A stretch of DNA of 64,000 nt. Source: Pseudacidovorax intermedius. Lineage in GTDB: Bacteria > Pseudomonadota > Gammaproteobacteria > Burkholderiales > Burkholderiaceae_C. Location of the stretch: NCBI RefSeq assembly GCF_003350475.1, contig NZ_QQAV01000005.1, positions 1-64,000 on the forward strand. Direction: 5' to 3'. Made by a program: the position numbers and the translations under genes. The first letter of the stretch is position 1. Every line of letters begins with the position of its first letter. The notes under the pieces were generated by a model. The model searched no databases. It worked only from the letters and a program-made list of their open reading frames with translations, and had not been told where the DNA came from. This document shows positions 1 through 64,000 of the stretch, piece by piece.

Positions 1-411
1 TCATGACCTCAAGCGCTCGAACCGCCCGGTGCGGACCCGCATGCCGGGTGGTGTGGGAGGGGCTCCGTCGACAATGACGGACCCCTATCCCGATTGCGTC
101 CCCGCCAAGCCCGACTGCAACGCTCATGCCTCTTCGCATGCCGGGCCACGAAGAGCGCATCCATCTCCCAGCGACTGCCGCATTTCTCCTCCCCCGCTCG
201 CAGGGAGAGGCCTGGGAGAGCGCGAATGCACCCCACCAGTGCAGTCCGTGCTTGCCCTGAGTGCATCGGCATTGCTTGAGGACTAAATTAACTGGGCTGC
301 AGCGGCGCCCATGCGGTGGCGCCGAACTTGCTATCGATCAAGCCATCGCTGCATCGATCGCAGCGCGTCGAAACCCGCCGGCCACCGGCAACGCGCGACA
401 CGAGGCCCGCC
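1..411. other. Intergenic or edge region without a supportable gene
   Basis: Open frames exist on both strands, but none gives a recognisable protein, and their compositions look like out-of-frame G+C-rich DNA. Around 190-225 there is a C-rich then G-rich stretch (a run of C, then GCTCGCAGGGAGAGG) resembling a decayed copy of a dispersed hairpin repeat common in proteobacteria. The part nearest 411 should hold the promoter of the AraC-type gene; no clear -35/-10 pair could be picked. A gene could begin or end at the very left edge, but there is too little sequence to tell. Confidence 0.5.
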
Positions 412-1419
412 ATGAACCCCACTGCCAGTGCCTTCTTCACCCGCCCGCCGTCGGCACCCCTGCCGGCGACGCGGCCGCTGCGGCCCTTCTTCGCCTCGGC
501 CGATCTCGAAGAGACGCGGCTGCGCGTGGGCAGCGTGATGAAGCCGCACCGGCTGGACGTGGCCGGCCGCGCCCAGCGCCTGGACGCGCGCATGCACCAC
601 GCCAGCTTCGGCGACGTCTCGCTGAGTTTGTTGGCTTACGGCGCCGAGGTGGAGATCCAGCCCGGTCCGCTGGAAGACTTCTTCCTGGTACAGATGCCGC
701 TGGCCGGCCGTGCACAGGTCGACAGCGGTGGCCAGCACAGCGACTCCGGCCCGCACGAGGCCACGGTGCTCAGCCCCAGCGAGGACACGGTGATGCGCTG
801 GTCGGCCGACAACCAGCAACTGATGGTGCGCGTATCGCGCGCGCTGGTGGAGCGCACGCTGGCGCTGCAACTGGGCCGTGCGCTCGACGCGCCGGTGCGC
901 TTCCAGCTGGGCTTCGGCTGGCGCGACAACGCCATGTGGATGCACCTGCTGGGCTACCTGCAGGAGATGATGGCGCAGGACATCGACGTGTCGCAGCACC
1001 GACTGGTGAGCCAGCAGGTCGGGCAACTGGTGGCGGCCACGCTGCTGGCGGTGCAGCCGCACAACCACAGCCATGCGGCGCCTGCACGTTGCAATACCGT
1101 GCTGCCGCGCCATGTGCGCCGCGTACAGGACCACATCCAGGCCCATGCGCACGAGCCCCTGTGTGCGGAGCAGCTGGCCGAGGTGGCCGGTGTGAGCGTG
1201 CGCAGCCTATATGCCGGCTTCAAGGAATTCCTGGGCGTGAGCCCCATGCAGTACCTCAAGGACCTGCGGCTGGAGCGGGCCCGCGCCGAACTGCTGGGCG
1301 GCAGCACCCATGTGGCCGGCGTCGCGCTGCGCTGGGGCTTCGGCCACCTGGGACGCTTCAGCGCCGACTACCGCGCGCGCTTCGGCGAGTACCCCAGCGA
1401 GACGGTGCGGCGGCATTGA
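412..1419 (+). CDS. AraC family transcriptional regulator
   Basis: Predicted DNA-binding activator of 335 residues. The N-terminal two-thirds look like the AraC-binding-like cupin sensor (AraC_binding_2 type). The last 100 residues carry the double helix-turn-helix of the family, recognisable from AEVAGVSVRSLYAGFKEFLG followed by SPMQYLKDLRLERARAELL and the closing GFGHLGRFSADYRARFGEYP. The frame is open back to an ATG at 316, but the residues there are Arg/Pro-rich and unlike the family, so I chose the ATG at 412; no strong ribosome site marks either. It stands alone, facing away from the left edge and convergent with the toxin-antitoxin pair. The ligand and target genes cannot be told from sequence; such proteins often regulate a neighbouring oxygenase or transport gene, and none is visible here. 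Confidence 0.85.
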   Translation: MNPTASAFFTRPPSAPLPATRPLRPFFASADLEETRLRVGSVMKPHRLDVAGRAQRLDARMHHASFGDVSLSLLAYGAEVEIQPGPLEDFFLVQMPLAGRAQVDSGGQHSDSGPHEATVLSPSEDTVMRWSADNQQLMVRVSRALVERTLALQLGRALDAPVRFQLGFGWRDNAMWMHLLGYLQEMMAQDIDVSQHRLVSQQVGQLVAATLLAVQPHNHSHAAPARCNTVLPRHVRRVQDHIQAHAHEPLCAEQLAEVAGVSVRSLYAGFKEFLGVSPMQYLKDLRLERARAELLGGSTHVAGVALRWGFGHLGRFSADYRARFGEYPSETVRRH

Positions 1420-1501
1420 ATCTTGGCGCTCACTGCATCGTCTGCAAATCGTGGCGGGGCTGCGCAGACACCTGCGCGGGCGCCTTCGGGAACATCAGTC
1501 C

Positions 1502-1891
1502 TCAGGCGGTGACCGGTTCCGCCGGGCCGATCAGGGACTGTGCAGGAATGCCCAGGTTCATCAGGCGCCGGATCATCGGCATCGTCAACGGGCGCTTGCG
1601 ATTGAGCACCTCGTAAACCCGGTGGCGAGGGCCGATGTAGGGCACCAGATCTGCCACCGTGAGGCCGGCCTGCTCCATGCGGAACTTGATGGCATCCACC
1701 GGGTCGGGCGGGTCCATCGGGAAATGCTTGCGTTCGTACGCTTCGATCAGCGTGATCAGCGCCTCGAAATAAGCGCCTTCCGGACTGTCGGGCCGAGGCT
1801 CCTCCGGCACGTCGAAGAAGGCTTCCGCCGCCTTCAACGCCGAGTGGTAATCCGCCTCGCTGCGGATGGGGTGCAGTTGCAGGTTCATCAT
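1502..1891 (-). CDS. higA: HigA family antitoxin (helix-turn-helix)
   Basis: Antitoxin of 129 residues that should bind and neutralise the HigB mRNA interferase encoded just upstream, and repress the pair's promoter. The N-terminal half (MNLQLHPIRSEADYHSALK) is the region typical of long HigA proteins. The C-terminal half carries the DNA-binding fold, read from FRMEQAGLTVADLVPYIGPR and VYEVLNRKRPLTMPMIRRL. Its ATG lies inside the end of the toxin gene (ATGA, 4-base overlap), the usual toxin-first order of higBA modules. The start could also be the second methionine, one codon later. Family assignment is firm; chromosomal stabilisation or stress roles are possible, but nothing here shows them. 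Confidence 0.88.
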   Translation of the reverse strand: MMNLQLHPIRSEADYHSALKAAEAFFDVPEEPRPDSPEGAYFEALITLIEAYERKHFPMDPPDPVDAIKFRMEQAGLTVADLVPYIGPRHRVYEVLNRKRPLTMPMIRRLMNLGIPAQSLIGPAEPVTA

Positions 1892-2190
1892 TCAGGCTCC
1901 ACGTTGTGCACGTCGTTGAGGTCGTACTCCGCATGTGTGCCAACAAACTTGATGTAGACGGCGCCGAAGGCATAGGCTACGGCCACCACCAGCCGGTGGT
2001 CGTTGCCCTTGATGTTGAACACCACCCGCCGGCCGGGCAGGATGCTTGCGTTACGGAAACTTGCCTTCACGTCAGCCGGCGTGCGCCATTGCGCGGCCTG
2101 TACCTCTTCGACCCACGCCAGCAGTGGCCTCTTGGCATCGGGATGCGATGACCAGTAGTCCCGCAGGGCGCTGACGGCGATGATCCGCAT
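1888..2190 (-). CDS. higB: HigB family toxin (RelE-like mRNA interferase)
   Basis: Toxin of 100 residues of the HigB_toxin family, expected to cleave mRNA at the translating ribosome. Diagnostic stretches are an N-terminal MRIIAVSALRDYWSSHPDA, a central FRNASILPGRRVVFNIKGND, and YIKFVGTHAEYD near the end, all characteristic of this subfamily, and the length fits. It is the first gene of the pair and overlaps higA by four bases. A near-perfect palindrome sits about a dozen bases upstream of the start codon, so expression is probably autorepressed by the HigA-HigB complex. The reading frame is complete, so the toxin is probably functional. Confidence 0.9.
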   Translation of the reverse strand: MRIIAVSALRDYWSSHPDAKRPLLAWVEEVQAAQWRTPADVKASFRNASILPGRRVVFNIKGNDHRLVVAVAYAFGAVYIKFVGTHAEYDLNDVHNVEPE

Positions 2191-2201
2191 CGCGCAAGTT
2201 T

Positions 2202-2218
2202 AGTCCCAAATTGGGACT
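2202..2218 (-). promoter_or_regulatory. Palindromic operator of higBA
   Basis: Eight-base inverted repeat AGTCCCAA / TTGGGACT around a single A, ending 12 bases before the higB start codon. On the transcribed strand TAAACT follows it, a plausible -10 element, so the site overlaps the promoter. Position and symmetry fit the autorepression site of a HigA antitoxin; binding is inferred. Confidence 0.7.
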
Positions 2219-2240
2219 GTCGGCCATCGCATCGGTCGGC

Positions 2241-2801
2241 TCAAGCCGCCAACCCGGTGAACCGCCCCCCATGGAACACCAGCGGCGCCGTCTCGCTGCG
2301 CGCCACGCGAAGCACGCGGCCCACGAGCAGATGATGGTCGCCCGTCTCGCGGTGATGATCGCTGGCGCACACCAGCGTGGCGGCCGCGCCGGCGATGGCG
2401 GGCACGCCCTCGGGGGCTTCCGCGATGGCGATGCCCTCGAACTTGTCGGGGACCGCCGGATTGGCGAAGTGCCGCGCCAGGGCTTCCTGTTCGCAGCCCA
2501 GCACGCTGATCGTGAAGTGCGTGCAGTCCCGGAAGGCCTGCAGGCTGGGCGAACGGTTCACCAGGCTCCACAGCACCAGAGGAGGTTCCAGCGACAGCGA
2601 GGCGAAGGAATTGATGGTGAGGCCCACCGGCCGGCCGTCGGCCGTGCGAGTGGCCACGATGGCCACGCCGGTGGGGTAGCAGCCGAGCACGGTGCGCAGC
2701 AGGCGCGGGTGCAGGACCTCGTCGATCCAGGGCGCCAGCGTGGAGGCGCCGGGCTCCGCATCGTTGGCTGCCATGGGGGTGGCATGGACGACCGCGCTCA
2801 T
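2241..2801 (-). CDS. Flavin reductase-like (FMN-binding split barrel) protein
   Basis: Protein of 186 residues of the flavin_reduct family, which supplies reduced FMN or FAD to a partner monooxygenase or is itself an NAD(P)H:flavin oxidoreductase. Family signs are YPTGVAIVATRTADGRPVG near residue 42, the SFASLSLEPPLVLWSL block that contacts flavin, and the closing GDHHLLVGRV with PLVFHGGRF. The frame is open much further upstream, but the ATG at 2801 overlaps the stop of the SDR gene by four bases and gives the family's usual length. It is the second gene of a two-gene unit with the SDR. No monooxygenase gene is adjacent, so its partner is unknown. Confidence 0.87.
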   Translation of the reverse strand: MSAVVHATPMAANDAEPGASTLAPWIDEVLHPRLLRTVLGCYPTGVAIVATRTADGRPVGLTINSFASLSLEPPLVLWSLVNRSPSLQAFRDCTHFTISVLGCEQEALARHFANPAVPDKFEGIAIAEAPEGVPAIAGAAATLVCASDHHRETGDHHLLVGRVLRVARSETAPLVFHGGRFTGLAA

Positions 2802-3586
2802 TCGGCCAGCCTCGGAATGGCCGGCACGGCCTGTTCGGGGCCCATGGCCGAATAGCCGCCGTCCACCGCGTAGTCGGCGCCGGTGACGAAGCTGGCACCT
2901 TCCGACAGCAGAAAGGCCACCACGTTGCCGATTTCCGCCGGGTCGCCCACGCGGCCAAGCAGGTGGTAGGCCGCCGCCACACGGTCGGTCTTGGCGCGGT
3001 CGCCCTGGGTCAGCTCGTCCATCACGCGCGACCAGGTCCAGCCCGGCGATACGGAATTGACACGGATCCGGTCGGCCGCAAAGTCCATCGCCATGTTGCG
3101 CGTGACCTGCACCAGCGCAGCCTTCGACACCGGATACAGCCAGCGCCCCGTCTGCGCCACCTTGGCCGAGATGCTGGTGAAGTTGACGATGGCCCCGCCG
3201 CCGGCCTGGAGCAGGTGCGGGCGCACCGCGCGGGCCGCCATGACGGCGCTGACCACGTTCACGTCCAGGGCGGTGAGCCAATCCTGCCGGCCCGATTCGG
3301 CGCCTGCATCCAGGTAGGTGCAGGCCAGGTTGACCAGTCCGTCGATGCGGCCGAAATGCGTGGCGACCTCGGCCACGGCCTGGGTCAGGGCGTCGTCCCG
3401 GGTCACGTCCACCGGCCAGAAGCGGGCGCGGTCCTCCTGGCCGGCCACGGCGCGCGCGCCGCCGGTCTCATCGATGTCGAACACCGCCACCCGTGCGCCG
3501 GCCTGCAGGAGCACGTGGGCCACGCCCGCGCCGATGAGGGTGGCGCCGCCGGTCAGTACGATGACCTTTCCGTCCAAGCGATGCAT
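2798..3586 (-). CDS. Short-chain dehydrogenase/reductase
   Basis: NAD(P)-dependent oxidoreductase of 262 residues with a classical SDR fold. It has a dinucleotide-binding TGGATLIGAG at residues 12-21, VNLACTY where NNAG usually occurs (an unusual variant), SISAK before the catalytic YPVSK, and a C-terminal VTGADYAVDGGYS. AAAGG about ten bases before the ATG supports the start. It is first in a two-gene unit with a flavin reductase, which suggests a shared redox step, perhaps on an aromatic or terpenoid alcohol, but the substrate cannot be read from the sequence. Confidence 0.88.
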   Translation of the reverse strand: MHRLDGKVIVLTGGATLIGAGVAHVLLQAGARVAVFDIDETGGARAVAGQEDRARFWPVDVTRDDALTQAVAEVATHFGRIDGLVNLACTYLDAGAESGRQDWLTALDVNVVSAVMAARAVRPHLLQAGGGAIVNFTSISAKVAQTGRWLYPVSKAALVQVTRNMAMDFAADRIRVNSVSPGWTWSRVMDELTQGDRAKTDRVAAAYHLLGRVGDPAEIGNVVAFLLSEGASFVTGADYAVDGGYSAMGPEQAVPAIPRLAE

Positions 3587-3916
3587 GTGAGTTGCCTTTC
3601 ATCCGTGATGTCGTCGCCGCAGGTCGGGCTCTGCGAGCCCGGCCCGGCGCGTGGATGAATGGTGCGGCGCCCGTTCTCGCGGGCCTAGCCGCGCACGGCG
3701 CCGGCTATCCGCGGAGTGCGGACACTTGGTTGGGGCTTGGACATTCCGGCCTTCGAAGGGCATGGAGCCAGCCGGCTGCCGGGTGACTGGCCAAACCGCC
3801 GCTCAAACGCAGAAAGCCGGCATGCTTTCGCATACCGGCTTTCGAAGGTGCCCGAAGGCAAGTGCCGCGCGCCCGCCCGCTGACAACGGGCGCCGCGCTC
3901 GGCGGCAGCGGTCTGA
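3587..3916. other. Intergenic region between SDR and DUF4148 genes
   Basis: No gene is supportable. A tight hairpin, CGGGCTC-TGC-GAGCCCG at 3625-3641, lies just upstream of the SDR gene but lacks a T-run on the minus strand. The terminator of the DUF4148 gene (3813-3842) is listed separately. The SDR promoter should lie in 3600-3800; no convincing consensus was found. Confidence 0.5.
3813..3842 (-). terminator. Intrinsic terminator downstream of the DUF4148 gene
   Basis: Twelve-base stem AAAGCCGGTATG / CATGCCGGCTTT (one G-T pair) with a CGAAAG loop. On the minus strand it is followed by a T-rich tail (TTTCTGCGTTT). It lies 75 bases after the stop codon of the minus-strand DUF4148 gene and is placed to end that transcript. 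Confidence 0.72.
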
Positions 3917-4270
3917 TTACAGGCCGGCCTTGCGGTAGACCGACAGGCTGCCCTGGGTGTACTGCGTGGGGATCGTGCTGTTCACGAAGGCCTTGGAATC
4001 CAGGTTGGCGGTCGGGTTGTGGGCGGCAGCCACGGCTTCGGCCTGCACGGCGGCGCGGCTGCGGGGAGCGGCCGGGGCCACTGCGACCTGCTGGCCGACG
4101 TATTCCAGGTTCTGCTCGGCGCGAGCGGCCTGCACGCCCTGGGCGTTCACTTCGGCGCGGCTGAAGGCCGACACGGGGGCGACGACGCCCTGGTATTCCT
4201 CGGCGCTGGCGCCGGCAACGGCGGCGAACGACAGGGCGGCGAGGGCGATGATCTTCGAGGTCTTGGTCAT
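3917..4270 (-). CDS. DUF4148 domain-containing exported protein
   Basis: Small protein of 117 residues with a clear signal peptide (MTKTSKIIALAALSFAAVAG, cleavage probably after ASA). The mature part is Ala/Gln-rich and matches the DUF4148 pattern found almost only in Burkholderiales (SRAEVNAQGVQAARAEQ and a repeated SRAAVQAEAVAAAHNP-type motif). Function is unknown; these proteins are periplasmic and often stress-induced. GGAG eight bases upstream fixes the start at 4270 rather than the ATG at 4315, which would put 15 residues before the signal peptide. It is monocistronic, with its own terminator and a promoter region containing two short palindromes. Confidence 0.85.
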   Translation of the reverse strand: MTKTSKIIALAALSFAAVAGASAEEYQGVVAPVSAFSRAEVNAQGVQAARAEQNLEYVGQQVAVAPAAPRSRAAVQAEAVAAAHNPTANLDSKAFVNSTIPTQYTQGSLSVYRKAGL

Positions 4271-4387
4271 GATTTTTCTCCTGTAGGCAGGCATTGCGTT
4301 GAACAGAGCTGGCAAGGCACCTGCCTCACCGGCTTCGGGTCTGCGTTCAATCGCTGGCCCGTGGGATGAATTGTGGACCTCTCATCT

Positions 4388-4422
4388 AGGGAAAACCCTT
4401 GTCTTTGACGAACGTCACGTTC
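4388..4422 (-). promoter_or_regulatory. Candidate regulatory sites upstream of the DUF4148 gene
   Basis: Two short dyads occur in the otherwise empty stretch upstream of the gene: AGGGAAAACCCT (4388-4399, AGGG/CCCT arms) and GAACGTCACGTTC (4410-4422, GAACGT/ACGTTC arms). Dyads of this kind could bind a response regulator or repressor. No factor is assigned, and the distance to the start (about 120-150 bases) is compatible with an upstream activator. Confidence 0.3.
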
Positions 4423-4502
4423 ACGCCAGCGAAACAATCGCGGCGTGATGACCTACGTCGTTGCATCCGTGGAACTCTGCGCCGCGCTCTGGGAGCCGCG
4501 GT

Positions 4503-4534
4503 CTGTGGCGCTGTGGCGCTGTGGCGCTGTGGCG
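4503..4534. repeat. Four tandem copies of an 8-bp unit (CTGTGGCG)
   Basis: CTGTGGCG is repeated four times without interruption just past the stop codon of the DUF4337 gene. It is outside any coding sequence, so copy-number change would not alter a protein. No known element matches; slippage is the likely origin. Confidence 0.85.
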
Positions 4535-4541
4535 CGTCGTC

Positions 4542-5144
4542 TCAGACGTGGGCGAGCGCGAGCCCGCCGATCACGAGCCCCAGCCCAGCGACCCCGAACA
4601 TGCCCCACTCCAGCCAGCGCTTGCGGGTGAGCAGCGCGATCGCCGCCAGGGCGATGGAAACCTGTAGCGCGGTGGTCGCCTGGGCCCAGCGATGGTGTTC
4701 GTGCAGGGCGGCGTCGGAGCGGTGGTCCCAGTCGTCGGCCTCCTTGTCCAGCTTCTGGGCGGCCAGCTGGATTTCGGCCTTCTCCTTGTCGTAGCGGGCC
4801 GCCTTTTCCTGCATGGCCGGCTTGCGGTCGTCGGGTGACAGGTCGCGTGCGAACTCGGCCAGCGCCTGCTTGGTGCTCTTGGCCTGGTAGTAATTCCACT
4901 GGTTGGCGGCTTCGGTGCGTTTCATGCCGGCGTTGTTCTTGTAGAGGCCGGCATTGGCCTGCGTCAGCCCGCCCATGTAGGCAAAGATGGCACCGACCGT
5001 GGCGATCACGGCGGTGAAGACGGCCACCTCGTTGGTGATGCTGCGCTGTTTTTTGGCGGCGGCGGCATGCTCGGCCTCGTGTTCGGCGGCATGCTGGAGT
5101 TCGTGGTCGTGCGGACCGTGGACGTGGAAACCGGAAGAGGACAT
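4542..5144 (-). CDS. DUF4337 family membrane protein
   Basis: Protein of 200 residues. A His/Glu/Ala-rich start (HVHGPHDHELQHAAEHEAEH) leads into a first membrane helix around residues 38-58 (EVAVFTAVIATVGAIFAYMG). A charged, mostly helical stretch follows (70-150), with NQWNYYQAKSTKQ, the hallmark of DUF4337, and two C-terminal membrane helices (about 155-172 and 180-199). The function of the family is not known. The His-rich head might bind metal, but this is a guess. The start is the ATG that gives the full family length; no Shine-Dalgarno sequence precedes it, and a potentially structured leader lies directly upstream. Confidence 0.82.
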   Translation of the reverse strand: MSSSGFHVHGPHDHELQHAAEHEAEHAAAAKKQRSITNEVAVFTAVIATVGAIFAYMGGLTQANAGLYKNNAGMKRTEAANQWNYYQAKSTKQALAEFARDLSPDDRKPAMQEKAARYDKEKAEIQLAAQKLDKEADDWDHRSDAALHEHHRWAQATTALQVSIALAAIALLTRKRWLEWGMFGVAGLGLVIGGLALAHV

Positions 5145-5151
5145 GGCGGAA

Positions 5152-5229
5152 GGCGTGCGTTCTTGGAGGTGTTGGACGCCGCCGGATGGCAGCGGCCGGG
5201 ATGATCCCAGCCTTCGATGAACGCACGCC
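5152..5229 (-). promoter_or_regulatory. Possible structured RNA leader of the DUF4337 gene
   Basis: A perfect 11-base inverted repeat (GGCGTGCGTTC / GAACGCACGCC, arms at 5219-5229 and 5152-5162) brackets two further hairpins in the predicted transcript. One has arms GGCTGGGAT / ATCCCGGCC with one wobble pair; the other is GCCGC..GCGGC. Together they would fold as a closed three-way junction ending seven bases before the ATG at 5144. It matches no riboswitch class that I recognise. It might alternatively be the terminator-like tail of a preceding unit, but there is no T-run. Confidence 0.4.
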
Positions 5230-5251
5230 GTACGGCCGGCGCCGACCCCGC

Positions 5252-6400
5252 CTAGAGCGGGATGCGGAAAGCCTGGGCCGCCCCGAGGTCGGGCTGCACG
5301 CCCAGGCCCGGTTTCATCCCCAGGTGCACGGCGCCTTCTTCCAGCGCGAACACCGGTGTGGCCAGCAGGTCGCGAAGCGGGTTGGAGTTGGCATCCACCT
5401 CCACATAGCCCGGCCCGCCCACAGCCGCCTTGAGGTGGAAGGAGGCCGTGAGGCCGATGCCGGCCCCCAGCCAGTGCGGACAGAAGCGTTTGCCTTGCGC
5501 CAGCGTGCGCCGTCCCACGGCCAGGCAGCCGCTGAAGCCGCCCCATTTGCCCAGGTCCGGCTGGATGATCGACAGGCCCTCGGCGCCGATGTGGGCGTCG
5601 AAGGCGGCCAGGCCGGCCAGGTTCTCGCCACCGGCCAGCGGCAGTGGCTGCTCGCGCGCCAGCCGGGCCCAGTCGGCCAGCGGCGTGTCGGCGCGCACGG
5701 GCTCCTCCAGCCAGCCGAGGTCGTGGCGGGCCATACGGCGGCCGGCGGCGATGGCCTCGTCCAGGTCCCAGGCCTGGTTGGCGTCGACCATCAGCGGCGC
5801 CGCGGGGCCGATCACCTCGCGCAGGGCGGCCAGGTTGGCCTCGTCGCGCTCGGCGCCGAAGCCGACCTTGAGCTTGAAGGCGCGGTAGCCCTCCGCGCGC
5901 TTGGCCGCTGCCAGCTTCTCGGGCGCGGTCGGGTTGAGGCCCGAGGCATAGAGCGGCACCGGCGCGGGCGCGGCCAGATCAGGCGCGAGCAGCTTCCACA
6001 CTGGCAGGCCGTGGCGGCGGCCCAGCAGGTCCCACAGCGCGATGTCCAGGCCGGCCACGATCTGTGCCAGGGGGCCGGGCTCGCCGCACTGGATGGCCAG
6101 CACGGCCAGCTTCTCCGTCAACGCCTCGAAGCAGACCTGGGGGCTCGCCCACTGCGGCCCGCAGGCCAGCGGCGGCAGGTAGGTCAGCGCCATGCGGGCG
6201 CGGTGCTCCGCACCCACGGTCGGGAAGTTGCACCAGACCTCACCCCAGCCTTCGGCACCATCGTCGGCGATGGCACGCAGCAGCAGGGCCGGCCGGTCGC
6301 GCATGATGCCGAAGGAGGTCTGCACCGGCGGGTCCGCCGGCGCGCGGAAGACGAAGACCTCGATACGTTCGAGGCGCAGGTCGGTCGCCGCTGCCGTCAT
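5252..6400 (-). CDS. Mandelate racemase/muconate lactonizing (enolase superfamily) enzyme
   Basis: Enzyme of 382 residues that should abstract the alpha-proton of a carboxylate and then dehydrate, racemise or cycloisomerise it using Mg2+. Visible catalytic set: KxK at Lys176/Lys178 (AFKLKVG); metal ligands Asp206 (VDANQAW), Glu232 (LEEPV) and Glu259 (GGENL); Asp282 (QPDLGKWGG) and His309 (CPHWLG) as a possible Asp-His dyad. This set resembles the MR subgroup, in which most members are sugar acid dehydratases. The ATG overlaps the aldolase stop by one base (TGATG). It is the last gene of the ABC-sugar operon and suggests that an aldonate or lactone arises in the pathway; substrate not assigned. 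Confidence 0.87.
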   Translation of the reverse strand: MTAAATDLRLERIEVFVFRAPADPPVQTSFGIMRDRPALLLRAIADDGAEGWGEVWCNFPTVGAEHRARMALTYLPPLACGPQWASPQVCFEALTEKLAVLAIQCGEPGPLAQIVAGLDIALWDLLGRRHGLPVWKLLAPDLAAPAPVPLYASGLNPTAPEKLAAAKRAEGYRAFKLKVGFGAERDEANLAALREVIGPAAPLMVDANQAWDLDEAIAAGRRMARHDLGWLEEPVRADTPLADWARLAREQPLPLAGGENLAGLAAFDAHIGAEGLSIIQPDLGKWGGFSGCLAVGRRTLAQGKRFCPHWLGAGIGLTASFHLKAAVGGPGYVEVDANSNPLRDLLATPVFALEEGAVHLGMKPGLGVQPDLGAAQAFRIPL

Positions 6401-7446
6401 CACGCGTAGGCCAGGCAGAACTCGCCCTCGGCCTTGAGCGTGTCGAAGGCGCTGTAGTCGGCCTGCCAGGCGTTGCCGGCGCGCTCGGTGAGGGCGGCCA
6501 GTTCGGCCAGCGTGGCGGTGCCTTCGCGGCGCAGCTGGGCCTCGAAGCCGGCCAGGTCGGGGAACTGTTGCAGTGCTTCCCACCACACGGCGCGGCCGGC
6601 CAGGAAGCCATGGGCGCCCGCCGCGTAGGCGTACTCCATCACGCGCAGGAACTGCTGGGGCGTGACACCGGCCGACAGCATCACCCACGGGATGCCGGCA
6701 TCGCGGCAGATGCCGCCCATCTGGTCGAACAGGGCCTGGGCCTGGCGCGACTCGGCGCTGTCGCCATGCGCGGGCAGGCTGGCGCCGGGCAGCGGGCTTT
6801 CGAGCTTGAACAGGTCCACGCCGTAATGCGGCTTGGCGAACTCGCGCACGCTGTCGAGCACCAGCTCGGGCAGCTTCTCGGGCGACTCCACATAGTCGGT
6901 CGTGTGCCGCTCGCTCTTGGGGAAGGGATAGACCAGCAGTTCCAGCACCAGCGGGATGTCGTGGACGCGGCACTGCTCGCCGATCTCGGCCACGTAGCGC
7001 TGCTGGTGGGCCACGATGTCGGCGTCGGCATCGGGCCGGTACCAGGCCAGCACCTTGACGCCGTCGCCGCCGGCACGCTTGATCTTCTCGACGCTCCAGT
7101 CCTTGATCGAATGCGACAGGCGGCCGCCGGGCTGGTCGCGGAAGCGGTGGTCCTCCAGCGTCACCACCAGGCCGGTGTGGGCCGGCAGCTTCTTCAGGCC
7201 CGCCGGGAAGGCGTAGTTGGGATCGAACAGCATGGCGCTGGCATGCGGGCCCAGCACGTCGACCAGCACGCGCTTGACGGCGACCATGTCGGCGAAGGCC
7301 ACGTCGGCCGGGGCGATGCCCTGCTTCCTGGCGATGAGGCTGGCGATGGGCGGGCGCTGGTCGAGCGCCACCATCGTGAAGTGCCCGGCGGGCGTGGCCA
7401 TGCGACGCAGGCCCCATTGCTTGCCCAGACGGAGGTTGTTCGCCAT
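6400..7446 (-). CDS. LacD family (tagatose-bisphosphate-type) class I aldolase
   Basis: Aldolase of 348 residues of the LacD/YihT group, which cleave ketose-phosphates through a lysine Schiff base to give dihydroxyacetone phosphate and an aldehyde. Supporting stretches are VALDQR (26-31), the GVKVLAWY strand with the probable Schiff-base Lys131, VLELLVYPF, and the late VMLSAGVTPQQF and GFLAGRAVW. Length is close to LacD. The PfkB kinase immediately upstream (2-base gap) would make the phosphorylated substrate, so kinase plus aldolase form the lower half of a sugar or polyol route. Tagatose 1,6-bisphosphate, a sulfo-sugar phosphate or another ketose phosphate are all possible; no sulfo-sugar-specific partner gene is present. 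Confidence 0.83.
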   Translation of the reverse strand: MANNLRLGKQWGLRRMATPAGHFTMVALDQRPPIASLIARKQGIAPADVAFADMVAVKRVLVDVLGPHASAMLFDPNYAFPAGLKKLPAHTGLVVTLEDHRFRDQPGGRLSHSIKDWSVEKIKRAGGDGVKVLAWYRPDADADIVAHQQRYVAEIGEQCRVHDIPLVLELLVYPFPKSERHTTDYVESPEKLPELVLDSVREFAKPHYGVDLFKLESPLPGASLPAHGDSAESRQAQALFDQMGGICRDAGIPWVMLSAGVTPQQFLRVMEYAYAAGAHGFLAGRAVWWEALQQFPDLAGFEAQLRREGTATLAELAALTERAGNAWQADYSAFDTLKAEGEFCLAYA

Positions 7447-7448
7447 GT

Positions 7449-8399
7449 TCAGTGCTCCTGGATCTCTTGAAGGAAGGTGAGTGCATCGCCCAGCCGGGGC
7501 GCGCCCGAGCGGCCCCCGGCCTGCCGGCACTTGAGTGCCGCGGCTGCGGCGGACAGACGGAAGGCCTGCGCCGGCGCCAGTCCGGCACCGAGGGCGAAGG
7601 CGAGGGCTCCGTGGAAAACATCGCCGGCCCCGGTGGTGTCCACCGCGTCGACGGCAAAGGCGGGCAGGGTCTGCAGGGCGCCGGCGTCGTCCAGCCAGGC
7701 GACGCCGCGCTCGCCCAGCGTGACGGCGGCCAGCCGGCAGCCGCGTGCGCGGGCCACGCCCAGCTGCACCTGCAGGGCGCCGCCGCCGCTGTAGGCGGCC
7801 AGTGCGGGCTCCGAGAAGGCGGCGACGTCGGTATGTGGCAGCAACTGGTCGAAGACCCAGGGCTCGGCCATGTCGCCGTCGAGCACCGAGGGCACGCCAT
7901 GCCGGCGCGCGGCCTGGAAGAGGGCGAGCGCGCCCTCGGGCCAGCGCGGATCGGCCAGCACCGCCTGTGCGTCGGCCACGGCGTCGAGCGGCAGCCAGGC
8001 GGGATCGGCCGGCAGGCCGTCGCCGCGGAAGTTGACGATCATGCGTTCGCCGCGGCCGTCGACCACGATGCCCGAGACCGAGGACCGTGCCCCTTCGAAG
8101 AGCCGGAACTGCGCCACGTCCACGCCGGCCTGGGCCAGCTCGTCGCGCATGGCGCGGCCGGCGCTGTCGTCGCCGGCACGGCCCCAGAAGCGCGCGTCGG
8201 CGCCCAGCCGGGCGGCGGCCACGGCGGCATTGGCGGCCATGCCGCCGCCGCCTTCGCGGAAGTCGGCGGCGCGGGTCTTGCCGCCGCCCGCGGGCAGGGC
8301 GTCCACGCCCCAGGTCAGGTCGAAGGCCGACAGCCCCAGGCAGATCACCACGGGCCGCGCCTCGCGCAGCGAATCGGGCAAAAGGGGCAGCGCGTTCAC
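7449..8399 (-). CDS. PfkB family carbohydrate kinase
   Basis: Sugar kinase of 316 residues in the ribokinase/PfkB family. It shows the N-terminal Gly-rich sugar-binding segment [19 protein letters not shown] (48-66) and the anion hole and catalytic base in [13 protein letters not shown] (from 254, base Asp260). ATP should be the phosphate donor. The start overlaps the ATPase stop by four bases, and the aldolase gene follows after two bases, so translation is probably coupled. Expected role: phosphorylate the ketose made by the operon's dehydrogenases before LacD-type cleavage. Confidence 0.87.
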
Positions 8400-9466
8400 C
8401 GCAGCACGTCCCCGGATCCGGCATCGAACAGGTGTACCTTGGCCGCATCGAAGCCCAGCGCGATGGACGCGCCCGCGTTCACCGCCAACTCGGGCGCGAC
8501 ACGCGCCACGTGGCGCTTGCCGTCGAAGTCGAAGTACACCAGCGTGTCCGAGCCCAGCGGTTCGACCACGCTCACGGTGGTGCGCAGCGGGCCGTCGGCC
8601 TGCGCCAGCAGGTGCTCGGGCCGGATGCCCAGCACGGCCCTGGCGCGGCCGGCCGCGGTCAGCGGGTGCAGGCGGTCGGCCGGCATCGCGAGCAGGGTGC
8701 CATCGGCCAGGCGCAGGCCGCCGGCTTCTACGCCCACGTCGAAGAAGTTCATGGTGGGCGAGCCGATGAAGCCGGCCACGAACTGGTTGGCCGGCTGGCG
8801 GTACACCTCGTCGGGCGTGCCGAACTGCTGCACCACGCCGGCCTTGAGCACCACGATGCGGTCGGCCATGGTCATGGCCTCCACCTGGTCGTGGGTGACG
8901 AAGATCATGGTGGTCTTGAGCTGCTGCGACAGCGCCTTGATCTCGGTGCGCACCTCGCCGCGCAGCTTGGCGTCCAGGTTGGACAGCGGCTCGTCGAAGA
9001 GGAAGACCTTGGGGTTGCGCACCATCGCACGGCCCATGGCCACGCGCTGGCGCTGCCCGCCCGACAGCGCCTTGGGCTTGCGCTGCAGGAAGGGCTCGAT
9101 GTGCAGCAGGCCGGCCGCGCGCTGCACGCGCCGGTCGATCTCGGCCTTGTCCATGCCGCGCATCTCCAGGCCGAAGGCCATGTTCTGGTAGACGCTCATG
9201 TGCGGATAGAGCGCATAGTCCTGGAAAACCATGGCGATGTCGCGCTGCGCCGGCGGCACGTCGTTGACGCAGGTGTCGCCGATGTAGAGCTCGCCGCCGT
9301 CGATGGGCTCCAGCCCCGCGATCACGCGCAGCAGGGTGGACTTGCCGCAGCCCGAGGGGCCGACGAAGACGACGAATTCCTGGTCCCGGATCTCCAGGTC
9401 GATGGCGGGCACCACGGTGATGTCGCCGTAGCGCTTGGTGAGGCCCCGCAGATGGATCGCTGCCAT
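8396..9466 (-). CDS. Sugar ABC transporter ATP-binding protein (MalK/UgpC type)
   Basis: ATPase of 356 residues that powers the adjacent permease pair. Walker [10 protein letters not shown] is at 36-44, the Q-loop in [11 protein letters not shown], the signature LSGGQRQR from 134, Walker B VFLFDEP at 154-160, the D-loop SNLDAK and the switch His in VTHDQ. The extra C-terminal 120 residues (TOBE/MalK-like; [21 protein letters not shown]) mark the carbohydrate (CUT1) class. It sits between the dehydrogenase and kinase genes within the operon, an unusual place for the ATPase but with short spacings throughout. Confidence 0.93.
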
Positions 9467-9476
9467 GCGCGCCGCC

Positions 9477-10451
9477 TCAGGAAAAAGCCAGCAGCGGCTT
9501 GACCAGCTCGCCTGCCACGAAGCGGCCGAACATCTCGGGCAGCTGCTCGATGCCGAACTGCGCGTCCACCAGCTGGCGGTAGCGCGCCTTCTCCTTGCGC
9601 AGCAGCTCCACGTTGAGCGCGAAGTCCGACTTGGGGAAGTAGAAGGTGCGCACCATGTAGAAGTCCTTGCGGCGGATGGCCGGCGTTTCCTGCACGGGCC
9701 AGGGCGCGTCGCTCTCGCCGATGAGGATCAGCACGCCGCGCGGCAGCACGATGTTCATGCCCAGCGAGCGCGCCGCATGCGAGCCGCTGCACTCGACGAT
9801 GAGCTTGAAGCGCCTGGTGTTGTCGCCCACCGGATGCCGGCGCGCGCCGAAGGATTCGGCCAGCTGCAGCCGCTCCTCCTTCAGGTCGGACACGTAGACC
9901 TCGGTGTAGCCCAGGTTGAGCAGTGCCACGATGGCGCCCATGCCCACCGGGCCTGCGCCCGTGACCAGCACCGGGCCGGCGCCCTGCGGCGGCACCAGGT
10001 TCTGCACGAAGCGGATGCCGTGCGCGGCGGTGCCGATGGTGTCCAGCAGCAGCGGCGCGAGTTCGTCCTCGATGTCGTCGGGCACGGGCAGCAGGCACTG
10101 CTCCGGCACCGCGAGGTACTCGGCATAGCCACCGGGGCGGTTCCAGCCCACCAGCACCGATTCGTTCAGGCACATCTGCGTGTCGCCGCGGCGGCAGCTT
10201 TCGCAGTGGCCGCAATGCACCGGGATGTAGACCAGGCAGCGGCGGCCGTCGAGCGCATGGCCCGGCTGCTCGACCACGCCGAAGATCTCGTGGCCGGGCG
10301 TGAAGGTGGCGCCCTTGATCCAGAGCTTGGTGTCGGACCCGCACAGCGCCGTGCGGCGCACGCGCAGGAGCACCTCGCCGGCGGCGGGCACGGGACGTTC
10401 GATGTCGGCGACCGTGATGGTCTTGTCGCCATGGAAGACAGCGGCTTGCAT
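9477..10451 (-). CDS. Zinc-dependent MDR alcohol/polyol dehydrogenase
   Basis: NAD(P)-dependent dehydrogenase of 324 residues. It shows the catalytic zinc pattern CGSDTKLW and GHE ([14 protein letters not shown]), four structural-zinc cysteines in [16 protein letters not shown], and a Rossmann motif [11 protein letters not shown]. It resembles sorbitol, L-threonine and galactitol-1-phosphate type dehydrogenases. Within an ABC-sugar operon with a kinase and aldolase it should oxidise the imported polyol or sugar at a secondary alcohol. The chosen ATG leaves an 11-base gap to the permease stop; the longer open frame upstream is the shadow of that permease gene. Confidence 0.88.
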
Positions 10452-10462
10452 GAGATTGGCTC

Positions 10463-11278
10463 CTAGCCCTTGACGGCGCCGAGCGCGAGGCCCGACACCA
10501 GACGGCGTTGCACGAAGAAGGCGAGCACCAGCGGCGGCAGCGCGATGAGCGTGGCCGCGGCCATGAGGGCGCCCCAGTTGGAGGCCCCCTCGCCGATGAA
10601 GTTGAACGAGGCGGCGATCAGCGTCTTGGTGTCGCCGTTGGACAGCACCAGCGCGAAGAGGAAGTAGTTCCAGGAGAAGACGAAGGCCAGGATGGCTGAC
10701 ACCACCAGCCCCGGCATCACCAGCGGCAGGGCGATGCGCCACAGGATGCGCGGCACGCTGCAGCCGTCCACCTGCGCGCTTTCCAACACGCTGCGCGGGA
10801 TGTTGTCGAAAAAGGGCAGCAGCACCCAGATGACGATGGGCATGGTGATGACGGCGTGCGTGACCACCAGCGCCGTGTAGGTGCCGATCAGGTTCAGCTC
10901 GCGAAACATCACATACCACGGCAGCAGGAAGAGCGTGCCCGGCGCCATGCGCGCCAGCAGCGTGACCGTGGCCGGCCAGGTGATGCGCGTCCACGAGACC
11001 GCGAAGGCCGCCGGCACGCCCAGCACGATGCCGATCACGGTCGAGCCGATGGTGATGACCAGGCTGTTCCAGGTGTAGTGCCCGAAGGGCGTGGTGCCGA
11101 AGAGCTGGCGGTAGTTGTCCAGCGTGGGCGTGAAGAACAGCTTGGGCGGGTAGGCTGTGACCTCGGCGGAGGGCTTGAAGGAGGCCAGCACCATCCAGGC
11201 GATGGGCGCCAGGATGATCAGGCCCACCATCGCGATCTGCAGCGCGTTCAGGCGGCGGATGAGGGCGTCGTCGTGCAT
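10463..11278 (-). CDS. Carbohydrate ABC transporter permease (MalG type)
   Basis: Inner-membrane permease of 271 residues with six predicted helices; the first is at about 15-32 (MVGLIILAPIAWMVLASFKP). The EAA loop that contacts the ATPase is LESAQVDGCSVPRILWRIALPL around residues 162-184. The YPP/NYRQLF start and the VQRRLVSGLALGAVKG end are typical of the MalG half of CUT1 systems. It pairs with the permease gene just upstream (10-base gap). Confidence 0.92.
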   Translation of the reverse strand: MHDDALIRRLNALQIAMVGLIILAPIAWMVLASFKPSAEVTAYPPKLFFTPTLDNYRQLFGTTPFGHYTWNSLVITIGSTVIGIVLGVPAAFAVSWTRITWPATVTLLARMAPGTLFLLPWYVMFRELNLIGTYTALVVTHAVITMPIVIWVLLPFFDNIPRSVLESAQVDGCSVPRILWRIALPLVMPGLVVSAILAFVFSWNYFLFALVLSNGDTKTLIAASFNFIGEGASNWGALMAAATLIALPPLVLAFFVQRRLVSGLALGAVKG

Positions 11279-11288
11279 GCGTGTCTCC

Positions 11289-12158
11289 TCACCAGGCCAC
11301 GCGCTTGCGCGCCTGGGTCAGCACCACCACGGCGCCCAGCACCAGCGTCGAGAGCGTGATCATCAGCGCGCTCGCATAGCCGATCTCGAAGAACTCGAAG
11401 CCCTTGCGGAAGCCGTAGATGTTGAGCGTGTTCGAGGCATTGCCCGGCCCGCCCTGGGTGGTGATGTAGATGATGTCGAAGAAGCGCAGCAGGTCGACGC
11501 TGCGCAGGATGGCGGCCGTGACGATGGTGGGCATCAGCAGCGGCAGCGTGATGCGCCAGAAGGTCTTCCACCGCGAGGCGCCGTCGATCTGCGCCGCCTC
11601 GTACACGTTGGGCGGCAGCGACTGCAGGCCGCCCAGCACGATCAGCGCCACGTAGGGCGTCCATTGCCAGGTGTCGATGAAGGCGACGGTGGGGATCACC
11701 CACTGGGGCGAGGCCAGCCAGTCCGAGCGCGGCAGGCCCACGCTCTCCAGCAGCCAGTTGGCCGCGCCGATGGACGGGTCCAGCACCACCAGCCACATCA
11801 TGCCCACCACCACCGGCGGCAGCACGAAGGGCGAGATCATGAGCGTGCGCACGATGCCCGAGAGCTTCTTGGACGAATGCAGCAGCAGCGCGACGTAGGT
11901 GCCCAGCACCAGTTGCAGCACCAGCGACAGCACGTACAGCACCAGCGTGATCTTCAGGCCGTTCCAGAACTCGCCGTCCTGCAGCATGAGCAGGTAGTTC
12001 CGGCCGTAGTTGAGCGTGGCGCTGCCGCCGAAGCTGAACTCGTGCAGGCTCAGCCAGATCGTGTAGGCGAAGGGAAAGGCGATCAGCGCCAGCGTGAAGA
12101 TCACGGCCGGCGTGGACAGCATGTTCAGCTGCCGGCGGGTTCCGATGGATTGGCTCAT
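11289..12158 (-). CDS. Carbohydrate ABC transporter permease (MalF type)
   Basis: Inner-membrane permease of 289 residues, the MalF-like partner. The first helix is at about 17-36 (PAVIFTLALIAFPFAYTIWL), and further helices follow to the C-terminus. The EAA loop reads YEAAQIDGASRWKTFWRITL and is followed by LPLLMPT. The RYF-like TTQGGPGNASNTLNIYGFRKGF is strongly conserved in sugar permeases. It lies between the SDR and MalG-type genes with about ten bases on either side. Confidence 0.92.
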   Translation of the reverse strand: MSQSIGTRRQLNMLSTPAVIFTLALIAFPFAYTIWLSLHEFSFGGSATLNYGRNYLLMLQDGEFWNGLKITLVLYVLSLVLQLVLGTYVALLLHSSKKLSGIVRTLMISPFVLPPVVVGMMWLVVLDPSIGAANWLLESVGLPRSDWLASPQWVIPTVAFIDTWQWTPYVALIVLGGLQSLPPNVYEAAQIDGASRWKTFWRITLPLLMPTIVTAAILRSVDLLRFFDIIYITTQGGPGNASNTLNIYGFRKGFEFFEIGYASALMITLSTLVLGAVVVLTQARKRVAW

Positions 12159-12168
12159 GCGGGGCTCC

Positions 12169-12951
12169 TCATCCGGCCAGGAAGCCGCCGTCCACCGCCA
12201 GCACGGTGCCGGTCATGTAATGGGCGGCCGGCGAGGCCAGGAAGAGCGCGCTGCCCGCGATGTCGGTGGGCTGGGCCCAGCGGCCCTGCGGGATGCGCGC
12301 GCGGATGCGTTCGTAGTGGGCTGCGTCCTGGCGGCCTTCGGCGTTGATCGGCGTCTCGACGTAGCCGGGCGCCACCGCGTTGACGCGGATGCCCTCGGCG
12401 GCCCAGGCCAGCGCCAGCGACTTGGTGAGCATCACCACGCCGCCCTTGCTGGCGCAGTAGGCCGGAATCCACGGCAGCGCCGCGAAGGCGTTCATCGAGG
12501 CGATGTTGACGATGCTGCCGCCGCCGGCATCGCCATGCGCCGCGAGCATCGGCTTGCACGCCGTGCACAGGCGGAAGGTGCCGGTGAGGTTGACGTCCAG
12601 CACGCGCTGGAAGGTGGCGACCTCGAACTCCTTGAAGCGCGCCAGGATGCCGGCGCAGTTGACCAGCGTGTGCAGGCCGTCCAGTTCGCCCACCAACCGC
12701 GCCACGTCGTCGTCGCGGGTCACGTCCAGCGTGGCCAGGCGCAGGTGCGCGGCCGGCTTCAACGCGGAGGCTGCCAGGGCGGCTTCGTCCACGCCGGTGG
12801 CCACCACCTCGCAGCCCGCGTCGACGAAGGCCTGCGCGATGGCGCTGCCGATGCCGCCCGCGCCGCCCACCACCAGCACGCGGTGGCCCGGGGCGAAGGC
12901 GAAGGGGCTCCCGGCCGCCCGCGGGCGGCTGTCTTCGGCGATCACGTCCAT
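12169..12951 (-). CDS. Short-chain dehydrogenase in the sugar operon
   Basis: SDR of 260 residues. It has a cofactor motif VVGGAGGIGSAIA near residue 27, a VNCAGI strand, SMNAF before the catalytic YCASK, and the C-terminal HYMTGTVLAVDGGFLAG. It probably interconverts an imported polyol and its ketose, so together with the MDR dehydrogenase the operon has two oxidation steps. Its ATG overlaps the stop of the binding-protein gene by one base (TGATG), suggesting translational coupling. The longer open frame upstream is a shadow of the binding protein. Confidence 0.88.
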   Translation of the reverse strand: MDVIAEDSRPRAAGSPFAFAPGHRVLVVGGAGGIGSAIAQAFVDAGCEVVATGVDEAALAASALKPAAHLRLATLDVTRDDDVARLVGELDGLHTLVNCAGILARFKEFEVATFQRVLDVNLTGTFRLCTACKPMLAAHGDAGGGSIVNIASMNAFAALPWIPAYCASKGGVVMLTKSLALAWAAEGIRVNAVAPGYVETPINAEGRQDAAHYERIRARIPQGRWAQPTDIAGSALFLASPAAHYMTGTVLAVDGGFLAG

Positions 12952-14249
12952 CAGTCCTTCGCGATCAGCGCGTCGAGCTGCTTGTCGGCGTCCGCGCAGG
13001 CCTGCGCCACCGTCTTCTGGCCCAGCAGCAGTTCGTTGACGGCCTGGCCCACGTACTCGCGCGAGGCCGGGTTGGCCACGATGGGGTAGCCCACCTCGGA
13101 CGTGCCGGTCTTGCCCAGCTCGCTGACGGTGGCGGCCCATTCGCGGCGCACCGGCTCACCGTCCATCCAGGCCTTGTAGTCGGCGCCGTTGGCCACCGAT
13201 GCGCGCGGCGGCGCCACGCCGTCCAGCGCCAGCTTCTCCTGCACGGCGCGGCTGGTGGCCCACTGCACGAAGTACCAGGCGGCTTCCTTCTTCTTGCTGT
13301 ACGCCGAAACGGACATGGTCCAGCCGATCACCGTGGGCCGCGAACCGCCGGGGCCCGCGGGCAGCACGGCGATCGCGGTGTCCTTGAGGCGGGCGCCGCC
13401 TTCCATCACGCTGCGCAGCTCGTTGGAGGACTCGAAGGCCATCGCCGCCTTGCCCTCGCGGTACAGGCTGCTGATCTGATAGAAGCTGTAGTTCACCACG
13501 CCGGGCGGGCCGTAGTCCTTGAGCAGCTTGGCGTAGAGGCCCAGCGACTCCTGGCCCGGCTTGCTGCACAACTGCGACTTGCCGTCCTTCATGTAGTCGC
13601 CGCCGAAGTTGTGCAGGAATACGCTGTAGGTGAAGGGCAGCGCGGGCTTGAGGCCGCGCGAGACGAAGGGCGTCACGCCCGGCTCGCAGCTCTTGAGCTT
13701 GGCGGCCACGCCTTCGAGCTCGGGCAGGCTCTTGGGCAGCTGCACGCCGCACTTCTGGAACAGGTCCTTGCGGTAGTACAGCACCGGGCCTTCGATGTTG
13801 AGCGGCACGCCCATCACGCGGCCGTTGTAGCTGGCGTCCTTCACCAGGCCGGGGCTGAGGTCGGCGAAGTCGTAGTCGGGCGCGGCGGCGGTCTTGATGA
13901 GGTCGGTCAGGTCGGCATACCAGCCGGCCTTGGCGAACTGCAGGCCTTCGCGCGAGGGCAGGGACATGAACAGGTCCACCTCGTCGCTGCGCGAGTTCAT
14001 CACGGTGACCATGCGCTGGCGCATCTGCTGCTCCTGGTAGCTGTCCACCTTGAGCGTCATGCCGGTCTGCTTCTCGAAGTCCGCCTTGTGCTTGAGCAGC
14101 GCCGCCGCCACCGGGTTGTTGTTGGCCAGGAAGGTGAGCGTGGTGCCCTGGTACTTCTTCCAGTTGAACTCCTGGGCACCCGCCGTGAGCGACAGCGTGG
14201 CCAGGGCGACCGTGCCGAGCACGGCGATGGGACGGTGGATGGAACGCAT
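12951..14249 (-). CDS. Sugar ABC transporter substrate-binding protein
   Basis: Periplasmic binding protein of 432 residues (SBP_bac_1/cluster B type) with a signal peptide ending AGA near residue 25. Signs of the family are LTFLANNNPVAAAL, the DLFMSLPS strand, VMGVPLNIEGPVLYYRKDLF, the GKAAMAFESSNELRS segment and the AWYFVQWATS helix. It is the first gene of the nine-gene operon, preceded by AAGGAG and by a LacI-type operator, so it should be the most highly expressed product. The sugar or polyol bound cannot be told from sequence. Confidence 0.92.
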   Translation of the reverse strand: MRSIHRPIAVLGTVALATLSLTAGAQEFNWKKYQGTTLTFLANNNPVAAALLKHKADFEKQTGMTLKVDSYQEQQMRQRMVTVMNSRSDEVDLFMSLPSREGLQFAKAGWYADLTDLIKTAAAPDYDFADLSPGLVKDASYNGRVMGVPLNIEGPVLYYRKDLFQKCGVQLPKSLPELEGVAAKLKSCEPGVTPFVSRGLKPALPFTYSVFLHNFGGDYMKDGKSQLCSKPGQESLGLYAKLLKDYGPPGVVNYSFYQISSLYREGKAAMAFESSNELRSVMEGGARLKDTAIAVLPAGPGGSRPTVIGWTMSVSAYSKKKEAAWYFVQWATSRAVQEKLALDGVAPPRASVANGADYKAWMDGEPVRREWAATVSELGKTGTSEVGYPIVANPASREYVGQAVNELLLGQKTVAQACADADKQLDALIAKD

Positions 14250-14293
14250 GGATGTCTCCTTGTTCTGTCGGCCATGCCGACGGGTCGAAGCGA

Positions 14294-14307
14294 TGTAACC
14301 GTTTACA
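14294..14307. promoter_or_regulatory. LacI-type operator upstream of the sugar operon
   Basis: TGTAAACGGTTACA on the minus strand, arms TGTAA / TTACA, 44 bases upstream of the binding-protein start. It fits the binding site of the divergently encoded LacI regulator, and a related copy lies in front of that regulator. Confidence 0.65.
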
Positions 14308-14418
14308 GAATTGTGGGTGATTGACGAGTGGCGATCAACCGCGATGCTGGCGGAATGGGGGTGTTTTTTATTGGGGTTTGCCCTTGAAAACGGTGCTTCA
14401 GCCGATGTACCTGTTTTA

Positions 14419-14432
14419 TGTAAACTGTTTCA
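14419..14432. promoter_or_regulatory. Second LacI-type operator, next to the regulator start
   Basis: TGTAAACTGTTTCA, an imperfect dyad of the same TGTAAAC consensus as the site at 14294. It ends three bases before the ATG of the LacI gene, so repressor binding would block its own expression and could loop with the other site, about 125 bases away. Confidence 0.55.
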
Positions 14433-14435
14433 TCG

Positions 14436-15458
14436 ATGAAGAACAAATCCGTCGGCATCCGTGAAGTGGCGCAGCACGCGGGCGTGTCCACCGCCTCGAT
14501 CTCGCGGGCGCTGAACAGCCCCGAATCGGTGAGCCCAGCCCTGCGCCTGAAGGTGGACGCGGCCATCGCTGCGCTCGGCTACATCCCCGACGCGGCGGCG
14601 CGGGCGCTGTCGTCGCGGCGCACGCGCACCATCGGCGCCATCATCCCGACGGTGGACAACGCCATGTTCGCGCGCGGCATCGAGGCGCTGCAGCGCTACC
14701 TGTCGCTGCAGGGCTACCTGCTGCTGCTGGCCACCAGCGGCTACGACCCCGAGGTCGAGTTCCGCCAGGCGCAGAACATGGTCAGCCGCGGCGTCGACGG
14801 CCTGATCCTGCGCGGCGACATGCACACCGAGGGTCTGCGGCGGCTGCTGGCCACCCAGCGCATGCCCTTCGTGAACGTGGGCGTCTACCACCCCGACAAG
14901 CCCTATGCCTCCATCGGCGCCAACAACGAGGACGCCGCCTGGCGCGCCACGCGCTACCTGATCGGGCTCGGCCACACGCGCATCGCCATGGTGGCGGCCA
15001 TGTCGGCCCACAACGACCGTGCCTCGGCCCGCGTGGCCGGCGTGCGGCGCGCGCTGAAGGAGCAGGGCCTGCCGCTGCCCGCCGACTGGTACTACGAGGT
15101 GCACTACCGCCTGGACGATGCCCGCCAGGCCGCGCGGGCGCTCATGGCCTGCCCCGAGCGTCCGACGGCGGTGGTCTGCGGCAACGACGTGCTGGCGTAC
15201 GGCGTGCTGCTGGAGGTCGAGCGCCACGGCCTGCAGGTGCCCGGCGACATCTCGGTGATGGGCTTCGACGACCTGGAGTGGAGCCGCCACCTGCGGCCCA
15301 GCCTCACGACCATGCACCTGCCCACCGACGAGGTGTGGACGCGGGCCGGCGAGCACCTGGTCAAGCAGCTCAGCGGCCAGCCCTGCGTGATGCACCACGA
15401 GGTGGATGCGACGCTGGTCGTGCGCGAATCGACCGCGCCGCCGCGCGCCAGTGCCTGA
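14436..15458 (+). CDS. LacI family repressor of the sugar operon
   Basis: Repressor of 340 residues. The helix-turn-helix starts at once (IREVAQHAGVSTASISRALN, residues 8-27), followed by the hinge helix AAARALSSRRTRTIG and a periplasmic-binding-protein-like sensor. It is transcribed divergently from the ABC-sugar operon, with dyads in between, so it almost surely controls that operon. The start ATG is required to keep the complete HTH, yet an operator half-site ends three bases before it and no Shine-Dalgarno sequence is visible; a leaderless mRNA is possible. Confidence 0.92.
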   Translation: MKNKSVGIREVAQHAGVSTASISRALNSPESVSPALRLKVDAAIAALGYIPDAAARALSSRRTRTIGAIIPTVDNAMFARGIEALQRYLSLQGYLLLLATSGYDPEVEFRQAQNMVSRGVDGLILRGDMHTEGLRRLLATQRMPFVNVGVYHPDKPYASIGANNEDAAWRATRYLIGLGHTRIAMVAAMSAHNDRASARVAGVRRALKEQGLPLPADWYYEVHYRLDDARQAARALMACPERPTAVVCGNDVLAYGVLLEVERHGLQVPGDISVMGFDDLEWSRHLRPSLTTMHLPTDEVWTRAGEHLVKQLSGQPCVMHHEVDATLVVRESTAPPRASA

Positions 15459-15481
15459 GGGTCGTCGTCGCGCAGGCCGTC

Positions 15482-16273
15482 TCAGTGGGCGTGCAGCGCC
15501 GCAAGTGCGAGCGAACCGCCCGTGGCCACCAGCAGCGCTGCCACGCCCCAGCGCAGCGCCGCGGCCGGCACGTGCGGCTGCAGGCGCAACGCCAGCCGCG
15601 TGAGCACCTGCACCAGCGGCAGCGCGATGGCCGACAGCAGCACCGCCCGCAGCGAGAAGCCACCCGTGGGCACGTTCAGCGCGATGCGGGTCAGCGCATT
15701 GGCCGCGAACATCAGCAGCAGGCCGCGCCGCACCACGTCCAGCGCCAGCGGCTGGCGGTAGAGGTGGTAGACGATGGGCGGCCCCGAGGTGCCGAAGAGT
15801 CCGCCCATCAGCCCCGACACCAGCCCCGCCGCCGCGAACTGCCGCGGCGGCGCCAGCGTGGCACGCACCGCGCCGCGGCGCAGCAGCACCAGCGCGCACA
15901 GCACGATCACCACGCCCAGCAACAGCTTGAGCGCCGTGGTGGCCCCGGCGCTCAGCCAGTGCAGCAGCACCAGGCCCCCGCCCACGCCGACGCAGCTCGT
16001 GAGGATGGCCGGCTTCATCAGCGGCCAGGGCACTGGCTGTCGGTGGGCGCGGAAATAGGCCCAGGCATTGGCCAGCGTGAGCACCGTCGCCACGTTGGCC
16101 GCATCCGCCACCGAGGCCAGGTCGAAGCTGGCCACCAGGCTCAGGAAGACCAGCCCGAAGGCGAAGCCCGAGAGCGTCTGGGCGAAGGTGGCGATGGCGA
16201 CGCACAGCAGGTACAGGGCCAGCGAGGCGGGCGAACCGAGAAGGGCGGCGAGCGAGGTGAGCGAGGGCGGCAT
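15482..16273 (-). CDS. TSUP family (TauE/SafE-like) membrane transporter
   Basis: Integral membrane protein of 263 residues with about eight helices and the internal duplication typical of the sulfite exporter TauE/SafE family. The N-terminal repeat has FAQTLSGFAFGLV, and the second has GLMGGLFGTSGPPIVYHLY. Members export or import sulfonates, sulfite or organic acids. It appears to be the last gene of the sugar-acid operon (84 bases after the Bug gene), where export of a small acid or sulfur compound would fit, but the substrate is unknown. It ends 23 bases from the convergent LacI gene. Confidence 0.85.
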   Translation of the reverse strand: MPPSLTSLAALLGSPASLALYLLCVAIATFAQTLSGFAFGLVFLSLVASFDLASVADAANVATVLTLANAWAYFRAHRQPVPWPLMKPAILTSCVGVGGGLVLLHWLSAGATTALKLLLGVVIVLCALVLLRRGAVRATLAPPRQFAAAGLVSGLMGGLFGTSGPPIVYHLYRQPLALDVVRRGLLLMFAANALTRIALNVPTGGFSLRAVLLSAIALPLVQVLTRLALRLQPHVPAAALRWGVAALLVATGGSLALAALHAH

Positions 16274-16357
16274 GCGGGAGAGGAGGTCGGCCCGGCGGCC
16301 GGCACAGGAGCCTCGACGGCTGAGCCCGCTTCGGCCGACGCCGAAAGGCTCAGGGGC

Positions 16358-17323
16358 TCAGTCCTTGTCGGCGAGGCCCAGGTCGCGGATGAGTTTTCCG
16401 TAGGCCTCGGATTGTTGCGCGGCGAAGGTCGCGAAGCGCTGGCCATCCATGTAGGCGGGCGGCGTCTCCAGGCGTTGGGCCTCGGTCTTGTACGCCTCGC
16501 CGGCCAGCGCGGCCTGACAGGCCGACTCCAGCTTGGCCAGTATGGGCGCTGGCAGGCCCTTGGGCGCGATCACGCCGCCCCAGATCGAGGCCGTGATGGG
16601 CCAGCCCGCCTCGGCCATGGTCGGCACGTCCGGGTAGCCGGGCAGGCGCTGCTCGGCGAACACGGCCAGCGGCCGCAGGCCGTACTGTTTGGAGACGGTG
16701 GGCGTCTCGCTGAACAGCATCACCTGCTTGCCCAGCAGGCCGGTGACCATCTCGCCCGAGCTCTTGTAGGGCACGTGCAGGCCCTTGGCCTGCGCCTTGT
16801 CGAGCAGCATCTCCATGGCCAGGTGCAGCAGCGTGCCGCGGCCGGAGGAGCCGTAGGTGAGCGTGCCGGGGTTCTTGCGCGCGAAGGCCAGCACGTCGGC
16901 CACGCTCTGGAAGGGCGAGTCCTTGGGCACCATCATCATCAGCGGCACGGCATAGGTGCGACAGACGTGGTCGAAGTTCTGGTGGCTGTAGCCGGTCTTG
17001 CGGATGGCGGGCTGCAGCACCTCGGGGCCGATCACCGACAGGCCCACGGTGTAACCGTCGGGCCGGGCCCGCATGAGCTGCAGCATGCCGATGGCGCCGC
17101 CCGCGCCGGCCTTGTTGTCCACCACCATGGCCTGGCCGAGCTGCTCGCCCATGTGGCGCTCCAGGATGCGGGCCATGATGTCCGAGGTGCCGCCGGGCCC
17201 GAAGGGCACGACCATGGTCACGGGCTTGTCGGGATAGGCGGGCTGAGCCTGTGCGGGCAGGGCGGCGGCACAGGCCAGGGCGGCCCACAGCAGGCCGCGC
17301 ACGGCGGCCGGTCGGATCTTCAT
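16358..17323 (-). CDS. Bug/TctC periplasmic solute receptor (1 of 7)
   Basis: Tripartite tricarboxylate receptor of 321 residues with a signal peptide (cleavage near AQA, residue 26). Family motifs are YPDKPVTMVVPFGPGGTSDI, VVDNKAGAGGAIG, ARPDGYTVGL and the C-terminal PDVPTMAEAGWP. It captures a carboxylate in the periplasm. It lies fourth in the sugar-acid operon after the aldolase gene (31-base gap), the second Bug in that operon; two receptors in one unit suggest two ligands or stages. No TctA/TctB membrane partner is in the window. Confidence 0.92.
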   Translation of the reverse strand: MKIRPAAVRGLLWAALACAAALPAQAQPAYPDKPVTMVVPFGPGGTSDIMARILERHMGEQLGQAMVVDNKAGAGGAIGMLQLMRARPDGYTVGLSVIGPEVLQPAIRKTGYSHQNFDHVCRTYAVPLMMMVPKDSPFQSVADVLAFARKNPGTLTYGSSGRGTLLHLAMEMLLDKAQAKGLHVPYKSSGEMVTGLLGKQVMLFSETPTVSKQYGLRPLAVFAEQRLPGYPDVPTMAEAGWPITASIWGGVIAPKGLPAPILAKLESACQAALAGEAYKTEAQRLETPPAYMDGQRFATFAAQQSEAYGKLIRDLGLADKD

Positions 17324-17354
17324 CGTTGTCTCCTTGATTGGTGTCGGTCGCGCG

Positions 17355-18164
17355 TCAATACACGCTGCTCTCGAAGCCCTTGGCGAGCGACGGACGGATC
17401 GCCTCGATGAAGGCCGTGGCCTGGCGCATCATCATTCCCATGTCCGAGGCCACGGCCACGAAGTCGTAGCCGAGCTGCACGAAGCTGCCCACCATCTGCG
17501 GCGTGGGCCCCACGATGCCGCAGGGCTTGCCCACCGCGCGGCAGCGCCGGGCCACGTCGGCGATGACGGCCTGCACCTCCGGATGGGCGATGTTGCCGAT
17601 GTGGCCCATGTTGGCCGACAGGTCGCCGGGGCCGAGGAAGAGCGCATCCACGCCGGGGACGGCGGCGATCTCCTCCAGTGCAGCGACCGCCTGCGGCGTC
17701 TCGAGCTGGATGATGGTGAACACCGAATCGTTGGCGCGCTGGCCGTAGTCGCGCGCGGTGCCGTAGCCCGAGGCACGGTGGACGGCCGCGAAGCCGCGCA
17801 CGCCCTGCGGCGGGTACTTGGCGTACGAGACGGCACGCCGCGCCGCCTCGGCGCTGTCGACGAAGGGCACCATCACTGTCTGCGCGCCGAGGTCCAGCGC
17901 GCGCTTGAAGAGCACGGCGTCGTTGGCCGCCAGGCGGGCCACCGCGCAGGCGTCGGTGCCGGCGATGGCCTGGAGCACGGCGAGCGTGTCCTTCTCGTCC
18001 ATGGGCACATGTTCCAGGTCCACCAGCAGCCAGTCGAAGCCGGCGCGGCCCATGGCCTCGGCGGTGCTGGCCGCGCCGGCCATGAGCCAGGTGCCGAGCG
18101 GCGCGCCGGGTTGGCCCAGGCGGCGGCGGAAGGGGTTGTCGAGCAGGTCGGAATAGGCAGGCAT
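17355..18164 (-). CDS. HpcH/HpaI family class II aldolase
   Basis: Metal-dependent aldolase of 269 residues. It cleaves 2-keto-3-deoxy sugar acids or 4-hydroxy-2-oxoacids to pyruvate and an aldehyde. Motifs: LGTWLMAG, FDWLLVDLEHVPMD, the PQGVRGFAAVHRASGYG active-site loop, the metal-binding IQLETPQAV, and PGVDALFLGPGDLSANMG. It directly follows the IlvD/Edd dehydratase gene (8 bases), so the pair would convert an aldonate to its 2-keto-3-deoxy form and split it. The chosen ATG gives the family's length. Confidence 0.9.
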   Translation of the reverse strand: MPAYSDLLDNPFRRRLGQPGAPLGTWLMAGAASTAEAMGRAGFDWLLVDLEHVPMDEKDTLAVLQAIAGTDACAVARLAANDAVLFKRALDLGAQTVMVPFVDSAEAARRAVSYAKYPPQGVRGFAAVHRASGYGTARDYGQRANDSVFTIIQLETPQAVAALEEIAAVPGVDALFLGPGDLSANMGHIGNIAHPEVQAVIADVARRCRAVGKPCGIVGPTPQMVGSFVQLGYDFVAVASDMGMMMRQATAFIEAIRPSLAKGFESSVY

Positions 18165-18172
18165 GCGCGGTG

Positions 18173-19918
18173 TCAGTAGATGGGGGGTTCGGGGGTGGCG
18201 GCGTTGCCGGCGAGCACGTCGAAGTCGCAGCCCAGGTGGGCCTGGGTGACTTCGCGCTGGTAGATGCGGGTGAAGCCGCGCACGTAGGGTTGGGGTGGCG
18301 GCGTCCAGTCGCGCCGGCGGGCGGCGAGTTCCTCGTCGGGCACCAGCAACTCCAGGCGGCGCTCGCCGATGTCGATACGGATCAGGTCGCCGGTGCGCAC
18401 CAGCGCCAGCGGGCCGCCGACGGCGGACTCGGGCGAGATGTGCAGCACGCAGGTGCCGTAATGCGTGCCGCTCATGCGTGAATCGGACAGACGCAGGATG
18501 TCGCGCACGCCGCGCTGCAGCAGCTTCTTGGGCACGGGCAGGTTGCCCCACTCGGGCATGCCGGGGCCGCCCACCGGGCCGCCGTTGCGCAGCACCAGCA
18601 CGCTGTCCTCGGTGACGTCGAGCGCCGGGTCGTTGATGGCGGCCAGCATGTCGGCGTTGGAGTCGAACACCAGCGCCGGCCCGGTGTGGCGCAGCAGGCG
18701 CGGGCTGGCGGCCGAGGGCTTGATCACCGCGCCTTCGGGCGCCAGGTTGCCGCGCAGCACGGCCAGGGCCAGTCCGGCCTCGGGGCAGTCGGCAGGGGCG
18801 GCCACCACGGGCTGGTCGAGTGGGCGGATCACGGCGTCGTCCAGCGGCACGGCGCCGGCGATGTTCTCGCCCAGCGTGCGACCGGTGCAGGTCTGCGCGT
18901 CCAGGTCCAGCGCGCCGGCGATGCGCTGCAGCAGGGCGGGCAGGCCGCCAGCGTAGTAGAAGTCCTCCATCAGCCGGTCGCCGGCCGGGAAGAGGTTGGC
19001 CAGCACCGGAACCCGGCATGCCATGGCGTCGAAGTCGTCCAGCCCGAGCGGGATGCCGGTGCGTCCCGCCATGGCCGGCAGGTGCACCGCCGCGTTGGTC
19101 GAGCCGCCCAGCGCCATCCATGTCGCCACGCCGTTGAGGAAGGACGCGCGGGTGATGAAGCGCGAGGGCTTGAGGTCGTCCCACACCATCTCGACGATGC
19201 GCTGGCCGCAGGCCCAGGCCATGCGGGTGTGGCTGGCGTCCATCGCCGGGATGCTGCTGGCGCCGGGCAGCGCGAGGCCCATGGCCTCGACGATGGCCGT
19301 CATGGTGCTGGCCGTGCCCATGGTGTTGCAGGTGCCGGGCGCGCGCGTCATGCGGGCCTCCAGCGCGATCCACTCGGCCTGGTCGATCTCGCCGACGGTG
19401 TACTTCTCCCAGTACTTCTTGGTGTGGGTGCCGGCGCCCACGCTCTGGCCCTGGTAGCGGTCGTTGAGCATGGGCCCGGCCGGGCAGAAGAGGGCGGGCA
19501 CGTCCATCGACAGGGCGCCCATCACCAGTCCGGGCGTGGTCTTGTCGCAGCCGCCCAGCAGCACCACGCCGTCCAGCGGCAGGCTGCGGATCAGCTCCTC
19601 GGCCTCCATGGCCAGGAAGTTGCGGTAGAGCATGGTGGTGGGCTTGACCATCACCTCGCCCAGGCTCATGGCGGGCAGCTCCAGCGGATAGCCGCCGGCC
19701 TGCAGCACGCCGCGCTTGATGGCCTGCGCGCGCTCGCGCAGGTGGGCATGGCAGGGCGAGAGGTCGCTCCAGGTGTTGAGGATGCCCACGATGGGCCGGC
19801 CCATGAATTCCTCGCGCGCCAGGCCCTGCTGTTGCATGCGCTGGCGGTGGGCGAAGCCGCGGATGTCGTTGCTGGCGAACCAGCGCTGGCTTCGCAATTG
19901 ATCGATGCTGCGTCGCAA
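18173..19918 (-). CDS. IlvD/Edd family aldonate dehydratase
   Basis: Iron-sulfur dehydratase of 581 residues, closest in layout to L-arabinonate/D-xylonate dehydratases. Cluster ligands are visible as Cys56 (SDLSPCHAHL), Cys124 (GGCDKTTPG) and Cys197 (APGTCNTMGTAS), and the catalytic-serine loop as LSDSRMSGTHYG. No ATG fits: the family N-terminus RRSIDQLRSQRWF begins at a TTG with GGACG before it, so I use TTG at 19918. It would dehydrate a sugar acid to 2-keto-3-deoxy acid for the following aldolase. It sits 11 bases after a Bug gene in the LacI-controlled operon. Confidence 0.88.
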   Translation of the reverse strand: MRRSIDQLRSQRWFASNDIRGFAHRQRMQQQGLAREEFMGRPIVGILNTWSDLSPCHAHLRERAQAIKRGVLQAGGYPLELPAMSLGEVMVKPTTMLYRNFLAMEAEELIRSLPLDGVVLLGGCDKTTPGLVMGALSMDVPALFCPAGPMLNDRYQGQSVGAGTHTKKYWEKYTVGEIDQAEWIALEARMTRAPGTCNTMGTASTMTAIVEAMGLALPGASSIPAMDASHTRMAWACGQRIVEMVWDDLKPSRFITRASFLNGVATWMALGGSTNAAVHLPAMAGRTGIPLGLDDFDAMACRVPVLANLFPAGDRLMEDFYYAGGLPALLQRIAGALDLDAQTCTGRTLGENIAGAVPLDDAVIRPLDQPVVAAPADCPEAGLALAVLRGNLAPEGAVIKPSAASPRLLRHTGPALVFDSNADMLAAINDPALDVTEDSVLVLRNGGPVGGPGMPEWGNLPVPKKLLQRGVRDILRLSDSRMSGTHYGTCVLHISPESAVGGPLALVRTGDLIRIDIGERRLELLVPDEELAARRRDWTPPPQPYVRGFTRIYQREVTQAHLGCDFDVLAGNAATPEPPIY

Positions 19919-19929
19919 GGGTCGTCCTT

Positions 19930-20922
19930 TCAATCCATCTTCACGCCGGCGTCCTTGACCAGGGCGCGCATGGCGGTGCCGTCCTTGCGGATCAGCGCTT
20001 CGAACTCGTCGGGGGTGGAGTTCAGTACCTCGTAGCCCTGGGCCTCCAGCGGCTGGCGGAAGGCCGGCTGCTGCAGCACGGCCACCGATTCGCGGTTCAG
20101 CCGCTGCACGATGTCGGCCGGCGTGCCGCGTCGCACCAGGATGCCGTTCCACACCACCGAGACCACGCCCGGCACGCCTGCCTCCGCAAAGGTGGGCACG
20201 TCGGGCATCACGGCCGAGCGCTTGGTGTCGGCCACCGCCAGCACCCGCACCTTGCCGGCCTGCCTGTGGCCGGTGACAGCCGGCAGGTTGTTGAACATCA
20301 TGGGGATCTGCCCGCCCAGCACATCGGTGAGGGCCGGCGGGCCGCCCTTGTAGGGCGCGTGCACCAGCTGCGTGCCGCTGTTCTTCTCGAACAGCACGCC
20401 CGCCAGGTGCATGGTGTTGCCATTGCCCGCCGAGCCGAAGACCAGCTTGCCCGGCTGCGCCTTGGCCGCGGCCACCACGTCGGCCACGCTGCGGTAGGGC
20501 GTCTGCGCGCCCACCAGCAGCACGTTGGGCATCTGGTGGGTGAGGGTGATGGGCTGCAGGTCCTTCTGCGGCTCGTAGCCCATGCTGGCGTAGATCTGCG
20601 GGTTGATGGCCAGCGTGCTGAGCGAGCCGAGCAGCAGCGTGTAGCCGTCCGCCGGCTGGTTGCGCGCCACGTAGGCCGAGCCGATGTTGCCGTTGGCGCC
20701 GGCGCGGTTGTCGATGACCACCGGCTCGCCGAGCCGCTCGGACAGCCCCTGCGCGAAGCTGCGCGCGAACTGGTCGGCCACGCCGCCGGCCGGGTAGGGC
20801 ACCACCAGCGTCAGTGGCCGCGTGGGGTAGGCCGCGGACTCTGCCGCGGCGGCCAGCCCCAGGGCGCAGGCAGCGCAGGCGGCCAGGCCCAGCTGGGCGA
20901 ACAGGCGGCGGTCGAGCGGCAT
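19930..20922 (-). CDS. Bug/TctC periplasmic solute receptor (2 of 7)
   Basis: Receptor of 330 residues, first gene of the sugar-acid operon. It has a signal peptide with a long Ala/Leu core (residues 8-28), then YPTRPLTLVVPYPAGGVADQ, VVIDNRAGANGNIG, ADGYTLLLG and PDVPTFAEAGVPG. A GGAG box eight bases upstream picks the ATG at 20922 over one 48 bases further up, which would lie inside the operator region. Given the downstream dehydratase and aldolase, an aldonate or similar hydroxy acid is the likely ligand. Confidence 0.92.
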   Translation of the reverse strand: MPLDRRLFAQLGLAACAACALGLAAAAESAAYPTRPLTLVVPYPAGGVADQFARSFAQGLSERLGEPVVIDNRAGANGNIGSAYVARNQPADGYTLLLGSLSTLAINPQIYASMGYEPQKDLQPITLTHQMPNVLLVGAQTPYRSVADVVAAAKAQPGKLVFGSAGNGNTMHLAGVLFEKNSGTQLVHAPYKGGPPALTDVLGGQIPMMFNNLPAVTGHRQAGKVRVLAVADTKRSAVMPDVPTFAEAGVPGVVSVVWNGILVRRGTPADIVQRLNRESVAVLQQPAFRQPLEAQGYEVLNSTPDEFEALIRKDGTAMRALVKDAGVKMD

Positions 20923-20946
20923 GGGAGTCTCCTGATTGGGGATGTC

Positions 20947-20965
20947 AGCGGTAACTGTTACCGCT
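20947..20965. promoter_or_regulatory. Perfect LacI-family operator of the sugar-acid operon
   Basis: AGCGGTAAC-T-GTTACCGCT, a 19-base perfect palindrome, 24 bases before the first operon gene and 53 before the divergent LacI gene. It is placed to shut off both promoters when the regulator is unliganded. Confidence 0.8.
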
Positions 20966-20978
20966 AACATACTGTTAG
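20964..20978 (+). promoter_or_regulatory. Second dyad beside the LacI operator
   Basis: CTAACA / TGTTAG arms around TAC, sharing two bases with the large palindrome. It could be an auxiliary repressor site or contain the regulator's -10 region; no factor is assigned. Confidence 0.35.
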
Positions 20979-21018
20979 TCTAGGCGCCTGGGCCACTTGC
21001 CGGCCATCGGTGCTAACC

Positions 21019-22098
21019 ATGAAGCCTGCTTCCTCGTCGTCTTCCTCCTCCGCTTCCCGCGCGCCGCGCCGCAAGGCGGGCACGCACACCATCCACGACG
21101 TGGCTGCCCTGGCCGGCGTCTCCGCGATCACCGTGTCGCGCTACTTCAATGCGCCCGAGAAGGTGTCGGCCGCTGCGCGCGAGCGGCTCAAGGAGATCGT
21201 GGACCGCCTGGGCTACGTGCCCAGCCAGATGGCCGGCGGACTGGCCTCGGGCCGCGGCCGCGTGGTGTGCGCCGTGATGCAGAACATCGCGAGCAGCACC
21301 TTCGCCGATCTCGTCAACGGCATGACGGACGAGCTCAAGGCCTCGGGCCTGCAGCTGCTGCTGGCCAATGCCCAGTACTCGCGCGAGCTGGAGGAGTCGG
21401 CCATCCGCACCTTTGCGGGATGGCATCCGAGCGCGCTGATCCTGACGCGCGACGACCACACGCCGGCGGCCGAGGCCATGCTGCAGGCGCTCCACATCCC
21501 GGTGGTGGAGGCCTGGGGGCTGGTGGAGGGGCGGCCTTTCCACCAGGTCGGCTTTCCGCATCCCGAGGCGGGCGTGCAGCTGGCCGAGCACTTCCTGGCG
21601 CAGGGCGCGACGCGCATCCGCTTCGTGCTGCCGCGGGCGAGCCAGGACTTCCGCGCAGAACAGCGGGCCGCCGGCTACCGCCAGGCCATGCAGGCCGCCG
21701 GCCTGCCGCCCGATGTGGCCGTGGCCGAGGTCGACGACGACTACGAGGCGGGTGCGCGCGCGATGGCCGCCCATGCCGCGCAGGCGCCTGCCGCCCGGCC
21801 GCAGGCGCTGGTCTTCGCCAACGACAACATGGCGGCCGGCGCCATCCTGGAGGCGCCTTCGCTGGGCCTCGCGCTGCCGCGCCATGCCGCCATCGCCGGC
21901 TTTGGCGACGCACCGATCTCGGTGCGGCTGCGGCCTGCGCTGACCACGCTGCGCCCCGCCCGCTACGAGATCGGCCAGCAGGCGGCCCGGCGCGTGCTGG
22001 GCCTGCTGGCGGGCGCACGCAACGAGGCGGCGGCGGCCACCCGCACGCTCGTGCCCTGTACGCTGGTCGTGCGCGACAGCAGCCGCGTCGGGCGCTGA
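21019..22098 (+). CDS. LacI family repressor of the sugar-acid operon
   Basis: Repressor of 359 residues. After a Ser-rich head (SSSSSSSASRAPRRKAG) the helix-turn-helix is IHDVAALAGVSAITVSRYFN, followed by VPSQMAGGLASGRGRVVCAV and a sugar-binding sensor domain (FANDNMAAGAILEA, GFGDAPIS). GntR-like gluconate repressors share this layout, which fits an aldonate effector. A GTG nine bases earlier is an alternative start. It is divergent from the Bug-dehydratase-aldolase operon, with a perfect palindrome between them. Confidence 0.9.
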   Translation: MKPASSSSSSSASRAPRRKAGTHTIHDVAALAGVSAITVSRYFNAPEKVSAAARERLKEIVDRLGYVPSQMAGGLASGRGRVVCAVMQNIASSTFADLVNGMTDELKASGLQLLLANAQYSRELEESAIRTFAGWHPSALILTRDDHTPAAEAMLQALHIPVVEAWGLVEGRPFHQVGFPHPEAGVQLAEHFLAQGATRIRFVLPRASQDFRAEQRAAGYRQAMQAAGLPPDVAVAEVDDDYEAGARAMAAHAAQAPAARPQALVFANDNMAAGAILEAPSLGLALPRHAAIAGFGDAPISVRLRPALTTLRPARYEIGQQAARRVLGLLAGARNEAAAATRTLVPCTLVVRDSSRVGR

Positions 22099-22136
22099 GG
22101 CGCGGGCCCGGGGCTGCGCTTCACGGTTCGAGCAAG

Positions 22137-24743
22137 CTAGCTGTCGACCGATGCGGGCTCGCGGGCGCCGTCGGGCGGCTGCGTCAGCGCAGCCACGGGT
22201 ACCGGCTCGCTGTAGAGATAGCCCTGCAGCTCGTCCACGCCCAGCTGTCGCAGCATGGCCGCCTGCGCCTCGGTCTCCACGCCCTCGGCCACCACGCGCT
22301 TGTCCAGGGCGGTGGCCAGGGCCACGATGGCGGAGGCGATGGCATAGGCCGTGGGTTGGCGGCCGAAGGCCTGCACGAAGCTCTTGTCGATCTTGAGCGT
22401 GTCCAGCGGCAGGGTGCTCAGGTAGCTCATCGCCGAGTAGCCGACGCCGAAGTCGTCCAGCGCGATGTCGAAGCCCATGGCGCGCAGCCGTCCCAGCTTG
22501 TGCACGCAGCCCTCGATGTCGCGGAAGAAGGCGCCTTCGGTGATCTCCAGCTCGATGGCGCCGCGCGCCTGCGGAAACTCTGCGGCCAGGGCCTCCACCT
22601 CCGGCAGGAAGTCGCGGTGCGCGAGCTGCAACGGCGAGAGGTTGACCGACAGCCGCGTGAGCGGTGGATTGGCTTGCATGCGCCAGTGGCTGACCTGCTG
22701 CATCGCCTCGCGCAGCACCCACAGGCCGATCTCGCCGATCAGGCCGGCCTCTTCGGCGATGGGGATGAAGCGATCGGGCGGGATGCGACCCTTGACCGGG
22801 TGCTGCCAGCGCAGCAGCACCTCGGCCGAGGCGACCGCGCCGTCGCTGGCACGCACGCGCGGCTGGAAGAGCAGGAAGAACTGTCCCGCCGCCAGCGCAC
22901 CGGCCAGGCTGCGGCGCAATTCCAGTCGCTCGGCCGTGGACGCGTTCAGTGTGCTCGTGTAGTCGACCACGCGGTTGCGCCCGCCCGTCTTGGCGGCGTA
23001 CATGGCGGCGTCGGCGTTCTTCAGCAGCGTCTCGTGGTCGCGGCCGTGGTCGGGGAAGGCGGCCACGCCGATGCTGGCGCCGATCTGCACGTCGAGCGCA
23101 TCGATGCGGAAGGGCTGCTGCAGGGCCGCCAGCACGCCGTGCAGCAGCGCGGGCAGGGCCTCCGGCGGCTCGTTGCACAGCAGCAGCACGAACTCGTCCC
23201 CGCCCATGCGGGCCAGGCGCGCGTCGGCCTTGGCCAGGCTCGTGCGCAGCCGGTAGGCCACCTGCTGCAGCAGCCGGTCGCCCACGCTGTGGCCATAGGC
23301 GTCGTTCACGTCCTTGAAGCCGTCCAGGTCGATGAAGGCCAGGGCCAGGCTTTGGTCGCGGCGCGCGGCGCGCTCCATGGCCTGGTCCACGGCGTCGACC
23401 AGGCCCAGGCGGTTGAGCAGGCCGGTGAGGCTGTCGACCACGGCCCGTGCCACCAGCTGGCGCTCGCGCTCGTCGGCCTGCACCGCCACGGCGAGCCGGG
23501 CGCACAGGGCGTCGAGCTCGTGGCGGGCGCGCGCGGGCCACGGGGCGCCATCGGCGCTGGCCACCTGCAGGGTGAAGGTGCTGTCCGGCCGCTGGGCCAC
23601 GGGCAGCACCTCGACATGCCACGGCGCGACGGGCGACGACGCCTGCGACGGCGGTGCGCGGCGCAGGCGCCGGTGGCCGGCGTCGAGCACCAGCGCCTCC
23701 GGCGGCGCCCCGTCCTTGGGATGGATGCGCAGCATGAACTGCAGCTGCGGCGCCGACTGCGCCAGGTGCTGCAATGCCAGCGCCGCGATGTCGTGCAGCG
23801 GCTGGCGCGCGAGGATGGCGGTGTCCATCTGCGCCAGCACCTGCGAGAAGGCCAGGTCGGCACCGATCTCGCCCACCATGCCGTTGAAGGAGTCGGCCAG
23901 CTCGCGGAACTCGTCGGTCATGGCCGAGGCATCGACGCGCTGGCCGAAATCGCCGGTGCGCACGGCGCGCGTGGCCTCGATCAGCGTCTCCAGCGGCAGG
24001 GTGATGCGCCGGGCGTAGAAGGAGCTGGCGATCAGCGCCAGCAGGAAGGCCAGGCCCGTGGCCTGGGCCAGGGCCGCGCCGGTCCCGAGCGGCAGGAAGC
24101 GATAGGCATTGCGCTGCGGCGCGGCGCTGATCAGCCAGTTGGCGCCCTCGAACACGGGCGCGAGGTACAGCGGGCGGGTGTGGGCCAGTGCCAGCATGTC
24201 GCCCTGGAGCGGCGTGAGGCAGTGCGGACCGGGCGCCTGCTCGCTCTGGAGGCAGATCGTGTGGCTGCTGCTGGCCAGGTTCTCCAGCAGGTATTCCGGC
24301 CGCATGCGGCCTTCGACCACGCCGCCATCGGGTGCCGCCACGCGCATCACGGGGCGCATGCCGATGCCGCCCGGCAGAGGCTGAAGCAACACTTCGCTGC
24401 GTTCATGGGCGGGCGCCTCGCGCAGGGACGTGATGCCCTCGAACACCTTCGCGGCCTGCAGCTCCAGCGCCTCGTTGGGGGTGCCCGAGGCCTGGGCCTG
24501 CGCCCGGGCCCGCAGCAGCAGCTCGGCCGCGCGCAGGCGGTCGAACAGGTTCAGGCTCGCCGCCTTCGTCGTCTCGGCCATCAGCCGCTGCGTGGCACGG
24601 CGCTGCAGTGCGTCGGTCAGCTCGTAGGAGATGAGCGACACCGCCAGCAGCGGCAGCGCGACGATGACGAAGGCGCCCAGGAAGATGCGCCAGCCCCAGC
24701 GGCTGCGGAAGACGACGGCAAAGCGCTGCCAGTTCGGGGGCAT
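22137..24743 (-). CDS. Membrane GGDEF-EAL c-di-GMP enzyme with HAMP domain
   Basis: Inner-membrane signalling protein of 868 residues. A first helix (about 18-40) and a second (about 223-243) frame a periplasmic sensor; a HAMP-like linker (RRITLPLETLIEATRAVRTGDFGQRV) follows, then a middle region that may be a further sensor. The cyclase domain has an intact GGDEF at 514-518, without a clear RxxD inhibitory site. In the phosphodiesterase domain the name motif is EVL (641-643) instead of EAL, but NLSP, LEITE, LDDFGVGYS, KIDKSF and VVAEGVE are all present. Both activities are plausible. The ATG lies five bases upstream of the pseudopilin stop, so the two genes may be co-transcribed. Confidence 0.9.
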   Translation of the reverse strand: MPPNWQRFAVVFRSRWGWRIFLGAFVIVALPLLAVSLISYELTDALQRRATQRLMAETTKAASLNLFDRLRAAELLLRARAQAQASGTPNEALELQAAKVFEGITSLREAPAHERSEVLLQPLPGGIGMRPVMRVAAPDGGVVEGRMRPEYLLENLASSSHTICLQSEQAPGPHCLTPLQGDMLALAHTRPLYLAPVFEGANWLISAAPQRNAYRFLPLGTGAALAQATGLAFLLALIASSFYARRITLPLETLIEATRAVRTGDFGQRVDASAMTDEFRELADSFNGMVGEIGADLAFSQVLAQMDTAILARQPLHDIAALALQHLAQSAPQLQFMLRIHPKDGAPPEALVLDAGHRRLRRAPPSQASSPVAPWHVEVLPVAQRPDSTFTLQVASADGAPWPARARHELDALCARLAVAVQADERERQLVARAVVDSLTGLLNRLGLVDAVDQAMERAARRDQSLALAFIDLDGFKDVNDAYGHSVGDRLLQQVAYRLRTSLAKADARLARMGGDEFVLLLCNEPPEALPALLHGVLAALQQPFRIDALDVQIGASIGVAAFPDHGRDHETLLKNADAAMYAAKTGGRNRVVDYTSTLNASTAERLELRRSLAGALAAGQFFLLFQPRVRASDGAVASAEVLLRWQHPVKGRIPPDRFIPIAEEAGLIGEIGLWVLREAMQQVSHWRMQANPPLTRLSVNLSPLQLAHRDFLPEVEALAAEFPQARGAIELEITEGAFFRDIEGCVHKLGRLRAMGFDIALDDFGVGYSAMSYLSTLPLDTLKIDKSFVQAFGRQPTAYAIASAIVALATALDKRVVAEGVETEAQAAMLRQLGVDELQGYLYSEPVPVAALTQPPDGAREPASVDS

Positions 24744-24748
24744 CGTCG

Positions 24749-25237
24749 TCAGTAGTCGGAGGCCTTGCCGATGAAGGCGCCGTCGTTCGCCCGGATGATG
24801 TCGTCCTGGCTGGCCTGGGCCGTCAATGGCGGCACGCTGCGCCCGTCGGGCCCCATGCTGTAGAGGTCGAAGTCGCTGTTGAGCGGATGCAGCGCCCGGT
24901 CCTTGCGCTTCTGGCCCACCGTGGCGTCGGCCATCGACAGGTACTGGTAGGGGTTGCCCCAGGGGTCGGGCTGGGTCCAGCCGATCTGTGCCAGCGAATC
25001 CGGAAAGCCCTTGTTGTCCAAGCCGTACATGCTCAGCTTGGCGGCGATCACGCCGATGTCGCGCACCGCGTCGGCCACTTTCATGCGGTCGCGGTAGTCG
25101 GCATAGCGCGGCAGGGCGATGCCCAGCAGCACGCCGATCAGGCCGATGACCATCATCAGTTCGAGCAGGGTGAAGCCGAGCAACCACTGTCGACGGGTAT
25201 TCGCGGCTCGCAGCTGTTCTCTCATTCGCGCAGGCAT
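24749..25237 (-). CDS. GspG-like type II secretion pseudopilin
   Basis: Protein of 162 residues with a type III leader: prepilin peptidase should cut after Gly in LLGFTLLELMMVIGLIGVLL, leaving the N-methylated Phe and a membrane helix. The globular part has DPWGNPYQYLS and FDLYSMGPDG, hallmarks of the GspG major pseudopilin. No other secretion or pilus gene is nearby, so it is an orphan; it might serve a distant secretion system or act as a stand-alone pilin-like protein. The start is uncertain: ATG at 25237 is used, 25225 is equally possible, and the frame is open to 25363. Confidence 0.78.
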   Translation of the reverse strand: MPARMREQLRAANTRRQWLLGFTLLELMMVIGLIGVLLGIALPRYADYRDRMKVADAVRDIGVIAAKLSMYGLDNKGFPDSLAQIGWTQPDPWGNPYQYLSMADATVGQKRKDRALHPLNSDFDLYSMGPDGRSVPPLTAQASQDDIIRANDGAFIGKASDY

Positions 25238-25359
25238 CCGAAAGTGGTCAGGGGATACCAACAGCATGCTATGAATGTAAACAAATGCAAGCAGGACAGA
25301 TGCTATTTCCGATGCGGCGCAATGTCTGTGGCCGAAGGCGCTCAGCCCTGTGCTGCAAT

Positions 25360-25371
25360 GCAAATGTTTGC
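25360..25371. promoter_or_regulatory. Short palindrome upstream of the PAS-GGDEF gene
   Basis: GCAAATGTTTGC lies 18 bases before the ATG at 25390. It differs by one base from the LacI-type operator GCAAACGTTTGC found at 51708 and 51799 in this window. It may be a coincidental dyad or an operator for a related regulator. Confidence 0.3.
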
Positions 25372-25389
25372 AAACAAGACACGAATTTC

Positions 25390-26718
25390 ATGCCGCGGCG
25401 CCCGAAGACCTCCCGACCCGAGCCCGCCGACGTCGCAGCGCAGTTGCTGCTGTGCCACGGGGCTTCGGCCCTGTGTGTGTATGACGCGCAGGACCGCATC
25501 ACGCGCTGGAACGCGCGCTACCCCGAGTTCTTTCCAGAGGTCGCACCGCTGCTGACGGTCGGCTTGCACTTCGTGGAAACGGTGCGCCCCTTCCTGCGGC
25601 TGCAGCATCCCGATGCGAGCGCGCAGGAGATCGAAGAGGGCGTCGCGGCGGCGCTGCGCCGCCATCGTGCCTTGGAAGGGCCGGTCCGCTACCAGCGCGC
25701 GGACGGCGGCCGCTGGCTGGAGCTGCGCATGTTTCCGCAGCCGGACGGCGGCCGCATCAAGATCTGGAACGACGTCACCGCGGAGCAGCAGGCGGGCGCC
25801 GCAGCCGGCGACCGCGGCATGCTGGAACTGCTCACCGTCGCCCATGTGGGACTCATCGTCCATGACGTGCAGGGCCGGCTGCTCTACAGCAACGCGCGTT
25901 ATTTCTCAGAGATGTTTCTGCACGTGCTGACCGCGCTGCCGGACGTGCGCACGCGCGGCACCCACGCCGCGTTCTGGCGGCAGTTTGCCGAGATATTCGG
26001 AGGCGACCCGGCCTACGAGGCCCTGTGCGGGCTGCCGGGGGGCGGCCGGCTGCCCCGGCCGGTGACGCTGCAGGCCCGCACCGGGCACTGGTTCCGCATC
26101 GCCGAGGAGGACTGGCGCGGCGGCGTCGCCTCGGTCTGGACCGACGTGACCGACCTCATGCAGCGTGGCCAGGCCCTGCAGGCGGCCTACGGCGAGGTGA
26201 TGGCGCTCAATGCCCAGCTGCGCGACCGGGCCGAGACCGACAGCCTGACCGGGCTGCCCAACCGGCGGCACTTCGAGTCGGTCCTGTCGCGCGCGCAGCG
26301 GGCCGTCGACGAGGGCGCGCGGCATGCGGTGGCCGTGGTGGACATCGACCGCTTCAAGTCGATCAACGACCGCTTCGGCCACGACGTGGGCGACCGCGTG
26401 CTCACCGAGGTGGGGCGCTGCATGCGAACGGCGCTGCTGCCCGGCGACGTGCTGGCCCGCCCGGGCGGCGATGAATTCGCCATCGTGCTCCAGGATGCCG
26501 GCCTGGACGAGGCGGCTGCGCGCGCCCGGACCTTGTGCGCCGAGGTGGAGCGTCTGTCCCTGCCGGGAACGGCCGACCAGGCGATCCGCACCAGCGTCTC
26601 GGTCGGCGTGGCCGCGCTGCGCGCCCTGGGCGACCCGGCCGAGACGATGCGTGAGGCGGACCTGGCCATGTTCGAGGCGAAGAAGGCCGGGCGGAACCGA
26701 GTGGGCGTAGCGGGATGA
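25390..26718 (+). CDS. Diguanylate cyclase with two PAS-like domains
   Basis: Cytosolic protein of 442 residues that should make c-di-GMP. Two PAS_7-type sensor regions (about 20-130 and 148-255) share the pattern of a YDAQDRITRWNARYPEFF or VQGRLLYSNARYFSE opening and a closing W(N/T)DVT. The GGDEF domain starts at TDSLTGLPNRRHFES, with VVDIDRFKSINDRFGHDVGD and GGDEF at 359-363. The frame is open back to 25285, but the residues there do not look coded; ATG at 25390 is favoured although its ribosome site is weak. It is divergent from the pseudopilin gene. Confidence 0.88.
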   Translation: MPRRPKTSRPEPADVAAQLLLCHGASALCVYDAQDRITRWNARYPEFFPEVAPLLTVGLHFVETVRPFLRLQHPDASAQEIEEGVAAALRRHRALEGPVRYQRADGGRWLELRMFPQPDGGRIKIWNDVTAEQQAGAAAGDRGMLELLTVAHVGLIVHDVQGRLLYSNARYFSEMFLHVLTALPDVRTRGTHAAFWRQFAEIFGGDPAYEALCGLPGGGRLPRPVTLQARTGHWFRIAEEDWRGGVASVWTDVTDLMQRGQALQAAYGEVMALNAQLRDRAETDSLTGLPNRRHFESVLSRAQRAVDEGARHAVAVVDIDRFKSINDRFGHDVGDRVLTEVGRCMRTALLPGDVLARPGGDEFAIVLQDAGLDEAAARARTLCAEVERLSLPGTADQAIRTSVSVGVAALRALGDPAETMREADLAMFEAKKAGRNRVGVAG

Positions 26719-26952
26719 GGGCTGGACGGGGCGGCGCCCGTGGGGCGCTGCCGGGTGCAGACGGGGCTGTCGGTACTGTCTTGAATCACTCAATGTGTAT
26801 TATGTCTAATTTAAGACTCGCATCGAATCGCGGCTGCCCTGCCGCCGCGCAGCCCGCCGGCAGCTTGTGCCCCTCGGCAAGGACAACGCCGTGGACCTCG
26901 CGAGCCCACGGGCGCCGAACGCCGAACGCCGAAGCCGCGGCGGTCCGGCGGT

Positions 26953-27402
26953 TCACGCCTTGGCCCGCGGCTTCATGCGGAAACTCACGCCCATGCGGTT
27001 GATGGCGCTCATGGTGGCGATCGTGAGCGTCAGGTCGACGAGATCCTTCTCGCCGAATACGGCCAGCGCGGCCGCATAGGCGTCGTCGCTGGCATGCGTC
27101 TCGCTCACGCGGGTGACCTCCTCCGACCAGGCCAGCGCGGCACGCTCCTGCTCGGTGAACAGGTACTGTGCCTCCTGCCATACCGGAACGAGCACGAGCT
27201 TATCGACCGACATGCCTTCGGCGAGCAGGTCCCGTGTGTGGATGTCGATGCAGTGCGCACAGCCGTTGATCTGCGACACACGCAGGAAGACCAGATGCGT
27301 CAGCAGGCTCGGAAGGCCGGTGCCCTTGCTGACGAAGTGGTGCAGCGCTCCGAGCGCCTTGGCGCCCTCGGGCGATGCTTGGAACCAAACAGCGCGATCC
27401 AT
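26953..27402 (-). CDS. Carboxymuconolactone decarboxylase/AhpD-like protein
   Basis: All-helical protein of 149 residues of the CMD family with the redox pair in CAHCIDIHTRDL (Cys48, Cys51, His55), so it is probably an alkylhydroperoxidase-like peroxidase, not a true decarboxylase. LRVSQINGCAHC and SEEVTRVSETHASDDAY are typical. It probably follows the dihydrofolate-reductase-like gene on the same strand, 133 bases apart. Upstream on the other side, 26719-26952 holds only a short AT-rich patch and three copies of CGCCGAA (26913-26933). Confidence 0.87.
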   Translation of the reverse strand: MDRAVWFQASPEGAKALGALHHFVSKGTGLPSLLTHLVFLRVSQINGCAHCIDIHTRDLLAEGMSVDKLVLVPVWQEAQYLFTEQERAALAWSEEVTRVSETHASDDAYAAALAVFGEKDLVDLTLTIATMSAINRMGVSFRMKPRAKA

Positions 27403-27535
27403 GAATCAGTTTCCTCCGGTCTGGGTGATAGACGGGGGCCCGGCGGGGCCTCCCATCCACCAGACGTTCGACCCGAAGGCGCTGTGACAGGCGCCTGACC
27501 CGTTCCGACGCTTCGACCTGCGGGCGCAGATCGCA

Positions 27536-28096
27536 TCAACGCCCGGCCTGCTGCACCTCGTACCGCAACTCCGCCATGCCCGGGCCCATCCGGTCAGCGG
27601 AAAGCAGGCGCAGGCCTGAACCGACCACGCGGCGAGGAAACAGCGGCTTTCCCTTGCCAAGGGTGGCAGACCCGATCTGGACGATGAGTTCATCCAGCAA
27701 ACCCGCGTCGTGGAACTGGCCCGCCAGGTCGCCGCCACCCACGATCCAGATGTTCAGGTCGCCCGCGGCGGCCTGCATCTCCTGGTGCACGGCTCGCACG
27801 TCGCCGTTGACGAACCGGATGTCCGCGCCGTCGATGGCCGGGAGCGTGCGGCTCGTGAACACCCAGGCCGGCTGGGCATAGGGCCACGGCGAACCCATTT
27901 CGGCGGCCACCTTCTCGGCGTTGCGAACCATCCACTCGTAAGTCGAAGAGCCCATGGCCAGAGCGCCGACTTGGGCGATGAATGCGGAATAGCTGGACTC
28001 GTTCACGCTCCCCAGTTCAAAAAGCCAGTCGAGCGAGTCGTCCTCGGTGGCAAGAAATCCATCCAGGCTCGTGGCCGTGTAGTACTGGGTCTTCAT
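27536..28096 (-). CDS. Dihydrofolate reductase family protein (RibD C-terminal fold)
   Basis: Protein of 186 residues of the RibD_C/DHFR-like group, which reduce pterin- or flavin-precursor-like compounds with NADPH. The start MKTQYYTATSLDGFLAT is diagnostic, followed by MGSSTYEWM, VFTSRTL, the NADPH-binding NIWIVGGGDLAGQF and GKPLFPRR. This stand-alone group has no established substrate, and true folate or riboflavin synthesis is unlikely. It is a single gene. The 152 bases upstream, to the end of the biotin carboxylase gene, should hold its promoter; no clear consensus was seen. Confidence 0.85.
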   Translation of the reverse strand: MKTQYYTATSLDGFLATEDDSLDWLFELGSVNESSYSAFIAQVGALAMGSSTYEWMVRNAEKVAAEMGSPWPYAQPAWVFTSRTLPAIDGADIRFVNGDVRAVHQEMQAAAGDLNIWIVGGGDLAGQFHDAGLLDELIVQIGSATLGKGKPLFPRRVVGSGLRLLSADRMGPGMAELRYEVQQAGR

Positions 28097-28248
28097 CGTT
28101 CTTGTCGCTGCAATGTCTGGCGTGTCGTCCGTGACCAACCGCGTTGGCCGGCCGTGGTCCTGGCGCAAGCATAGCCATGAGCGCGTCTGCGATCGCCCAT
28201 GTCCGCACGCCCGGCGGCGCATCGCGCGCCTGCCGCCCCATCGAGCGC

Positions 28249-29661
28249 TCAGCTCCGAGCCACCGCCCGCGCCTGCTGCTGCGGCACGAACACCTCCTCC
28301 ACCCACCGCGTCCACACCCCCTGCCCCGCGAAGTCCGGATGCGCCAGCAGATCGCGGTGGAAACCGGCCGTGGTCGCCACGCCCTCGACCACCAGTTCCG
28401 CCAGGGCCTGCCGCATGCGCGCGATGGCCTCGCCGCGGGTCGGGGCGTGCACCACCAGCTTGGCCAGCAGCGAGTCGTAGTACGGCGTGACGACCAGCCC
28501 GTCGTGCGCATGGCTGTCGCAGCGCAGGCCCTCCCCCGTCGGCGCGACGAAACGCGTCACGGTGCCGGGCCGCGGCAGGAAGTTCTTGGCCGGGTCCTCG
28601 GCGTTGATGCGACATTCGAGGGCGTGGCCGCGCAGGCGCACGTCCTGCTGCGTGAACGACAGCGGCAGGCCCGCGGCCACGCGCAGCTGCTCGGCCACCA
28701 GGTCCAGGCCGCTGACCATCTCGGTGATCGGATGCTCGACCTGGATGCGCGTATTCATCTCCAGGAAGTAGAAGTGCCCGGTGGTTTCGTCCAGCACGAA
28801 CTCGACCGTGCCGGCGCCGTGGTAGCGCACCGCCCGCGCGAGCGCGAGCGCCGCCTGGGCCATGGCCTCGCGCGTGGCCGCGACAAGGTGGGGCGACGGG
28901 CTTTCCTCGATCAGCTTCTGGTGCCGGCGCTGGGTGGAGCAGTCGCGTTCTCCCAGGTGCACGAGCGCCCCATGGCGGTCGCCCATCAGCTGGATCTCCA
29001 CATGGCGGGCACGCTCGATCAGCTTTTCGACATAGAGCGTGGCATCGCCGAAGGCCGCGCCCGCCTCGGCGCTTGCGCTGGCAAAGGCCGCGGCCAGCTG
29101 CGCAGACTCGCGCACGATGCGCATGCCCCGGCCGCCGCCGCCGGCGCTGGCCTTGAGCAGCACCGGATAGCCGATGCGCGCCGCTTCCGCCTCGGCCGCC
29201 GCCAGATCGGGCAGCGCGCCCGAACCCGGCACGCGCGGCACGCCGGCGGCCAGGGCCATGCGGGTGGCGGCGATCTTGTCGCCCATCGCCTCGATGGCCT
29301 CGGGCGAGGGGCCGACGAAGACCAGGCCGGCCTGGGCGCAGGCTCGGGCAAAGCCGGCCCGCTCGGACAGGAAGCCGTAGCCGGGGTGCACGGCCTGGCA
29401 GCCGCTTTCCACGGCCGCAGCCACCAGCCGCTCGATGTCCAGGTAGCTCTGGGCGGCCGGCGCGGGCCCGATGCGCACCTCGGCGCCGGCCAGGCGCGAG
29501 GCGAGCCCGCCCACGTCGGCGTCGGACACGGCGACGACGGCCTCCAGGCCCAGCGCGTGGCAGGCGTGCACGATGCGCACGGCGATCTCGCCGCGGTTGG
29601 CCACCAGCACCCGGCGCAGCGCGCCGAGCGCGCCGCCCTTCTCTGTAACCGGGCCGCTCAT
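28249..29661 (-). CDS. Biotin carboxylase subunit of an acyl-CoA carboxylase
   Basis: ATP-grasp enzyme of 470 residues that carboxylates the biotin carried on a separate BCCP. It shows VLVANRGEIAVRI (18-30), the glycine-rich ATP loop KASAGGGGRGM (170-180), and the catalytic EMNTRIQVEHP (301-311). It lacks a fused biotin domain, in agreement with the 71-residue BCCP encoded at 33645. The start overlaps the Bug stop by four bases, making it the last gene of the CoA-transferase, carboxyltransferase, Bug, carboxylase series. Confidence 0.93.
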   Translation of the reverse strand: MSGPVTEKGGALGALRRVLVANRGEIAVRIVHACHALGLEAVVAVSDADVGGLASRLAGAEVRIGPAPAAQSYLDIERLVAAAVESGCQAVHPGYGFLSERAGFARACAQAGLVFVGPSPEAIEAMGDKIAATRMALAAGVPRVPGSGALPDLAAAEAEAARIGYPVLLKASAGGGGRGMRIVRESAQLAAAFASASAEAGAAFGDATLYVEKLIERARHVEIQLMGDRHGALVHLGERDCSTQRRHQKLIEESPSPHLVAATREAMAQAALALARAVRYHGAGTVEFVLDETTGHFYFLEMNTRIQVEHPITEMVSGLDLVAEQLRVAAGLPLSFTQQDVRLRGHALECRINAEDPAKNFLPRPGTVTRFVAPTGEGLRCDSHAHDGLVVTPYYDSLLAKLVVHAPTRGEAIARMRQALAELVVEGVATTAGFHRDLLAHPDFAGQGVWTRWVEEVFVPQQQARAVARS

Positions 29662-30647
29662 GGCTGCTTCTTCAACAAGTGCAGCTCGCCCAGCAGCGCA
29701 CGCGCGCCCTCGGCCTCGCTGTCCAGGTACTTGACGGCCTCGGCGGCGCCCATGAAGCGCGGGCGCCAGTAGTTGCGCGCGAGGAAGGCGTTCCACTCCG
29801 GCGTGGCGGAGATGCGGCGCAGCACGCCTTCCCAGAAGGCGATCTGCGCCGGCGTCATGCCCTTGGGCCCCTGCAGCCCCTGCGAGGAGGCATAGACCGC
29901 GTCCACGCCCTGCTCGCGCCAGGTGGGCACGCCGGCCAAGTCGCCGCCCAGCCGCTCGGCCGCGGCCACCGCGAGCACGCGGATCTTGCCGGCCTTGAGC
30001 TGCGGCACCACGTTGATGGCCGAGGCCGAGACCACGTCCAGGTGACCGCCCAGCAGGTTGGTCATGGACTCGGCCGAGGACTTGTACGGCACCACCGTCA
30101 GCTTGGCGATGTCCACCCCGGCCACCTGCAGCGGCTTGGCGATGGCCGCATGGATGTGATTGCCAATGGAGGTGGCCACGCCGATGGACAGCGCCGCCGG
30201 GTTCTTGCGCAGCGTCTCGACCAGGTCGCGGCCGCTCCTGATGGGCGAGTCGGCGCGCACGGCGACGGTGATGGTTTCGTCGAACAGGATGGCCAGCGGC
30301 GTGAAGTCCTCGTAGCCCAGCGACACCTCGCCCACCAGCTTGTTGTTGATCGACGAATGCGTCAGCGTGGCCAGCAGGTGACCATCGCCCGGCTTGGCGG
30401 CCAGCGCACCCATGGCCACCATGCCGGCGCCGCCCGGCTTGTTGACCACCAGCATGGGCACGGGCAGCAGCTTGTCGCGGTCGATGAGGGTCTTGATCTC
30501 GCGCGCCGCGGTGTCCAGCGCCGCGCCGGCACCGGCGGGCACGATGTATTCGACGGTGCGCTCGGGCTTCCAGTCCTGCGCCGCGGCCAGCAGGGGCAGC
30601 GCGAGCAGCAGGCCGGCGACGCTGCGCCGGAGGCGGGAAAGGGCCAT
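29658..30647 (-). CDS. Bug/TctC periplasmic solute receptor (3 of 7)
   Basis: Receptor of 329 residues with a signal peptide ending near AAAQ (residue 24). It is more divergent than the others: YIVPAGAGAALDTAAREIK replaces the usual P-G-G-D segment, but VVNKPGGAGMVAMG, GDGHLLATLTHSSIN and GVPTWREQGVDAVY hold the family pattern. It sits within the carboxylase operon, between the carboxyltransferase and biotin carboxylase genes, so its ligand is probably the acid that the operon's CoA-transferase activates. Confidence 0.88.
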   Translation of the reverse strand: MALSRLRRSVAGLLLALPLLAAAQDWKPERTVEYIVPAGAGAALDTAAREIKTLIDRDKLLPVPMLVVNKPGGAGMVAMGALAAKPGDGHLLATLTHSSINNKLVGEVSLGYEDFTPLAILFDETITVAVRADSPIRSGRDLVETLRKNPAALSIGVATSIGNHIHAAIAKPLQVAGVDIAKLTVVPYKSSAESMTNLLGGHLDVVSASAINVVPQLKAGKIRVLAVAAAERLGGDLAGVPTWREQGVDAVYASSQGLQGPKGMTPAQIAFWEGVLRRISATPEWNAFLARNYWRPRFMGAAEAVKYLDSEAEGARALLGELHLLKKQP

Positions 30648-30681
30648 GGGTTGTCTCCTTGCTTGTTCTCGGAATGGCGCG

Positions 30682-32259
30682 TCAGGCGCGGGCGCCGCGC
30701 GTGTTTTCCAGCACCGCCCGCGCGTCGGCCATCCAGTCGCACAGCAGCGCCCGCGTCTCGCGCGGGTCGATGATGTCCAGGATGCCGAAGTGCTCGGCGG
30801 TGCGGAACGGCGAGCCGATGCGGTGGTAGCGCGCCTCCAGCGCGGCGCGGGCGGCGGCCGGGTCGGCCGCGGCCTCGATCTCGGCCTTGTGGGCCGCGTC
30901 CACGCCGCCCTCGATCGGGATCGAGCCCCAGCGCGCCGACGGCCAGGCGAAGCGGTGGTTCAGCGCCGGGAAGTACTTGGGCGCATGCATGCCGCCGGCC
31001 ATGCCGAAGGCCCGCCGCAGGATGACGCTCAGCCAGGGAATGCGCACGTCCTCGATGGTCTGCACCACGCGCACCGCGCCCAGCAGCGTGCCGGCCAGTT
31101 CGGCCTCGGGGCCGGTGGCGTTGCCGGGCTGGTCCACCAGGTTGACCATGGGCAGGCCGAAGGTGTCGCACAGCTTGGCATGGCGCTCGGTCTTGTAGGC
31201 CGCGGCCAGGGTCATGGCGCCGCCGGCCACCTTGGGGTCGCTGCACAGCACGCCCACCGGCCAGCCGTCCAGACGCGCCAGCGCCGTGATGATGGAGCCG
31301 CCCTGCCAGCGCCCGATCTCGAACACCGAGTCGCGGTCGAACAGCGAAGCCATGATGCGGCGCGGGTCGTAGATCTTGCGCCGGTCATGCGGGATGGCGT
31401 TCTTGAGCCAGTCGTCCGCACGGGCCGGGTCGTCGGTGGGTGTGGTGCGTGCCGGCAGCCGATGGGTGCTGGCCGGCAGGTAGCTCAGGAACTGCCGCAC
31501 CTGACGCAGCGCGTCGGCCTCGTTTTCGGCTTCGTTGTGCACCAGCGCGCTCTTGCGGTGGACCTTGTAGCCGCCGAGGTCGTTCTTGTCGACGTCGATG
31601 CCGTAGGCCTGCTTGACCACCGGCGGGCCGGCCGCGAAGACCTGCGCCTGGTCGCGCACCATCACCGAGAAGTGCGACAGCAGCACCTTCACCGCCCCCA
31701 GGCCGGCGCAAGCGCCCAGTGCGACGCCCACCACCGGCACCGTCTTGAGCAGTTCCACGCCGGGCCAGTTGCCATAGCCGGGAATCTTGGCGGCGGCCTG
31801 CTGCATCAGCAGCTTGACGCTGCCGCCCGCGGTGTCCACCAGGCGCACCAGCGGCATGTGCTGGGCCAGCGCCAGGCGCTCGGCATAGATCCACTTGTCG
31901 GAGAGCGTGCCCTCGGACGAGCCGGCGCGGATGGTGTAGTCGTCGGCCGAGACCACGATGCGGCGGCCTTCCATGCGGCCCGTGCCGATAATGGCGTTGA
32001 CGGGCTGCAGGTCCAGCAGCCGCCCTTCCTCGTCGTAGCGGCCGCGGCCGGTGATGCGGCCCAGCTCGCGAAAGCTGCCGGCGTCCAGCAGCGTGTCGAT
32101 GCGCTCGCGCGCCGTCTGCCGTCGGCGGGCCTTGTGGCGGGCGACGGCTTCCTCGCCACCCATGCGGGCGGCCATCTGCCGGCGTTGTTGCAGTTCGGCC
32201 AGTTCGTCGGCCCATTCGCCGCTGGCGTCCAGTTCGAGGGCGTTGGTCGTCGTGGTCAT
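30682..32259 (-). CDS. Acyl-CoA carboxylase carboxyltransferase subunit
   Basis: Carboxyltransferase of 525 residues with both N- and C-terminal crotonase-like halves, like the beta subunits of propionyl- or methylcrotonyl-CoA carboxylases. It moves the carboxyl group from biotin to an acyl-CoA. Signs: ARERIDTLLDAGSFRELG; VSADDYTIRAGSSEG; the oxyanion segment RLVDTAGGSVK; CAGLGAVKVLLSHFSVMV; later IYDPRRIMASLFDRDS and NLVDQPGNATGPEAE. The ATG overlaps the CoA-transferase stop by four bases. The acyl-CoA substrate is unknown. Confidence 0.9.
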   Translation of the reverse strand: MTTTTNALELDASGEWADELAELQQRRQMAARMGGEEAVARHKARRRQTARERIDTLLDAGSFRELGRITGRGRYDEEGRLLDLQPVNAIIGTGRMEGRRIVVSADDYTIRAGSSEGTLSDKWIYAERLALAQHMPLVRLVDTAGGSVKLLMQQAAAKIPGYGNWPGVELLKTVPVVGVALGACAGLGAVKVLLSHFSVMVRDQAQVFAAGPPVVKQAYGIDVDKNDLGGYKVHRKSALVHNEAENEADALRQVRQFLSYLPASTHRLPARTTPTDDPARADDWLKNAIPHDRRKIYDPRRIMASLFDRDSVFEIGRWQGGSIITALARLDGWPVGVLCSDPKVAGGAMTLAAAYKTERHAKLCDTFGLPMVNLVDQPGNATGPEAELAGTLLGAVRVVQTIEDVRIPWLSVILRRAFGMAGGMHAPKYFPALNHRFAWPSARWGSIPIEGGVDAAHKAEIEAAADPAAARAALEARYHRIGSPFRTAEHFGILDIIDPRETRALLCDWMADARAVLENTRGARA

Positions 32260-33530
32260 GAAGCCTCCTGGACGGAAACGGTGCGAAGGGCGGGCGCCAG
32301 CTCGTCGCGCACGGCCTGTGTGTGGGCGCCGAGTTCGGGACCCGTGTGGCGGATGCGCCCCGGTGTGGCCGACAGGCGCGGCACCACGCCGGCCTGGGTG
32401 GTGTGGCCCAGCGCCGGATGGGGCACCTGCTGCAGCATGGCGCGCGCCGCGAACTGCGGGTCCTGGAAGATGTCGGCGATGGTGTAGATGCGCGAAGCCG
32501 GCACCTCGGCCTCCTGCAGCATGGCTTCCAGCTCGGCACCGTCGAACGAGGCCGTCCATTGGGCGATGAGGGCGTCCAGCGCCTGCATGTGGGGCTTTTC
32601 GCCGCGGCTGCGGATGGTGCTGAAGCGCGGGTCGTCCAGCAGCCCGGGCTGGCCCATCAGGCGCACCAGCCGCTCGAAGGTGCGGTTGCTGTTGGCGGCG
32701 ATGAGCACATAGCCGCCGCCTTGCACCGGGTACAGGCTGTTGGGCGCCATCGACGGCAGGTTGGGCCCTTCGCGGGTGGGCACCACGCCGAGCTTCTCGT
32801 AGGCGGGCACCAGCGGTTCGAGCTGGGTGAACGCGGCCTCGTAGAGCGCGACGTCCACCACCTGGCCGCGGCCCGAGCGGCTGCGCTCGTGCACGGCCGC
32901 CAGCGCGCCGAAGGCGGCATAGGTCGCGCTGAGGTAGTCGGTGCTGGCCACGGCCACGCGGGCCGGCGGCCGGTCCGGATCGCCGGTGAGGTGACGCACG
33001 CCGCCCAGCGCCTCGCAGATGGCGCCATAGCCGGGGCGCTGGGCATAGGGCCCATCCTGGCCGTAGCCGCTGATGCGCACCATGATCAGCCCGGGGTTCT
33101 GCGCCGAGAGCGCCTCGTAGCCCAGGCCCAGCCGCTCCATCACGCCGGGGCGGAAGTTCTCGACCAGGATGTCGGCCTGCAGGATCAGCGCCCGGGCGAG
33201 CGCGCGGTCCTCCGGGTCTTTCAGGTCCAGCGCCACGCTGCGCTTGTTGCGCAGGATGGAGGCGGCGTACAGCGACACGTCGCCCTGCTCGCTGGGCACA
33301 TGGCGGCCCATCTGCCGTACCGGGTCGCCCTCGGGCGGCTCGATCTTGATCACGTCGGCGCCGAAGTCGCCCAGCAGCCGCGCGCAGGCCGGGCCGGCAA
33401 TGGTGCTGGCGATCTCGATCACCTTCAGGCCCTGCAGCGCGCTGCCGCGGGCGGGGTTGCGATCCGACGTGGTGCTGGCGGCGGCGCCGCCGCGGCTGGA
33501 TGGATCTTGGTCGTCCGGATTCGGGGTCAT
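32256..33530 (-). CDS. Class III (CaiB/BaiF) CoA-transferase
   Basis: Enzyme of 424 residues that moves CoA between carboxylic acids through an aspartyl-CoA intermediate. Visible signs: LQGLKVIEIASTIAGPACARLLGDFG cut here to LGDFGADVIKIEPPEGDP, ILRNKRSVALDLK, VENFRPGVMERLGLGYEAL, and the catalytic Asp198 in STDYLSATYAAFG. An AAGGG box nine bases before the ATG at 33530 decides the start over one 48 bases upstream. It is the first gene of the carboxylase operon and presumably makes the CoA ester that is carboxylated. A GntR-type site lies about 55 bases upstream. Confidence 0.9.
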   Translation of the reverse strand: MTPNPDDQDPSSRGGAAASTTSDRNPARGSALQGLKVIEIASTIAGPACARLLGDFGADVIKIEPPEGDPVRQMGRHVPSEQGDVSLYAASILRNKRSVALDLKDPEDRALARALILQADILVENFRPGVMERLGLGYEALSAQNPGLIMVRISGYGQDGPYAQRPGYGAICEALGGVRHLTGDPDRPPARVAVASTDYLSATYAAFGALAAVHERSRSGRGQVVDVALYEAAFTQLEPLVPAYEKLGVVPTREGPNLPSMAPNSLYPVQGGGYVLIAANSNRTFERLVRLMGQPGLLDDPRFSTIRSRGEKPHMQALDALIAQWTASFDGAELEAMLQEAEVPASRIYTIADIFQDPQFAARAMLQQVPHPALGHTTQAGVVPRLSATPGRIRHTGPELGAHTQAVRDELAPALRTVSVQEAS

Positions 33531-33582
33531 GGTGCCCTTTCGTAGGTTGTCTCCGGGCGGCATTGAAGCATCCGACATTCAT

Positions 33583-33594
33583 ATTGTCAACAAT
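33583..33594. promoter_or_regulatory. GntR/FCD-type operator at the carboxylase promoters
   Basis: ATTGTCAACAAT, with palindromic TTGT/ACAA arms, between the divergent CoA-transferase and BCCP genes. The 11-base core ATTGTCAACAA recurs at 34672 in front of the GntR gene, so both are likely sites for that regulator. Confidence 0.65.
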
Positions 33595-33644
33595 CTCATT
33601 GGTGACTACGATTCAGGCTTTGACACGGCCATCAAGGAGACGCC

Positions 33645-33860
33645 ATGAACACCACGCTGCAATCCGAAGTCACCGGCACCGTCTGGAAGATCGAGGTCCG
33701 GGAGGGCGACACCGTCGGGCCCGACCAGTCCCTCATGGTGCTGGAGAGCATGAAGATGGAGATTCCCGTCTGCGCACCGGCCGCCGGCGTGGTGCGGCAG
33801 CTGCTCGTGAAAGAGGGAGAGCCGGTGGCGGAGGGCCAGCCGGTGGTGGTGCTGGGCTAG
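33645..33860 (+). CDS. Biotin carboxyl carrier protein (71 residues)
   Basis: Stand-alone biotinyl domain. The biotin attachment lysine is Lys37 in VLESMKMEIP, and the surrounding TVWKIEVREGDTV and VVRQLLVKEGEPV strands form the usual barrel. AAGGAG about seven bases before the ATG supports the start. It is divergent from the carboxyltransferase operon but must work with its biotin carboxylase and carboxyltransferase, which have no biotin domain of their own. It is transcribed towards the GntR gene and ends 30 bases from it. Confidence 0.93.
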   Translation: MNTTLQSEVTGTVWKIEVREGDTVGPDQSLMVLESMKMEIPVCAPAAGVVRQLLVKEGEPVAEGQPVVVLG

Positions 33861-33890
33861 GAACGCCCAGGTTCGGGCGCGCCGGCCCGG

Positions 33891-34637
33891 TTACGCGCCG
33901 CCGGCCAGTTCTTCGAGGCGGCGCGCTGCCTCTTCGGCCGAGGCCTCGCTGCGCGCCCGGGCCAGTTGCATCATGCGGGTGGTGTCGCCCTGCTCCAGCG
34001 CGTCGCGGGCCTCGATCCACAACTGCACCGACTGCTGTCGCCGCTCCACCGAGGCCAGGCCCAGCTTGCTGTAGCGCAGGGTCTGCAGCGACAGCGCCGC
34101 GATCATCCGGCGCAGCCGCTCATTGCCGGCAAAGCGGGCCGTCAGCTGCAGCAGGCGGTGCACCGTCTCCGCGTAGGCGTCGCCGCCCTCGGGCGAGGTC
34201 GAGAGCGCCTCCAGCCGCGCCACGCCGGCACGCATGAGGGCCAGCAGCTCTGGTGGCCGCTGCGACGCCACCTTGCGCACCACGACGTCGAACAGGCCGG
34301 CGCGGATCTCGAACAGCTCGCGCAACTCCTGCGCCGTCAGCACCGCCACGATGGCGCCGCGGCGCGGCAGCACCTGGATCAGGCCCTCGCGCTCCAGGAT
34401 GCGGATCGCCTCGCGCACGGGGCCGCGGCTGATGGCGAATTCGTCGGCCACCTCCTGCTCGCCGACCCGGGCGCCCGGCGCCAGCTCGCCCGAGAGGATC
34501 CGGTCACCGAGCCGGGCCGCCACCTGCTCGGGCACCGTCAACGTGAGGCCGGAGGCGTCGGCAAAGAGCCGGAACGCCACCTCTTTCTCCCAGCGGGAAA
34601 AGTCAGGATCGGCGAGGAGGTCGGAAGGATGAGGCAC
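33891..34637 (-). CDS. GntR family (FCD domain) regulator of the carboxylase genes
   Basis: Regulator of 248 residues. Its winged helix-turn-helix is read from VAARLGDRILSGELAPGARV, FAISRGPVREAIRILEREGL and VLPRRGAIVAVL; an FCD sensor (about 115-235, ELFEIRAGLFDVVVRKVA and a final EEAARRLEEL) follows and usually binds an organic acid. The motif ATTGTCAACAA lies 35 bases before its start and again at the carboxylase promoters, pointing to repression of itself and those operons. The effector may be the operon's substrate acid or its CoA ester. Confidence 0.9.
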   Translation of the reverse strand: MPHPSDLLADPDFSRWEKEVAFRLFADASGLTLTVPEQVAARLGDRILSGELAPGARVGEQEVADEFAISRGPVREAIRILEREGLIQVLPRRGAIVAVLTAQELRELFEIRAGLFDVVVRKVASQRPPELLALMRAGVARLEALSTSPEGGDAYAETVHRLLQLTARFAGNERLRRMIAALSLQTLRYSKLGLASVERRQQSVQLWIEARDALEQGDTTRMMQLARARSEASAEEAARRLEELAGGA

Positions 34638-34671
34638 AGGATGAGGATCAATTCAGGCGGTCAACCTGCGC

Positions 34672-34682
34672 ATTGTCAACAA
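34672..34682. promoter_or_regulatory. Putative autoregulatory site of the GntR gene
   Basis: ATTGTCAACAA, identical over 11 bases to the site between the carboxylase operons at 33583, located 35 bases before the GntR start codon. Confidence 0.6.
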
Positions 34683-34767
34683 AGTCTGACCCTCCCACCA
34701 GCCATGCCTGGCGCAGGCGCTGACCTGTTTCTGACCGGCTTCATTTACGTTTGTTAACTACGCTACA

Positions 34768-34783
34768 GAAACACTTGTGTTTC
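34768..34783 (+). promoter_or_regulatory. Perfect dyad upstream of the pseudo-GGDEF-EAL gene
   Basis: GAAACAC-TT-GTGTTTC, seven-base arms, 60 bases before the ATG at 34844. It lies on the only promoter region of the plus-strand signalling cluster and could be the site of the Crp/Fnr-like or OmpR-like protein encoded in the cluster; no consensus known to me matches. Confidence 0.4.
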
Positions 34784-34843
34784 GGCTGCGGGCCGGGAAC
34801 CCGCTGCCTACGATCCGCCCCATCAAGGTCAAGGAGTCGGTTC

Positions 34844-36226
34844 ATGGGCAGTCGCGGCATTGGGCATGGAGGCGCGTGTGCAGAGCACGACGCTCCGCCC
34901 GTGGCGCTGACGCAGGGCCCGCTGCCCGCCGGCGCTGTCGCGGCTCATCCTGAAAGCGGTTTCTGCGCCGCGGCCCGGAGCGCGCCGCCGCTGCGCGCGG
35001 CCTTTCTTTCGATCACCAACGCGGCTGCCATCGCCGAGGCCTACGGCGCGGTGGCGGCATCCAGCCTCAGTGCCCAGTTGCTCCATGGCCTGCGCGAGTG
35101 GCTCGGCCATCCGCTGCGTGCCGAACGCGTGGCCGACGATTGCCTGGTGCTGTGGGTCGATGGCGATGCAACCGCGCTGGAGCGCCTGCTGGCCCGCGCC
35201 GGGCGCGAGTCCTTCCCGGTGGATGGCCAGGCCTGCCTGCCCGCCCTGCATGCCGACTGGCTTGACATCGAAGGCGACCAGGCGCGGATGCTGACGCCGG
35301 AAGAGTCCGCCTACGCCCATTTCGTCGCCACGCCCAGCCCGAGTGCGGCCGGTGGCTGGCAGGCGGCCGCCGACCGCTTCCGCGCCGACATGTCGGCCGC
35401 CAGCGAACTGGCCGGCGCGCTGGGCGCCAGCCGTGTGGCGCTGGACTGGCAGGAGGTGGCCAACGCCCAGTCGCCCGGCGACAGCCTGTGCCTGCGGGGC
35501 ACACCCTGCCTGGTGCCGATCGCCGAAGGCATGCAGGCGCTGTCCAGCGACATCTTCGTGCCGGCCCTGGAGCGGCTCAACCTCACGCGCCACCTCGACC
35601 GGACGATGGTGCTGCTCACCCTCGCCCGCCTGGACCGGATGACCCGCCTGCACCTGTCCTGCCGCATCTCGCCGCTGAGTGCGCTGGACGACGCCTACTG
35701 GACGAGCGTGTTCGATGCCCTGGCACAGCGGCCGGCCATGGCACGCCGCTTCACGCTCGAGATCGGCGGCCGGGCCGCGCTGCCGGCGCTGGAATCCACC
35801 CGTGCCTTCTGCCAGAAGCTGCGCGAGCGCGGCGTGCGCATCGCCGTCTCGCGCTTCGGCAGCGGCAGCGACAGCATCGGCCTCGAAGGCCTGCAGGCCT
35901 GCCGGCCCGACATGCTGGTGCTGGACGAACTCTGCATCCTGCGTGCCCGCCATTCGGAGGCCGGCCGGCAGGAGCTGCGCGACATGGTGCGCACCTGTGG
36001 AGCGCTGGTGCCGCACACCGTCGTCGCCGGTGTCGACGGCGAACAGGATCTGGCGCATGCCCGGGCTGCCGGCGCGCAGTGGGTCTGCGGCCGCGGGGTG
36101 CCCCGCAGCCCGGTCCGGCGCGAGGCAGCGGCCGTGGGCCGCCCCATCGTGAGGCGCGTGGCGCCGCTGGCGGTCGCCGCGGCGGCGCCCGAGGTGGCCC
36201 GGCCCCACATCGATTTTTGGCATTGA
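34844..36226 (+). CDS. Degenerate GGDEF-EAL (c-di-GMP receptor-like) protein
   Basis: Protein of 460 residues that I read as a decayed cyclase-phosphodiesterase. Residues 50-110 (AAFLSITNAAAIAEAYG, then ERVADDCLVLW) follow the GGDEF fold with VADDC at 96-100 in place of GGDEF. Residues 195-415 follow the EAL fold: TLEIGG (304-309) replaces LEITE, AVSRFGSGSDS (334-344) replaces LDDFGTGYSS, and VVAGVDGE (393-400) replaces VVAEGVE. The acidic metal ligands are gone, so no catalysis is expected; nucleotide sensing or protein contact is likely. AAGGAG precedes the ATG at 34844. It is the first gene of a four-gene plus-strand cluster. Assignment is by pattern and needs a profile search. Confidence 0.65.
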   Translation: MGSRGIGHGGACAEHDAPPVALTQGPLPAGAVAAHPESGFCAAARSAPPLRAAFLSITNAAAIAEAYGAVAASSLSAQLLHGLREWLGHPLRAERVADDCLVLWVDGDATALERLLARAGRESFPVDGQACLPALHADWLDIEGDQARMLTPEESAYAHFVATPSPSAAGGWQAAADRFRADMSAASELAGALGASRVALDWQEVANAQSPGDSLCLRGTPCLVPIAEGMQALSSDIFVPALERLNLTRHLDRTMVLLTLARLDRMTRLHLSCRISPLSALDDAYWTSVFDALAQRPAMARRFTLEIGGRAALPALESTRAFCQKLRERGVRIAVSRFGSGSDSIGLEGLQACRPDMLVLDELCILRARHSEAGRQELRDMVRTCGALVPHTVVAGVDGEQDLAHARAAGAQWVCGRGVPRSPVRREAAAVGRPIVRRVAPLAVAAAAPEVARPHIDFWH

Positions 36227-36236
36227 GGAGATTCGC

Positions 36237-36953
36237 ATGAGCAGCTTCGCCGGCCTTCGGGCGCGACCCGAGACGCGCCCTCCGTTGATGACCCCCGTCC
36301 GCGCGCCCACGCCGCTGCCGGGGACGGTCTCTCCCTGGGCCGGCCTGCGCGAGCGCGGCCCGAAGGAGGCGCCCGCCGCCCGCAGCGCCTGCACCTGCGG
36401 TGCTGCGGCCGACGGCGCCTGCCACGAGGGCGAAAGCCTGGATCTCATGCTCCAGCACCAGTACCGGATGCTGGAGCAGGCCATCGCCGAGCAGGCGAGC
36501 CGCCACTCCCGTGTCGTCGCCGCCTCGGCGGAGCCCGCCCTGGCGCCGCTGCTGGAGCAACTCGAATCCCCCGGCGCATCCGCGGCTGGCCTGAACTTCG
36601 CCGACCACCGGCTGGTCGACGAGGGCTGGACGCTGGTGCTGCCCGGCGCCGGCCTGCGCATGCCGCTCAACAGCGAAGAGCGGCTGCTGATGATGTCGCT
36701 GGCCCTCACGCGGGGCCACCGCCTCGGCCGCGGGGCGATGCAGGCCATCTTTGCGGCCTACCAGCTCGCCGACGACGTCGCCGCCATCGACCAGGTGGTG
36801 CGCAGCCTGCGGGGCCGCGCGCGCATTGCCGGCGGCCATCTGCCACTGCGCGCCGTGGGCGGCGGCTACCAGTTCGGTGGCGTGGGCACCCGGCCGCCGG
36901 GCCGCCCGCCAGGCAGCGGCCGCTGGCTGCGTTCGGCGGCCCCGTCGCTCTGA
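36237..36953 (+). CDS. OmpR-like winged-helix protein without receiver domain
   Basis: Protein of 238 residues. The C-terminal part (about 128-214) matches the OmpR/PhoB DNA-binding domain: PLNSEERLLMMSLALTRGH, then IDQVVRSLRGRARI and the wing LRAVGGGYQFG. There is no receiver domain. The first 65 residues are Pro/Arg-rich with a CTCG..AC cysteine trio (52, 54, 62), and a helical stretch (66-112) links the two. It begins 10 bases after the degenerate GGDEF-EAL gene, so the two are probably made together; the enzyme-like partner may control the DNA-binding protein. Targets are unknown. Confidence 0.62.
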   Translation: MSSFAGLRARPETRPPLMTPVRAPTPLPGTVSPWAGLRERGPKEAPAARSACTCGAAADGACHEGESLDLMLQHQYRMLEQAIAEQASRHSRVVAASAEPALAPLLEQLESPGASAAGLNFADHRLVDEGWTLVLPGAGLRMPLNSEERLLMMSLALTRGHRLGRGAMQAIFAAYQLADDVAAIDQVVRSLRGRARIAGGHLPLRAVGGGYQFGGVGTRPPGRPPGSGRWLRSAAPSL

Positions 36954-36959
36954 AGATCC

Positions 36960-36978
36960 GTGCGCCAATGGGGCGCAC
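36960..36978 (+). terminator. Hairpin after the winged-helix gene (terminator-like, no T-run)
   Basis: GTGCGCC-AATGG-GGCGCAC, a perfect seven-base stem six bases after the stop codon. No T-run follows, so it may be an RNA-stability or attenuation element, not a true terminator; the following 130 bases before the Crp/Fnr gene contain no gene. Confidence 0.35.
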
Positions 36979-37113
36979 CGCGCCCGTGCGGCCTGAAAGG
37001 TGCTTGCGTGGCCGGCAGCAGCGACGCTGGGTGCCTGCCGGGCACCTCTTCCCCGAAATCCGGTTTGACGTGAAGCTGCTGCGCGGGCCGTGGCCTCGTG
37101 CAGGAGACGACTG

Positions 37114-37860
37114 ATGTACATCCACCCTCTGCTTTCGTCGGTACCGCCCCGTGCGCGCGAGGCGCTGGTGCGGCTGATCGAGCTGCGCAACTTCCGCCGC
37201 AACGAGGTCGTCCTGAACGTGGGCGACGACATCGACGCCCTGTACTGCGTGGGCTCGGGCCTGCTGCGCGTGGTGGTGCCCGGCCCCAACGACGCGACCG
37301 TCACCACCAACTTCCTCAGCCCCGACGACCTGCACCTGGGCGCGCCCCTGGACGGACCGAAGCAGCCGTCCGACCTGAGCCTGATCGCCGCCCTGCCCTC
37401 CTCGGTCTACGTGATGCCGCTGTGGACCCTGCGGCGCCTGTGCGAGAGCTACCCCAGCGTGCCGCTGGTGCTGATGCAGATGCAGTGCAGGCAGATGCTG
37501 GCGCTGCGCAAGCAGATCCGCCGCCGCACCACCATGTCGGCCGAGCACCTGGTCGGCCGCGTGCTGCAGGAGCTCACGCAGCTGGCGCCCGAGGGCGACC
37601 ATGCCTTCGACCGCCGCATCTCGCAGGGCGTGATCGCCTCCTACGCCGGGCTGTCGCGGCCCATGGTCAACAAGGTGCTCAAGGAGCTGGAGGAGCGCGG
37701 CGTGGTCCAGCGCGACGGCGACGCCGTGCATGTGCGCGACGACCTGGCCTTCAACACCGACTTCCATGCGCCGCTGGGCCCGGACGAGCTGGCGCCGCCG
37801 TCGCGCGCGCCGGACCATCCGGACAAGGATTTCCCGATCGACTTCGGGTCGCGTTTTTGA
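37114..37860 (+). CDS. Crp/Fnr family transcription regulator
   Basis: Regulator of 248 residues. The N-terminal cyclic-nucleotide-like barrel is seen as FRRNEVVLNVGDDIDALYCV and SGLLRVVVPG; the long dimer helix is around 120-150. The HTH is ISQGVIASYAGLSRPMVNKVLKEL at about 170-193. No Fnr-type cysteine cluster is present. A GGAG box before the ATG at 37114 sets the start. Some members of this family bind c-di-GMP, and the gene is four bases from an EAL gene, so a c-di-GMP link is a reasonable guess. Confidence 0.87.
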   Translation: MYIHPLLSSVPPRAREALVRLIELRNFRRNEVVLNVGDDIDALYCVGSGLLRVVVPGPNDATVTTNFLSPDDLHLGAPLDGPKQPSDLSLIAALPSSVYVMPLWTLRRLCESYPSVPLVLMQMQCRQMLALRKQIRRRTTMSAEHLVGRVLQELTQLAPEGDHAFDRRISQGVIASYAGLSRPMVNKVLKELEERGVVQRDGDAVHVRDDLAFNTDFHAPLGPDELAPPSRAPDHPDKDFPIDFGSRF

Positions 37861-37864
37861 TCTC

Positions 37865-38743
37865 ATGCCCGACGCCTTCCGCCATGGTCTGCAGTCCGGT
37901 CGCCGCCGGCAGGTCCGGCCCGTGGGCGGATGGCAGGCAGATCTGGCCCAGGCGCTGCAGCGCGAGGAGCTGGAGGTGCACTACCAGCCCAAGCTGCATG
38001 CCTGCGACGGCCGGCTCAGTGGCGTGGAGGCCCTGGTGCGCTGGCACCACCCCCGCGTGGGCTGGGTGCCGCCGGAGGACCTGATCGCCTTCTGCGAGCG
38101 CCACCGGCTGATCGTGCAGCTGGGCCGCTGGGTGGTGCGTGCCGTGTGCCGCCAGCTGGCCGACTGGCAGCGAACGGAAGGGCTGCGGATCGCTGCCTCC
38201 ATCAACCTGTCGCCGCTGCAACTGGACAGTCCCTCGCTGGCCGACTACTTCGACGAGCAGATGCGCGAGCACGGACTGCAGCCCGACCAGCTGAGCTTCG
38301 AGATCACCGAAAGCTGGTCGCTGGCCGCCAGTGGCGCGGCCGACGACTTCTTCCGCGTGCTGCGCCAGCGCGGCTTCGGCCTGTCGATCGACGACTTCGG
38401 CTCGGGCTACTCCTCGCTCAGCCGGCTGTGGCGCGTGCCGGCGAACGAGCTGAAGATCGACGCCTACTTCGTGCAGAACGTGGCGGCCGACCCTGCCGTG
38501 CAGATCGTGGTCAAGGCCGCGGTCGACCTGGCCCATGCGCTGGGCATGCGGCTGGTGGCCGAGGGCGTCGAGACCCAGGCCCAGTGCGAGGCGCTGGTGC
38601 GCCTGGGCTGCGACGAGCTGCAGGGCTACGTGTTCAGCCCCGCGCTGCCCCCGGCCCAGCTCTCGCTGTGGGTGCGAGGGCGCATGCGGGCGGCGGACGC
38701 GCCGGCGCCGCACGGGGCCGCGCCTTCGGCGCTCATCGGCTGA
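37865..38743 (+). CDS. Stand-alone EAL c-di-GMP phosphodiesterase
   Basis: Protein of 292 residues consisting almost only of an EAL domain with the catalytic set intact: EALVRW at 55-60, SINLSPLQL, FEITES, IDDFGSGYSSL, ELKID, and LVAEGVET. It should open c-di-GMP to pGpG. It starts four bases after the Crp/Fnr stop, so translation is probably linked. Together with the degenerate relative upstream, one active and one inactive EAL protein lie in the same cluster. Confidence 0.9.
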   Translation: MPDAFRHGLQSGRRRQVRPVGGWQADLAQALQREELEVHYQPKLHACDGRLSGVEALVRWHHPRVGWVPPEDLIAFCERHRLIVQLGRWVVRAVCRQLADWQRTEGLRIAASINLSPLQLDSPSLADYFDEQMREHGLQPDQLSFEITESWSLAASGAADDFFRVLRQRGFGLSIDDFGSGYSSLSRLWRVPANELKIDAYFVQNVAADPAVQIVVKAAVDLAHALGMRLVAEGVETQAQCEALVRLGCDELQGYVFSPALPPAQLSLWVRGRMRAADAPAPHGAAPSALIG

Positions 38744-38749
38744 ACGCCA

Positions 38750-40282
38750 TCACGCCGCGGGGCGGGCGGCGGGCCTGCCCGCGCTGTCGGCTGCGGGCGT
38801 CAGCCGCACGGGCAGCCAGCGGGTGCACAGTCCGGCGCCCAGCACGGCCAGCCCGGCGATCAGGAAGACGGACCGCAGCCCATGCCCGTGGGCGCCGGTC
38901 AGCGCCTGCGCCACAGCCGGCGATGCGAGCCCGACGGGCGCGGCCGCTGCCACTGCCGTGACCGTGGCCATCTCCGCCTCCACCATGTGCACCAGCAGCG
39001 CCGCCAGCAGGGCCACGCCGCCCGCGCCGCCCAGGCTGCGCAGCATCACGGGCACGGCCGTCGCAATGCCGAGGTGCTGCGCGGGCGAGGTCCGCTGCGA
39101 CACCACCGTCACCACCGGAAAGACCAGCCCCAGGCCGATGCCCAGCGGCAGCAGGCCGAGCGACAGCGCCAGCGCTTGCGTCGGCCACCACTGCAGGGCA
39201 CCCGCCAGCAGCACGAAGCCCAGCACCATCGACGCGCAGGCCGCGCGGGCCACGGTGACCGGCGAGCGGCGGGCACGCAGAAGGCGTCCGCTGCCGATGG
39301 CGGCGAAGGTGACGCCGGCCATCAGCGGCAGCAGGTGCCAGGCCGATCCGATGGGCGACAGGTGCAGGCGGTCCTGCAGGTACGGCGGCAGCAGGGCCAC
39401 CGCGGCGTACAGCGCCACCCCCGAGGCCATGGCCATCAGGCTCGTGGCCCGGTAGGCCGCAGGCGCAAAGAGCGACAGCGGCAGGAGCGGATGCGCGGCC
39501 CGTTGCTGCCGCCACAGGAAGAGCGCGGCCAACGCCAGCCCGCCCGCCAGCAACGGGCCCAGCCCCAGCGCCGGCGGCAGGCCCAGCCGCCCGCGCTGCG
39601 TGGCCAGCAACAGCAGCACCAGCGCTCCGGCCAGCAGCGCACCGCCCGGCCAGTCGATGCGGGCGTCGGCCGCGCCATGCCGACGCCCGGCCGGCAGCGT
39701 CATGGCCAGCAGGCCCGCGGCCAGCAAGGCCAGCGGCACGTTGAGCCAGAAGGCCCAGTGCCAGGTCAGGTGCTCCACCAGCGTGCCGCCCAGCAGCGGA
39801 CCGAACAGCGTCGCGATGCCGTAGGCCGCCCCGAGCAGCGACTGGAAGCGGGGCCGCTGCTCCAGCGGAAAGAGGCTCGCCACGCTGAGCATGGCCAGCG
39901 TCATCAGGCCCCCACCGCCTGCACCCTGGACGGCGCGCGCCAGCACGAGCTGGGCCACGCTGCGGCTGGCGCCGCACGCCAGCGAACCGAGCAGGAACAG
40001 CCCCAGCGCCCACAGCAGCACGCGCCGGGTGCCCAGCAGGTCCGCCAGGCGCCCGTAGAGCGTGATGACCACCGTGGCGGCCAGCAGGTACGAGGAGAAG
40101 GCCCAGGCGAGCGGCCATCTCCCGGGCAACTCGCGCGCCATCACCGGCAGCGCGGTGGACAGGATGGTCTGGTCCAGCGCCGCCATGGCCAGGGTGAGCA
40201 TGAGCATCGCGAAGGCGATGCGCTGCTGGCGGGCGGGCGGGAAGTCGGACGAGGGCGACGGCACGGCAACGGGCGGCGGCAT
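38750..40282 (-). CDS. MFS drug-efflux transporter (DHA2, EmrB/QacA type)
   Basis: Inner-membrane exporter of 510 residues with 14 predicted helices. The first segment has the DHA2 motif ALDQTILSTALPVMARELPG; motif A is YGRLADLLGTRRVLLW; motif C is AYGIATLFGPLLGGTLVEH. It should expel drugs, dyes or toxic acids using proton motive force. It ends six bases from the convergent EAL gene and is divergent from a LysR gene, the probable regulator. Confidence 0.92.
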   Translation of the reverse strand: MPPPVAVPSPSSDFPPARQQRIAFAMLMLTLAMAALDQTILSTALPVMARELPGRWPLAWAFSSYLLAATVVITLYGRLADLLGTRRVLLWALGLFLLGSLACGASRSVAQLVLARAVQGAGGGGLMTLAMLSVASLFPLEQRPRFQSLLGAAYGIATLFGPLLGGTLVEHLTWHWAFWLNVPLALLAAGLLAMTLPAGRRHGAADARIDWPGGALLAGALVLLLLATQRGRLGLPPALGLGPLLAGGLALAALFLWRQQRAAHPLLPLSLFAPAAYRATSLMAMASGVALYAAVALLPPYLQDRLHLSPIGSAWHLLPLMAGVTFAAIGSGRLLRARRSPVTVARAACASMVLGFVLLAGALQWWPTQALALSLGLLPLGIGLGLVFPVVTVVSQRTSPAQHLGIATAVPVMLRSLGGAGGVALLAALLVHMVEAEMATVTAVAAAAPVGLASPAVAQALTGAHGHGLRSVFLIAGLAVLGAGLCTRWLPVRLTPAADSAGRPAARPAA

Positions 40283-40356
40283 GGCGGGAGAAGCTCCGGG
40301 GATGGGCGATGCGCCGCAGTGTCCGGATGCTCGTCGATTCCGTACAGTGCAATGTC

Positions 40357-40373
40357 CGAAATCGATGGTTTCG
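40357..40373. promoter_or_regulatory. Candidate LysR site between MFS and LysR genes
   Basis: CGAAA-TCGATGG-TTTCG, five-base arms seven bases apart, ending four bases before the LysR start codon. Placement fits an autoregulatory site in a divergent LysR-target pair; the match to the T-N11-A pattern is loose. Confidence 0.35.
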
Positions 40374-40377
40374 CCCG

Positions 40378-41313
40378 ATGAAACAGTACGACCTCAACCT
40401 GCTGGCCGCCCTTGACGCCCTGCTGGCCACGGGCAGCGTCACGGCCGCCGCGACGCGCATGCACCTGAGCACGCCCGCCATGAGCCACACCCTGGCGCGC
40501 ATCCGCGAGGTGTTCGAGGACCCGATCCTCGTGCGTGCGGGCCGCCGGCTGGTGCCTACCCCGCGCGCCCTGGCGCTGGCGGAGCCGGTGCGCCAGCTGC
40601 TGGTCCAGGCCCAGGCGCTGCGCGCCACGGCAGGACAGGACTGGCAGGCCCAGCCGCGCCGCTTCGTCGTGCGTGCGCCCGAGGGCTGGGCCGTGGCCTA
40701 TGGCGTCGTGATCGCCCAGGCGCTGGCCGAGCGCATGCCGCACGCCAGCCTGCAGTGGCTGCCCGAAGCACCCCACGACCCTGGCGCCCTGCGCGAGGGC
40801 CGCATCGACCTGGAGATCGGCGCCGTGCGCCGGGCCGACACCCGTGCCCAGGCCGTGCTGCTGGCTGCGCAGCCGCTGGTGGGTGCGGCACGCGCCGGTC
40901 ATCCGCTGCTCAAGGGCCGCATGACGCTGGCGCGCTACGCCGGCGCCCGCCACGTCGACACCTCGCCCCGCGCGGGCGAGCCCGCCTCCGTGGATCGCGC
41001 ATTGGCCGAGGCGGGGTTGGCGCGCGACGTGGCCCTGCTGGTGCCCAGCACCTTCACGGCCCTGATCGCCGCCTCGCGCTCCGACCTGGTGGCCACCGCC
41101 TCCGCCCGCACCGCCCGCAAGATGGCCGAGCCGCTGGGCCTCGCCTTGTTCAAGCTGCCGGTGGCAGTGCAGACCGAGCCCACGCGCATGGCCTGGCATC
41201 CCCGCCACGAGGGTGACGAGGCGCACCAGTGGCTGCGTACCTGCGTGACGCGCGTGTTCCACGACGGGCGCAGCACGGTGCCGCCGCCCGCGACGCCGGC
41301 TACTCGAACTTGA
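40378..41313 (+). CDS. LysR family regulator
   Basis: Regulator of 311 residues. The winged HTH is LLAALDALLATGSVTAAATRMHLS cut to its core TGSVTAAATRMHLSTPAMSH, followed by the linker RIREVFEDPILVRAGRRLVPT and a substrate-binding domain. Its placement, divergent from the MFS exporter, suggests that it controls that pump. Its 3' end overlaps the convergent Bug gene by 14 bases. ATG at 40378 is favoured since the HTH starts at once; the frame is open to 40309. Confidence 0.9.
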   Translation: MKQYDLNLLAALDALLATGSVTAAATRMHLSTPAMSHTLARIREVFEDPILVRAGRRLVPTPRALALAEPVRQLLVQAQALRATAGQDWQAQPRRFVVRAPEGWAVAYGVVIAQALAERMPHASLQWLPEAPHDPGALREGRIDLEIGAVRRADTRAQAVLLAAQPLVGAARAGHPLLKGRMTLARYAGARHVDTSPRAGEPASVDRALAEAGLARDVALLVPSTFTALIAASRSDLVATASARTARKMAEPLGLALFKLPVAVQTEPTRMAWHPRHEGDEAHQWLRTCVTRVFHDGRSTVPPPATPATRT

Positions 41314-42274
41314 TGCCGCTGGACCGCAGCGTCTCGCCGAAGGCGTCGTACTGCACCCGGAAGAAGCGGGCGAACTGCTCGGGCGACATGCCATGCCCGT
41401 CGAAGGCCTGTTCCGCCAGCTGGGCGCGTACCCCCGGCTGGGCCAGCGTGCGCTGCAGTGCTTCGGACAGGCGCTGCGTGAGCGCAGGCGGCAGCCCCGG
41501 CGGCCCGAAGAAGCCCGCCCAGGGCGTGATGGTGAGCTTGCCCAGGCCCAGCTCGGTGGCGGTGGGCACCTGGGGCAGCAGCTCGCTGCGCTTGGGCAGC
41601 AGGGTGACCAGCGCGCGGATGCGGCCCTCCTTGACGAAGCCGGGCGCCAGGGTGCCGGTGGTGAACATCATCTGAACCTGGCCGCCCAGCAGGTCGGTCA
41701 TGGCCTGCGAGTCGCCCTTGTAGCGGGCATTGACCACCGGCCGCTTGCCCAGCAGCTGCAGCATGGCCAGCTCCGACGCACTGTTGCTGGAGGCCGAGTT
41801 GTAGGGCGCGCCCTTGCCGCTGTCGATCCAGGCCAGCAACTCGTCCACGCTGCGCACGGGCAGGCTCGCCGGCACCACCAGGAACATCGAGAACTGCCCG
41901 GCCGAGCTGATGGGCGTGAAGGCCTTGAAGGGGTCGTAGGGCGGCTTGGGCCGCACCGTGGGGGCCGCCACCATCGCGGTATTGGTGCCCATGAGCAGCG
42001 TGTAGCCGTCCGGCGCCGCGGCCGAGACGGCCTGCGCGGCGATCACGCCGTCGGCGCCGGGGCGGTTGTCCACCACCACCTGCTGGCCCAGTTCGCGGCC
42101 CAGGCCTTCGGCGATCACGCGGGTGAGCGAGTCCGCACCCCCGCCCGGCGAGAAGCCGACCAGCAGCCGCAGCGGGCGGTTGGGATAGCCGTCGGTGGCG
42201 GCCTGGGTGGCGGTGGTGCCCACGGACAGGGCGGCCAGCGCGCCGCTGGCGCCCAGCAAGGTTCTGCGTCGCAT
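41300..42274 (-). CDS. Bug/TctC periplasmic solute receptor (4 of 7)
   Basis: Receptor of 324 residues with a signal peptide starting MRRRTLLGASGALAAL (twin-arginine-like) and ending near TQA. Core motifs: YPNRPLRLLVGFSPGGGADSL, VVVDNRPGADGV, AAPDGYTLLMGTN and PQVPTATELGLG. AAAGGA lies before the ATG. It is the last gene of the aconitase-X operon, 99 bases after the dehydratase gene, so the operon's substrate is a plausible ligand. It overlaps the LysR gene tail to tail. Confidence 0.92.
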   Translation of the reverse strand: MRRRTLLGASGALAALSVGTTATQAATDGYPNRPLRLLVGFSPGGGADSLTRVIAEGLGRELGQQVVVDNRPGADGVIAAQAVSAAAPDGYTLLMGTNTAMVAAPTVRPKPPYDPFKAFTPISSAGQFSMFLVVPASLPVRSVDELLAWIDSGKGAPYNSASSNSASELAMLQLLGKRPVVNARYKGDSQAMTDLLGGQVQMMFTTGTLAPGFVKEGRIRALVTLLPKRSELLPQVPTATELGLGKLTITPWAGFFGPPGLPPALTQRLSEALQRTLAQPGVRAQLAEQAFDGHGMSPEQFARFFRVQYDAFGETLRSSGIKFE

Positions 42275-42373
42275 CGTCGATTCCTTTCGTTGTCAAAAGG
42301 CGCGCACGGGCGCCCCGGCCACCATCGACCGGCGGCCTGAAACAGGGAAGACAGAGAAGAAGGGCGCCGGCCT

Positions 42374-44086
42374 TCAGCGGCCAGGCGCGATGGGCGCTTC
42401 GCTGCGCACCATCACCGCGCCCTGCGGCAGCGGGCCCACCATGCGGCGGTACTGCTGCAGCCAGCCGCGGTCATGCTGCGGCGGCGGTGGTTGCCAGGTG
42501 TCGCGCCGCTGCTGGAGTTCAGCGTCGGTGAGGTCCACGGCCAGCCGCCGCTCGTCCAGGTCGATGGTGACGAGGTCGCCGTCGCGCACCAGGCCCAGGG
42601 GACCGCCGAGGGCTGCCTCGGGCGCCACCTCGGCCACGACCAGGCCCTTGCACACCAGGCCCGAGAGATGCCCGTCGGTCAGCAGCGCCACCTGGTCGCC
42701 CAGGCCCGCGCCGTCGATGGCGAAGACCACGCGCGAAGCGCCCCCGCCCATGGCCGGCCCGCCGCGCACGCCGGCGCCGCGCATTACCACCACCTGGCCC
42801 GGCTGGATGCGGCCGTCCTTCAGCGCGGCGATGGCCTCGTCGCTGCTCCAGAAGCACAGCGCGGGGCCCGTGAAGCGCCGCACCTTGCGCTCGCCGATGC
42901 CGGCCTTGATGAGGCCCGACTCCGGCGCCAGGTTGCCGCGCAGCAGCACGATGGCGGGATGGGCGCTGACCGGCCGGTCGATGGGGCGGATCACATCGGT
43001 CTCGGCCACCTCGGCATGGCGCAGGTTGTCGGCCACCGTCGCACCGGTGACGGTGAGTGCGCCCAGGTCCAGCAGCGGTGCCAGCTGCTTCATCAGCGCG
43101 CGACAGCCGCCGGCGGCCTCGAAGGCCTCGATGGTCTGCTCGCCCACGGGGCGCACGCCGGCCAGCACCGGCGTCTTCGGGCCGAGCTGGTCGAACAGGC
43201 CGTACACATCCACGCCGCAGTCGCCTTCGGTCGCCACCGCCTGCAGATGCTTGGCGCAGTTGAGCGAGCCACCGACCGCCAGCACGGCGCGCACCGCGTT
43301 GGCGAAGGCGCCGGGCACCAGGATGTCGCGCGGCTTGAGGTCGTCCCACACCATGTGGACGATGCGGGTGCCGGCGGCGCGCACGTCCGCCATCATCTTG
43401 TCGCCCAGCGCCGCCACGGGTGCGCTGCCCGGCAGGGCCATGCCCAGCGCCTCGCAGACGATGTGCATGGAGTTGGCCGTGCCCATGCCCGAGCACACGC
43501 CCGGGCCGCGGATGGCCTCGCGGCTCATGCCCACCAGGTCGTCGACGGGCAGGTTGCCGGTCACCGCATGCATGGCGCCGATGAACACGTCCTCGATGTC
43601 GACATGCCGGCCCTGCCATTCGCCGCTGGGCTGGTAGCCGCAGGGCACCATCAGCGTCGGGATGTTGAGCCGCGCGGCGGCCATCAGCTGGCCGGGCACC
43701 GTCTTGTCGCAGGAGGTCAGGCACACCATGCCGTCGAGCTGCGCGCCTTCGACGGCCACCTCGATGTCGTTGGTCACCAGGTCGCGCGCCGCCAGCATGT
43801 AGGCGCCGCGGGCACCGGCGCCGGTGATGAAGTCGCTGGGCGCCGCGGTGCGGATCTCGAAGGGCACGCCGCCGGCGGCGCGGATCGCGTCCTTCAGCAC
43901 CTGGGCCACGCGGTCCAGGTGGCTGAAGCAGGCGGCCAGCTCGGAGGAACTGTTGACCACCGCGATCTTGGGCTTCTCGCAATCGGCCTCGGGAATGCCC
44001 AGGGCGCGCCAGTGCGCATTGCGCACCGACCAGAGGTAGGAGCCGCGCGGAAAGTTGCTGCGCAGCGGGCGTCGTCGTTCGGTCAT
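42374..44086 (-). CDS. IlvD/Edd family dehydratase in the aconitase-X locus
   Basis: Iron-sulfur dehydratase of 570 residues. Ligands are Cys53 (NSSSELAACFSHL), Cys126 (TSCDKTVPG) and Cys198 (GPGVCSGMGTANSM); TDGHLSGLVCKG replaces the SDGRxSG loop. It is a paralogue of the dehydratase at 18173 but diverged, closer to dihydroxyacid-dehydratase-like proteins of unknown substrate. It overlaps the AcnX small-subunit gene by four bases (ATGA), so dehydration here is linked to AcnX chemistry. A role in isoleucine/valine synthesis is unlikely in this context. Confidence 0.88.
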   Translation of the reverse strand: MTERRRPLRSNFPRGSYLWSVRNAHWRALGIPEADCEKPKIAVVNSSSELAACFSHLDRVAQVLKDAIRAAGGVPFEIRTAAPSDFITGAGARGAYMLAARDLVTNDIEVAVEGAQLDGMVCLTSCDKTVPGQLMAAARLNIPTLMVPCGYQPSGEWQGRHVDIEDVFIGAMHAVTGNLPVDDLVGMSREAIRGPGVCSGMGTANSMHIVCEALGMALPGSAPVAALGDKMMADVRAAGTRIVHMVWDDLKPRDILVPGAFANAVRAVLAVGGSLNCAKHLQAVATEGDCGVDVYGLFDQLGPKTPVLAGVRPVGEQTIEAFEAAGGCRALMKQLAPLLDLGALTVTGATVADNLRHAEVAETDVIRPIDRPVSAHPAIVLLRGNLAPESGLIKAGIGERKVRRFTGPALCFWSSDEAIAALKDGRIQPGQVVVMRGAGVRGGPAMGGGASRVVFAIDGAGLGDQVALLTDGHLSGLVCKGLVVAEVAPEAALGGPLGLVRDGDLVTIDLDERRLAVDLTDAELQQRRDTWQPPPPQHDRGWLQQYRRMVGPLPQGAVMVRSEAPIAPGR

Positions 44087-44562
44087 GCAGGCGGGTCTCC
44101 ATCGTGGGCGGCGGGGGGCCGCTTGAACACTTCCACCGTGCCGCGCTCGGCATCGACGCGGACGCGGTCGCCCGTCTCGATGCAGGCCAGCGGATCGCGG
44201 TCGAAGTCGGTGAGCGCGGGGGCGTGGCTGACCACCGCGCCCAGCGCCATCTTCGTGGTCATCTCGTTGAACAGGAAGGCCGCGGGCGCCGCCTTGAGCA
44301 GCCGCGCCGTGTGGAACATGGCCGACCAGCCCGAGGAGCCCTTGGCGCCCGGGAACACCAGCACCTTGCCGGCGAAGCTCTGGCCACGCAGTGCATGGCC
44401 GATCTCGATGACGGTGCCGGTGCGCGGATCGATGCCGCCCCAGCCCGAGATGCGCTCGTGCGTGACCAGCGCCTCGGCCTCGACCACGCCGCCGACCACC
44501 TTGCGGCCGTGCAGCACCAAGTCGGGCGCCGGGTTCGGTGCCGTGTCGTGACGGTCGCTCAT
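44083..44562 (-). CDS. Aconitase-X small (swivel) subunit
   Basis: Protein of 159 residues matching the AcnX swivelling domain (DUF126). It has the core ALVTHERISGWGGIDPRTGTVIEIGHALRG cut here to ISGWGGIDPRTGTVIEIGH, then GKVLVFPGAKGSSGWSAMFH, where the Ser-rich loop contacts substrate. Bacterial AcnX enzymes dehydrate cis-3-hydroxy-L-proline; in archaea the family dehydrates phosphomevalonate. It is separate from the large subunit (type with two polypeptides). The intergenic gap to that gene holds a repeat. Start at ATG 44562 gives the family length. Confidence 0.85.
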   Translation of the reverse strand: MSDRHDTAPNPAPDLVLHGRKVVGGVVEAEALVTHERISGWGGIDPRTGTVIEIGHALRGQSFAGKVLVFPGAKGSSGWSAMFHTARLLKAAPAAFLFNEMTTKMALGAVVSHAPALTDFDRDPLACIETGDRVRVDAERGTVEVFKRPPAAHDGDPPA

Positions 44563-44598
44563 GATCGAGTGGCCGCGGAGCAGGCCAAGCCAGGGCAC

Positions 44599-44690
44599 CC
44601 CAGGAACTGGCTTTGCCAGGCCTGCGGGTGCGCCCCCCTCCAAGCCGAGGGCGCGAGAGAGGGGGGAGCCGCGAAGCGGCATGGGGGGTG
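44599..44690. repeat. Dispersed hairpin repeat between the two AcnX genes
   Basis: The gap contains CCCCCCTC (44633-44640) and GAGGGGGG (44659-44666) as an eight-base inverted repeat, followed by GCCGCGAAGCGGC and another G-run. The wording resembles a repeat that I know from several Comamonadaceae genomes. It is non-coding, and no stop-start coupling is possible across it. Confidence 0.6.
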
Positions 44691-44692
44691 TT

Positions 44693-45988
44693 TCACTTCA
44701 GACCGCCTTGCCAGCGGCCGGTGCAGGCGGCCTCGATGCACTCGGCTGTGCTGCCGAACCACGCCTGCACGCCCAGGATGGCCGGCAGGTAGTGCGCCTG
44801 CTTGGCCGAGTCCAGCGCCACGGCGCGGGTGCCCGGCGGCACGGCGCGGCTCATGGCCGAGCAGCTGTCGGTCATCAGCACGCCGCCCGCCTCTTCGATG
44901 ATGCGGGTGTGGCCGCTGCGGTCGGCCAGCGCCTTGATGGCGCGCGGCGTGAAGATCCACAGCTGCACGTCGGCATGCAGGCGCCGGCCTTCCAGCAGTT
45001 GGGCGGCTTCCCAGATCTGCTCGATGGTGTAGTGCGGGCAGCCCAGCATCACGTACTGGATCTCGGCCTCGCGCGCGGTGGTGTTGAGCCGCTCGTAGGC
45101 GGCGCGACGTTCGGCCGGGCCATAGCGCAGGACCTCCATGGGCTTCTTGCCGCCCAGCGCATGTTCCAGCGTCGGCGCCTCGGGCGTGATGCCGACCAGG
45201 TGGAACAGCTCCACGCCGCCGGAGGACGCAGCCGCCGCGCCGAAGTGCTTGAGCCGCGGCAGGTTGGGCGCGCGGCCGATGTCGCCCCCGCGCCGGTGCA
45301 CCACGGGCACGCCGCTTTGCACCTGCTCGCCGATGAAGTAGCCGAGCAGGCCCCAGTCCTGCACCGATTCGACCTCCACGTCCAGCTCGACGAGGTGGGT
45401 GGCATGGCGGTTCTCGTCGCGGTGGTAGCCCCAGTCGGGGATGCGCGCGGTGAGCATGGCCGCGCCGCAGCTCTCGCGGCCTTCGGTGTTGGTGCGGGCA
45501 CCCAGCACCGAGTTGCAGTAGACGACCGCCGACGACTCCATCCAGGCGCAGTGCTCGCCGCGGGTGGGCACGTTGCCCACCTGGTAGGGCGTGCAGGTGT
45601 TCATGATCTGCGCACCCAGGCCGGCGGCATGGCGCTCGCTGCGCTCGTAGAACTGCAGGGTCTGCGTGTCGATGCCCATGCGCTCGGGCTGGCCGGGGTC
45701 GAAGCCCAGCTGCAGGTGGCTGGTGAAGACCTTGAACTTCGGGATCGGCACCACCTCCGGACTGTCCAGGCTGAATTCGGAGAACACCGCGTCCATGCCG
45801 CCGCGGGTCTGCGCGAAATCGCGCTGGAAGGGCGTGGTGGAGGTGATGGTGGCGCAGACGTTGCGCGTCTCCACCAGGCGCTCGGCCCCCAACGCTTCGC
45901 CGTACCGCACCAGCAGGTCCATGGCCTTCTGCACGGCCGGGCCATCGCGGCCGTCGTACATGGCTTTCTCTTCGTCGCTCAGGTGCAT
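44693..45988 (-). CDS. Aconitase-X large (catalytic) subunit
   Basis: Protein of 431 residues of the AcnX catalytic family (DUF521). Three cysteines likely to hold the iron-sulfur cluster are Cys132 (NTCTPYQVGN), Cys317 (LGCPHYT) and Cys376 (TDSCSAM). GEHCAWMESSAVVYCNS and VLGARTNTEGRES are family hallmarks. The N-terminus MHLSDEEKAMYDGRDGPAVQ matches relatives, so ATG 45988 is used. The closest known bacterial role is cis-3-hydroxy-L-proline dehydratase, but no proline-specific partner (ketimine reductase, racemase) is present here, so the substrate is open. Confidence 0.87.
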   Translation of the reverse strand: MHLSDEEKAMYDGRDGPAVQKAMDLLVRYGEALGAERLVETRNVCATITSTTPFQRDFAQTRGGMDAVFSEFSLDSPEVVPIPKFKVFTSHLQLGFDPGQPERMGIDTQTLQFYERSERHAAGLGAQIMNTCTPYQVGNVPTRGEHCAWMESSAVVYCNSVLGARTNTEGRESCGAAMLTARIPDWGYHRDENRHATHLVELDVEVESVQDWGLLGYFIGEQVQSGVPVVHRRGGDIGRAPNLPRLKHFGAAAASSGGVELFHLVGITPEAPTLEHALGGKKPMEVLRYGPAERRAAYERLNTTAREAEIQYVMLGCPHYTIEQIWEAAQLLEGRRLHADVQLWIFTPRAIKALADRSGHTRIIEEAGGVLMTDSCSAMSRAVPPGTRAVALDSAKQAHYLPAILGVQAWFGSTAECIEAACTGRWQGGLK

Positions 45989-46046
45989 GGGGCGGGTCCT
46001 TGTCTCGGGTCTTTTGTTGTTGTGCAGTCGTGGGGCGTGCAGGCCC

Positions 46047-46943
46047 TCAGGGCGGCGATGCAGCGTCCGCCTCCAGCGGCAGCCGCCCACCGATCTCGCG
46101 GGCGATCTGCCGGGCCAGCTCGCGCAGGCGCGGACCGACCTCTTCGCGCAGCCGCTCTTCGGTGAACACGAAGGCGGCGCCGCCGGCGTTGAGCGCCATC
46201 ACCTCGTCGCCCGGTCCGATGAGCGGCACCGACACCGAGTTGATCTCGCGGTGGAACTCGCCCAGCGACAGCGTCCAGCCGGTGCGCGAGGCCTGCGCCA
46301 GGGCCCGCTGCAGCGGCTGGGCGATGGCGTCCCACTCCGGGCCGCGCAGCAGCCGCATGGAGTCGATGAGCTGCTCGCGCGCGGCGGGCGTCAGTGCCGC
46401 CAGGTAGGCACGGCCCAGCGCCGAGTTGGGCAGCGGCGCGCGCGAGCCCACGTCCAGCCGCGGCGAGAGCATGGACGAGCGCGGCCGGCAGGCCTCGATC
46501 AGCACCATCTCCATGCCGTCGCGCACGGCCAGGTACACCGAGGCCCCGCCCTCCTCCGCCAGCGCCTGCATGTGCGGCCGGGCCACGGCGCGCACGTCCA
46601 GGCTGCCGAGGAAGACGCGCGCCAGCGACACCACGCCCGGGCCCAGCATGAAGCGGTCGGCCACGGCAGCCGGCTTGAGCATGCCGTTGGCCAGCAGCGT
46701 GGCCACGAGCCGGTTGACGGTTGGCCGGGGAATGCCGGTCATGCGCGCCATCTCGGCATGGCCCAGCACGGGCCGGTCTTCGCTGAAGCAGCGCAGCAGC
46801 GACAGGCCGCGCTCCAGCGCGCTGACGGTGTCGCCGCGTTCGGCGCGCAGGTCGGAGGAATCGGGCACGGCGGCCTTGTCGGAGGGCGTCATGGGCAGGA
46901 ATGCGGATGCGGCTGAGGAGGACCGGCCACTGTAGATCGTCAT
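46047..46943 (-). CDS. IclR family transcription regulator
   Basis: Regulator of 298 residues. The winged HTH follows SALERGLSLLRCFSE, with GHAEMARMTGIPRPTVNRLVATL, and an effector domain follows with SVYLAVRDGMEMVLIEACR and LGRAYLAALTPAAREQL. It lies between the FAD oxidoreductase and AcnX genes on the same strand, so it probably regulates this locus. The start is uncertain: ATG 46943 (19 bases after the oxidoreductase stop) or ATG 46892 (281 residues); neither has a clear ribosome site. Confidence 0.88.
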   Translation of the reverse strand: MTIYSGRSSSAASAFLPMTPSDKAAVPDSSDLRAERGDTVSALERGLSLLRCFSEDRPVLGHAEMARMTGIPRPTVNRLVATLLANGMLKPAAVADRFMLGPGVVSLARVFLGSLDVRAVARPHMQALAEEGGASVYLAVRDGMEMVLIEACRPRSSMLSPRLDVGSRAPLPNSALGRAYLAALTPAAREQLIDSMRLLRGPEWDAIAQPLQRALAQASRTGWTLSLGEFHREINSVSVPLIGPGDEVMALNAGGAAFVFTEERLREEVGPRLRELARQIAREIGGRLPLEADAASPP

Positions 46944-46962
46944 GCGCGCGCCACGCCGGTGT

Positions 46963-48417
46963 TCAGTCCGTGGTGGCGGTCTCGCCAGCCTTGGCCGCCG
47001 CACGGGCGGGCGCGCCAGGCCGCAGGTAGACGCCCTGCGCGATCAGGGCCGACTGCAGGGCGCCGATGTCCACGTCGCGCGGCGCGATGCCGCCGCGCGA
47101 GGCCAGCGCCGCCGCCACGCCCGCAGCCTGGCCGGTGATCCAGCACTGCGGGATCTCGCGCATGAAGCCGTGCGAGTTGCGGTCGCAGGAGATGTGGCGC
47201 CCGCAGGCCAGCAGCCCGTCCAGCGACTGGGGCACCAGCGCGCCATAGGGAATGGAGATGTTGGGGAACTTGGGCGACACCGCGGGCGAGACGCCGATCT
47301 CGTCCGCCAGCGGAACGCCGTCCGGCCACTGGCTGCGCAGCACGGCGCCCGTGCCCACCAGCCGGCGCGCATGGCGCACGCCGATCTGCGGCGCGCTCAG
47401 CATCAGGAAGGCGTTCTCGAAGCCGGGCGCATGGGCGCGGAAGAAGTCCAGGTGCGCGGCCATGGTGCGGTGCGAGCGCACCTCCACGGCGGTCAGGTCG
47501 TCCACGTCCAGCGCCGAGTAGCCGGTCTGCCGCGGACCCATGAAGAGCGCGATGTCGTCGCGCCAGGAGACGAAGGGCCGCTCGAACAGGCCGATGGCCT
47601 CGCGCCCCTGCGCCATGAACTGCGAGAAGGCCTCGGGCTGGCCGGCCTTGAAGTCGATCCAGCGCTTCATGTCCACGCCCCCGAAGAGCCAGGACGTGTT
47701 CATGCAGTGGTGCACGTCGGCCTCTTCGATGTCGTTGACGAAGGCGGCACCCGCCCGTGCGAAGAGGTCGCCGTCGCCAGTGGCGTCCACCACCACGTCG
47801 GCCATGATGGCCATGCGGCCTTCCTTGCTCTCGAACACCACGCCGCGCACCCGGCCGTCCTGCACGATGGGCACCGCTGCCCAGGAGTGGTAGATGAGCT
47901 TGACCTGGCGTTCGAGCACGATCTCCTGGCTCAGCAGCTTGAGCCGCTCCGGGTCCACCGTGGGCGACCAGGTGACGACACCGTGGTAGGCCGCGGTGCG
48001 CTGCGACCAGTGGGCCGCCTTGGCCGGGTCCTGCGAGCCCCAATCCTCGCGCGCCGGACCGGCCACGGCATCGGCCGGCAGGCGGTCGAACAGCTCCTCG
48101 GCAAAGCCGCGGATCACCGGCTGGCCTTCCCAGTCGGTCATGCGGTCGATCCAGATCACCAGCCCACCGGTCGACAGGCCGCCCAGGTGGTTGTAGCGCT
48201 CCAGCAGGGCCACGTCGGCACCGGCCCGTGCTGCTGCTGCGGCCGCCGCCGTGCCCGACGGGCCGCCGCCCACCACCAGCACGCCGCAGCGGTGGTAGAT
48301 GGGCACCCGGCGGCCGGGCTCGTCCCAGAAGCCATGGTCGGGCCGGACCACGCGGGCATCGCGGTCGAAGATGTCGGAGCTGAGGATGCGCTCGTCGGAG
48401 CGGACGATGGTTTTCAT
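46963..48417 (-). CDS. FAD-dependent oxidoreductase (FAD_oxidored type)
   Basis: Flavoprotein of 484 residues. The dinucleotide motif is VLVVGGGPSGTAAAAAAARA from about residue 46, then LLERYNHLGGLSTGG; VVVDATGDGDLFARAGA is the second FAD contact, and GLLACGRHISCDRNSHGFMR the C-terminal one. The family dehydrogenates or isomerises hydroxy and unsaturated acids. It is the first gene of the minus-strand AcnX operon; a dyad 30 bases upstream may be the IclR site. The electron acceptor and substrate are unknown. Confidence 0.85.
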   Translation of the reverse strand: MKTIVRSDERILSSDIFDRDARVVRPDHGFWDEPGRRVPIYHRCGVLVVGGGPSGTAAAAAAARAGADVALLERYNHLGGLSTGGLVIWIDRMTDWEGQPVIRGFAEELFDRLPADAVAGPAREDWGSQDPAKAAHWSQRTAAYHGVVTWSPTVDPERLKLLSQEIVLERQVKLIYHSWAAVPIVQDGRVRGVVFESKEGRMAIMADVVVDATGDGDLFARAGAAFVNDIEEADVHHCMNTSWLFGGVDMKRWIDFKAGQPEAFSQFMAQGREAIGLFERPFVSWRDDIALFMGPRQTGYSALDVDDLTAVEVRSHRTMAAHLDFFRAHAPGFENAFLMLSAPQIGVRHARRLVGTGAVLRSQWPDGVPLADEIGVSPAVSPKFPNISIPYGALVPQSLDGLLACGRHISCDRNSHGFMREIPQCWITGQAAGVAAALASRGGIAPRDVDIGALQSALIAQGVYLRPGAPARAAAKAGETATTD

Positions 48418-48447
48418 GGCGGCGTCGGTCAAAGTGGGTTCATTTTT

Positions 48448-48462
48448 TGGACATGAGGTCCA
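48448..48462. promoter_or_regulatory. Inverted repeat in the AcnX/Bug divergent promoter
   Basis: TGGAC-ATGAG-GTCCA, five-base arms, 31 bases before the FAD oxidoreductase start and about 100 before the divergent Bug gene. The location fits an operator for the IclR regulator of the locus. Confidence 0.5.
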
Positions 48463-48560
48463 TAAAGTCAATCAAATGACGCTGAATCGAGGGTTAACAC
48501 GGTCATTAAAAGCCGGTTATCGGAAAGATAGTCTGTGCAAAACGGAAATCCGGAGACTTC

Positions 48561-49592
48561 ATGCGACCTCGTCCCTCGCTTCCTCATGCCATGCGCCGCC
48601 GCGCGCTCGCGCGCCTGCTGGCGTTCGCGGCTGCCGTGCCGGCCCTGGCATGCCTGACGCCTTCCGCACTGGCGGCCGGCCCTGCCTTCCCGGTCGACGG
48701 CAAGCCAATCCGCATCGTGGTCGGCTTCACCGCGGGCGGCGGCACCGACGCGCAGGCGCGCATCGTGGCCAAGCACCTGGGCGAGGTGCTCGGCACGCCG
48801 GTGCTGGTGGACAACCGCCCCGGCGCCAGCACCATGCTGGCCGCCAGCGAGGTGGCGCGCGCCCTGCCCGATGGGCACACGCTGCTGTATGCGCCCTCTT
48901 CCACCATGGCGCAGAACCCCCACACCTTCGCCAAGGTGCCCTACGACCCGTTCAAGGACTTCACGCCCATCTCGCTGGGCGGTCGCGGTCCGCTGGTGCT
49001 GTCGATCAGCAGCGGCGTGCCGGCGGCCAACGTGGCCGAGCTGGTCGCCTATGTGAAGGCGCGGCCGGGCCAGACGAGCTACGCCTCCTTCGGCGCGGGT
49101 ACCTCCTCGCACATCTACGGCGAGGCCTTCGTGCGCAAGGCGGGCATCGACTCGGTGCATGTGCCCTACAAGGGCGGCTCCGACGCGGCCAAGGACCTGA
49201 TGGCCGGCCGCGTGCCCTTCATGTTCGACTCGGCCTCGTCGGCCGTCATCGCGGCCAGCAGCGGCAAGGTGCGCATCCTGGCCGTGGCGGCCGAGCAGCG
49301 CATCCCGGCCCTGCCGGATGTGCCCACGCTGTCGGAGCAGGGCTTTACCGGGCTGGACCTGCCGAGCTGGCTGGGCTTCTACGGCCCGGCGGGCATGGCG
49401 GCGCCCACCGTGCAGCGGCTCAATGCCGCGCTGGCCCAGGTGCTGGCGCTGCCGGAGGTGCGCAAGTTCTACCGCGACGGCGGGTACGAGGCGGGCGCCA
49501 ACAGCCCCGAGGCCTTTGCGCAGCTGACCCGTCGCACTTACGAGCAATGGGGCGCGATGGTGCGCCAGGTCGGCCTGCAGGCGGCCCAGTGA
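48561..49592 (+). CDS. Bug/TctC periplasmic solute receptor (5 of 7)
   Basis: Receptor of 343 residues with an N-terminal signal segment (RRRALARLLAFAAAVPALAC). Core motifs: KPIRIVVGFTAGGGTDAQAR, VLVDNRPGASTMLAASE, LPDGHTLLYAPSS and PDVPTLSEQGFTGLD. GGAG precedes the ATG. It is divergent from the AcnX operon and is followed 47 bases later by a close paralogue; the two probably arose by tandem duplication. Confidence 0.92.
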   Translation: MRPRPSLPHAMRRRALARLLAFAAAVPALACLTPSALAAGPAFPVDGKPIRIVVGFTAGGGTDAQARIVAKHLGEVLGTPVLVDNRPGASTMLAASEVARALPDGHTLLYAPSSTMAQNPHTFAKVPYDPFKDFTPISLGGRGPLVLSISSGVPAANVAELVAYVKARPGQTSYASFGAGTSSHIYGEAFVRKAGIDSVHVPYKGGSDAAKDLMAGRVPFMFDSASSAVIAASSGKVRILAVAAEQRIPALPDVPTLSEQGFTGLDLPSWLGFYGPAGMAAPTVQRLNAALAQVLALPEVRKFYRDGGYEAGANSPEAFAQLTRRTYEQWGAMVRQVGLQAAQ

Positions 49593-49639
49593 GCGCACGC
49601 ACGCCCCTGTACGCCCGACGCGATTTCCGAGGACCTTCC

Positions 49640-50653
49640 GTGAGCACGATCCCCACCCCTTCCTTCTCTCGCCGCCGCGCCCTGACAGGTCTGGCCACCG
49701 CGCTGGCGCTCTCGCCCTGGCCGGTGGTGCGGGCCGCGCCGGCGTCCTTTCCCCAGCCGGGACGCACCCTGCGCATCGTGCTGGGCCTGGCTGCCGGTGG
49801 CGCGTCGGACGCGCAGGCCCGCTTCGTCGCCAACCGGCTGCCCGATGTGCTGGGCATCCCGGTCATCGTCGAGAACCGGCCCGGCGCCAGCTTCATCCTC
49901 GCGACCGAGGAGGTGATCCGCGCCGCGCCCGACGGCTACACGCTGATGTACGCGCCCTCTTCGGTGGTGGCGCAGAACCCGCAGACGCTGGCGCAGGTGC
50001 GCTACGACCCCTTCAAGGACCTGACGCCCATCTCCCTGGGCGCGCGCGGCCCGCTGGTGCTGACGGCCCACAGCAGCCTGCCGGTGCACACTGTGCAGGA
50101 GCTGGTGGCCTATGTGCGGGCCCATCCGGGCACGGTGAGCTATGCCTCCTTCGGCGCCGGCACCTCGTCGCACATCTATGGCGAGGCCTTCTGCCGCCAG
50201 GCCGGGCTGGACGCCGTGCATGTGCCCTACAAGGGCGGTGCCGATGCGGCGCGCGACGTGCTCGCGGGCCGGGTGCAGTTCTATTTCGACGCAGCACCCA
50301 ACGCCATCCAGAACAGCGCCACCGGCAAGGTGCGCATGCTGGCGGTGGCTGCGCCCAAGCGCAGTCCGCTGCTGCCCGATGTGCCCACCATGGGCGAGCA
50401 GGGCATCACCGGCGTCGACATGCCGAGCTGGCTGGGTTTTTACGGCCCGGCCGGCATGCCGCCCGCGGTGGTCGACACCTTGAGCGCTGCGCTCGCCAAG
50501 GTGCTGTCGCAGCCGGAGACGCGCGCCTTCTTCCGCCAGGGCGCCTACGAGGCCGAGGCCTCCAGCCCGCGCGAACTGGCGGCGCTCACGCGCTCCACCT
50601 ACGACGCCTGGGGCGGGATCATTCGGCAGCTGGGGTTGGCGGTGCAGCGCTAA
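49640..50653 (+). CDS. Bug/TctC periplasmic solute receptor (6 of 7)
   Basis: Receptor of 337 residues starting at a GTG with GAGGA in front. Signal segment RRRALTGLATALALSPWPVVRA. It shares long identical stretches with the preceding gene (YASFGAGTSSHIYGEAF, VHVPYKGG, PSWLGFYGPAGM), but its ligand loops differ (FYFDAAPNAIQNSATGKV versus FMFDSASSAVIAASSGKV). Two receptors in series may widen the range of acids bound. It ends 18 bases from the convergent LacI gene. Confidence 0.91.
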   Translation: MSTIPTPSFSRRRALTGLATALALSPWPVVRAAPASFPQPGRTLRIVLGLAAGGASDAQARFVANRLPDVLGIPVIVENRPGASFILATEEVIRAAPDGYTLMYAPSSVVAQNPQTLAQVRYDPFKDLTPISLGARGPLVLTAHSSLPVHTVQELVAYVRAHPGTVSYASFGAGTSSHIYGEAFCRQAGLDAVHVPYKGGADAARDVLAGRVQFYFDAAPNAIQNSATGKVRMLAVAAPKRSPLLPDVPTMGEQGITGVDMPSWLGFYGPAGMPPAVVDTLSAALAKVLSQPETRAFFRQGAYEAEASSPRELAALTRSTYDAWGGIIRQLGLAVQR

Positions 50654-50671
50654 CTCGGCAGAAGAAGCCGC

Positions 50672-51703
50672 TCAGGCCGCCGCAGGCGCCGCCGTCGACG
50701 CCCGCACCACCAGCTCGGGCCGCAGCACCACCGTGGAGGCCAGCAGCGCCTGGCCCTCGATGGCCTGGAACAGCATCTCCGCCGCCTGCCAGCCCAGCTC
50801 GCGGTGCGGCAGGCGGATGGTGGTGAGCGGCGGATCGACCATGTCCACCAGCGGCATGTCGTTGTGGCCGGTGATGGAGATGTCCCGCGGAATGCGCAGG
50901 CCCGCCGCCCGCAGCACGTCGTAGGCGCCCAGCGCCACCAGGTCGTTGCAGCAGACCACGGCTTCGGGCCGTTTGCCGCTGCTTTCCAGCAGCACGCGCA
51001 TGGCTTGCTGGCCGGCCTCGCGGCTGTAGCTGTCGCATTCGACGATGCGCGGCGCGGGCAGGCGGTGGTCGCGCAGCGCCTGCTCCACGCCCTGGCGGCG
51101 GCCCACGCCGGTGGGCACGGTCTGCGGGCCGGCCAGGTGCGCGATGCGGCGATGGCCCAGGGCCACGAGGTGGTCGACGGCCAGCTTCATGGCCAGGCGG
51201 TCGTCGCTCACCGCGGCGGGCAGCCGTCCGCTCTCGTCGGCGCGGTTGACCATCACCGCATGCATGCCGCTGTCGCGCACGAAGTCGATCAGCGGGTCTT
51301 CGCGCAGCGCAATGGCCATCACCAGGCCGTCGATCTGCTGGGCCTTCATGCGCGCCAGGATGGGCTGCGCGAGCTGCGGGTCGCCCACGTTGGCCACGAA
51401 GACGAAGTAGCCGCGCGCTGCCGCCGCGGCCTCGATGCCCTGCAGGATGGGCGGGAACACCGGGTTGGTGATGTCGGGCAGCAGCACGCCGATGGTGTGG
51501 GTGCGCCCGGTGCGCAGCGCCGAGGCCGCGCGGTTGGGCTGGTAGCCCAGGCGGCGCGCCGTCTCTTCCACCAGCGCCAGCACCTCCTTGCTGATGCGCT
51601 GGCGCCGCGCCGGATCGAGGGCGCGCGAGACGGTCGACACATGCACGCCGCTGGCGGTGGCGACATCGCGGATGGTGACTTTGGGCGGCTTGGCGGCTTT
51701 CAT
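50672..51703 (-). CDS. LacI family repressor of the ring-cleavage operon
   Basis: Repressor of 343 residues: HTH TIRDVATASGVHVSTVSRAL (10-29), hinge NRAASALRTGRTHTIGVLLP, sensor with AVVCCNDLVALGAYDVL and SITGHNDMPLVD. It is divergent from the dioxygenase operon. A perfect GCAAACGTTTGC site lies four bases before its own start and an 18-base version lies before the dioxygenase gene, so it should repress both. LacI control of an aromatic-type operon is uncommon; IclR, LysR or MarR types are usual. Confidence 0.92.
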   Translation of the reverse strand: MKAAKPPKVTIRDVATASGVHVSTVSRALDPARRQRISKEVLALVEETARRLGYQPNRAASALRTGRTHTIGVLLPDITNPVFPPILQGIEAAAAARGYFVFVANVGDPQLAQPILARMKAQQIDGLVMAIALREDPLIDFVRDSGMHAVMVNRADESGRLPAAVSDDRLAMKLAVDHLVALGHRRIAHLAGPQTVPTGVGRRQGVEQALRDHRLPAPRIVECDSYSREAGQQAMRVLLESSGKRPEAVVCCNDLVALGAYDVLRAAGLRIPRDISITGHNDMPLVDMVDPPLTTIRLPHRELGWQAAEMLFQAIEGQALLASTVVLRPELVVRASTAAPAAA

Positions 51704-51707
51704 TCGT

Positions 51708-51719
51708 GCAAACGTTTGC
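51708..51719. promoter_or_regulatory. LacI operator next to the repressor start
   Basis: GCAAACGTTTGC, perfect 12-base palindrome, ending four bases before the LacI start codon. Same core as the site at 51796. Confidence 0.75.
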
Positions 51720-51795
51720 CGTACGGCGGTCGTGCTGTCAAGAGGATCAATGCTGCGATTGTGCCCTTTGCTTTGCGCCAGGTCAGAACCAATAA

Positions 51796-51813
51796 TGTGC
51801 AAACGTTTGCACA
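51796..51813. promoter_or_regulatory. LacI operator of the dioxygenase operon
   Basis: TGTGCAAACGTTTGCACA, perfect 18-base palindrome, ending 14 bases before the dioxygenase ATG. Contains the GCAAACGTTTGC core that also precedes the repressor gene. Confidence 0.82.
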
Positions 51814-51827
51814 CGGAGCCCCCGGTC

Positions 51828-52694
51828 ATGAACATCGTGACGACCCCCGACTCGGTCCTGCCCATCGCCCTGGACGCGATGGCCCGTACCCCCAACCCCC
51901 GGCTGCGCGAGGTGATCGCCTCGCTCACCCGCCACCTGCATGCCTTCGTGCAGGAGGTGAAGCTCAGCGAAGAGGAGTTCGAGCAGGCGCTGGACTTCAT
52001 CGTCGCCATCGGCCAGGCCACCGGCGAGAAGAAGAACGAGGTGGTGCTGGCCGCCGACATCCTGGGCATCTCGACCCTGGTGGCGCTGCAGAACAACCAG
52101 GATCCGCAGGGCGAGTCGCCCTCTGCCCTGCTCGGCCCCTTCTGGCGCGCCAATGCGCCGGACTGCGCCTGCGGCGATTCCATCGCGCGCTCGGGCACGC
52201 CGGGCGTGCCGCTGTTCGTCTCGGGCGTGGTGCGTGACGGCCAGGGCCGACCGCTGGCCGATGCCATGGTGGACGTGTGGCAGGCCTCGCCCGTCGGCCT
52301 GTACGAGAACCAGGACCCGACGCAGGAGAACATGAACCTGCGCGGGCGCTTCCGCACCGATGCCGAGGGCCGCTACCACTTCCGCAGCGTGCGGCCCGCC
52401 GGCTACCCCGTGCCGGTGGACGGGCCCTGCGGCGTGCTGCTGAAGGCCCAGCGCCGCCACCCCAACCGGCCGGCGCACCTGCACTTCATGGTGAGCAAGC
52501 CCGGCTTCAAGGTGCTGGTCAGCCAGGTCTATGCCGACGACGACGAGAACCTCGAAAGCGACCCGACCTTCGGCGTCACGCGCCGGCTGATCGGCCGCTA
52601 TGCGCTGCAGCCCGATGGGCAGAGCGCCACGCTGGCCTACGACTTCCAGCTGGAGCCGGGCGAGACCAAGTTCCCGCGTCCGCCGATTCCCTGA
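51828..52694 (+). CDS. Intradiol ring-cleavage dioxygenase (hydroxyquinol 1,2-dioxygenase-like)
   Basis: Non-haem iron(III) dioxygenase of 288 residues. It opens a catechol-type ring between the hydroxyls; with 1,2,4-trihydroxybenzene the product is maleylacetate. The N-terminal helical domain (NPRLREVIASLTRHLHAFVQ to LLGPFW) is of the hydroxyquinol/catechol class. Iron ligands appear as Tyr159 (VGLYENQ), Tyr193 (RPAGYPVP), His217 and His219 (PAHLHFMV), with hydroxyquinol-enzyme spacing. It is the first gene of a LacI-controlled operon. No maleylacetate reductase of the usual iron-type is present; see the MDR and SDR genes. Confidence 0.9.
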   Translation: MNIVTTPDSVLPIALDAMARTPNPRLREVIASLTRHLHAFVQEVKLSEEEFEQALDFIVAIGQATGEKKNEVVLAADILGISTLVALQNNQDPQGESPSALLGPFWRANAPDCACGDSIARSGTPGVPLFVSGVVRDGQGRPLADAMVDVWQASPVGLYENQDPTQENMNLRGRFRTDAEGRYHFRSVRPAGYPVPVDGPCGVLLKAQRRHPNRPAHLHFMVSKPGFKVLVSQVYADDDENLESDPTFGVTRRLIGRYALQPDGQSATLAYDFQLEPGETKFPRPPIP

Positions 52695-52737
52695 CCCCTC
52701 TTCCTCTTTCAACCCTCTTCTTCATGACTGCAAGACC

Positions 52738-53502
52738 ATGAGCTTCACCCCTGTTTCACGCCTGGACGGCAAGGTGGCCGTCATCACCGGCGGGCTGGGC
52801 GCCATCGGCTATGCCAGCGCGCAGCGCCTGGCCGCCCTGGGCGCCACCTGCGTGCTGCTGCACCGCAAGGCCGAGGACGCCGACGCCCGCGCCGCGGCCC
52901 TGCCCTCGGCCGAGGGCCAGCGCCACAGCGCGCTGCGCGCCGACATCGTCGACAGCGCCAGCCTGCAGGCCGCCGCCGCGCAGGTGAAGGCCGATCACGG
53001 CCGCTGCGACATCCTGGTCAACAGCGCCGGCCATACACGGCCGGTGCCGGCGGCCGACCTCGACGGCCTGACCGACGAACTGATCGACGAGCTGCTGCAG
53101 GCCAACTTCCGCGGCGTGTTCGCCACCATCCGCGCCTTCGTGCCGCTGCTCAAGGCCAGCGGCGACGGGCTGATCGTGAACGTCTCCTCCATCGCCGGCT
53201 TCACCGGCGTGGGCAGCAACTTGGCCTATGTGGCCGCCAAGGCCGGCCTGGACGTGGTGGGCGACGCGCTGGCCAAGGCGCTGGCGCCGGCCGTGCGCGT
53301 GGTGTCGGTCTCGCCCGGCGCGGTGGAGTCGGCCTTCGTGCCCGGCCGCGGCGAGGACTTCAAGGCCAAGATGGCCACCACCACGCCGCTGGGCCGCATC
53401 GGCCTGCCCGACGACGTGGCCGCCACCGTCGAGGCGCTGGCCACCACCCTGCGCTTCGTGACCGGCACGCGCATCGTGGTGGACGGAGGACGGCACCTGT
53501 GA
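52738..53502 (+). CDS. Short-chain dehydrogenase in the dioxygenase operon
   Basis: SDR of 254 residues. Cofactor motif TGGLGAIGYA, VNSAGHT, SSIAG and the catalytic YVAAK; the end is VTGTRIVVDGGRHL. In the operon it might oxidise a side chain or ring alcohol before cleavage, or reduce a later keto acid. Its GTG-coupled successor (4-base overlap) shows that it is translated with the BKACE gene. A start at ATG 52738 gives the family length; the preceding 43 bases have no other feature. Confidence 0.88.
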   Translation: MSFTPVSRLDGKVAVITGGLGAIGYASAQRLAALGATCVLLHRKAEDADARAAALPSAEGQRHSALRADIVDSASLQAAAAQVKADHGRCDILVNSAGHTRPVPAADLDGLTDELIDELLQANFRGVFATIRAFVPLLKASGDGLIVNVSSIAGFTGVGSNLAYVAAKAGLDVVGDALAKALAPAVRVVSVSPGAVESAFVPGRGEDFKAKMATTTPLGRIGLPDDVAATVEALATTLRFVTGTRIVVDGGRHL

Positions 53503-54389
53503 ACAAGACACTCATTACCTGTGCCGTGACGGGCAACCTGGTGAAGCCCGAGCAGACCCCGCATCTGCCCATCACCCCCACGCAGATCGCCGACGAATGC
53601 CTGGCCGCGGCCGAGGCGGGCGCGGGCCAGGTGCACATCCATGTGCGCGACCCCGGCACCGGCAAGCCGTCGATGGAGGTGGCGCTCTACCGCGAGGTGG
53701 TCGAGCGCATCCGCCGCCACGACCGCGAACTCGTCATCAACCTCACCACGGGCCCCGGCGGGCGCTTCGTGCCGAGCGAGGACGACCCCAAGGTCTACGC
53801 CCCCGGTACCTCGCTGCTGCCGCCCGAGCGACGCGTCGAGCACATCGCGCTGATCAAGCCCGACGTCTGCTCGCTGGACCTCAACACCATGAACAGCGGC
53901 CCCGACGTGGTGATCAACACGCCGAAGAACGTGCGCCGCATGGCCAAGGTGATCCGCGAGGCGGGCGTCAAGCCCGAGCTGGAGATCTTCGACTCCGGCG
54001 ACATCAACCTGGCGCTGGACCTGATCGCCGACGGCACGCTCGACGGGCCCGGCATGTGGACCTTCGTGCTGGGCGTGAAGTACGGCTTCGCGCCCACGCC
54101 CGAGACGCTGCTCTACGCCCGCAACATGCTGCCGCGCGGCGCCTTCTGGAGCGCCTTCGGCATCGGCCGCATGGAGTTCCCCATCGTGGCCCAGGCCTGG
54201 CTCATGGGTGGCCATGTGCGCGTGGGCATGGAAGACAACATCTACCTGTCGCACGGTGTGCTGGCAGAAAGCAATGCCCAGCTGGTGGCCAAGGCACGCG
54301 ACATCATCCGCAGTCTGGGCGGCCAGGTGGCCAGCGCCGCCGAGGCGCGCCAGATGCTCGGCCTGCCGGCCGCAGGAGCCGCACGATGA
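53499..54389 (+). CDS. Beta-keto acid cleavage enzyme (BKACE, DUF849)
   Basis: Zinc enzyme of 296 residues that condenses a beta-keto acid with acetyl-CoA to give acetoacetate and a new acyl-CoA. Signs: HIHVRD with His46/His48 as zinc ligands, LNTMNSGPD, FDSGDI, and MEDN with Glu245 near the third ligand. The GTG start overlaps the SDR stop (GTGA). With a ring-cleavage dioxygenase in the same operon the natural substrate would be 3-oxoadipate, giving succinyl-CoA plus acetoacetate; this family does include beta-ketoadipate-active members, but other beta-keto acids remain possible. Confidence 0.88.
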   Translation: MNKTLITCAVTGNLVKPEQTPHLPITPTQIADECLAAAEAGAGQVHIHVRDPGTGKPSMEVALYREVVERIRRHDRELVINLTTGPGGRFVPSEDDPKVYAPGTSLLPPERRVEHIALIKPDVCSLDLNTMNSGPDVVINTPKNVRRMAKVIREAGVKPELEIFDSGDINLALDLIADGTLDGPGMWTFVLGVKYGFAPTPETLLYARNMLPRGAFWSAFGIGRMEFPIVAQAWLMGGHVRVGMEDNIYLSHGVLAESNAQLVAKARDIIRSLGGQVASAAEARQMLGLPAAGAAR

Positions 54390-55393
54390 ACGCCGTTTCG
54401 AACCCCAAAGTCAACGGCCCCGCGCGCGCCCTGCGCGTGGAGCAGAAGGCCGCCGACCTCGCGTCGCTGCAGCTCGCCATCGTCGACCAGCCGCCGCCCA
54501 CGCCTGCCGCCGGCATGGCGGTGGTGCAGGTCGGTGCCGCCGCCGTCAACCCCAGCGACGTGAAGGCCACGCTGGGCCTGATGCCCAAGGCCGTGTGGCC
54601 GCGCACGCCGGGCCGCGACTTCGCCGGCACCGTGATCGCCGGACCCAGCGCCTGGATCGGCCGCGAGGTCTACGGCTCCGGCGGCGACGTGGGCATCACC
54701 CGAGACGGCTCGCATGCGCGCTACCTGCTGCTGCCCGAGGCGGCGCTGCGCGAGCGTCCGCGCAACATCTCGATGGACGAGGCCGGCGCCGTGGGCGTGC
54801 CCTTCGTGACGGCCTACGAGGGCTTCCGCCGCAGCGGCATGCCGCAGGCGGGCCAGGTGGTGCTGGTGCTGGGCGCCAACGGCAAGGTGGGCCAGGCGGC
54901 GGCGCAGCTTGCGGCGCAGGCCGGGGCGAAGGTGATCGCCGTGCAGCGCCGGCCCGGGCCTTTCGAGGGCTTTGCCTGTGCGCCGGTCGACGTCATCGAC
55001 GCCAGCCAGGAAGACGTGGCCGCCCGCGTGCTCGAACTCACCGGCGGGCGCGGGGCCGACGTGGTCTACAACACCGTGGGCAGCGCCTACTTCGAGGCCG
55101 CCAACAAGTCCATGGCCAAGGGAGCGACACAGATCTTCATCGCCACCCACGACCGGGCGGTGCCCTTCGACATCTTTGCCTTCTACCGGGGCATGCACAC
55201 CTATGTGGGCATCGACTCGCTGGCCATGGACTGCGTGGCCTCCACCGCGCAGCTGGACGCGATGCGCGAGGGCTTCGAGCGCGGCACGCTCAAGCCCTTC
55301 CCGGTGGCGCGCAGCTTCGGGCTGGACGAGGCGCTGCAGGCCTACCAGCAGGTGCTCTCGGGCAGCACCGACCGCGTGGTGCTGCGGCCCTGA
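54386..55393 (+). CDS. MDR family oxidoreductase without zinc ligands (quinone-reductase-like)
   Basis: NADPH-dependent reductase of 335 residues. Medium-chain fold seen as NPSDVKATLG and GRDFAGTVIAG, cofactor motif LVLGANGKVGQAAAQLAA, and YNTVGSAYF. No Cys or His zinc ligands are present, so it is of the quinone oxidoreductase/enoyl reductase type. It overlaps the BKACE stop by four bases. It could reduce the double bond of maleylacetate to 3-oxoadipate in place of the missing iron-type reductase, but this is inferred from position alone. Confidence 0.85.
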   Translation: MNAVSNPKVNGPARALRVEQKAADLASLQLAIVDQPPPTPAAGMAVVQVGAAAVNPSDVKATLGLMPKAVWPRTPGRDFAGTVIAGPSAWIGREVYGSGGDVGITRDGSHARYLLLPEAALRERPRNISMDEAGAVGVPFVTAYEGFRRSGMPQAGQVVLVLGANGKVGQAAAQLAAQAGAKVIAVQRRPGPFEGFACAPVDVIDASQEDVAARVLELTGGRGADVVYNTVGSAYFEAANKSMAKGATQIFIATHDRAVPFDIFAFYRGMHTYVGIDSLAMDCVASTAQLDAMREGFERGTLKPFPVARSFGLDEALQAYQQVLSGSTDRVVLRP

Positions 55394-55417
55394 GCGCGAG
55401 CAACGGAGACGACCGCC

Positions 55418-55780
55418 ATGCACGTCACCCGCTTCGACCAGGCGCCCGCCTATGAGGCGCCCCGCCATTTCGACATGCGCTGCCTGCGCCTGCAGGGCAA
55501 GGAGGCCGGGCCTTCCGAGCAGATGTGGATGGGCATGAGCCAGATCCTGCCCGGTGGCCACACCGGCCTGGACGGCTCGCCCATGGAAAAGCTCTACCTC
55601 GTGCTCGAAGGCCGGCTCACGGTCATCGGCGAACTGGATGGGCAGACCGAGGAGCAGGAGCTCGGCCCCTACGACTCCTGCCGCTTCGCGCCGGGCGAGA
55701 AGCGGCAGCTGGTCAACCGCAGCAACCGGCCGGCGCTGGTGGCGCTGGTGATGCCGCACGAGCCGCCAGTGCCGAAGTGA
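55418..55780 (+). CDS. Small cupin-domain protein
   Basis: Single-domain cupin of 120 residues: LPGGHTGLDGSPMEKLYLVLEGRLTV carries the first cupin motif (only the His and Glu parts are retained), and PYDSCRFAPGEKRQLVNRSNR the second. The metal site seems partial, so it may bind a small molecule or stabilise an enzyme. It ends the tight part of the operon; a 138-base gap with a repeat follows. Confidence 0.8.
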   Translation: MHVTRFDQAPAYEAPRHFDMRCLRLQGKEAGPSEQMWMGMSQILPGGHTGLDGSPMEKLYLVLEGRLTVIGELDGQTEEQELGPYDSCRFAPGEKRQLVNRSNRPALVALVMPHEPPVPK

Positions 55781-55788
55781 CCCATCGC

Positions 55789-55846
55789 CGTTCGCGCTGA
55801 GCCTGTCGAAGCGCGGTACCGGGCTTCGATAGGCTCGGCCCGAACG
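55789..55846. repeat. Long imperfect palindrome (dispersed Burkholderiales-type repeat)
   Basis: Arms of 24 bases (55789-55812 and 55823-55846) match at 21 positions; the core words are CTGAGCCTGTCGAAG and CTTCGATAGGCTCGG. A further half-copy TTCAGCCCGAACGG lies at 55861-55874. The TTCGACAGGCTCAGCCCGAAC wording is a common intergenic repeat in Comamonadaceae-like genomes. Confidence 0.7.
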
Positions 55847-55918
55847 GTTCGAGGCCCAAGTTCAGCCCGAACGGCGGACGGCCCCATTCACCCACAGAAG
55901 ACAAGACGGAGACAAGAC

Positions 55919-56914
55919 ATGACCTTCCCCTCGACTCGCGGCCTCGGCCGCCGCCTCTTAATCGCTGCCGCCATCACCGCCACTGCGCTCGCCAGCGCCC
56001 AGGCCCAGGCCCAGGGCGACTGGCCGCGCGGCCAGACCATCCGCCTCATCGTGCCCTTCACCGCCGGCAGCGGCACCGACATCGTGGCTCGACTGGTGGC
56101 CGAGCGCCTGGGGCCCGCGCTGGGCACCTCGGTGGTGGTCGAGAACAAGCCCGGCGCCGGCGGCACGCTGGGTGCCGTGCAGGTGGCGCGTGCCCCGGCC
56201 GACGGCTACACGCTGCTGGTGCATTCGGCCGGGCACCTGGTCAACCCGTCGATCTATCCCAACCTGAGCTACGACACGCTCAAGGACTTCGCCGGCATCA
56301 CGCCCATGGCCAGCCTGCCCAATGTGCTGGTCACCTCGCCCGGCAAGTTCGCCGACGTGAAGGACCTGGTCGCGCAGGTGAAGGCCAAGCCGGGGGGCTT
56401 CAACTACGCCTCGGCCGGCAACGGCTCGGCCACGCACATGAATGCCGAGGTGTTCCGCCTGGCGGCGGGCATCCAGGCGCAGCATGTGCCCTTCCGCGGC
56501 ACGCCCGAGGCCATGACCGAGGTGATGGGCGGGCGCGTGGACTGGTTCTTCGCGCCCATGGTGTCGGCGCTGCCGCTGATCAAGGACGGCAAGCTCAAGG
56601 CACTGGCCGTGGGCACGGGCAAGCGCTCGTCGGTGCAGCCCGACCTGCCCACCACGGTGGAGGCCGGCGTGCCCGGCTCGGAGTACCTGTTCTGGGTCGG
56701 CCTGTTCGCGCCGGCCAAGACGCCTCGGCCGGTGATCGACCGCCTGCAGACCGAGGTCGCGAAGATCATGGCCGCGCCCGACCTCAAGGACCGCCTCGAC
56801 AAGCTGGGCGCCGAGCCCTTCACCATGCCCTCGGCCCAGTTCGACGCCTTCCTGGCGGACGAGACGGCCAAGAGCGCGCGCATTGTCAAGGCCTCCGGCA
56901 TCAAGGTCGACTGA
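55919..56914 (+). CDS. Bug/TctC periplasmic solute receptor (7 of 7)
   Basis: Receptor of 331 residues; signal peptide ending AQAQA near residue 31. Core: TIRLIVPFTAGSGTDIVARL, VVVENKPGAGGTLG, PADGYTLLVHSAG, PTTVEAGVPGSEY. It follows the cupin gene after the repeat and is in turn 18 bases from the amidohydrolase gene. Its place suggests that it captures the acid precursor used by the operon. Confidence 0.92.
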   Translation: MTFPSTRGLGRRLLIAAAITATALASAQAQAQGDWPRGQTIRLIVPFTAGSGTDIVARLVAERLGPALGTSVVVENKPGAGGTLGAVQVARAPADGYTLLVHSAGHLVNPSIYPNLSYDTLKDFAGITPMASLPNVLVTSPGKFADVKDLVAQVKAKPGGFNYASAGNGSATHMNAEVFRLAAGIQAQHVPFRGTPEAMTEVMGGRVDWFFAPMVSALPLIKDGKLKALAVGTGKRSSVQPDLPTTVEAGVPGSEYLFWVGLFAPAKTPRPVIDRLQTEVAKIMAAPDLKDRLDKLGAEPFTMPSAQFDAFLADETAKSARIVKASGIKVD

Positions 56915-56932
56915 ACCCGGAGCCGCCTCGCC

Positions 56933-58987
56933 ATGAAGCGCTTCAGCCTGGGCGGCCCTGCTGCCGCCGCTACGACGAATCCGGACACGCCGCGCTACCG
57001 CCACTGGTGCGACCCCGCCTGTGTCCACGAGGCCGAACCCGAGCCCCCGCGCCGACAGTTCCTGCGCAGCTCGCTGGGCCTGGCCACGGCCGGCGGCATC
57101 GCGGGTCTGGGCCTGGGCGGTGCGCTGGCCGGCTGTGCCAGCACCGCGCCCGCTGGCCCGGCCGACCTGGTGCTGCTCAACGCCCGCATCGCCACCGTGG
57201 ACGCCAAGCGCCCCCGCGCCCAGGCGCTGGCCATCGTGGGCGAGCAGTTCGCCGCCGTGGGCAGCGATGCCGACATGCAGCGCTGGATCGGCCCGCGCAC
57301 CCGCGTCATCGACGCGCAGGGCCGCACGGTGGTGCCGGGGCTCATCGACTCGCATGCGCACTTCATCCGCGGCGGGCTCACCTACACGCAGGAGTTGCGC
57401 TGGGACGGCGTGCCCTCGCTGGCCGATGCGCTGGTCATGCTGCGCGACCAGGCGCGGCGCACGCAGCCGCCGCACTGGGTGCAGGTGGTGGGTGGCTTCT
57501 CGCCCTACCAGTTCCGCGAGAAGCGGCTGCCCACGCTGCAGGAGATCAACGCCGCGACCGGCGACGTGCCCTGCTTCGTCATGAACCTGTACGACCGCGC
57601 CTTTCTGAACCGCGCGGCCCTGCGGGTGCTGGGCTTCGACCGCAACACGCCCAACCCCATCGGCAGCGTGCTGGAGAAGGACGCCGCCGGCAACCCGACC
57701 GGCCTGGTGGTCAACACCACCAGCCTGGGCGGGCTGGTGGCGCTGTTCGCGCGTGTGCCCAAGCTGTCCGACGGCGACCAGGCGCTGTCGACCCAGCTCT
57801 ACATGCGCGAGATGAACCGCCTGGGCCTGACCAGCGTGGTCGACGCTGGCGGCGGCGGCCAGAACTACCCCGAGCACTACAGCGGCATCGCCCAACTCGC
57901 GGCCGAGCGCAGGATGACGCTGCGCATCTCGTACAACCTGTTCGCGCAGCGCCCGGGCCAGGAGCTGGCCGATTACCAGGCCTGGTCGCAGCGCGTCGCG
58001 CCCGGCCAGGGCGACGACTGGCTGCGCATGGTGGGCGCCGGTGAATACATCCTGTGGGCCGCCACCGACCCGGCCAACTTCGGCAAGAGCGTGACGCCCG
58101 CGCCGGCCATCATGGAAAGCAAGCTCACCGAGGTGGCGACCTACCTGGTGGGCAAGGGCTGGCCCATCCGCATGCATGCCAGTTACGACAGCACCGCCAC
58201 GCGCATCCTCGACGTGCTGGAGAAGGTCAACCGCGAGGTGCCGATGAAGAACGTGCGCTGGGCGCTGGACCACTGCGAGACGCTGTCGCCACGCTCCATG
58301 GAGCGCGTGGCCGCCATGGGCGGACGCATCGCCATCCAGAACCGCATGTCGCTGGACGGCGAAGTCTTCGCGCAGACCTGGGGCCGCGAGGCCGCGGCGG
58401 ACGCGCCCGCCATCGGCCGCATGCGGGCGATGGGCCTGCCCGTGGCCTGCGGCACCGATTCGAGCCGCGCCACCAGCTACAACCCGTGGGTCTCGCTGCA
58501 CTGGCTGGTGACCGGCAAGACGATGGGCGACACACGCCTGAATGCCGACCGCAACCTGGTCAGCCGCGACGAGGCGCTGCGCATGTGGACGCTGGAGGGC
58601 GCGGCCCTCACCGGCGACGAGCCCCGCAAGGGCAGCATCCAGCCCGGCAAGCTGGCCGACTTCGCCTTGCTGTCGGACGACTACTTTGCCGTGCCCGAGG
58701 ACGACATCCGCGACATCACCGCCGTGCTGACGGTGGTGGGCGGCACGGTGGTGCATGGCAGCGGCAGCTTCGCCGCGCAGGCACCGGCCGTGGTCAAGCC
58801 CATGCCCGACTGGCTGCCGGTGAACGTGTACGGCGGCTACCAGCAGCGGCGCAAGAGCGGCATGGCGCAGGCGCCCGGTGGGGCGGCGATGCATGGCGCC
58901 GGCTGCTGCGCCGGGCCCGCGTCGGCGCCGATCATCGTGGGCGACCGGGGGAACTGGCGCATGAGCTGCGGCTGCGCGGTGATCTAG
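56933..58987 (+). CDS. Tat-exported amidohydrolase (YtcJ type)
   Basis: Metal-dependent hydrolase of 684 residues. After a 40-residue head the signal RRQFLRSSLGLATAGG precedes a lipobox-like LAGC, so it may be a Tat-secreted lipoprotein. The barrel has DSHAHF, MHASYD, DHCE and CGTDSS with the usual His/Asp metal ligands. Extra cysteine-rich segments at both ends (HWCDPAC; GAGCCAG and MSCGCAV) are not usual for the family and may bind metal. The substrate, an amide, lactone or formamide, is unknown; acting in the periplasm it could release the acid that the adjacent Bug takes up. Confidence 0.82.
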   Translation: MKRFSLGGPAAAATTNPDTPRYRHWCDPACVHEAEPEPPRRQFLRSSLGLATAGGIAGLGLGGALAGCASTAPAGPADLVLLNARIATVDAKRPRAQALAIVGEQFAAVGSDADMQRWIGPRTRVIDAQGRTVVPGLIDSHAHFIRGGLTYTQELRWDGVPSLADALVMLRDQARRTQPPHWVQVVGGFSPYQFREKRLPTLQEINAATGDVPCFVMNLYDRAFLNRAALRVLGFDRNTPNPIGSVLEKDAAGNPTGLVVNTTSLGGLVALFARVPKLSDGDQALSTQLYMREMNRLGLTSVVDAGGGGQNYPEHYSGIAQLAAERRMTLRISYNLFAQRPGQELADYQAWSQRVAPGQGDDWLRMVGAGEYILWAATDPANFGKSVTPAPAIMESKLTEVATYLVGKGWPIRMHASYDSTATRILDVLEKVNREVPMKNVRWALDHCETLSPRSMERVAAMGGRIAIQNRMSLDGEVFAQTWGREAAADAPAIGRMRAMGLPVACGTDSSRATSYNPWVSLHWLVTGKTMGDTRLNADRNLVSRDEALRMWTLEGAALTGDEPRKGSIQPGKLADFALLSDDYFAVPEDDIRDITAVLTVVGGTVVHGSGSFAAQAPAVVKPMPDWLPVNVYGGYQQRRKSGMAQAPGGAAMHGAGCCAGPASAPIIVGDRGNWRMSCGCAVI

Positions 58988-59001
58988 CCGATAGTGGCGG
59001 G

Positions 59002-59982
59002 ATGAACATCCTCATCACCGGCGGCGCCGGCTTCCTCGGCACCCTGCTGGCGCGCCGCCTGCTGCAGCGCGGCACCCTGTGCGGCCAGCCCATCGACACG
59101 CTCACCCTGACCGACCTGCATCCGGTCGCCGATCCGGGCCTGCTGGCGGATCCGCGGGTCAGGCGCGATGCAGGCGATCTGCTGCAGCGGCTGGACAGCC
59201 TGATGGCGGGCGATCATGACGCCGTCTTCCACCTCGCCTCGGCCGTCTCCGGCGAATGCGAGGCCGACTTCGCGCTGGGCCTGCGCAGCAACCTGGAAGC
59301 CACGCGGCGCCTGCTGGAGGCCCTGCGCGCTCAGCAGGCGCGCACCGGCCAGGCGCCGCTGTTCTTCTTTGCCAGCTCGGTCGCCGTCTATGGCGGCGAC
59401 GAGGCCGTGCCGCTGCCGCCCGTGGTGCGCGACGACACCCTGCCCACGCCCCAGTCCAGCTACGGCATCCAGAAATTCATCTGCGAACAGCTGGTGGCCG
59501 ACTACACCCGCAAGGGCTACATCGATGGCCGCGCCGCGCGACTGATGACCGTGTCGGTGCGGCCGGGCCGGCCCAATGGGGCGGCCTCGGGCTTCCTCTC
59601 GGGCATCGTGCGCGAGCCGCTGGCCGGCATCGATGCCATCTGCCCGGTGGACCCCTCCACCGCGGTCGCCCTGTCCTCGCCCGACACCACCATCGCCGGC
59701 ATCCTGCGCGTGGCCGAGGCCAGCCGCGCCGAGTTCGGCGGGCGCACCGCGTTGAACCTGCCCGCCCTCAGCGTGACCGTGGCGGAGATGCTGCAGGCGC
59801 TGGAACGCAGCGCCGGCCAAGCGGTGGCCGCCCGCGTCACCGTCCAGCCCGACGCGGCCATCGCGCGCATCGTGGGTGGCTGGCCCTCGCGGTTCGAGAG
59901 CGAGCGTGCCCGGCGGCTGGGGCTGCCGGCGGATGCGAGCTTCGACGCCGTCATTACGCAGTTCCGGGCGCTGGCGCGCTGA
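59002..59982 (+). CDS. denD: D-erythronate dehydrogenase-like (DenD) NAD-dependent epimerase/dehydratase family protein
   Basis: Extended SDR of 326 residues: Rossmann GGAGFLGTLLARRL, FHLASAVSGECEADF, SSVAVYGG, catalytic YGIQK, and VRPGRPNGAASGFLSG, the pattern of DenD enzymes that oxidise D-erythronate at C2. The usual partners OtnK/OtnC are not in the window, so true erythronate use is unproven. It follows the amidohydrolase gene by 14 bases and leads into the PPC gene. Confidence 0.75.
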   Translation: MNILITGGAGFLGTLLARRLLQRGTLCGQPIDTLTLTDLHPVADPGLLADPRVRRDAGDLLQRLDSLMAGDHDAVFHLASAVSGECEADFALGLRSNLEATRRLLEALRAQQARTGQAPLFFFASSVAVYGGDEAVPLPPVVRDDTLPTPQSSYGIQKFICEQLVADYTRKGYIDGRAARLMTVSVRPGRPNGAASGFLSGIVREPLAGIDAICPVDPSTAVALSSPDTTIAGILRVAEASRAEFGGRTALNLPALSVTVAEMLQALERSAGQAVAARVTVQPDAAIARIVGGWPSRFESERARRLGLPADASFDAVITQFRALAR

Positions 59983-60015
59983 GCGCCGCCTGCCCATTCC
60001 GGGCACGATGGCGCC

Positions 60016-60426
60016 ATGAGCTTCACTCCCCTGCGCCTGCCGCCCGGCGCCGACCTGCGGCGCACGCTGGAACAGCATGCTTTCGACCATGCCGATGGCC
60101 CGGCCCTCTTCGTCGTCGCCGGCATCGGCAGCCTGGACGGCGCCGTGCTGCGCCTGGCCGCCGCCAATCAGGAAACCCGCTGGACCGGGCCCTTCGAAAT
60201 CCTCAGCCTGTCGGGCTCGCTGTCACCCCAGGGCGCCCATCTGCACATGAGCGTGGCCGACGCGCAGGGGCGCGTGTGGGGCGGGCATGTGGGGTATGGG
60301 AATGCGGTGAGGACGACGGTGGAGTTGGTGGTGGCGGAGATGGCGGGGTGGCGGTTGGGGCGGGAGGTGGATGCGGGGACCGGGTATTTGGAGTTGACGA
60401 TCAGAGCGGAGAACGTTGTTCAATAG
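60016..60426 (+). CDS. PPC/DUF296 domain protein
   Basis: Protein of 136 residues matching the PPC (DUF296) fold: RLPPGADLRRTLEQHA, FVVAGIGSLDGAVLRL, PFEILSLSGSLS and HLHMSVADAQGRVWGGHVGYG, with the conserved His-containing strand. In bacteria the role is unclear (a trimer that may bind metal or DNA). It ends the plus-strand run, 33 bases after the DenD-like gene; the base composition falls just after it. Confidence 0.8.
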   Translation: MSFTPLRLPPGADLRRTLEQHAFDHADGPALFVVAGIGSLDGAVLRLAAANQETRWTGPFEILSLSGSLSPQGAHLHMSVADAQGRVWGGHVGYGNAVRTTVELVVAEMAGWRLGREVDAGTGYLELTIRAENVVQ

Positions 60427-60734
60427 CGCGTAAGCCGACGAAAAATTTCAGACTGGGTGCGGTACTTCGAACTGCTGAAAAATTAGGATCCGTCCATACG
60501 AGGTTGCGGACAGCGTTGCGTCTAGGCAAGGTATGCAAAACCACTGAAACCAAACTCGAAAGCTTCGCAAGTCTTGTTAGAGCGAAGTTTCGGGAATCAG
60601 GGTTTCGCAGAGCATCCCTAGCGGTACATGAAAACCTCCCAGCCCCTATTGCCCCGCGCTCCTGCACGCCCTGAGTTTCTAGCGACAAGCTTTCGCAACT
60701 CCAGCCGGCCTCAGGTAATCAGCGTCGGTAATGA
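60427..60734. other. Low-G+C intergenic region (island edge)
   Basis: No supportable gene. Short open frames on both strands (for example 60401-60688 minus) show no family pattern. The composition changes here from very G+C-rich to clearly more A+T-rich, so this is a likely junction of acquired DNA. No tRNA end or direct repeat was found to mark an integration site. Confidence 0.5.
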
Positions 60735-62360
60735 TCAAAATCTCTTAACCACGGGTTGCTTGCCATCATGCAGGTATTGTTGGTACTTTTTCGATGATTT
60801 CGACATGTAGATGCGCCCCTCGACCACGAACCCGTCCAGTTGATGCGCCAAGGTGTAGGCCGAAAGATCGGACGTTGTGTTGATAAAGCCCTTGGTCTTG
60901 AAATTCAGCGATGTATTGCACAGCACCCCATAGCCGGTGAGCGTTTTAAACGCTGAGAGCAACTCAAACAACGCACGATTGCTCAGCGCAGATACCGTTT
61001 GAATCCGCGCGGTCATGTTCACGTGGGTCACCGCAGCCAGCGCGTCTGTGCAAGCGCGATGGGTGTACAGCATGTATGGGCTTGGGTGGTCACACCCAAA
61101 CCATTTTGCTGCATCCTCCTCCAAACACACGGGAGCAATTGGGCGGAACTGCTCTCGCTGCTTAATGACGTTTAGCCGCTCTCGCGTGCTGGCTTCAAAT
61201 GGAGCAGCCAAGATGGATCGGTTGCCAAGGGCGCGGGGTCCGATTTCGTACCGCCCGTTCGCCCATCCCAAAATTAAGCCAGCAGCCAACATCATAGCGA
61301 CGCTTAAAAAGCTTGGCTCCAACTCATCGAAGTGAGCGGGATCGACCGCCTCGTCCAACACAAAATCAAGCCCCGAATAGACATTCCACGCGAGCTTGGG
61401 ATTCCCGGTGAAATGGAGCTGCGCGTCGACGGCGGTGCCAATCGCTGAACCCGAATCATTAGCGACAGGAGGAACAAAAACGTCGCTAAAGAACCCTGTC
61501 TGCGTCCACTTCGTGTTCCAGTCGCAGTTGAGTCCGCACCCCCCAGCGATCAACAGCGGCATGCCCCGTCTCAGCCTCTCGGTAGCAAACCGATAAAACC
61601 GCTCGAATAGGCGGTCACTAAAGATTCCGGCGAAGTCTCTGAATTGCGGATCGTCCAGACCCACGTTGTAGTGGCGAAGCTCCTTTAAGACTTCACACTG
61701 CTGGGGCTTCAGGTGTTGGCAATCTTGCAAGAGGAAATTCGTGATTTTTTCCTCCTCGTGCGTGGCTTGACTTCTTCTGGAGAAGGAAGCTAGAGCCATC
61801 AGTTTTCCGGCGTCGGAAAGTCGAGAGAATTCGGCCGTGCTTTTGTCGAAGGTCGGGTCTGCCAGTGCATAGAGCATGGCGTAGCGATGGCCGGGCTCAG
61901 GCATCACATCACCAATCTTTGTGATATTAAAATTTGCATCGATCTCGTAAAACGCCCCGATGACGCCTTCCCAAAGCAGCGCGTAGCACGGCGCTCCCTT
62001 TGGCAGCTCAGACATTGCGAACGCGCACAGAAGGTGGGAGCGTTCGTGCGATGACGAAAAGAAGTGCACGCTCTTTCCCAACAACTGCCGCTGAGTCACA
62101 ACCACTTGGTCATGGTGACTGCCGCGGTAGCCGGCCACAACGTCCTGCTCTCGTGACGAGTCACCCGGCCACCAGCCCCCTTTGCATAGCACGTCGGGAA
62201 CGCCCTGGAGTTCGGACAGGACGTCAAAGACGTCCGGGACGGACAGCGGTGAATGCCTGTACTTTGAGCCCTTCTCGGCCTCGATGGAAAACACTAAACG
62301 GCCGTTCTCGACATATGCAAATGCTCCGTCGTGGCCAGGGTTATAGGAAAGTATTTTCAT
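60735..62360 (-). CDS. NodU/CmcH/TobZ family O-carbamoyltransferase
   Basis: Enzyme of 541 residues that moves a carbamoyl group from carbamoyl phosphate, via carbamoyl-AMP, to a sugar or antibiotic hydroxyl. The N-terminal part is Kae1-like: MKILSYNPGHDGAFAYV, SSHERSHLLCAF with two metal-binding His, GGCGLNCDW, and NDSGSAIG. The C-terminal part is YrdC-like: RYEIGPRALGNRSILAAP, REQFRPIAPVCLEEDA and LCNTSLNFK. In a surface-polysaccharide setting it would decorate a glycan. The start lies 8 bases after the stop of the fusion gene, so the two are co-transcribed. Confidence 0.87.
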   Translation of the reverse strand: MKILSYNPGHDGAFAYVENGRLVFSIEAEKGSKYRHSPLSVPDVFDVLSELQGVPDVLCKGGWWPGDSSREQDVVAGYRGSHHDQVVVTQRQLLGKSVHFFSSSHERSHLLCAFAMSELPKGAPCYALLWEGVIGAFYEIDANFNITKIGDVMPEPGHRYAMLYALADPTFDKSTAEFSRLSDAGKLMALASFSRRSQATHEEEKITNFLLQDCQHLKPQQCEVLKELRHYNVGLDDPQFRDFAGIFSDRLFERFYRFATERLRRGMPLLIAGGCGLNCDWNTKWTQTGFFSDVFVPPVANDSGSAIGTAVDAQLHFTGNPKLAWNVYSGLDFVLDEAVDPAHFDELEPSFLSVAMMLAAGLILGWANGRYEIGPRALGNRSILAAPFEASTRERLNVIKQREQFRPIAPVCLEEDAAKWFGCDHPSPYMLYTHRACTDALAAVTHVNMTARIQTVSALSNRALFELLSAFKTLTGYGVLCNTSLNFKTKGFINTTSDLSAYTLAHQLDGFVVEGRIYMSKSSKKYQQYLHDGKQPVVKRF

Positions 62361-62368
62361 GCAGGGCC

Positions 62369-64000
62369 TCAGTTTGCCTCTGAAATGGTCAGGATGGGGC
62401 CGAGCGCAACGCGAGTGTCGTGCGAGGATGGGTCGTGCTGCTTCGCGCGAATCGACTGCACATGGGTGATGGCGGGAAGCCAACGGGTACGAAGTCGCCC
62501 CGCGAGTTCAGTGGATCGTGTCGGCCAGGTGTTGACATGTAGCTTCATGGGCAAATGGGGAATTGGGGTGGGATTCCAAAGCACACGTCGATGGACAAGC
62601 CGGTCATCCACCCACCACTGGATCTCGCGCGGGGTCCATTCGATGGCATAGCGATGCATTCCGCTCGATGCATCGAAACCAAGATCAATATGGCTTGGGG
62701 CACCGCGGTAGCCGTAGTCGAAAGGAGCACCTTCTCCTCCCGGGTTGTAGAACACGTTGACAAGGAGACGGCTTGGCATGTTGCCGGCAATCTCGATGTC
62801 GATCTCCTGATGCGGGGAGTTGCGGTGAAGAAAAAATCCAGTAATCACCCCTGGTACGTTGGAAGTCTGGAAGGTTGACTCGAATCTCCCGTAAAGGTAG
62901 TTGGCGCTGCTACTGAGTGCGCCTGCGCTGTACTGTCGTACCCCCAACTCTTCCCGTCGCACGGACAATATCGCGCCGTTTACACCGTCGAATTCGACGT
63001 TGAGTGGACGGAACAACGCCAGATTGCCAGTGAAGGTGTCGGACCTTGCAAACCATCGCGGCGTGTTCAGACGCTGCAAGCCATCCTCGACATCAACCCA
63101 TTGGCCTTCGCTCGGATGGCTGGTTGATGCGAGTTGAATGCCTGACCAGCAGCGGTTCTCAGATTCAATGACCCACGGCGACCGATCTCGCTGAGGGTTT
63201 GTGCGTTGGCGAGCAAGCTCAGGCTGGACGTGTGCATCGAGGATGGACCGTTGCCCCAAGTCCTTCAGCTTTGGGAACGAACACGAAGGAGGTGCGCACT
63301 TTAGGTATTCGCAAAGCGTCCGCCAAGCGTCGGGGTCCTCTGAATCAAGCACGACAACATCTGCGCCGTTAAGGCCGGATGGAGTATTCCAAGCAGCTTG
63401 GAGTGCGGCTTGCGCTTGAGGAACTGTCAAGACGAACTTTGCTTGTGGATAAGCACGTCGCAGGTCCCCGACTGCTGATTCCAGACATCCGATATTGACG
63501 TACGCGTTAAAAATGCGTTGATCACTGCCTTGGGAAAGCCTCGACATCTCCAGCAGTGGCAGTTCCTGCAGATCGCTGCAGCATCGGTATCCAAGCATTG
63601 AAAGCGCCATCGCCAAGGACGTCTGGCCTGAGTTCGGCGGACCAAACGCAAAGATAGGCACCTGAGTCGGACGAATGTTGAATAGGGCTGCGCCCTCGCT
63701 GTTGATCGCCCCAATCTTAGAGAGGCTGGGCAGGATCGAGTATGAATTTGTGGAGGTCGCGTCTGTTCTTTGGCGGACAAGTGAGCGCCTGGTGGCTCGT
63801 ACGTTCAGAACGTTAAACTGGTGATTGATCCAGAGATCGACTGGGCCGCGGCAAGGTAGTAGAGCAAGAAGTTTTTCTGCGCCTTTTCGGGAAAGGATGT
63901 AGCCTGACAAAAACCACAGCCCACGCACCGGCCGGAACACATTGCTCGATATAAACGTCTTCGGCGCGCCGTGCGTCGCTTCCATAAACGAAACGTAGAG
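62369..64000 (-). CDS. GT25-like / sulfotransferase-like / GH16 fusion protein (5'-truncated by window edge)
   Basis: The frame runs to the right edge without a stop, so the N-terminus is missing; the in-window ATG at 63985 is probably internal. From that Met: residues 12-60 (LSGYILSRKGAEKLLALL, PVDLWINHQF) match the end of GT25 (LPS-type) glycosyltransferases. Residues 110-260 look sulfotransferase-like with a P-loop FGPPNSGQTS (114-123). Residues 310-515 are a GH16 glucanase fold with the catalytic EIDIE at 394-398, YGRFES and IEWTPREIQWWVDDR. So one chain has a glycan-building and a glycan-cutting module. Composition and codons are more A+T-rich than in the rest of the window, which suggests transfer. 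Confidence 0.78.
   Translation of the reverse strand, partial: LYVSFMEATHGAPKTFISSNVFRPVRGLWFLSGYILSRKGAEKLLALLPCRGPVDLWINHQFNVLNVRATRRSLVRQRTDATSTNSYSILPSLSKIGAINSEGAALFNIRPTQVPIFAFGPPNSGQTSLAMALSMLGYRCCSDLQELPLLEMSRLSQGSDQRIFNAYVNIGCLESAVGDLRRAYPQAKFVLTVPQAQAALQAAWNTPSGLNGADVVVLDSEDPDAWRTLCEYLKCAPPSCSFPKLKDLGQRSILDAHVQPELARQRTNPQRDRSPWVIESENRCWSGIQLASTSHPSEGQWVDVEDGLQRLNTPRWFARSDTFTGNLALFRPLNVEFDGVNGAILSVRREELGVRQYSAGALSSSANYLYGRFESTFQTSNVPGVITGFFLHRNSPHQEIDIEIAGNMPSRLLVNVFYNPGGEGAPFDYGYRGAPSHIDLGFDASSGMHRYAIEWTPREIQWWVDDRLVHRRVLWNPTPIPHLPMKLHVNTWPTRSTELAGRLRTRWLPAITHVQSIRAKQHDPSSHDTRVALGPILTISEAN

Follow-up and report, generated by a model that had tools for sequence, protein, structure and literature searches.

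A five-gene operon of Pseudacidovorax intermedius, carried on a 64,000-nucleotide stretch of DNA (here, the window), appears, judging from its sequence and genomic context, to encode a lower route of aromatic catabolism, in which hydroxyquinol-type ring cleavage would be followed by reduction by an MDR enzyme and by the action of a BKACE on a dicarboxylic beta-keto acid. We favor this interpretation, though by no means strongly. The dioxygenase would open a 1,2,4-trihydroxylated, perhaps substituted, ring between vicinal hydroxyls, and the MDR would reduce the maleylacetate-type double bond, normally the job of iron-type maleylacetate reductase. The BKACE would then convert 3-oxoadipate, or a close analogue, and acetyl-CoA into acetoacetate and succinyl-CoA (or its analogue), with Arg89 holding the far carboxylate. 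Acetoacetate would re-enter metabolism via a general succinyl-CoA:acetoacetate transferase and thiolase, leaving the same net balance as pcaIJF does. The SDR and the cupin would probably process a ring or chain feature absent from plain hydroxyquinol. BKACE-terminated ortho cleavage is already known in kind, and the cassette is a new version of it.

A conserved five-gene cassette

The original prediction described five tightly coupled genes with GTGA and ATGA overlaps, and both the coordinates and the Pfam assignments agree with it (Table 1). The SDR and BKACE genes meet at GTGA and the BKACE and MDR genes at ATGA; the two remaining intergenic gaps are 43 bases (dioxygenase-SDR) and 24 bases (MDR-cupin). 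The label "zinc-free" given to the MDR is reasonable, since the protein has just two cysteines (positions 198 and 283).

Table 1. Features of the operon and its surroundings (positions in the window)
Feature	Position	Strand	Basis and remarks
LacI-family repressor gene	50672-51703	-	Pfam LacI and Peripla_BP_3; divergent from operon
Predicted LacI-type operator GCAAACGTTTGC, copy 1	51708-51719		Palindrome scan
Predicted LacI-type operator GCAAACGTTTGC, copy 2	51799-51810		Palindrome directly 5' of dioxygenase
Intradiol dioxygenase, hydroxyquinol-type	51828-52694	+	Pfam Dioxygenase_N/_C above cut-off
SDR	52738-53502	+	Pfam adh_short_C2; Ser151, Tyr164, Lys168
BKACE (PF05853)	53499-54389	+	GTG start; Pfam 332 bits, cut-off 24.8
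Zinc-free MDR/quinone-oxidoreductase-like reductase	54386-55393	+	Pfam ADH_N/ADH_zinc_N; proposed C=C reductase
Small cupin	55418-55780	+	Pfam Cupin_2; no conserved metal-binding histidine set
TctC-type solute-binding protein	55919-56914	+	Pfam TctC; frequent cassette neighbor
Amidohydro_3 protein	56933-58987	+	Pfam; neighbor, outside core

A search of other genomes, proposed with the original prediction, found that the five-gene order recurs. Among 80 scan loci (the best relatives in named genomes, chosen by BKACE alone), 73 contained all five genes at ≥44% identity, so the grouping is not due to chance. Four of the seven incomplete loci (L087, L089, L104, and L109) end at contig edges; the genuine departures are L049 (no SDR, no cupin) and L063 and L064 (no cupin). 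The order dioxygenase-SDR-BKACE-MDR-cupin on a single strand was found in 85 of 95 gene-called loci (75 from the BKACE scan and 20 added because the cassette was present, some genomes being represented twice), with median gaps of 28.5, -4, 3, and 18 along the cassette. Genes outside the window were called using our own codon-score script, which missed some genes in some loci; those missed in L044, L092, and L100 were found by tblastn. The layout differs in L116 and L117. The 116 loci with dioxygenase, SDR, BKACE, and MDR included 93 distinct BKACE DNA sequences. Cassette hosts are Beta- and Alphaproteobacteria, plasmids included; among the records found, the cassette is common in Variovorax, Pseudacidovorax, and Limnohabitans and occurs on some Alphaproteobacterial plasmids. 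It is very improbable that common regulation alone keeps the five genes adjacent and that they belong to no single route. The amidohydrolase, TctC, and transport neighbors vary among loci, as such an arrangement would allow, but the five genes themselves stay together, overlapping or closely spaced, in the 73 loci and across both classes.

Ring cleavage

The dioxygenase belongs to the intradiol family and has the Tyr/Tyr/His/His ligands of hydroxyquinol 1,2-dioxygenase. These ligands (Tyr159, Tyr193, His217, and His219) were assigned by motif, following the four-ligand pattern for iron. The best PDB match was PnpC (3n9t, 217 bits), with which the family and the iron ligands are common. However, compared with hydroxyquinol-type enzymes (a comparison set of eight sequences, i.e., three PDB chains and five loci), the cassette dioxygenases showed near-fixed differences at positions 87, 100, 101, 195, and 233; they have Ala100, Leu101, Val195, and Gln233, where the PnpC-type sequences compared have mostly Thr, Val, Ile, and His. 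The predicted hydroxyquinol-type assignment is backed by the family and the motif-assigned ligands, while the pocket departs from that of the enzymes compared; a hydroxyquinol bearing a substituent may be the ring substrate.

A narrower form of the main explanation, with which its likelihood overlaps, is that plain hydroxyquinol is converted through maleylacetate to 3-oxoadipate, with BKACE replacing pcaIJF and the SDR and cupin being accessory. The evidence for the main explanation applies to it as well, and no second dioxygenase of this family was found in the P. intermedius genome at E 1e-30, so the cassette enzyme could act on plain hydroxyquinol. We nevertheless consider this route unlikely, because the SDR and cupin are conserved yet would be left without a task, a second dioxygenase (≥40% identity) occurs in 9 of 20 cassette genomes, and the dioxygenase residues differ as described above. 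In two of the genomes (G132 and G223), the second dioxygenase is clustered with iron-type reductase and pcaI-family genes.

The maleylacetate reductase slot

The reductase in the window has MDR domains only and lacks the Fe-ADH domains of iron-type maleylacetate reductase; a PDB search with it matched general quinone reductases. For comparison, we read at ±1.5 kb 30 loci of curated 3-oxoadipate BKACEs (NF053568) from the order to which genome G680 belongs, out of 66 listed matches above the cut-off, and also 12 family stretches. The curated BKACEs adjoin pcaHG in 8 of the 30 loci and, in 4 more, a hydroxyquinol-type dioxygenase (46 to 50% identical to that of locus L214). These four clusters and L214 all have an iron-type reductase (5/5), and none has an orthologous MDR. 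Two of the 12 family stretches (L207 and L212), which were not counted as hydroxyquinol-type clusters, lack an iron-type reductase and have a less similar intradiol dioxygenase (34 to 36%), roughly 5 to 8 kb away from the curated BKACE.

Conversely, among 119 loci selected by the cassette dioxygenase (≥44%) and BKACE (≥55%) alone, i.e., with the MDR not a criterion, 117 had the MDR and none had the iron type. Ninety-four of the 119 loci were at least 8 kb long, and the MDR was present in 92 of these. It was absent from L089, at a contig end, and from Caballeronia L117, where dioxygenase-SDR-BKACE are retained. Another count found 0 iron-type reductases in 116 loci, which were chosen by MDR presence. 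On an Agrobacterium plasmid (L114), a cassette-type BKACE (66%) lies near a dioxygenase and an iron-type reductase, with no MDR ortholog. On the basis of the contrast between 5/5 and 0/119, the MDR probably fills the maleylacetate reductase slot, in line with the predicted replacement of the iron-type enzyme.

In each of 20 cassette genomes, the MDR was found exactly once (E 1e-50), in the cassette. All 9 of the cassette genomes with a second dioxygenase (≥40%) had an iron-type reductase (≥49%), as did 2 of the 11 without one (one-sided Fisher test, about 3e-4, for genomes that are not independent). The 40% line was set after viewing the table; at 35%, the counts were 10/11 and 1/9. A point against the main explanation is that G680 has an iron-type reductase, with a dioxygenase of its own, at a distance of about 8 kb from its cassette and a little beyond the L166 stretch.

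Canonical genes elsewhere in the genome

The absence of pcaIJF and of an iron-type reductase, from which a bypass had been argued, is true of the operon but not of the genome. On contig C17, a pcaF gene (718 bits against a cut-off of 597) is accompanied by a pcaI-family gene, and an iron-type maleylacetate reductase gene lies on C1, so no bypass is forced and this argument was abandoned. Replacement of pcaIJF by BKACE, part of the original prediction, had already been proposed in print. In Methylobacterium pca clusters, DUF849 lies between pcaG and pcaB, and BKACE was proposed to act instead of PcaIJ/PcaF after intradiol cleavage (PMC8963497, PMC12379598). Those clusters belong to the protocatechuate branch, and the available portions of the two papers name no SDR, MDR, or cupin (PMC8963497, PMC12379598). 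In the open-licence literature searched, we found no paper joining hydroxyquinol with BKACE.

BKACE class and substrate

The zinc ligands His46, His48, and Glu245, together with Asp246 and Arg224, were invariant in 29 aligned sequences, and these columns also align with PDB 2y7d and 9zsc. An AF2 model (pLDDT, 91.7) superposed on 3no5 with a Z score of 39.8 and an rmsd of 1.5 over 270. The BKACE of the window shares its fold and zinc ligands with the NF053568/3no5 class, whose members often adjoin intradiol dioxygenases (pca, quinate, or hydroxyquinol clusters). It also shares Leu14, an Arg after strand 3 (Arg89), and a Phe at the Tyr145 site (Phe164), a signature defined here and not by the NF053568 curators. 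However, it is only about 31 to 36% identical to that class and scored 172 bits against the 3-oxoadipate:acetyl-CoA acetyltransferase equivalog (cut-off, 350). The predicted activity on 3-oxoadipate is therefore backed by the residues and not by the curated model. The score for Kce of lysine fermentation (NF052387) was likewise below cut-off (258 versus 382 bits), with Leu in the Glu14 column.

The residue alignment comprised 24 cassette BKACEs, 7 close relatives without the cassette, 14 less similar members, 11 curated members (L210 omitted), 2 paralogues from the same genome, 1 Agrobacterium sequence, 4 PDB sequences, and the window sequence. Leu/Ile14 and Arg89 occurred together in 24/24 cassette and 11/11 curated sequences and in 0/14 less similar ones, and the pair was absent from Kce and 3c6c. 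Arg89 alone is less telling (4/14 less similar members), and the alignment in its vicinity contains a gap of two residues against 3no5.

The best PDB match of the BKACE was BsfD (9zsc, 350 bits), which is also the closest solved sequence and resembles it in the longer, Arg-bearing loop that follows strand 3 and in Phe at the Tyr site (Arg91 and Phe166 in common). BsfD acts in flavophos (phosphonate) biosynthesis, where it performs acetyl transfer, not cleavage. A tree placed it inside the cassette-type clade with weak support (0.36). These likenesses would fit a BsfD-like acetyl transferase that uses acetyl-CoA and a beta-keto acid and yields, after decarboxylation, a beta-diketone that the cupin then cleaves. 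We consider this improbable: Phe at the Tyr145 site occurs in 11/11 curated 3-oxoadipate BKACEs compared and is no mark of acetyl transfer, the cupin has no conserved metal histidine set, and the genomic setting looks catabolic. For the same reason, the Tyr-to-Phe change was discarded as a mark of lost cleavage. The BsfD cluster of Burkholderia stagnalis (L121) differs from the cassette in containing genes for phosphoenolpyruvate mutase and lumazine synthase; neither was found among the scanned genes of positions 42374 to 60426 (44083 to 44598 lay outside the scan).

SDR and cupin

The originally predicted scheme left no task for the SDR or the cupin, both of which are conserved. PDB searches with the two proteins returned general relatives or nothing useful. 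No conserved metal-binding histidine set was present across 24 aligned cupins. Dke1 needs three His for its metal, and a Dke1-like diketone dioxygenase was rejected as an identity for the cupin.

The BKACE clade also occurs without a dioxygenase in the fetched stretch (L164, L165, L168, L118, and L170), so a ring need not be the source of its substrate. Two of these loci (L118 and L168) have an SDR ortholog (50%) in the neighborhood of the BKACE. The SDR might accordingly oxidize a beta-hydroxy acid to the beta-keto acid just before BKACE; the cleavage product would reach BKACE via a hydroxy acid, and the MDR would act earlier. This arrangement is compatible with the main explanation, and deoxyribonate catabolism, where SDR and BKACE form a functional pair, offers a genetic precedent for it (PMC6365646). 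In the portion of that source available, the pathway concerns a sugar acid with no ring cleavage, and we liken it to the cassette by function, not by sequence (PMC6365646). It is possible but doubtful for the cassette, since hydroxyquinol cleavage already yields a keto acid and the SDR is missing in L049.

Relation to known clusters

Hydroxyquinol clusters of the NF053568 class have an iron-type reductase, whereas the cassette has the MDR, plus the SDR and cupin. Clusters with a curated 3-oxoadipate BKACE do without SDR and cupin. If the main explanation is right, the cassette is one more case in which intradiol cleavage and BKACE are combined, its MDR is a likely maleylacetate reductase not of the iron type, and a function open to testing can be assigned to a gene set that, among the records found, is common in Variovorax, Pseudacidovorax, and Limnohabitans. 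Arg91 and Phe166, put forward as distinguishing BsfD, are common to catabolic-looking BKACEs. More tentatively, the cassette could represent a lower pathway, so far undescribed, for a trihydroxybenzene that bears substituents; its maleylacetate-type reductase would be the first from the MDR superfamily, its BKACE would belong to a second, separately recruited lineage for dicarboxylic beta-keto acids, from which BsfD was derived, and its SDR and cupin steps would be unmatched in known ortho-cleavage routes; as a whole, this combination is conceivable, if rather speculative.

Regulation and neighboring genes

The divergent LacI-family protein would repress the operon, and a comparable gene was present in 73 of 94 loci scanned. 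A CG-centered palindrome was found 5' of the dioxygenase in 70 of the 73 loci with the LacI gene and in 4 of the 21 without it, against a background of 569 in 2,000 random pieces. The neighbors (three amidohydrolase kinds, molybdenum hydroxylase parts, RidA, TctC, and porins) indicated no single ring substrate. Amidohydrolase, TctC, and transport genes differ from locus to locus, and an Amidohydro_3-type gene was found near 33 cassette loci.

The ring-cleavage cassette and its distribution

The five genes of the cassette, encoding a hydroxyquinol-type intradiol dioxygenase, an SDR, a BKACE, a zinc-free MDR reductase, and a cupin, were found on re-reading of the sequence at the positions, and with the overlaps, given in the original prediction. 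The window belongs to contig C5 of a genome totalling 5.98 Mb. Pfam confirmed the family of each gene. None of the five proteins scored over the cutoff of any NCBIfam model listed (for the SDR, the top 25 of 217). A gene for a LacI-type repressor lies upstream of the operon in divergent orientation, and two copies of GCAAACGTTTGC are located between it and the dioxygenase gene. Ahead of the dioxygenase, 70 of 73 loci with the LacI gene had a CG-centered palindrome, as did 4 of 21 without it (background, 569 of 2,000 random pieces).

The search for this gene order that had been proposed showed the set to be recurrent. From a scan of named genomes, the best 80 of 145 BKACE relatives were retained, and all five genes were present at 73 of these 80 loci. 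The remaining seven were cut by contig ends (four) or lacked the cupin (three, one of them also without the SDR). The cassette also occurs on annotated plasmids: in Bosea the order is unchanged, in Skermanella the cupin is displaced, and in Rhizobium the SDR and BKACE are separated by two extra genes. Four Pseudacidovorax records (L034 to L037) encode a BKACE 98 to 100% identical to that of the window, which makes Pseudacidovorax the most probable host. Within the family of the window, 17 of 399 genomes (the window's own counted) encoded a BKACE of at least 62% identity, and in stretches reaching roughly 1.5 kb to either side all 17 carried the five genes, with some cut at the stretch end. The dioxygenase was found in none of 13 fetched family loci with a BKACE of at most 53% identity (among L004 to L033); four further matches had no locus. 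Seven genomes of a wider phylum sample had BKACEs 56 to 69% identical to that of the window, with the cassette present within the 19 kb fetched in three (G680, G519, and G698) and absent from it in four (G772, G726, G656, and G468). Dioxygenase, SDR, BKACE, and MDR were present together at 116 loci, which comprised 93 that were distinct by BKACE DNA.

The MDR protein as the probable reductase of the route

The MDR protein had been proposed to replace the iron-type maleylacetate reductase. Among 119 loci selected on the cassette dioxygenase and BKACE alone, MDR was encoded in 117 and the iron-type enzyme in none; the two exceptions were L089, which is cut by a contig end, and L117 of Caballeronia. 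In 20 cassette genomes, which include close relatives so that counts overstate independence, MDR occurred once per genome, each time inside the cassette. An iron-type reductase (at least 49%) was encoded elsewhere in 11 of the 20. Nine genomes had, besides the cassette dioxygenase, a second one of at least 40% identity, and all nine encoded the iron-type reductase, as did 2 of the 11 others (G000 and G246); the 40% line was set after the table was seen, and at 35% the proportions were 10/11 versus 1/9. In G680, the iron-type reductase lies with its own dioxygenase about 8 kb from the cassette. We infer that MDR is the double-bond reductase of the cassette route, which is the best-supported new inference of this analysis. 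On an Agrobacterium plasmid (L114), a dioxygenase and an iron-type reductase accompany a BKACE of the cassette type, and there is no MDR ortholog; this is possibly a mixed form of the two architectures.

BKACE class and active-site residues

The original prediction had the BKACE act on 3-oxoadipate. Its score fell below the cutoffs of the curated 3-oxoadipate class NF053568 (172 versus 350 bits) and of the lysine class (258 versus 382 bits), but its pocket residues resemble those of the former. Arg after strand 3 together with Leu/Ile at the Glu14 site, which we take to face the far end of the substrate, aligned in 24 of 24 cassette members and 11 of 11 curated members, in five of seven close relatives without the cassette, and in none of 14 more distant BKACEs, four of which had the Arg by itself. 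A two-residue alignment gap lies beside this Arg. On a simple reading, the pocket would fit a beta-keto acid carrying a negative charge at its far end. In the AF2 model of the window BKACE (mean pLDDT, 91.7), the best structural alignments were to known BKACEs.

The best solved match was BsfD (PDB 9zsc; 350 bits), encoded on a Burkholderia stagnalis plasmid (L121) and placed by the tree inside the cassette-type clade, the support for the whole being low (0.36). The preprint PMC12871164 describes BsfD as a phosphonate biosynthesis enzyme said to transfer acetyl without cleavage and highlights its Arg91 and a Phe166 replacing a Tyr said to be present in all BKACEs. The cassette BKACEs have both of these proposed distinguishing residues, as does the curated class in the alignment: Phe aligned at the Phe166 site in the window BKACE, all 24 cassette members compared, all 11 curated BKACEs compared, and 3c6c. 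Phe was therefore rejected as a mark of lost cleavage.

A BKACE paralogue on contig C1 of the window's genome (L216) has Ala aligned at the first zinc-histidine position, so its metal binding or its mode of action may differ.

BKACEs at the end of other ring-cleavage routes

The curated 3-oxoadipate BKACE exceeded its cutoff in 11 of 200 genomes of the window's family, the window's own genome having none, and in 63 of 249 genomes of the order of G680. In several of twelve family stretches, its neighbors included genes for dehydroquinase, shikimate dehydrogenase, or protocatechuate dioxygenase. Among 30 loci from the order of G680 (±1.5 kb), pcaH and pcaG lay immediately upstream in eight and a hydroxyquinol-type dioxygenase in four. 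Over about 18 to 19 kb, all four of the latter encoded a same-strand maleylacetate reductase of the iron type (the L256 copy cut by a contig end) and none had an MDR ortholog. The same set, again with no MDR ortholog, was found in the window's family (L214). Two further family stretches (L207 and L212), with a less similar dioxygenase (34 to 36%) farther from the BKACE and no iron-type reductase, were read as other branches. Intradiol cleavage and BKACE have therefore been assembled more than once, and the window form is a variant.

The central idea is already known in kind: PMC8963497 and PMC12379598 propose a BKACE in place of PcaIJ/PcaF in Methylobacterium, and PMC6449761 suggests a COG3246 protein of a cat operon as a beta-ketoadipate cleavage enzyme. 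BKACE group labels were taken second-hand from PMC4922564. In the open-licence literature we found no description of a hydroxyquinol plus BKACE route, nor of the branch with MDR, SDR, and cupin. Overall, the observation was confirmed and its interpretation partly supported, with every reaction predicted from sequence.

Ring substrate and relation to pcaIJF

A route from plain hydroxyquinol through maleylacetate to 3-oxoadipate agrees with the pairing of hydroxyquinol-type dioxygenase and BKACE elsewhere, but leaves the SDR and cupin unexplained. The clusters that combine iron-type reductase and curated BKACE showed neither a cassette-type SDR nor a cassette-type cupin; the cassette retains both. 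SDR orthologs (50%) lie near BKACEs without the dioxygenase in L118 and L168, an arrangement that links the SDR with the step of the BKACE. The dioxygenases of the cassette also differ from eight hydroxyquinol-type sequences (three PDB chains and five loci) at positions 87, 100, 101, 195, and 233, some of which presumably line the pocket in the hydroxyquinol dioxygenase structure. Together with the second dioxygenases in 9 of 20 genomes, these features lead us to lean, with modest confidence, toward a substituted hydroxyquinol as the ring substrate.

The absence of pcaIJF and iron-type reductase genes holds for the operon but not for the genome: contig C17 carries pcaF (718 bits; cutoff, 597) adjoining a pcaI-family gene, and C1 carries a gene for an iron-type reductase (no dioxygenase within the 19 kb read); no second dioxygenase of this family was detected in the genome at an E value of 1e-30. 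All 20 cassette genomes had pcaF-family matches (17 over the cutoff), and 19 had a pcaI/scoA-family match over the cutoff. Once succinyl-CoA activates acetoacetate and the product is split, the BKACE route has, by our own sum of established chemistry, the stoichiometry of pcaIJF; the proposed "bypass" therefore concerns the enzymes used and leaves the yield unchanged.

Neighboring gene groups

On contig 78 of G680 (L166 and L222), the cassette and its LacI gene lie about 8 to 15 kb from a second dioxygenase, the iron-type reductase, and another LacI-like gene; two related ring-cleavage sets adjoin there.

Coordinates of the cassette and of gene groups in the window and on two plasmids
Location	Positions	Strand	Content
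Window	28249-33530		Biotin carboxylase, carboxyl transferase, and CaiB-type CoA-transferase genes, closely grouped
Window	42374-48417		Further catabolic group: dihydroxy-acid dehydratase (IlvD/EDD), aconitase X, IclR regulator, FAD oxidoreductase
Window	48591-50653		Tandem pair of TctC-type solute-binding genes, immediately ahead of the LacI gene
Window	51828-55780	+	Cassette
Window	59002-60426		Epimerase-like and PCC-domain genes after an Amidohydro_3 gene, short gaps; each protein in a four-sequence cluster (window member counted)
L114 (Agrobacterium plasmid)	587-10867		Besides the BKACE, dioxygenase, and iron-type reductase: tautomerase, sugar isomerase-like gene, SDRs
L119 (Rhizobium plasmid)	3977-17150		Cassette extended by aldehyde dehydrogenase, amidohydrolase, gamma carbonic anhydrase, alpha/beta hydrolase, PEP carboxykinase, and FAD monooxygenase genes
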